From Bacteroidales bacterium (lineage in GTDB: Bacteria > Bacteroidota > Bacteroidia > Bacteroidales > UBA932): a stretch of 17,671 nt of DNA. The stretch is taken from the NCBI GenBank assembly GCA_024689525.1, contig JAILDI010000159.1:1-17671 (forward strand), read 5' to 3'. A program made the position numbers and the translations under genes. Shown piece by piece: positions 1 through 17,671 of this stretch. The number at the start of each line of letters is the position of its first letter. Positions within the stretch are counted from its first letter, which is position 1. The notes under the pieces were generated by a model, which was not told where the DNA came from, did no database searches, and saw only the letters and a program-made list of their open reading frames with translations.

Positions 1-872
1 GCATTGGAAATCTCAATGCCAACTTCGGTGGCGGTGGGTTTGAACTCGAATGCGGGCAGGGTGTAGAGTTTGCCTGCTTCGAGGGTATTTCCGCCGGATG
101 TTTCCTTCTTCGCGGTCTTGGTCATAATGTGGCCGTTAACATCCTGAACTATGATGCTAAAGCCATTGGCATAGGTACGGGCGGGAACTACCAGGTAGTA
201 ATCCACCGCGGTGGCGGAGGTTGCCTGGTTCTTTACCACGCGTACTTCAAGTTCAGAGTCGGAGCTGCTGGCCGGGGTAAGGGCGGGAGTTTCATAGTTG
301 ATTTCAAAGCTTCCGTTAACCTTCTCATTGTTGAGGCCCTTGAACCTTACGGCTACGATATTGTCTTCGTCGATGGTGCCGCTAGTGGCCCTCTTGACCG
401 AGACTTTCAGCACTGCGCAGAGATGTTTGAGCGTGATGCTGCTGCCGTCGGCGGAGTAGCCTGCCATCGGGAACATTCCGTCGGCGAAACTATCGGCATC
501 GTATGTCTGTACTGCGGGAAGGGTTACGTGGGTTGCATCGGTGTAGATGGATGCGGGGTAAACCACGTTGTAAGGAGTGGTGAGAGTGCCAGAGAAGGAG
601 AAGGTCGTTTTCTGCTCGGTTCCGGAGAGGCCGTCAAGGGCGTCGGAAGCGATGCCGTTCACGGCAATCTTGTCGCCGTTGGACCAGTAGACCTTGTGAG
701 TCTTGGAGCCGTCGTCACCCAATTGGGTCTTGGTTTCCTGATCGATACCTACTGTGAGGTAAGTCTTGATGAGGTCTTCGCCGGGATTGTCCACGGGTGC
801 GGGCATTTCTTTGGCGCAGCTTGCAAGCAGTGCCACTGCGGCAAGCGAAAGAATGTAATAACGTGTTTTCAT
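1..872 (-). CDS. Fimbrillin-like (Mfa1-like) surface lipoprotein, partial
   Basis: This minus-strand gene starts at 872 and runs off the left edge, so only the first 290 residues are visible and the C-terminus is missing. It opens with a lipoprotein signal peptide ending in a LLASC lipobox (Cys19), followed by CAKEM. After that come a TKTQ segment at about residues 48-51, a WSNGDKIAVNG stretch, a VTLPAVQTYD segment and an ITLKHLCAVLKVSV strand. This order is typical of Bacteroidales fimbrillin / Mfa-like-1 lipoproteins, which form or decorate surface filaments; an adhesin or glycan-binding role is equally possible. The start is supported by a Shine-Dalgarno-like GGGAGGA (881-887) and by a one-base gap after the stop of the 53-aa ORF, which suggests translational coupling. 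It is the last gene visible in the SusCD/phosphoesterase operon. The lipoprotein call is firm, the fimbrillin family call is moderate. Confidence 0.7.
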   Translation of the reverse strand, partial: MKTRYYILSLAAVALLASCAKEMPAPVDNPGEDLIKTYLTVGIDQETKTQLGDDGSKTHKVYWSNGDKIAVNGIASDALDGLSGTEQKTTFSFSGTLTTPYNVVYPASIYTDATHVTLPAVQTYDADSFADGMFPMAGYSADGSSITLKHLCAVLKVSVKRATSGTIDEDNIVAVRFKGLNNEKVNGSFEINYETPALTPASSSDSELEVRVVKNQATSATAVDYYLVVPARTYANGFSIIVQDVNGHIMTKTAKKETSGGNTLEAGKLYTLPAFEFKPTATEVGIEISN

Positions 873-873
873 A

Positions 874-1035
874 CTACGCGTCCTCCCAATCCAGATCTTC
901 TTCCTCAACATCGGGAATCGTGTACTCAGGATCACCCGACAGGAGTATGTTGCGCTCCTGCCGTACCAACAGAATCTCACAAAGCGGGGGTGTGTATCCC
1001 CTCTCACTTGTGGAAATAGTGTGTTGTTTTTTCAT
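874..1035 (-). CDS. 53-aa small acidic-tailed protein, unknown function
   Basis: This short ORF starts at ATG 1035 and stops with TAG at 874-876, giving 53 residues. It begins MKKQHTISTSERGYTPPLCE and continues with a hydrophobic/basic middle (ILLVRQERNILLSG) and a strongly acidic tail (PDVEEEDLDWEDA). It has no signal peptide or membrane segment. Short proteins with a Y-x-P-P-x-C/x-E element followed by an LLSG-type stretch are, to my knowledge, frequent in Bacteroidales next to fimbrillin-like and surface lipoprotein genes and are usually annotated as hypothetical. It follows the stop of the GLUG-phosphoesterase gene by 25 nt and its stop lies one base before the next ATG, so it fits the operon exactly. 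The tight fit between its neighbours, the clean start and stop and the compositional pattern support it as a real gene. Function unknown. Confidence 0.7.
   Translation of the reverse strand: MKKQHTISTSERGYTPPLCEILLVRQERNILLSGDPEYTIPDVEEEDLDWEDA
881..887 (-). promoter_or_regulatory. Shine-Dalgarno-like site for the fimbrillin-like gene
   Basis: On the minus strand this reads GGGAGGA and sits 8 nt before the ATG at 872, inside the last codons of the 53-aa ORF. Strong SD sequences are uncommon in Bacteroidota, so this supports both the chosen start and coupling to the upstream small gene. Confidence 0.55.
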
Positions 1036-1060
1036 AGTGAGATTAATTTGGAATTAGTTA

Positions 1061-3904
1061 TTATTGTATATCAACTTTCTGTGTATAAAGGTTTCCGAAC
1101 ATATCCGTGACGCGGATTTCGCCGGAGGTTGCGCCGGCGGAGGGGTACACGGAGAAGATCATGGCTTCGGTAGAGGGTTGACAGTACTTGCGGGTAGTCT
1201 GGTTGTCCACGGTGAGGAAGATGTCGTAGTAGTCGGGATCCACACCGGGGGTGAGTTCCATATCGGCCACCTTGACGCCGTTTTCATACCATTCGGGCTG
1301 GCTCCAGCCTTCGCTCCAGTTCCAGATGGTCACCTTCACGGTGCCGTCTGTAGTGCGGGACGGGGGATAGGCCCTCATCTGGTAGTCCTGGCCATGGCCA
1401 ACGGACTTGTAGTACCAGTCCATCTGTTCGCCGCGGACGTTGAGGACCATATAGCCCTGAGGGTCTCCGAAGGAGCCCAGTTCGCGGTTGAGGCGCAGGG
1501 CGCCGGTGCAGCGTGCAACGCTGATGCACTGGATGTTAGGTGCTCCGTGAGTGGTTTCCTTGCCCTTATAGTTGTAATAGAAGTTCATATGGTTGTGGCC
1601 GTTCCAGGCGTATACGGCCTTGTAGGACGACAGCAGCGCCAGATAGTCGTTGTAATGCAGGCTATAGACGTTGTGCGAGCCGTGGGGAGACTTGTTGGGA
1701 GTCTTGAAAGGATTGTGGTGCGTGCAGGTGACGATGATCCTGTCCTTCGGAATGTAGGACAGATCCGCCTGGAGCCATGCGAGGGTTTCATCGTCCATAC
1801 CGTAGTGGTAGCTCTGTTTGGGAGAAGGACGGTCGTAGAGGATGTTGTTCAGCACCACGTAGTGTATATCCCCAAGGTCGAAGGAATAGTGGGTGGGGCC
1901 CACGTAAGTTTCATAGTAAACATTGCCCTGGGCGGTTTCGTAAAGGGTCATCTGGTCGTAGTCGTGATTGCCGATGACGTTGAAGGTGGGGCAGTGGATA
2001 GTGGCGGCTATGTCCATATAGTCGTCCCAGGCATACATTTCGTTGTAAACCAGGTCGCCCAGGTTGATGGAATACACATCACCCGTGCAACTGGCGCGGA
2101 AAGCTTCCGCATCGGCAGATACCGTGTCGTTCCAGCGTTCCATCGAGTTGTCCCATCCGTAGGGCCGTACCTGAGGGTCGGCGATCATCATCACGGTGTA
2201 GTCCTTTGCCGGTTCCCGCAGCGACAGGACGAAGTTGGCCGATGCGGCCTTGGCGTCGTGAGGTATGCGGCGGAAGAACTGGGGAACGCCGTTGAGGGTG
2301 GGAATCTCAACCGTGGAGGGGAGACTCAGATATACGAATCGGGCCGATGAGAAATCACTCTTGAGAGAGTAGTTGCCGTCGGAATCGGTGGCAGTGCACT
2401 GAAGGCCGTCTGTGACGACGATTCCCTGAATGCCTTTCCCGTCGGGGGTTGTGACACGGCCCCAGAGATTCGTGCCGTCGGCCTTGGGCTGTGCGGCATC
2501 GGCAAGGCAAAGATGGGATTCCCCGCCGGTTTTCACATTGATGGCACATCCGACAATGCTTCCACTGCGGCCCGATGCGGCAGTAACCTTTCCGTCATTC
2601 GAGCAGTCGTAAACGAAAGCGCGCAGGTCTGGACGGCATTCCGCGAAAGCCACGATGCCACCGGCGTGGATGGCGTTCACGTTGGATGCGTCATACTTGT
2701 TGCCACCTCCGGCGGTGCTCACCTTGCCGTGGTTTACGCATTCGCGTACATAAGCACCGGCCGTCTGGCTCTTAGGGCAGTAGATGTTGCCTACGATGCC
2801 GCCTGCCGTGCTGCGGGCGCGGGATGAAATGCCGTCGAAAACAATCTCTCCGTAGTTGATGCAGCCACGGATATGTACCGGACGGCCTATGTTGCCGGCG
2901 ATTCCGCCCACATTCGAAGGCTGCTCGCATTTGGCCGTGACTTTGCCATAGTTGATGCAGTCGGCTATTACCAGCGACTCGTGGGGCATACCCACGATGC
3001 CGCCGATATTGGCGCCGCATTCACCCATAGACAGTATTTCACCGTAGTTGTAGCAGCGGATGATGGTGGACTTGGTCTGGGCTGCGATTCCACCGGCCTT
3101 GGCTACGCCCTTGGTCCCGCCTTCTTCATCGGCACGGATGTCGGCAGTAACCTTGCCGCGGTTGATGCAGTATTTGTGGCTTGTGCGAACTGCGTTGCCG
3201 GTTATGCCGCCGGCGTATACTCCGGAAAGGCTTGCAATTGCCTTTACCGTGCCTTCATTCGTGCAGTGCGCCACGACGCTGGCGGCATTCGCCTTGCCGG
3301 CTCCCAGGCCGCACAGACCGCCGATGGCTACATATACTTCCTCCTTGGCGGCTCCGCTTACATCGGTGGTGATTTCTCCGTAGTTTGCACAGTTAATCAC
3401 AGAGAAGCGGTTGAATCCAACCAGGCCGCCGACATAAACCGGCCCCAGGGTATAGCTGCACTTATGTGCGAGTGTGCCGTAATTGATGCAGTCCTTGACG
3501 ATGCCCTCGTTGGTATCGGCAATGAATCCCACCTTGAATTCATCCCCGGTACTGGAAATCTTCATCACGCAAGATGCGTCGATGATGATGTTCTGAACGA
3601 TACCATTCTTGCCGATGGCTTTAAACAGGCCGCCGAATGAGGGCTTCCAGTTCATCAGCCTGTGGCCGCGGCCGTCGAACTTGCCGTCCCAGGAAATTAC
3701 CTGGGGGAGTTTCTTGGCTTTGGCAAGGTCGATGTCAGCAGAGAGATAGACGGTGCTGTCGGCATCGGCCCATTGGAGAATGCTCTCCCCTTTGTTGCAG
3801 GCGTTGATGAATGCCTCAAGCTCTTTGGCCGAGCCGATGCCCTGGGCGTATGCGCTTGCACACGCGCACAGAAGGATGCTCAGTATGAGAAGAAAACGTT
3901 TCAT
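1061..3904 (-). CDS. GLUG-repeat / calcineurin-like phosphoesterase fusion, exported
   Basis: A 947-aa exported protein with two halves. After a signal peptide (cleavage likely near AYAQ, residues 19-22; a non-canonical LCAC lipobox cannot be excluded) comes a lead-in with DGKFDGRGHRL, then about nine GLUG-type repeats (residues ~137-457) built on C-x-N-x-G-x-(V/I) ... GGI-x-G. Residues ~480-560 form a carboxypeptidase-regulatory-like / MetallophosN domain. The phosphoesterase core follows: ADPQ (Asp576), GDLVYNE (Asp617), GNHD (Asn646, His647), THHNP (His729/730) and GHNH (770-772), which are the metal-ligand motifs of the calcineurin superfamily. The C-terminus (~830-947) resembles MetallophosC. 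The first motif is D-x-Q rather than D-x-H. The family hydrolyses phosphomono- or diesters using two metal ions; the substrate here is unknown. The GLUG half may bind a surface partner or glycan. The gene starts 6 nt after its paralogue's stop. Confidence 0.88.
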   Translation of the reverse strand: MKRFLLILSILLCACASAYAQGIGSAKELEAFINACNKGESILQWADADSTVYLSADIDLAKAKKLPQVISWDGKFDGRGHRLMNWKPSFGGLFKAIGKNGIVQNIIIDASCVMKISSTGDEFKVGFIADTNEGIVKDCINYGTLAHKCSYTLGPVYVGGLVGFNRFSVINCANYGEITTDVSGAAKEEVYVAIGGLCGLGAGKANAASVVAHCTNEGTVKAIASLSGVYAGGITGNAVRTSHKYCINRGKVTADIRADEEGGTKGVAKAGGIAAQTKSTIIRCYNYGEILSMGECGANIGGIVGMPHESLVIADCINYGKVTAKCEQPSNVGGIAGNIGRPVHIRGCINYGEIVFDGISSRARSTAGGIVGNIYCPKSQTAGAYVRECVNHGKVSTAGGGNKYDASNVNAIHAGGIVAFAECRPDLRAFVYDCSNDGKVTAASGRSGSIVGCAINVKTGGESHLCLADAAQPKADGTNLWGRVTTPDGKGIQGIVVTDGLQCTATDSDGNYSLKSDFSSARFVYLSLPSTVEIPTLNGVPQFFRRIPHDAKAASANFVLSLREPAKDYTVMMIADPQVRPYGWDNSMERWNDTVSADAEAFRASCTGDVYSINLGDLVYNEMYAWDDYMDIAATIHCPTFNVIGNHDYDQMTLYETAQGNVYYETYVGPTHYSFDLGDIHYVVLNNILYDRPSPKQSYHYGMDDETLAWLQADLSYIPKDRIIVTCTHHNPFKTPNKSPHGSHNVYSLHYNDYLALLSSYKAVYAWNGHNHMNFYYNYKGKETTHGAPNIQCISVARCTGALRLNRELGSFGDPQGYMVLNVRGEQMDWYYKSVGHGQDYQMRAYPPSRTTDGTVKVTIWNWSEGWSQPEWYENGVKVADMELTPGVDPDYYDIFLTVDNQTTRKYCQPSTEAMIFSVYPSAGATSGEIRVTDMFGNLYTQKVDIQ

Positions 3905-3910
3905 ATTCCT

Positions 3911-5569
3911 TTACCAAGTAATCGTAGAAGTATGTGTGTTTCCGAAACGGTCTTTCACGCTAACCGTCCCGCTGCCGTGCTCTTCTTCCACGAAAACGCG
4001 GAAGATTGAACTGCAGTTGTTCTTGTCAGGTTCAAATTCCGAGCCGACTTTGGTGTTCTTTTGATAAAAAGCAGTTATCTGCCAGTCGCTGTAGGAATAC
4101 TTAAAGTCTGTTTCCGTGACGCGTTTCATCATAGCCGGATTACCGTTGCAGGTGAAGCGGGGCGTGCTCCACATCTCGTCCCACAGGAAGATGTTGGCGT
4201 AGATATATTTGTCGGCGGGGTCATAAGTTCCAGGAGGGAAAAGCTGCATCTGGTAGCTCTGGTCCAGGGGGGCGCCGGTGGATTTCATAATCGCCTTGCC
4301 GCTGGCGTCATAGTCCCAGTCCCGCCAGGTATAGTCAGGGGCGGTCTTGTTGCCCTCTCCTATGTATGTGCCGGTCTGGTAATAAATGGGTTTGAACTTC
4401 CAGGAAACATCGCCGTTGTCGTAATCGAATACCACATAGCCGCGGGGAGTGCCGTTGGAACCAAGATAGTCGTTGGTCCAGAGGGCGCCGGTTACCCGGG
4501 ATACGGTGTGAGTTTCAATCACGGGGTTGGTTTTGTCGACATAGTTAAAACTGGTGTGGGTGTGTCCCGCCCAGACATAGGCCTTGGGATATTTGGCCAA
4601 AAGGCCGCGGAGGTCTGCCAGATGGGTGCCGGTGCGATCTTTCCCGCTTTCCGCACGCATCATAGGGGAGTGGGCGCACACCATAAGGGGAGTGGTGGTG
4701 GGAACCAGTGAAAGGTCATTCTTCACGAATTCCCAGATATCGTCCGTGAGGCCGGTTAAGCATTCGTCGCCGTATTTTCCGCTGCCGGGGCCCGGTGCGA
4801 TCATGTTGTCCAGCATAAGGTAATGCATACCGCCAAGGTTGAAGGAATAGTTCACAGGCCCCATCTGTTCCATAAAGGTGCGGGACGCTTCTGCGTCACT
4901 CTGTTCAAGGACGTGCCCCTGGTCGTGATTACCTATTATATTATAGGTGCTGATACCGGTGGTGGCCATACCGTTGCGATAATTCGTCAAAAGGCTTAGG
5001 GCCTGATGGACGATATCTCCGAGGCCGATGCCATATACCTGGCGGCCCTTGATTGTGGCAGCGTACTCCTTCATATCGCGATACATATCGTTGCAGCAGT
5101 CCAGGGAATGGAAACCCACCTGGTCCAGGCCGGCGTTGGATTTGCGGGGCTGGGGATCTGCAAAGATAAGCACGGTATAACGCTCCGGGTTGCTTATCTT
5201 CTTAAGCGTGAAGGGAATGTTGTATTTGCCATCAGATCCCTTTGTGCAGTCCTTGAGGAACTTCCAGAATACTGCCTGGCCGTCCTGGACAGGCGCTGCG
5301 TATGTAGAGGGCGTGGACACGAATACGTAATCTGTCTTGGAAAGGTCTGCCGGGAGGTAGTACACGCCTTTGGAATCCGTCTTGACGCAATGGATACCGT
5401 CCGACACTACCACCCCCTCCAGGAGTGCACCGTCGTCACCGGAAATGGTACCGGTGATTGTCCAGTCCTTGGGCTTGTTGTTGTTTTGCCCGCCATTGTT
5501 CTCTCCGCCTTCCTTATGACAGGCGGAGAGAGCAAGAACTGCGAGCAGTATGCATATCGTCCGTTTCAT
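3911..5569 (-). CDS. Calcineurin-like phosphoesterase lipoprotein (MetallophosN-core-MetallophosC)
   Basis: A 552-aa lipoprotein with lipobox LSAC (Cys17) followed by HKEGGE, then an Asn/Gly-rich linker. Residues ~36-125 are a MetallophosN (carboxypeptidase-regulatory-like) domain with the VVSDGIHCVKTDSKGVY pattern. The catalytic core shows ADPQ (Asp138), GLGDIVH (Asp185), GNHD (Asn214, His215), CAHSP (His300) and GHTH (His336, His338), the full calcineurin-family metal set except that the first motif has Gln in place of His. The C-terminal ~150 residues form a MetallophosC-type domain ending VSVKDRFGNTHTSTITW, matching the end of the downstream paralogue. It is expected to act in the periplasm or at the cell surface, cleaving phosphoester or phosphodiester bonds; the substrate cannot be told from sequence. 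It starts 3 nt after the stop of the BACON-GLUG gene. Unlike its 947-aa paralogue it lacks GLUG repeats. Confidence 0.88.
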   Translation of the reverse strand: MKRTICILLAVLALSACHKEGGENNGGQNNNKPKDWTITGTISGDDGALLEGVVVSDGIHCVKTDSKGVYYLPADLSKTDYVFVSTPSTYAAPVQDGQAVFWKFLKDCTKGSDGKYNIPFTLKKISNPERYTVLIFADPQPRKSNAGLDQVGFHSLDCCNDMYRDMKEYAATIKGRQVYGIGLGDIVHQALSLLTNYRNGMATTGISTYNIIGNHDQGHVLEQSDAEASRTFMEQMGPVNYSFNLGGMHYLMLDNMIAPGPGSGKYGDECLTGLTDDIWEFVKNDLSLVPTTTPLMVCAHSPMMRAESGKDRTGTHLADLRGLLAKYPKAYVWAGHTHTSFNYVDKTNPVIETHTVSRVTGALWTNDYLGSNGTPRGYVVFDYDNGDVSWKFKPIYYQTGTYIGEGNKTAPDYTWRDWDYDASGKAIMKSTGAPLDQSYQMQLFPPGTYDPADKYIYANIFLWDEMWSTPRFTCNGNPAMMKRVTETDFKYSYSDWQITAFYQKNTKVGSEFEPDKNNCSSIFRVFVEEEHGSGTVSVKDRFGNTHTSTITW

Positions 5570-5572
5570 CGT

Positions 5573-8488
5573 TTATTGTTTTCCGTTCCAGTATGTGATG
5601 CCGCTGATTGTACCAGCCTCGTTACCGATAACGTTCTTTAGAGTGCCAACATTGTTTTCGCTTATTTCAACACCCTGAACCGAACCGCCGTACTTGCAGT
5701 TCTTGACGACGCTGTTGGCCTGGCCCATTCCAAGGATACCTCCCGGGTACTCTGGCTTGGTGGTGGCCTTCTTGTCGGATTTGACCGTGCCGTAGTAGGA
5801 GCATCCGTCAATTGTGACGGCATCTCCGCTGGTGGCGAGTCCAAGGATGCCGCCGGCGCAGCCATAATCCGCGCTACCGTAAACAAGGGCGGTGATGTCG
5901 CAGGTTGCCCAGCTATCCTTCACGGATGCCTTTCCGGCAGCTCCGGCGATTCCTCCGCGGTATGCGTTCTGGTCGTTGGCACCGTTGCTCAGACGGCCCT
6001 GGCTGTTACTGGAAGAAATGTTGGCGTTATAACAGTATCCCACAATGCCTCCGGTGTATCCACGATAGGAGAAGATTTCCTTGGCATTTGTGCAGGAGGT
6101 TACGGTGAGTGTGAAATTCTCGCGGGTTGTGCCGTAGTTGAAACCGCCCAATATGCCTCCGGACACGGGAGGCGTGTACATTCCGTCGTATACTCCCGTA
6201 GTACCGTTGTTATTGTATATATGGTTGGAGATGCTACCCTGGTTTATGCAGCCTGTGAACCTGGCGTTTCCGCCGTGGACGTAACCGGCGATGCCACCGG
6301 CCAGTTCACTGTAGCCGTTGGATTTGGCGCAGTACCATTGAGTGGCAAGATCCTTTCCGATTTCGCCCTTGTTGGTGCAGTTTTCGAAAACGGAGGGGCC
6401 GTTGATATATCCGGCAATGCCGCCAATCATAACGCGGCGCACGTGGCAGGTGACGGATGTGCTGTACTTGAAGCCGATGGTGCCGGACGAAACCAGATTG
6501 GTGCAGGAGAGGGAGTTGACCTCAGCGCTTGGATCGCAACCGCCGATGACGCCGCCTATGCTCAACTGCTTTGCCGTCATTTCTGCGGTGGCAAAGTCCG
6601 TGGTGAAATTTGTCTGGGCTTCATAATCCTTGAAGGTCAGGGATATTCCTTCGGGGACAAGTCCAACGAAACCGCCTGCAAAAACGAAGGTGGCGGTTTC
6701 TGCGGGACGGAAACTGTTGATATCAATGTTGCCAAGGGTGACTGATTTGTCGGATGCCCCGTCGAAGCTGTGGTCGCAGAGGACTTGTCCATACAGACCG
6801 CCAAGAGCGGCATATCCGGCGTTGCCGCCAAGTGTAAGGGTACCCATAAATGAGTTGTTGCTCACAGTGGCGCCCGCGTTGAGCTGGCTCATAATGCCGC
6901 CCACAATGGCAGTGCCGATACCGGATGAGAATGCAACCTGACCAAGTACCTCACCGGCTGTCACGGTTCCTGCGCAGAAGCCGGCAATGCCGCCTTCGTA
7001 GCAGATCAGATCCTCGGCCGAAGGTGTTGATACAGCAACCTTTCCGGACATCTTCGCGGCCTGGATACGGCTCTGAGCATCGGCCCAACCCACAATGCCG
7101 CCGAGGTACAAGGCGGCTTCTTCGTGGTCGCTGTTGCCGCCGAATTCTATAGTGCCGGCAAATGTGCAGCCGCTGATGCTTGTATTCTCCGCATTAGAAA
7201 CAATTGCGCCGAAGCAGGCTTTGTCCGCGAAGTTGGAGCTGCGGAAAATGGAGCAGCTCTTTGCCAGGGTGATATCCTTCACCGTAGCACCCTTGCAGTA
7301 GTTGAACAGGCCGTTGGCCGTATTCTTCAGGTTTGAGATGGAATGGCCGCCGCCGTCGAAAGTTCCGGCGAAGGGTTTTTCGGCAGTGCCGATACCGGAC
7401 CAGTCCTCAATGCCGTTCATATCGATATCGCCAAGAACGGTAACGGCACCGCCCTGTTCCCAGTCTGCGGTGGATGTGCCTTCATTAACTGCCTGGGCGA
7501 ACCTTACAAGGCCTTTCCCTGTAACTAGACCGTGTGCAGGCTCATAATCCTGCACGATGGCCGGAACAGCCACCACGGATGCCGAAGCATTGTTAAGGCT
7601 GATGGAAATATTGGCTGTGCGGAGTTCGTTGCAGTCGCTTAAGTTCTTATCAAGTGTAATGTCTATGGTTGCATTATCCCCCTGCTCCGTTACATTGGCG
7701 GTGGCAAAGGAAGGAACCACAACGTCTTTTACTGTATAAGCAGGCGCAGTGAGATGCAGGGCGGCTTCCTCTTCTTTGCCGAAGAAGATGTTCCCAGAGT
7801 CATCGTAGTTATAGTCCGAGCCGAACTGCCAGAGGTAGATCTTGTCCTGTTCAGCACCGGCGGTGAGAGTTACCGCGCCATAGCGGGACTCTCCGGTGTT
7901 GGCTGAGGGTTTTATGGTGAGAGTGGTCTTGGTGAATCCTCCGGCGGACGTGGATGCGCCCTTGGTGGCCTGAAGCCAGGAATCGCCGTCCACATCCCAG
8001 GACGTACCATCCAGAGTGGTGATGTTCACGGAATAGGTGTCGCCGCTCTTGGGGACCACGAAGTAAGGCTGGCCGATGATGAAGGCCGTCGCACTCTGGT
8101 TCACCTTGATGCTGGTGCCGCGGTATTCGCCCGCTACGAAAGTGAGTGTGGCTTCATCCCTGGCTTCGAAATCTTCGTTTGCCGAGATATCCAGGATAAC
8201 CTTGCCGGAGCCCTTGTGTTCGCCGGGAACTACGGTGCACCAGGGACGGTTGCTCTCCAGGTTCCAGTTGAGGTTATCGTTGTTCACACTTACCTCTATC
8301 TCCTGCCTTGTGGCGGAGTGGCTGAAGGCCAGGGACTTCACTTCCGAGCCCCCTACGGCAAAGGAAACCGACAGGCTCACGCTGTTTTTCTCCCTGGACT
8401 GAAGAATCTCTTCATCGGAAATCTTCTCCGTGCAGGAGGCGGCAAGCACTCCGGCAACCAATATAATATAAGGTATATAGCGTTTCAT
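5573..8488 (-). CDS. BACON-domain and GLUG-repeat surface lipoprotein
   Basis: A 971-aa lipoprotein (Cys19 in VLAASC) with an acidic segment just after the Cys (TEKISDEE), which may serve as a Bacteroidota surface-export signal. Two clear BACON-like Ig-fold modules follow (residues ~36-133, with NRPWCTV; ~134-225, with DGDSWLQA), then a third weaker module (~240-316). From ~318 to the end comes a lead-in similar to that of the GLUG-phosphoesterase (FAGTFDGGGHSISNL) and many GLUG-type repeats of the GGI-x-G ... C-x-N-x-G type. There is no recognisable catalytic motif. The position directly after susD is where PULs usually encode a SusE/SusF-like or other surface glycan-binding protein, and BACON domains are associated with such proteins, so a surface ligand-binding or anchoring role is likely. 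The start is 15 nt after the susD-like stop, with no clear SD, as is common in the phylum. Confidence 0.85.
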   Translation of the reverse strand: MKRYIPYIILVAGVLAASCTEKISDEEILQSREKNSVSLSVSFAVGGSEVKSLAFSHSATRQEIEVSVNNDNLNWNLESNRPWCTVVPGEHKGSGKVILDISANEDFEARDEATLTFVAGEYRGTSIKVNQSATAFIIGQPYFVVPKSGDTYSVNITTLDGTSWDVDGDSWLQATKGASTSAGGFTKTTLTIKPSANTGESRYGAVTLTAGAEQDKIYLWQFGSDYNYDDSGNIFFGKEEEAALHLTAPAYTVKDVVVPSFATANVTEQGDNATIDITLDKNLSDCNELRTANISISLNNASASVVAVPAIVQDYEPAHGLVTGKGLVRFAQAVNEGTSTADWEQGGAVTVLGDIDMNGIEDWSGIGTAEKPFAGTFDGGGHSISNLKNTANGLFNYCKGATVKDITLAKSCSIFRSSNFADKACFGAIVSNAENTSISGCTFAGTIEFGGNSDHEEAALYLGGIVGWADAQSRIQAAKMSGKVAVSTPSAEDLICYEGGIAGFCAGTVTAGEVLGQVAFSSGIGTAIVGGIMSQLNAGATVSNNSFMGTLTLGGNAGYAALGGLYGQVLCDHSFDGASDKSVTLGNIDINSFRPAETATFVFAGGFVGLVPEGISLTFKDYEAQTNFTTDFATAEMTAKQLSIGGVIGGCDPSAEVNSLSCTNLVSSGTIGFKYSTSVTCHVRRVMIGGIAGYINGPSVFENCTNKGEIGKDLATQWYCAKSNGYSELAGGIAGYVHGGNARFTGCINQGSISNHIYNNNGTTGVYDGMYTPPVSGGILGGFNYGTTRENFTLTVTSCTNAKEIFSYRGYTGGIVGYCYNANISSSNSQGRLSNGANDQNAYRGGIAGAAGKASVKDSWATCDITALVYGSADYGCAGGILGLATSGDAVTIDGCSYYGTVKSDKKATTKPEYPGGILGMGQANSVVKNCKYGGSVQGVEISENNVGTLKNVIGNEAGTISGITYWNGKQ

Positions 8489-8503
8489 ATCGTCAATACT
8501 TTA

Positions 8504-10273
8504 TTATTGTCTTCCCTTAAGCCTGTTTTCCGCACTTTCGCGGGTTGAGGCCCACCACACATCGGTTTTGATGTTGTCGGTGCCGCCAAGCCTTTCCAGA
8601 GCCTGGGGATAGGAGGCTGGATTGCGGTACTGTTCATCGGAAGGATAACGCATACGCGTGGGGAGGATGTGGTCGTTTGCGGCGGCTGGACCGTCCGTGC
8701 GAAGAAGAGGATATCCTGTGCGGCGGTAATCGCACCAGGATTCTATGCCGATGAAGAATTGGGCCAGCCATTTCTGGGTGAGGATGGCCTCCACGGCATT
8801 GCTGGAATTGAACGGCGCTCCGCTGTATTTCTCTCCGTTGGCGCACCAGTTCACATAGTCGGATACCTCGGAAGAGGATTCGGTAACGTATGGATTCCAT
8901 TCCAGGATGCTCTCTGTAATTGCCCGTTTGAACATATCCAGATATGCTCCGATTCCGGAGGCGCTGGAAATCCATCCGCGAGCACCCGCTTCGGTATAGA
9001 TGAACCACAGCTCGGAGTACTGCATCAGAGGATAGTAGTCTGCGTTCTGCAGGTCGTACACGTGGCCCCAGATTCCGCTGGGTTCAGGTGTGCCGTCGGC
9101 AGTTTTGCCCCTTACCATACGGCCTATCTTGGAGTTGCCTTGCTGAGACTTATGGAGTGCGCTGTCCAGGAATCTCACGCGTTGGACATTAAGAAGGTGG
9201 ACCGGCATACCATTCACCTTGCGCCACCAGCTGTCATAACGGGGATCTTCCTGATGACCGCCGGCCGACGAGGCCTTGTACTCATAGTAGTTGATTCCCA
9301 GTTCTTCATCCGTCTTGGTAGTGTAGTCCAGCATCCTGCGGGTGAGAACGTCACTCACGGCAACGGTGTTCCAGTTGCCGCTGGTGGTGGTGAAGAAAGG
9401 AGTGTGCTCGGTCTCGTTCTGGTCGCTGAAGGGGATGAGGGGACGGTCTGCGGCAGAACGCATCTGGGGATAGTCGCCGCCACCGCTCTGGAAGCTGGCA
9501 TACAGCTCTCCAAGCTTGGTCTTGACAGATACAGCCTCCCATTTGTCGTCGCCAAGTTCCAGGATACCACCGTCTTCCTCGATAACCTTCAATGCAATTC
9601 TCATTATTACGCGTGCGTAGAGGGAGTTGCCGAAGCGGCGCCATTTGTCATAGTCGCCACCGAAGGTTTTGTCGCAGACGGAGGAGAATCCGATTTTGCC
9701 GTCGGCCAACGCCTGACCAAGCAGTTCGTTCGCGTCTTCGAGCATACAGATAACGGCGCAGTAGATGTCCTTCTGGGAATCATAGGCCGTGTAATACTGG
9801 CCCAGTTCGTCCGTGAGGACGAGTTTACCGGCATCTGTGAAGGGAACGTCTCCGTAAGAATCCGTAATATTGGTTATGAGGAAAGCCTTCAGAATAAGAG
9901 CTACGCCCTGCATGGCGGGGTTGTTCTCCTCTACGGCCTTGTCGTACATTGACACGGCATTACCCCACTGGAGGTAAAGGGCGCTCCAGACATCGTCCGT
10001 CGTGCCTTCAGGGATATTGTAGTTGTCGATAACCCTGGAGGACACTTCCGAATTGGTGGATACCGCATACTGCATAAGCAGGACGGTGGAGGAACGGAAT
10101 ACGCTGATGAGGTTGTACTGTGTCTTGAACATTATCGGGTGCACAAAACCTTCTGAAGGAGTATCGTACAACGCATAGGGATTCTTGCTCATATCGTCGA
10201 AACGGGAGCAGGAAGCCAGCGTCAGGGCTGCAACTGCAGAGAGAATCAAACTTGTGAATAATGTCTTTTTCAT
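8504..10273 (-). CDS. SusD/RagB-family (SusD-like 2) outer-membrane lipoprotein
   Basis: This encodes a 589-aa lipoprotein with lipobox TLASC (Cys22) and an acidic motif after it (SRFDDM), typical of surface-exposed SusD proteins. Family markers are the TPR-like helical segment with KAFLITNITDSYGDVPFTDA, a YDSQKDIY stretch, and the C-terminal signature QKWLAQFFIGIESWCDYRRTG followed by LPTRMRYPSDE and a late Asn-Pro. These match the SusD-like 2 (PF12771-type) subfamily. SusD proteins act as the lid of SusC and capture the ligand at the surface. An earlier in-frame ATG at 10300 would overlap the SusC stop and lack a signal peptide at its N-terminus; the ATG at 10273 directly precedes MKKTLFTSLI and has a strong SD, so I chose it. 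The gene ends with tandem stops (TAATAA). The ligand cannot be read from sequence. Confidence 0.92.
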   Translation of the reverse strand: MKKTLFTSLILSAVAALTLASCSRFDDMSKNPYALYDTPSEGFVHPIMFKTQYNLISVFRSSTVLLMQYAVSTNSEVSSRVIDNYNIPEGTTDDVWSALYLQWGNAVSMYDKAVEENNPAMQGVALILKAFLITNITDSYGDVPFTDAGKLVLTDELGQYYTAYDSQKDIYCAVICMLEDANELLGQALADGKIGFSSVCDKTFGGDYDKWRRFGNSLYARVIMRIALKVIEEDGGILELGDDKWEAVSVKTKLGELYASFQSGGGDYPQMRSAADRPLIPFSDQNETEHTPFFTTTSGNWNTVAVSDVLTRRMLDYTTKTDEELGINYYEYKASSAGGHQEDPRYDSWWRKVNGMPVHLLNVQRVRFLDSALHKSQQGNSKIGRMVRGKTADGTPEPSGIWGHVYDLQNADYYPLMQYSELWFIYTEAGARGWISSASGIGAYLDMFKRAITESILEWNPYVTESSSEVSDYVNWCANGEKYSGAPFNSSNAVEAILTQKWLAQFFIGIESWCDYRRTGYPLLRTDGPAAANDHILPTRMRYPSDEQYRNPASYPQALERLGGTDNIKTDVWWASTRESAENRLKGRQ

Positions 10274-10280
10274 AATTCGT

Positions 10281-10288
10281 CCTCCTCC
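10281..10288 (-). promoter_or_regulatory. Strong Shine-Dalgarno site for the susD-like gene
   Basis: On the minus strand this reads GGAGGAGG, 7 nt before the ATG at 10273 and just after the SusC stop. It decides the start of the SusD-like protein and is unusually strong for Bacteroidota. Confidence 0.65.
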
Positions 10289-10289
10289 A

Positions 10290-13200
10290 TTAGAATACAA
10301 GGTTAAGCGTTGCGCCGAATTGGGCGGATGAAGGCATCTGCAGGATTTCGAATCCAGGAATCACCGCGCTGCCGCGCATCGTTACGCCTTCCGGATCGAA
10401 TCCGGGGAATTCCGTCCAGCACCAGAGGTTGTTGCCGTAAGCGGAAATGCTGGCCTGGCTGATGACCTTTGTCTTTGCCAGCAATTTCTTCGGGATCGAG
10501 TACTCCAGACGGATTTCACGGAGCTTGAGGAACTGTGTGCTCACGAAGTTTGCCTCCGCATTGGTCTGGTCGTATTTGTTATGATAGTAGGTGTTGATGT
10601 TGGCCGGGTCGATGGCGGTTGTGTTGATTACATAGTTACCGTCACCGGTTTCGCGCACGCCCACAGGAACGAGACCGCCTTCACGGCCTTCCAGCGTGGC
10701 GATGCCTTTACCACGGTAATTCAGCACCCAGTTGGTGTATGAGAAGACGTGTCCGCCCACCTGGCCGTCGAAGCCGGCATAGAAAGTGAGGTTCTTCCAC
10801 TTGAGGCTCGTATTGAAGCCGCCTTTCCATTTGGGGGCGCAGTCGCCCAGGTAATGGAGGTCGGTGGAAGTCTGGGGGAGGTTCTGGCTGTCCAGGACCA
10901 GCATTCCGGAGACATCGACCATATTGCCGTCGGAGTCGATGGCGACCGAACCTTCCGGCGCACGTACATACGCCTTGCCGTACATTGAGGTGAGGCTTCC
11001 GCCTTCATATGCGGTCATATAGGCGTGTGAACTGTACTGGGCCACAATCCAGGAGTCGATGCCTTCGCCAAGGGAAACGACAGTGTTGCGGTTCATCGTG
11101 AAGTTGGCGCCAAGTTTCCACTGGATGTCGCGGGTCTTGATTACCGTTCCGCTTACTGATGCCTCCACACCGCGGTTGCGGATGGAGCCTGCGTTAACAT
11201 ATACGTAGTTCACGCCATTTGCATAAGATACCGGCATCTGGGAGATAAGGTCCTTGGTGACGGAATCGTAGAAGGCGACATCCGCCTGCAGGCGGTTCTT
11301 GAACATTCTCATTTCCAGACCGACTTCCCAGGAGGACACAATCTCCGGGCGGAGGTTCTGGTTGGATTTGCTGGACTGGATGGCTACGGTGCCGGGGAAG
11401 CCCGTTCCCTGATAATAGTCCGCAATACGGTACGGTGCAGTGTCGTTACCCACCTGCGCCCAGGAAGCGCGAAGCTTCATCAGGTTGATGAGACCGTTTG
11501 TGCGTCCGAACTCGAAGAGGTCGTTGAGAGCGACACTTCCGGAAACAGACGGGTAGAAGAATGAACGGTTGCTCTTGGGAAGTGTGCTGGACCAGTCGTT
11601 TCGGCCGGTAATGTCCAGGAACACGGCATTCTTCCAGGAGAAGGACACCATCCCGTACAGGGAGTTCGTCTGGCGCTCGTAGCTGTTGTTGCCGGTGAGC
11701 GGTTCATAACTTGTGTTTACGAGGGAATAAACTCCGGGAATCTTCAGCGCGCTGGCAGTCTGCGAATGATTGCTGTAGCTGCGGTATATGATGCTGCCGC
11801 CGAAGTTTCCGTCGAAACGGAGGTCCGGGGTTATTACCGTGGTGTACTTGAGCAGGAAGTCTCCGGAGAACTGTTTGGAGTCGATGTCCTGTTCGCGGTA
11901 CCAGCCGTTGGGCTTGGCCTGTGTGGACGTCGCCTGGCGCTGGGAGCGGAATTCACTGGTTACGTCAAGGCCGCCGCGGACGGTGAGGTCCAGTCCCTTG
12001 ATGATATCGGCCTTCATTGAAACGTTTCCGTAGATTCGGTCTCGCGCCTGGTTGTTGATGCACTGGTAGGCAAGGAAGTATGCATTGTTCTTACCTCCGG
12101 AAAGGCTGGCATCCTGAGTGAAGGCGGACTCGTCCTTCCAGTAATTCTTGGCCCAGGCCATATCGATGTTGGGAGCATAGCACCACAGGCCGTACATAAT
12201 GGCCGTGGAACCGTAACCGGAAGAAGTGGGTATGTTGTCCTTGCGGGTGCGCCTGTAGTTGATGGAACTGTCCAGTTTGAGCCAGCTTGCAAGTTTGTTG
12301 GATGTGCGGACCGATACGAAGTGCGAGTTGCTGGGGGAATTGGGGACGATTCCGCTGACGCTGTTGTTGGTGTAGCTCAGACGGACGCTGTTCTCTTTGT
12401 TGATCTTGCCCGACAGCACGATGGAGTTGGAGAAGGTGAGGCCTGTCTCGAAGTAGCGCTTGAACCAGTCGCCGTAGCTAACGTACGGAGTGGCGTCGCG
12501 CTGGAATCCAAGGAGTTCGTCGTAGTGGCCGCCGATACCGAGTTTCTCGTTATAGTACTGATAATACTTCGTTCCGTCCATTTTGGGACCCCACGACTCC
12601 ATACCGGCAGTGGTGGAGTATTCGGGGCGGGGGTTTATTCCGGCCGCGTCGTCGCCCTCTCCGGAAACCAGATAGTAATAATAATTCAGGCCCGCTGAAC
12701 CTTGTCCGTAGGTGTACTGGAGGTCAGGGGACGAGAGGACTCTGTCCGCCGCGAAACTGGACTTGAAGCTCACGTTGAACACGGCGTCCTGGGCTTCTGC
12801 GCTCTTGGTGGTTATGATGATAGCGCCGTTTGCGGCCTGGGAACCGTACAGTGCGGTTGCGGCCGCGCCCTTAAGGACCGTTACGCTCTCGATGTTTTCC
12901 GGGTCGATGTCCGCGGTACCGTTACCGTAGTCGATGGCGAAGGATGAACCCTCGCCGCCGGCATCCGAGGTGGTTGCCGTGTTATACATCGGAACACCGT
13001 CCACAACGAACAGTGCCGTGTTGTTTTCAAGGGAGGCCGATGATTCACCGCGCACCGTAACGCGCATTGAACCGTCCGGACCGCTGCTTCGGTCGATATT
13101 AAGGCCGGCCACCTGTCCGGTGATGCCGTTGAGCCAGTTTCCTGTGGTTCCGGAGTTGGCGAAATGCTCGCCGTCCACTTTCTCCACGGAATAGCCGAGC

Positions 13201-13565
13201 GCCCTTTCGTCTCGTTTGATACCCAGGGCGGTGACAACTGCCGATTCAAGGATTTCCGAATCATCCTTCAGAACGACGCGTTCCAGTTCTGAGGAACCTG
13301 CCTTTAAGACGATGGTTTCGTAACCCAGGCAGGAAAAAGTGATGTCGGCGCCGTTCTTTGCATTGATGCTGAATTTACCTTTTTCATCTGTGATACAAGC
13401 ATCGCCGCCGGCGATGAACACGGCCACTCCGGGGATGGGATCCCCATTGGTGTCCACGACAACGCCGCTCCGCACCTGACTGCGGTCCTGTGCGATTGAC
13501 GGCACCGTGGCAGCAGCGGTAAGCAGTGCCACCGCCACGATACAAATCTTGGAAATAAGTTTCAT
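10290..13565 (-). CDS. SusC/RagA-family TonB-dependent outer-membrane transporter
   Basis: A 1091-aa TonB-dependent transporter. It has a Sec signal peptide (cleavage near PSIAQ), a CarboxypepD_reg-like domain at ~33-107 (GDPIPGVAVFIAG ... TDEKGKFSI), a TonB-box region around EILESAVVTALGIKR (~104-118), then the plug domain (~120-255) with LNGITGQVAGLNI, ALFVVDGVPMYN and the ENIESVTVLKGAAATALYG signature. The rest is a 22-strand-type beta barrel ending in the aromatic-terminated strand FGATLNLVF. SusC proteins import oligomeric ligands captured by SusD, energised by TonB-ExbBD. Length is within the usual 950-1100 range and no frameshift is seen. There is no STN domain, so it is unlikely to be the direct sensor of an anti-sigma factor. 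It starts one base after the stop of the upstream antiporter gene, an unusually tight coupling of inner- and outer-membrane transport genes. Confidence 0.95.
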   Translation of the reverse strand: MKLISKICIVAVALLTAAATVPSIAQDRSQVRSGVVVDTNGDPIPGVAVFIAGGDACITDEKGKFSINAKNGADITFSCLGYETIVLKAGSSELERVVLKDDSEILESAVVTALGIKRDERALGYSVEKVDGEHFANSGTTGNWLNGITGQVAGLNIDRSSGPDGSMRVTVRGESSASLENNTALFVVDGVPMYNTATTSDAGGEGSSFAIDYGNGTADIDPENIESVTVLKGAAATALYGSQAANGAIIITTKSAEAQDAVFNVSFKSSFAADRVLSSPDLQYTYGQGSAGLNYYYYLVSGEGDDAAGINPRPEYSTTAGMESWGPKMDGTKYYQYYNEKLGIGGHYDELLGFQRDATPYVSYGDWFKRYFETGLTFSNSIVLSGKINKENSVRLSYTNNSVSGIVPNSPSNSHFVSVRTSNKLASWLKLDSSINYRRTRKDNIPTSSGYGSTAIMYGLWCYAPNIDMAWAKNYWKDESAFTQDASLSGGKNNAYFLAYQCINNQARDRIYGNVSMKADIIKGLDLTVRGGLDVTSEFRSQRQATSTQAKPNGWYREQDIDSKQFSGDFLLKYTTVITPDLRFDGNFGGSIIYRSYSNHSQTASALKIPGVYSLVNTSYEPLTGNNSYERQTNSLYGMVSFSWKNAVFLDITGRNDWSSTLPKSNRSFFYPSVSGSVALNDLFEFGRTNGLINLMKLRASWAQVGNDTAPYRIADYYQGTGFPGTVAIQSSKSNQNLRPEIVSSWEVGLEMRMFKNRLQADVAFYDSVTKDLISQMPVSYANGVNYVYVNAGSIRNRGVEASVSGTVIKTRDIQWKLGANFTMNRNTVVSLGEGIDSWIVAQYSSHAYMTAYEGGSLTSMYGKAYVRAPEGSVAIDSDGNMVDVSGMLVLDSQNLPQTSTDLHYLGDCAPKWKGGFNTSLKWKNLTFYAGFDGQVGGHVFSYTNWVLNYRGKGIATLEGREGGLVPVGVRETGDGNYVINTTAIDPANINTYYHNKYDQTNAEANFVSTQFLKLREIRLEYSIPKKLLAKTKVISQASISAYGNNLWCWTEFPGFDPEGVTMRGSAVIPGFEILQMPSSAQFGATLNLVF

Positions 13566-13566
13566 C

Positions 13567-14940
13567 TTATATCGTTTGTTGTTTGCGTTTCCAATTGAAG
13601 ATTGGCAGGATGAACGAGATTATCGCTGCGCCAAGCCAGAACCAGCGGACATAGGTGTAGTCGCGTACGCCTTCCACGCCGCTGTCCATAAGAAGACCGG
13701 TGACCACGTTCTGCAGACCTGCTGCGGCATAGGATGCCATTCCAACGATACCAAGGGCGGCGCCCGTCGCCTGACGGGGAACGAGGTCCACCGCCATAAG
13801 GCCGCCGAGGAAGCTGATCAGAACGCCGATGGCGATGCCGAACAGGACCATTGCCACGATATTGATCCACTTGGACGCTCCTCCGAAAAGGAACAGGGCC
13901 AGGGCGATGGCTTCCAAGATACCTGCAACGAAAGCGGGATATTTGCGGTCCCCCTTGAACAGGACGTCCGACAGCCAGCCGGAGACAACCGTGCCGATGA
14001 TACCGAAGATGGGGTTGATACCGATAATGGCGGCTGCGCCGGCAAGGTCATATCCCTTGGTGTCCTGCAGGAAGATGACGCCCCACTCGTTGATGGCGTA
14101 GCGGCTCATATACATAAAGGCGCTGGCCAGGGCGAGAATCCACACGCCGGGGTTCTTGATGACTGCTTTCTGCATCTGTTTGGTCTGGGCCCTCTTTTGC
14201 TCGGGTGTGAGGGTCTCCGCCTTCTCGTTTTCTCCGGTGAGCACTTCCACGGGAGGAAGACCCTTGGATTCAGGGGTGTCGTGAAGGAGCAGGAGGATGA
14301 GGATAATGCCCAGGACACCGGCCAGGGCGGCTCCGAAGAAGCCCCACTTCCAGCCGAATGCGGCCACTATGGAACCCACGAAAATGAAGGAGAGGCCTTC
14401 GCCGATATTGTGGGATGCACTGAAGAAACCGTAATAGGTTCCGCGTATGCGCAACGGATACCAGCGCGAAAGGGCTATGATTGCAGGCGGCGCGCCCATT
14501 GCCTGGGTGGCGCCGTTGATTGCCCAGCAGATGGCGAACAGGATGAACAGCAGCGAGGTTGTGATTCCGCCGTTGAGCGCCGTGACACCAAGGGTGCCCA
14601 TCGTGAAGTTCATAAGAACGGAGATGGTGATGCCCGTTGCCATAAAGCGCTTGATATTGGAGCCATCGGCAAGGAAGCCGCTGATGAGTTTGCTCACTGC
14701 GTACGCCCAGTACAGACAGGCGCCGATGATACCAAGCTGTGTTGCATTTAGAAGCCCTGCGTCGATGAGCGGCTGCTTCATTACGCCCATTGAAAGGCGG
14801 CAGACATAATAGAGCGCGTATCCGAAAGTTCCGGCCAGGAAGGACTGGAAACGGAGGCGCTTGTAGGTTTTGTCTACCTTATCGGCGGGTACCATATTCG
14901 CCGAGGGTGCGCTGATTTTGTAAAAATCCAGAAAAGCCAT
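13567..14940 (-). CDS. OPA-family (GlpT/UhpT-like) organophosphate antiporter, MFS
   Basis: A 457-aa polytopic membrane protein with about 12 hydrophobic segments split by a charged loop (~230-260). Several motifs line up with E. coli GlpT from memory: GYALYYVCRLS (Arg48, corresponding to GlpT Arg45), GTYYGFFSASHNIGEG (His177, corresponding to GlpT His165) and YMSRYAINEWGVIFLQ followed by GTVVSGWLSDVLFKG (Arg280, corresponding to GlpT Arg269). In GlpT and UhpT the two arginines bind the phosphate moiety. The family exchanges glycerol-3-phosphate, hexose phosphates or related organophosphates for inorganic phosphate across the inner membrane. The substrate here is unknown. It is the first gene of the operon, 23 nt from the promoter -7 element, and its stop is followed after one base by the SusC start. 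Its place with two phosphoesterases suggests it takes up their phosphorylated product. Confidence 0.88.
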   Translation of the reverse strand: MAFLDFYKISAPSANMVPADKVDKTYKRLRFQSFLAGTFGYALYYVCRLSMGVMKQPLIDAGLLNATQLGIIGACLYWAYAVSKLISGFLADGSNIKRFMATGITISVLMNFTMGTLGVTALNGGITTSLLFILFAICWAINGATQAMGAPPAIIALSRWYPLRIRGTYYGFFSASHNIGEGLSFIFVGSIVAAFGWKWGFFGAALAGVLGIILILLLLHDTPESKGLPPVEVLTGENEKAETLTPEQKRAQTKQMQKAVIKNPGVWILALASAFMYMSRYAINEWGVIFLQDTKGYDLAGAAAIIGINPIFGIIGTVVSGWLSDVLFKGDRKYPAFVAGILEAIALALFLFGGASKWINIVAMVLFGIAIGVLISFLGGLMAVDLVPRQATGAALGIVGMASYAAAGLQNVVTGLLMDSGVEGVRDYTYVRWFWLGAAIISFILPIFNWKRKQQTI

Positions 14941-14963
14941 TAATTAAATGATGTATAACTTGG

Positions 14964-14993
14964 CAAATATAATAAAAAGTGTCGAAAATTCAA
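14964..14993 (-). promoter_or_regulatory. Bacteroidota promoter of the SusCD/phosphoesterase operon
   Basis: On the minus strand TTG (14993-14991) is followed by exactly 19 nt and then TATATTTG (14971-14964), a full match to the Bacteroides sigma-ABfr consensus TTTG/TTG-N19-TAnnTTTG. It would give a short leader of roughly 15-20 nt before the antiporter ATG at 14940. It is the only strong promoter I see for the eight-gene minus-strand set. Confidence 0.75.
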
Positions 14994-15011
14994 TAAAGAT
15001 TCTTATATTTG
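14982..15011 (+). promoter_or_regulatory. Bacteroidota promoter of iorAB
   Basis: TATATTTG at 15004-15011 matches the -7 consensus TAnnTTTG perfectly. The -33 position 19 nt upstream (14982-14984) holds TCG, a one-base miss from TTG. The element lies about 27 nt before the iorA ATG at 15039. It mirrors the minus-strand promoter and the two overlap by 12 nt in their -33 regions. Confidence 0.65.
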
Positions 15012-15038
15012 CGTAACACTAAAACTAAATTATTGACA

Positions 15039-16643
15039 ATGTCGGAAAAACTTCTTCTTTTGGGAGACGAAGCCTTGGCGTTGGGCGCACTGCACGCTGG
15101 TCTGAGCGGCGTTTACGCCTACCCGGGCACTCCATCCACTGAAATTACGGAATACATCCAGGGGCATCCGCTGGCGGCGGAACGCAAGGTGCACAATGTG
15201 TGGTCCAGCAACGAGAAAACCGCAATGGAGGGCGCACTTGGTATGTCATACGCCGGGAAGCGCGCCCTGGTGTGCATGAAGCACGTTGGAATGAACGTGT
15301 GTGCGGATCCCCTTATGGGCAGCGCGATGACGGGCGCAAACGGCGGCCTTGTAGTGGCGGCCTGCGACGACCCGTCCATGCACAGCTCGCAGAACGAGCA
15401 GGATTCCCGCTTCTGGGGCACGTTCGGAATGATGCCTGTATTCGAACCTTCCTCCCAGCAGGAAACATATGTAATGGCGCGCGCCGCTTTCGAGTATTCG
15501 GAGAAGCGGGGGATTCCCGTCATAATGAGGCTCACCACCCGTATGGCGCATTCCCGCGCCGTGGTGGAGCCGTGGAAGGATATCGACAAGCAGAATGAAC
15601 TCCATTATCCGGAGCATCCGCGCCGCTGGGTGACGCTTCCGGTGAACGCTAAGGTGCGCAACCGCGAGCTAATCAAGGATTACGCGCAGTTCGAGGAGGA
15701 TGCGGCGGCATCGGCCTTCAATTTCCTCAAGGACGGGCCGGACCATTCGATGGGAATCATCGCCTGCGGCATTGCGTACAACTACCTGATGGAGAATTAT
15801 CCTCAAGGCTGCCCGTTCCCGGTGCTCAAGGTGTCGCAGTATCCTTTCCCGCGCAAGATGGCGCAGGAACTGGCCGGGATGGTGCCCAAAATCCTCGTTA
15901 TCGAGGAGGGCCAGCCGCTGCTGGAGGAGCGTCTGCGCGGCGTATTCCCCACGGAGACGGAGATCGTCGGCCGTATCGACAATACCCTTCCCCGCGACGG
16001 CGAGCTTTCGCCGGATGCCGTGCGCAAGGCTTTGGGCCTGCCTGAGCTGGAGGCCTATCCCGCAAGCGAGGTTGTGGCTCCACGCCCGCCGGCACTTTGC
16101 ATCGGCTGCGGCCACAGGGATTTCTACACGGCGCTGAACAACGTCCTGAAGAAGGATTATCCCACGGCGCGTGTGTTCAGCGACATCGGCTGCTATACGC
16201 TCGGATATATGGCTCCGTTCAACGCAATCCACACTTGCGTGGAGATGGGAGCGTCGTTCACGATGGCTCAGGGCGCTGCATACAGCGGCACATGGCCTGC
16301 CGTGGGCGTGCTGGGAGATTCAACCTTCACGCATAGCGGAATGACGGGCCTTCTGGACGCAGTGAACGGCAAGGCCGATGTGGTGCTGTGCATATCGGAC
16401 AACCTCACCACGGCTATGACCGGTGGGCAGGATTCCGCGGGCACGGGCCGCATTGAGGCCATTTGCGAGGGCCTGGGAGTGGAGAAGGAGCACATACGCA
16501 CTATAGTCCCTCTTCCCAAGAACTATCCGGAAATGGAAAAAGTCATCCGTGAGGAAATAGAGTATCACGGCGTGTCGGTAATCGTATGCCGCCGCGAATG
16601 CATCCAAACCGCAAGACGTCACGCTAAAGCCAACGCAAAATGA
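15039..16643 (+). CDS. iorA: Indolepyruvate:ferredoxin oxidoreductase alpha subunit, lacking C-terminal ferredoxin domain
   Basis: A 534-aa cytoplasmic TPP-dependent subunit that converts aryl-pyruvates from aromatic amino acids to aryl-acetyl-CoA, reducing ferredoxin. The N-terminal pyrimidine-binding domain shows GVYAYPGTPSTEITEYI (~24-40), SSNEKTAMEGALG (~56-68) and MKHVGMNVCADPL (~80-92). The TPP diphosphate-binding domain has CIGCGHR (354-360), SDIGCYTLG and the GDS ... DN motif (426-428, 454-455) ahead of TAMTGGQDSAGTG. Classical IorA is over 600 residues and ends with two 4Fe-4S ferredoxin motifs; this one stops at CRRECIQTARRHAKANAK, where that domain would begin, with no CxxCxxCxxxCP. 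A longer TTG start (15009) overlaps the -7 promoter element, so I use the ATG at 15039; the leader lacks an SD and is A-rich, as usual for the phylum. It overlaps iorB at ATGA. Confidence 0.93.
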   Translation: MSEKLLLLGDEALALGALHAGLSGVYAYPGTPSTEITEYIQGHPLAAERKVHNVWSSNEKTAMEGALGMSYAGKRALVCMKHVGMNVCADPLMGSAMTGANGGLVVAACDDPSMHSSQNEQDSRFWGTFGMMPVFEPSSQQETYVMARAAFEYSEKRGIPVIMRLTTRMAHSRAVVEPWKDIDKQNELHYPEHPRRWVTLPVNAKVRNRELIKDYAQFEEDAAASAFNFLKDGPDHSMGIIACGIAYNYLMENYPQGCPFPVLKVSQYPFPRKMAQELAGMVPKILVIEEGQPLLEERLRGVFPTETEIVGRIDNTLPRDGELSPDAVRKALGLPELEAYPASEVVAPRPPALCIGCGHRDFYTALNNVLKKDYPTARVFSDIGCYTLGYMAPFNAIHTCVEMGASFTMAQGAAYSGTWPAVGVLGDSTFTHSGMTGLLDAVNGKADVVLCISDNLTTAMTGGQDSAGTGRIEAICEGLGVEKEHIRTIVPLPKNYPEMEKVIREEIEYHGVSVIVCRRECIQTARRHAKANAK

Positions 16644-17227
16644 AAAAAGATATAATTCTAGCAGGTGTGGGAGGACAGGGAATCCTCTCCATCGCAACAG
16701 TAATCGGTTCCGCGGCCCTGGAGCAGGGGCTTCACCTGAAGCAGGCGGAGGTGCACGGAATGAGCCAGCGCGGCGGCGACGTCCAGTCGAACCTGCGCCT
16801 TAGCTCCGAGCCCATCCACAGCGACCTCATTCCCAGGGGAGGGGCCGATGTGATAGTTTCCCTCGAGCCGATGGAAGCCCTGCGCTATGTGCCCTTCCTG
16901 TCGAAGGAGAGCGGATGGATTATCACCAATACAACACCCTTCGTGAACATTCCGAATTATCCGGAGATGACTGCTGTCGAGGCGGAACTGGCAAAGTATC
17001 CGCGCGTTATAGCCATCGACGTGGATGCCGTGGCAAAGGAGATCCTGTCGCCCCGCAGCGCAAATATGGTGCTCCTTGGCGCCGTGGCCGCCGTCCTGGA
17101 TATTCTGGATGCCGATAAGCTGCGCGACGGCATACGCCGCGTGTTCGGCCGCAAAGGCGACGCTGTGGTGGAAACGAACCTGAAGGCTTTCGACGCCGGC
17201 CTCGCAATGGCCCGTGAAAAACGATAG
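16640..17227 (+). CDS. iorB: Indolepyruvate:ferredoxin oxidoreductase beta subunit
   Basis: A 195-aa protein of the pyruvate/ketoisovalerate oxidoreductase gamma-type family that pairs with IorA. It opens with the nucleotide-binding-like GVGGQG loop (residues 9-14) and carries the family signature VHGMSQRGGDVQS (~38-50), then SDLIPRGGADVIVSLEP and a C-terminal segment with SANMVLLGAVAA. Length (about 190-200 residues) is normal and it is complete. Its ATG overlaps the iorA TGA by four bases, so the subunits are probably made together in balanced amounts. The cysteine-poor sequence shows no iron-sulfur motif, so with the shortened IorA the pair carries no visible ferredoxin-type cluster; electrons would have to pass straight to an external acceptor or a separate subunit. 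Confidence 0.93.
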   Translation: MKKDIILAGVGGQGILSIATVIGSAALEQGLHLKQAEVHGMSQRGGDVQSNLRLSSEPIHSDLIPRGGADVIVSLEPMEALRYVPFLSKESGWIITNTTPFVNIPNYPEMTAVEAELAKYPRVIAIDVDAVAKEILSPRSANMVLLGAVAAVLDILDADKLRDGIRRVFGRKGDAVVETNLKAFDAGLAMAREKR

Positions 17228-17231
17228 ACAT

Positions 17232-17671
17232 ATGGACAAACCCGTATCGAAAAAAGTCCTCGACGGCATCCTTGCCGATATGGGCATAGAGGACATCTCC
17301 CGCACCACCATACGACAGTGTTCGCTGGTGGGAACGGCAATGGAGGAGAAGGCCGGGGAGAAGTTCTGCCATCTGGAGTTCGGAGTGCCGGGGATTCCGG
17401 CCTGCCCCATCGGCATAGAGGCTCAGAAGAAGGCGCTGGACAGCGGCATACCGTCGGTTTACCCCTCGGTCCAAGGCATCCCTGAGCTTAAGAAGAATGC
17501 CGCCAGGTTCATCAAGGCGTTCATCGACATAGATATCGACCCGAAAGGAATCGTCCCCACGGTGGGGTCGATGCAGGGGAGTATGACCAGCATCCTGGAA
17601 TGCTCCCAGCTGGATCCCCGGAAGGACACGATCCTGTATATCTGCCCGGGCTTTTCGGCCCACGGAAGGCA
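17232..17671 (+). CDS. PLP-dependent aminotransferase (class I/II), partial
   Basis: The gene starts at ATG 17232, 4 nt after the iorB stop, and is cut by the window end; 146 residues are visible. The segment HLEFGVPGIPACPIGIEAQ, then SVYPSVQGIPELKKNAARF and the loop TVGSMQGSM, follow the order of fold-type I aminotransferases: the substrate-arm GxP region, the Y-x-x-x-x-G-x-x-x-L-R/K region, and the small-residue loop that binds the PLP phosphate. The catalytic lysine lies beyond the window. Such enzymes make 2-oxo acids from amino acids. Next to iorAB, a likely role is turning aromatic amino acids into indole-, phenyl- or hydroxyphenyl-pyruvate for IOR, but specificity cannot be read from this fragment. 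It is not the phenylacetate-CoA ligase often found beside iorAB. Confidence 0.75.
   Translation, partial: MDKPVSKKVLDGILADMGIEDISRTTIRQCSLVGTAMEEKAGEKFCHLEFGVPGIPACPIGIEAQKKALDSGIPSVYPSVQGIPELKKNAARFIKAFIDIDIDPKGIVPTVGSMQGSMTSILECSQLDPRKDTILYICPGFSAHGR

Follow-up and report, generated by a model that had tools for sequence, protein, structure and literature searches.

A SusCD operon with two predicted phosphodiesterases and an OPA-type antiporter in a Bacteroidales bacterium

Gene Organization of the Locus

The window, by which we mean the whole stretch of 17,671 nucleotides analysed here, carries one tightly packed minus-strand gene set with the following features.

14964-14971 (-): TATATTTG, a -7 promoter-like motif of the Bacteroidales type, directly before the OPA gene
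13567-14940 (-): OPA-type MFS antiporter (OPA), first gene of the operon
10290-13565 (-): SusC/RagA TonB-dependent transporter, without an STN domain
8504-10273 (-): SusD-like lipoprotein, presumably placed at the surface
5573-8488 (-): BACON/GLUG lipoprotein, a probable surface ligand-binding protein
3911-5569 (-): phosphoesterase 1 (CPE1), a calcineurin-like lipoprotein with MetallophosN/C domains
1061-3904 (-): phosphoesterase 2 (CPE2), a fusion of GLUG repeats and a calcineurin-like phosphoesterase, without a lipobox
3-872 (-): Mfa-like lipoprotein that runs off the window edge, seventh member of the operon

The genes from OPA through CPE2 are separated by spacers of 1, 16, 15, 3 and 6 bp, while the gene of the Mfa-like lipoprotein lies 188 bp past CPE2. 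Gene coordinates, spacers and Pfam matches bear out the minus-strand set of antiporter, SusC, SusD, BACON/GLUG lipoprotein and two phosphoesterases that a first-pass annotation had described. The iorA gene is divergent from OPA, with an intervening spacer of 98 bp. The motif TAnnTTTG, which we take to be the Bacteroidales-type -7 promoter element, is found four times in the window versus 5.59 expected by chance, showing no overall enrichment, and two of the four copies, one on each strand, fall in this 98-bp spacer. The junction between OPA and SusC is devoid of any -7-like motif. Pfam identified no glycosidase, lyase or peptidase domain, and no domain of a carbohydrate-active enzyme (CAZyme), in the seven minus-strand proteins. 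This upholds the annotated absence of glycoside hydrolases, lyases and peptidases, and the window thus lacks, by Pfam, the one or more carbohydrate-active enzymes that characterize a classical polysaccharide utilisation locus. Rfam and tRNA scans of the whole window gave no match.

Transporters and Lipoproteins

SusC matches TIGR04056 with 579.9 bits (cut-off 368.25) and the Pfam TonB plug and barrel models; Pfam lists no STN domain for it. SusD is recognized by PF12771 and PF12741 (SusD-like_2 and SusD-like) and the BACON protein by PF13004 (58.5 bits; cut-off 25). Pfam Glug has no match in the window proteins and is present in related lipoproteins from other loci. The GLUG assignment of the BACON lipoprotein nevertheless stands, as it features 12 copies of G-x-(I/V)-x-G (500 shuffles: mean 0.81, largest 6), and CPE2 has six (shuffles: mean 0.36, largest 4). 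A simple lipobox pattern is found in SusD, BACON, CPE1 and the Mfa-like protein. It is missing from CPE2, which consequently has at most an ordinary signal peptide (judged by eye). The Mfa-like protein scores 21.6 bits with fim_Mfa1_fam, far under the cut-off of 130; Mfa/GLUG proteins of 689-1250 amino acids come after CPE2 in many relatives.

The antiporter matches Pfam MFS_1 and the GlpT structure 1pw4 (E 6.4e-47). Its GlpT/UhpT-like label is justified by this similarity but not by the curated NCBIfam equivalogs, as it remains below the cut-offs of GlpT (212.1 versus 632.55 bits), UhpT (170.9 versus 497) and PgtP (183 versus 750). Two arginines and one histidine act at the substrate site of GlpT. 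R48, H177 and R280 align with these Arg, His and Arg residues in 1pw4, presumably Arg45, His165 and Arg269, and are kept in 50, 48 and 48 of 50 OPA sequences, respectively, as the first-pass annotation had proposed for the window protein. The protein thus has the substrate-site signature of the OPA family. Glycerol 3-phosphate or a hexosamine phosphate would be its likeliest cargo.

The Two Phosphoesterases

CPE1 and CPE2 both belong to the MetallophosN/MetallophosC phosphoesterases, scoring above the gathering cut-offs of PF16371 (35.6 bits) and PF16370 (29.7 bits) with 67.5 and 59 bits for CPE1 and 75.9 and 84.1 bits for CPE2. The central Metallophos model of Pfam gives 19.2 bits for CPE1 (cut-off 21.5) and is not listed for CPE2. 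The metal ligands are conserved and the metal sites intact in both proteins. That both are exported calcineurin-like phosphoesterases is in line with their domains, metal sites and the lipobox of CPE1; for CPE2 the sign of export is at most the by-eye signal peptide.

In the VIA comparison the glycerophosphodiesterase GpdQ (2zo9, 2dxl, 3d03) was the best match of both CPE models, with a Z lead over other phosphoesterases of about 1.4-1.7. Foldseek placed Rv0805 at the top for CPE1 and also gave 5′-nucleotidases, with low TM-scores, and GpdQ was absent from the best 50 matches listed. CPE1 and CPE2 share with GpdQ the calcineurin-like dimetal fold but differ from it by an identity of only 12-19%, by additional N- and C-terminal domains, and by being a lipoprotein (CPE1) or fused to GLUG repeats (CPE2). 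Their first metal motif also departs from the Asp-x-His that we take to be typical of GpdQ: Gln, residue 140 in CPE1, replaces His in every sequence with a letter at that position. A fold predicted to be in common with GpdQ does not mean a substrate in common. On the basis of sequence and models, we predict that both enzymes are phosphodiesterases.

A profile search of CPE1 against solved sequences gave a single match, a wheat purple acid phosphatase (E 4.2e-4), which is a phytase according to the structure titles. In the portion of the literature accessible to us, PF16371 and PF16370 appear by name in plant purple acid phosphatase work only. A kinship of CPE1 with a TPR protein, seen in a single-sequence search, consisted of weak matches alone and was judged to be due to chance.

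Conservation of the Core and Accessory Genes

Relatives were taken from the best 80 of 216 related stretches. Loci L001-L044 were compared, and L045-L080 were left out as remote or fragmentary, although L052, L071 and L077 could be genuine relatives. The 44 loci represent 43 genomes because L004 and L037 share genome G374. Neighbouring genes carry BLAST labels, with one member of most accessory families checked by Pfam or NCBIfam. SusC, SusD and BACON are kept in all 44 loci and a phosphoesterase in 37, the seven others stopping at a contig edge. The segment from SusC through CPE2 is an old unit. The phosphoesterases thus keep constant company with SusCD but the antiporter does not: it adjoins SusC only in the window and in its closest relative, L001, and the idea of a conserved six-gene order has to be abandoned.

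In 11 of the 44 relatives SusC is longer and follows a FecR gene, and an STN domain was found in two of the four longer SusC proteins tested. FecR together with an STN-bearing SusC forms a ligand-sensing circuit distinct from PhoB control. Glycosidases of families 97, 127, 31, 106, 20 or 28 are found inside the locus run in eight relatives; in four, glycosidases lie nearby. Their presence makes the annotated specificity for "organophosphates rather than glycans" too strong, though its phosphate side is sustained by the constancy of the phosphoesterases, their intact metal sites and their GpdQ-like fold. A glycan that carries phosphate, or a polymer bearing side chains of sugar, becomes likelier than small organophosphates.

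These glycosidases also fit a glycan locus whose phosphoesterases merely trim phosphate decorations, with glycosidases encoded elsewhere in the genome and OPA acting as a sugar-phosphate importer or being a passenger. So does an EEP protein, neighbour of OPA in relatives, that matches mannosyl-6-phosphatase 4c1r (E 1.7e-38), which we take to be BT3783 from the yeast-mannan locus. This match is tied with two structures without named function, however, and the window has no EEP gene, so that its likeness to the 4c1r system is confined to a homologue in relatives. The EEP3 genes of L106 and L147 are a different member of the family (Exo_endo_phos_3; the L106 frame also includes galactokinase domains) and were not counted. 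Since the phosphoesterases are a constant and multiplied component and the glycosidases a variable one, and since the CPE folds are closest to diesterases in the VIA comparison, we view a glycan locus of this kind as a doubtful alternative. The data support phosphoesterases, and not glycosidases, as the constant enzymes of the locus.

Comparison with Phosphate Utilisation Systems

Phosphate utilisation systems (PUS, PusCD) known in Flavobacterium are composed, according to PMC8115612, of SusCD, phosphodiesterases and an inner-membrane organophosphate transporter; gut anaerobes were outside the scope of that study. The window has the same parts list without a CAZyme: a SusCD-like outer-membrane pair (Pfam, NCBIfam), co-localised phosphoesterases recognized by domain and fold, and a predicted OPA 1 bp from SusC, linked to the locus in 11 of 43 genomes among relatives. 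It differs by its gut/rumen Bacteroidales setting, its MetallophosN/C enzymes and its GLUG/BACON lipoproteins, and its relatives by the FecR genes with longer SusC and the glycosidases within the run. The general kind is already known and the window locus is a variant of it, with a predicted substrate.

The identical parts list would also be expected of a strict scavenging system, induced by phosphate starvation and drawing phosphorus from diverse organophosphates instead of carbon from a single polymer. We find this unlikely: the FecR and STN observations indicate ligand sensing instead of PhoB control in those relatives.

Position of the Antiporter in Relatives

Of 43 genomes, 11 have OPA inside the locus or next to it, with five arrangements that imply at least four forced changes. 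The 11 genomes are listed here.

G001, G005, G006, G007, G680: OPA in a single same-strand run with SusC
G333, G677: OPA on the same contig past a break
G675, G683, G410: OPA on a separate contig beside locus-type genes
G673: OPA beside an opposite-strand CPE gene, the weakest case

An OPA fragment of 158 residues that lies downstream of L037 was left out of this count. A random gene would be linked in about 0.5 of 43 genomes (50 kb, same strand, 2-Mb genomes; shared descent ignored). In 29 genomes OPA (at least 55% identity) turned up exclusively at other places, and in two it was not found; because some OPA contigs are short (3.7 kb in G689, 5.8 kb in G679, 7.6 kb in G682), linkage is still possible in some of the 29.

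Other phosphoesterases are frequent partners of OPA: a labelled one is near it in 26 of 49 contexts, a chosen and not random set that omits some weaker OPA places, and none in 23. L112-L114, left out of this set, have no labelled phosphoesterase either. This partnership, and the several arrangements in which OPA accompanies the locus, also favour the phosphate side of the first-pass interpretation. A GDPD gene adjoins OPA in seven contexts (L148, L167, L168, L170, L171, L172, L180), reminiscent of GlpQ-GlpT type pairs. Unlike those pairs, the window has no GDPD gene, no GDPD gene is labelled across the 44 related loci, and the window OPA scores under the GlpT cut-off.

The antiporter could be a passenger serving general organophosphate uptake that came to abut SusC by chance in this lineage, as its rare position directly upstream of SusC and the many genomes with OPA elsewhere would suggest. 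The excess of linked genomes over expectation, the diversity of arrangements and the motif-free junction with SusC make this quite improbable.

Inositol phosphates (phytate and its products) have a very low probability as the ligand, even with the wheat phosphatase match of CPE1 and with His_Phos_2 genes, presumably of the MINPP phytase family, in or beside five of the 44 loci (L016, L019, L020, L022, L038; "MINPPb" rows L152, L153, L154 and L179 were not counted because the L154 member has no Pfam match).

A Predicted Route for a Phosphodiester-Containing Polymer

The operon is probably a SusCD uptake locus for a phosphodiester-containing polymer or glycoconjugate: its conserved enzymes apparently cut phosphate bonds and here accompany a pump for phosphorylated small molecules, pointing to a phosphate-containing polymer as food. 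The ligand that fits best is a glycan or polymer with phosphodiesters. The computation shows which genes are present, how tightly they are packed, that they are conserved, that the metal sites are intact and what fold the enzymes have; surface placement, order of steps, phosphodiesterase activity, polymer and cargo are inferred. Capture and a first cut at the cell surface would fall to SusD, to the BACON/GLUG lipoprotein and its Mfa-like counterpart, and to CPE1, a lipoprotein and predicted phosphodiesterase. Fragments of the polymer would enter the periplasm through SusC, where CPE2 may convert them to phosphorylated monomers, and the antiporter would import these into the cytoplasm in exchange for phosphate. 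SusCD-based organophosphate uptake, known from soil Flavobacterium, would then also exist in Bacteroidales of gut and rumen, where this form of the locus is present in dozens of genomes and built around a predicted phosphodiesterase pair.

More tentatively, the core may be dedicated to the phosphodiester-linked surface polymers of other microbes (teichoic acids, sugar-1-phosphate capsules). The backbone would be cleaved by GpdQ-like enzymes and freed of its side groups by variable glycosidases and by GDSL/SASA esterases, and OPA would import glycerol 3-phosphate or N-acetylhexosamine phosphate, with NanE and phosphohexomutase feeding metabolism in some relatives. Gut bacteria would in that case feed on neighbouring cells' walls or capsules, by a route of which we found no description in the open-licence literature searched.

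In L020 MurQ is encoded 61 bp before SusC; in L002 a gene judged kinase-like by eye, which has no NCBIfam match and no Pfam match at the thresholds applied, lies 55 bp before it. Little weight is given to this murein link because SusC is preceded in both loci, at 44-45 bp, by a -7-like motif of its own. The genes for GlmM and a dipeptidase that precede SusC in L029, and whose clusters recur in L034 and L035, were read as housekeeping genes.

Organization of the locus in the window

A SusCD uptake system for organophosphates, antiporter included, had been proposed for the minus strand by the first-pass annotation. The gene arrangement behind this proposal is real and meaningful, and it forms a set of seven minus-strand genes separated by 1-188 bp, as delineated by gene calls and profile searches:

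13567-14940, minus: OPA, antiporter
10290-13565, minus: SusC
8504-10273, minus: SusD
5573-8488, minus: BACON/GLUG lipoprotein
3911-5569, minus: CPE1, calcineurin-like phosphoesterase
1061-3904, minus: CPE2, calcineurin-like phosphoesterase
3-872, minus: Mfa-like lipoprotein, 5' portion, running off the window edge

The spacers from OPA to the Mfa-like gene measure 1, 16, 15, 3, 6 and 188 bp. Because OPA and SusC abut, they very likely share one transcript. The sole intergenic minus-strand -7-like TAnnTTTG of the window lies immediately 5' of OPA (14971-14964); overall the motif is found four times versus 5.59 expected, that is, without enrichment. Two of the four copies, one on each strand, are held by the 98-bp divergent spacer. 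The divergent operon (15009-17671, plus strand) encodes indolepyruvate:ferredoxin oxidoreductase subunits and the start of an aminotransferase, the latter read by eye. The alpha subunit scores 487.8 bits, under the 650.9 cut-off, and the beta subunit passes the cut-off of one model.

In the nearest related locus, L001, OPA overlaps SusC by one base and is preceded by a gene of the EEP family, with TACATTTG found 35 bp upstream of the EEP gene. This gene lies between iorA and OPA in L001 (1726-2741) and is absent from the window (14941-15038), where the sequences on either side align with those of L001 at ~85%. The difference can be either a gain or a loss.

Conservation of the SusCD-phosphoesterase core

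A SusD-profile scan of 84,980 species genomes yielded 216 related stretches; the 44 loci analysed (L001-L044) come from the 80 of these that were listed, and record titles point for most of them to ruminants and other animal hosts, with rumen or hindgut as the source. SusC, SusD and BACON are kept in all 44. At least one phosphoesterase of the MetallophosN/C type is present in 37 loci and at least two in 35; all seven loci lacking it break off at a contig edge. The exact order SusD-BACON-phosphoesterase-CPE2 is found in 28 loci. Among the 16 others, the contig runs out no more than two genes from SusD in nine, and GLUG lipoproteins or, in L041, OPA intervene in seven. Conservation together with SusCD holds for the phosphoesterases (at least one in 37/44) and fails for the antiporter, which belongs to or borders the locus in the window and in 11 of the 43 genomes. 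The conserved system is the phosphoesterase core with SusCD; the antiporter is an optional partner that recurs.

Many loci continue into extra GLUG lipoproteins and Mfa-CPE fusions (CPEb). Distribution is patchy: in whole-family surveys, 10 of 398 genomes had a close SusD in one family, as did 11 of 268 in a second. Genome G374 carries two diverged copies, L004 and L037 (SusD identity to the window 71% and 39%), the second of which has GH20 and GH97 genes and, downstream, an OPA piece of 158 residues. Twelve related genomes of 1.5-2.3 Mb (G001, G002, G003, G005, G006, G007, G333, G342, G372, G673, G677, G680) have 2-13 MetallophosC and 3-22 EEP matches each, some within open frames longer than 1,000 aa.

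The antiporter and its neighbours

The window OPA matches GlpT (1pw4) over nearly its full length (residues 11-407; E 6.4e-47), retains the three key residues R48, H177 and R280, and scores far under the GlpT, UhpT and PgtP cut-offs. Searches at E ≤1e-100 recovered relatives from 33 of 35 genomes, and searches at E ≤1e-3 from 8 of 8. Where OPA belongs to or borders the locus, five arrangements occur:

Upstream of SusC: window, G001
Far end, after EEP: G005, G006, G333, G677, G683
Far end, after Mfa-like lipoprotein: G680, G675
Mid-locus with EEP, NanE and phosphohexomutase: G007, G410
Adjoining CPE gene, other strand: G673

An OPA (≥55% identity) is seen only away from the locus in 29 of the 43 genomes; G681 has one of 48%, and none was found at 1e-100 in G674 and G686. 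On a 50-sequence OPA tree, in which long branches were flagged (the G007/G410 pair among them), the "linked" label (12 rows) requires six changes, at least four forced by well-supported branches. None of 500 shuffles reached so few changes, which shows the label to be clustered as well. The pattern means that OPA has joined or left the locus repeatedly; the tree gives no direction.

A labelled phosphoesterase is the immediate same-strand neighbour of OPA in 20 of 49 fetched contexts and lies within four genes in 26. The kinds are EEP (12), GDPD (8), CPE (7), purple-acid-type (4) and His_Phos_2 (1), some contexts having two. The remaining 23 contexts, five flagged near a contig end, have none, and neither do three more fetched outside the 49. 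There are 132 EEP genes across 12 genomes (mean 11), so that an EEP would be expected beside a given gene in ~1% of cases, by an arithmetic that ignores shared descent. GDPD-OPA pairs (L167, L168, L170, L171 and L172, from Rikenellaceae/Alistipes MAGs; also L148 and L180) resemble GlpQ-GlpT.

NanE accompanies OPA in G007, G410, G676, G302 and G516; it passes NF002231 in L115 (G007) and L161 (G676) and was assigned by similarity in the other three. The established substrate of the NanE family is N-acetylmannosamine 6-phosphate; this suggests amino-sugar phosphates as the cargo of some of these antiporters. In L115 the mutase is distantly related to GlmM (278.6 bits versus a cut-off of 439). Separate OPA operons in L161, L165 (G302) and L160 (G516) comprise NanE, a nucleotidyltransferase-like gene (no Pfam match), a phosphohexomutase and OPA, with a purple-acid-type phosphatase after NanE in L161 and L165; in L161, BACON and a different SusCD follow the operon.

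Regulation

A FecR gene precedes SusC in 11 of the 44 loci (L041, L039 and nine others). FecR-linked SusC proteins are ~90 aa longer than the others: 1,171-1,203 aa (one shorter ORF, 965) versus 1,075-1,134 aa, a range leaving out three shorter ORFs (222, 264, 924). Pfam identified STN in two of the four FecR-linked SusC scanned (L041 and L039, not L010 and L016), in neither of two controls (L011, L020), and lists none for the window SusC. TAnnTTTG occurs within 300 bp of SusC in 15 of the 38 loci with upstream sequence and in none of the 11 FecR loci. From this pattern of FecR and TAnnTTTG ahead of SusC, the locus in the window and L001 seems to have been brought under the promoter of the antiporter or EEP gene.

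Predicted ligand and related systems

This kind of system is already known from soil Flavobacterium, and the window locus is a distinct gut variant of it. PMC8115612 describes Flavobacterium phosphate utilisation systems, induced by phosphate depletion, that combine SusCD pairs with phosphodiesterases or phosphomonoesterases and with organophosphate transporters of the inner membrane, and notes that its scrutiny did not extend to anaerobic isolates from the gut; the PusCD idea recurs in PMC8812569.

The ligand of the locus is probably a phosphodiester-containing polymer. SusCD use of teichoic acid or other phosphodiester polymers was not found in the titles and abstracts listed by searches of one open library, which does not prove its absence. 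Glycosidases occur within the same-strand run in eight of the 44 loci: GH97 (L011, L020, L021, L037), GH127 (L004, L011, L013, L020), GH31 with GH106 (L016), GH20 (L037) and GH28 with an MGH1-like enzyme (L042). GH97 or GH127 lies outside the run on the same stretch in four more (L002, L008, L038, L039), and on a different contig (L156) in the L024 genome. GDSL or SASA esterases are recurrent. These labels rest on Pfam for one member per family and on similarity for the rest, part of the unlabelled genes having been scanned. Phosphoesterases that stay constant alongside variable glycosidases would be better explained by a backbone or core of phosphodiesters bearing variable sugars than by a sugar backbone decorated with phosphate. 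Phytate or other inositol phosphates, brought to mind by the InsP6 phosphatase that a gut Bacteroides exports (PMC3969271), are a very improbable ligand.

Among solved structures the L001 EEP matches a mannosyl-6-phosphatase (4c1r, E 1.7e-38), with two structures of unnamed function equally good. In L020 (3282-6655), an 852-aa beta-lactamase-type/His_Phos_2 fusion followed by MurQ lies just upstream of SusC.
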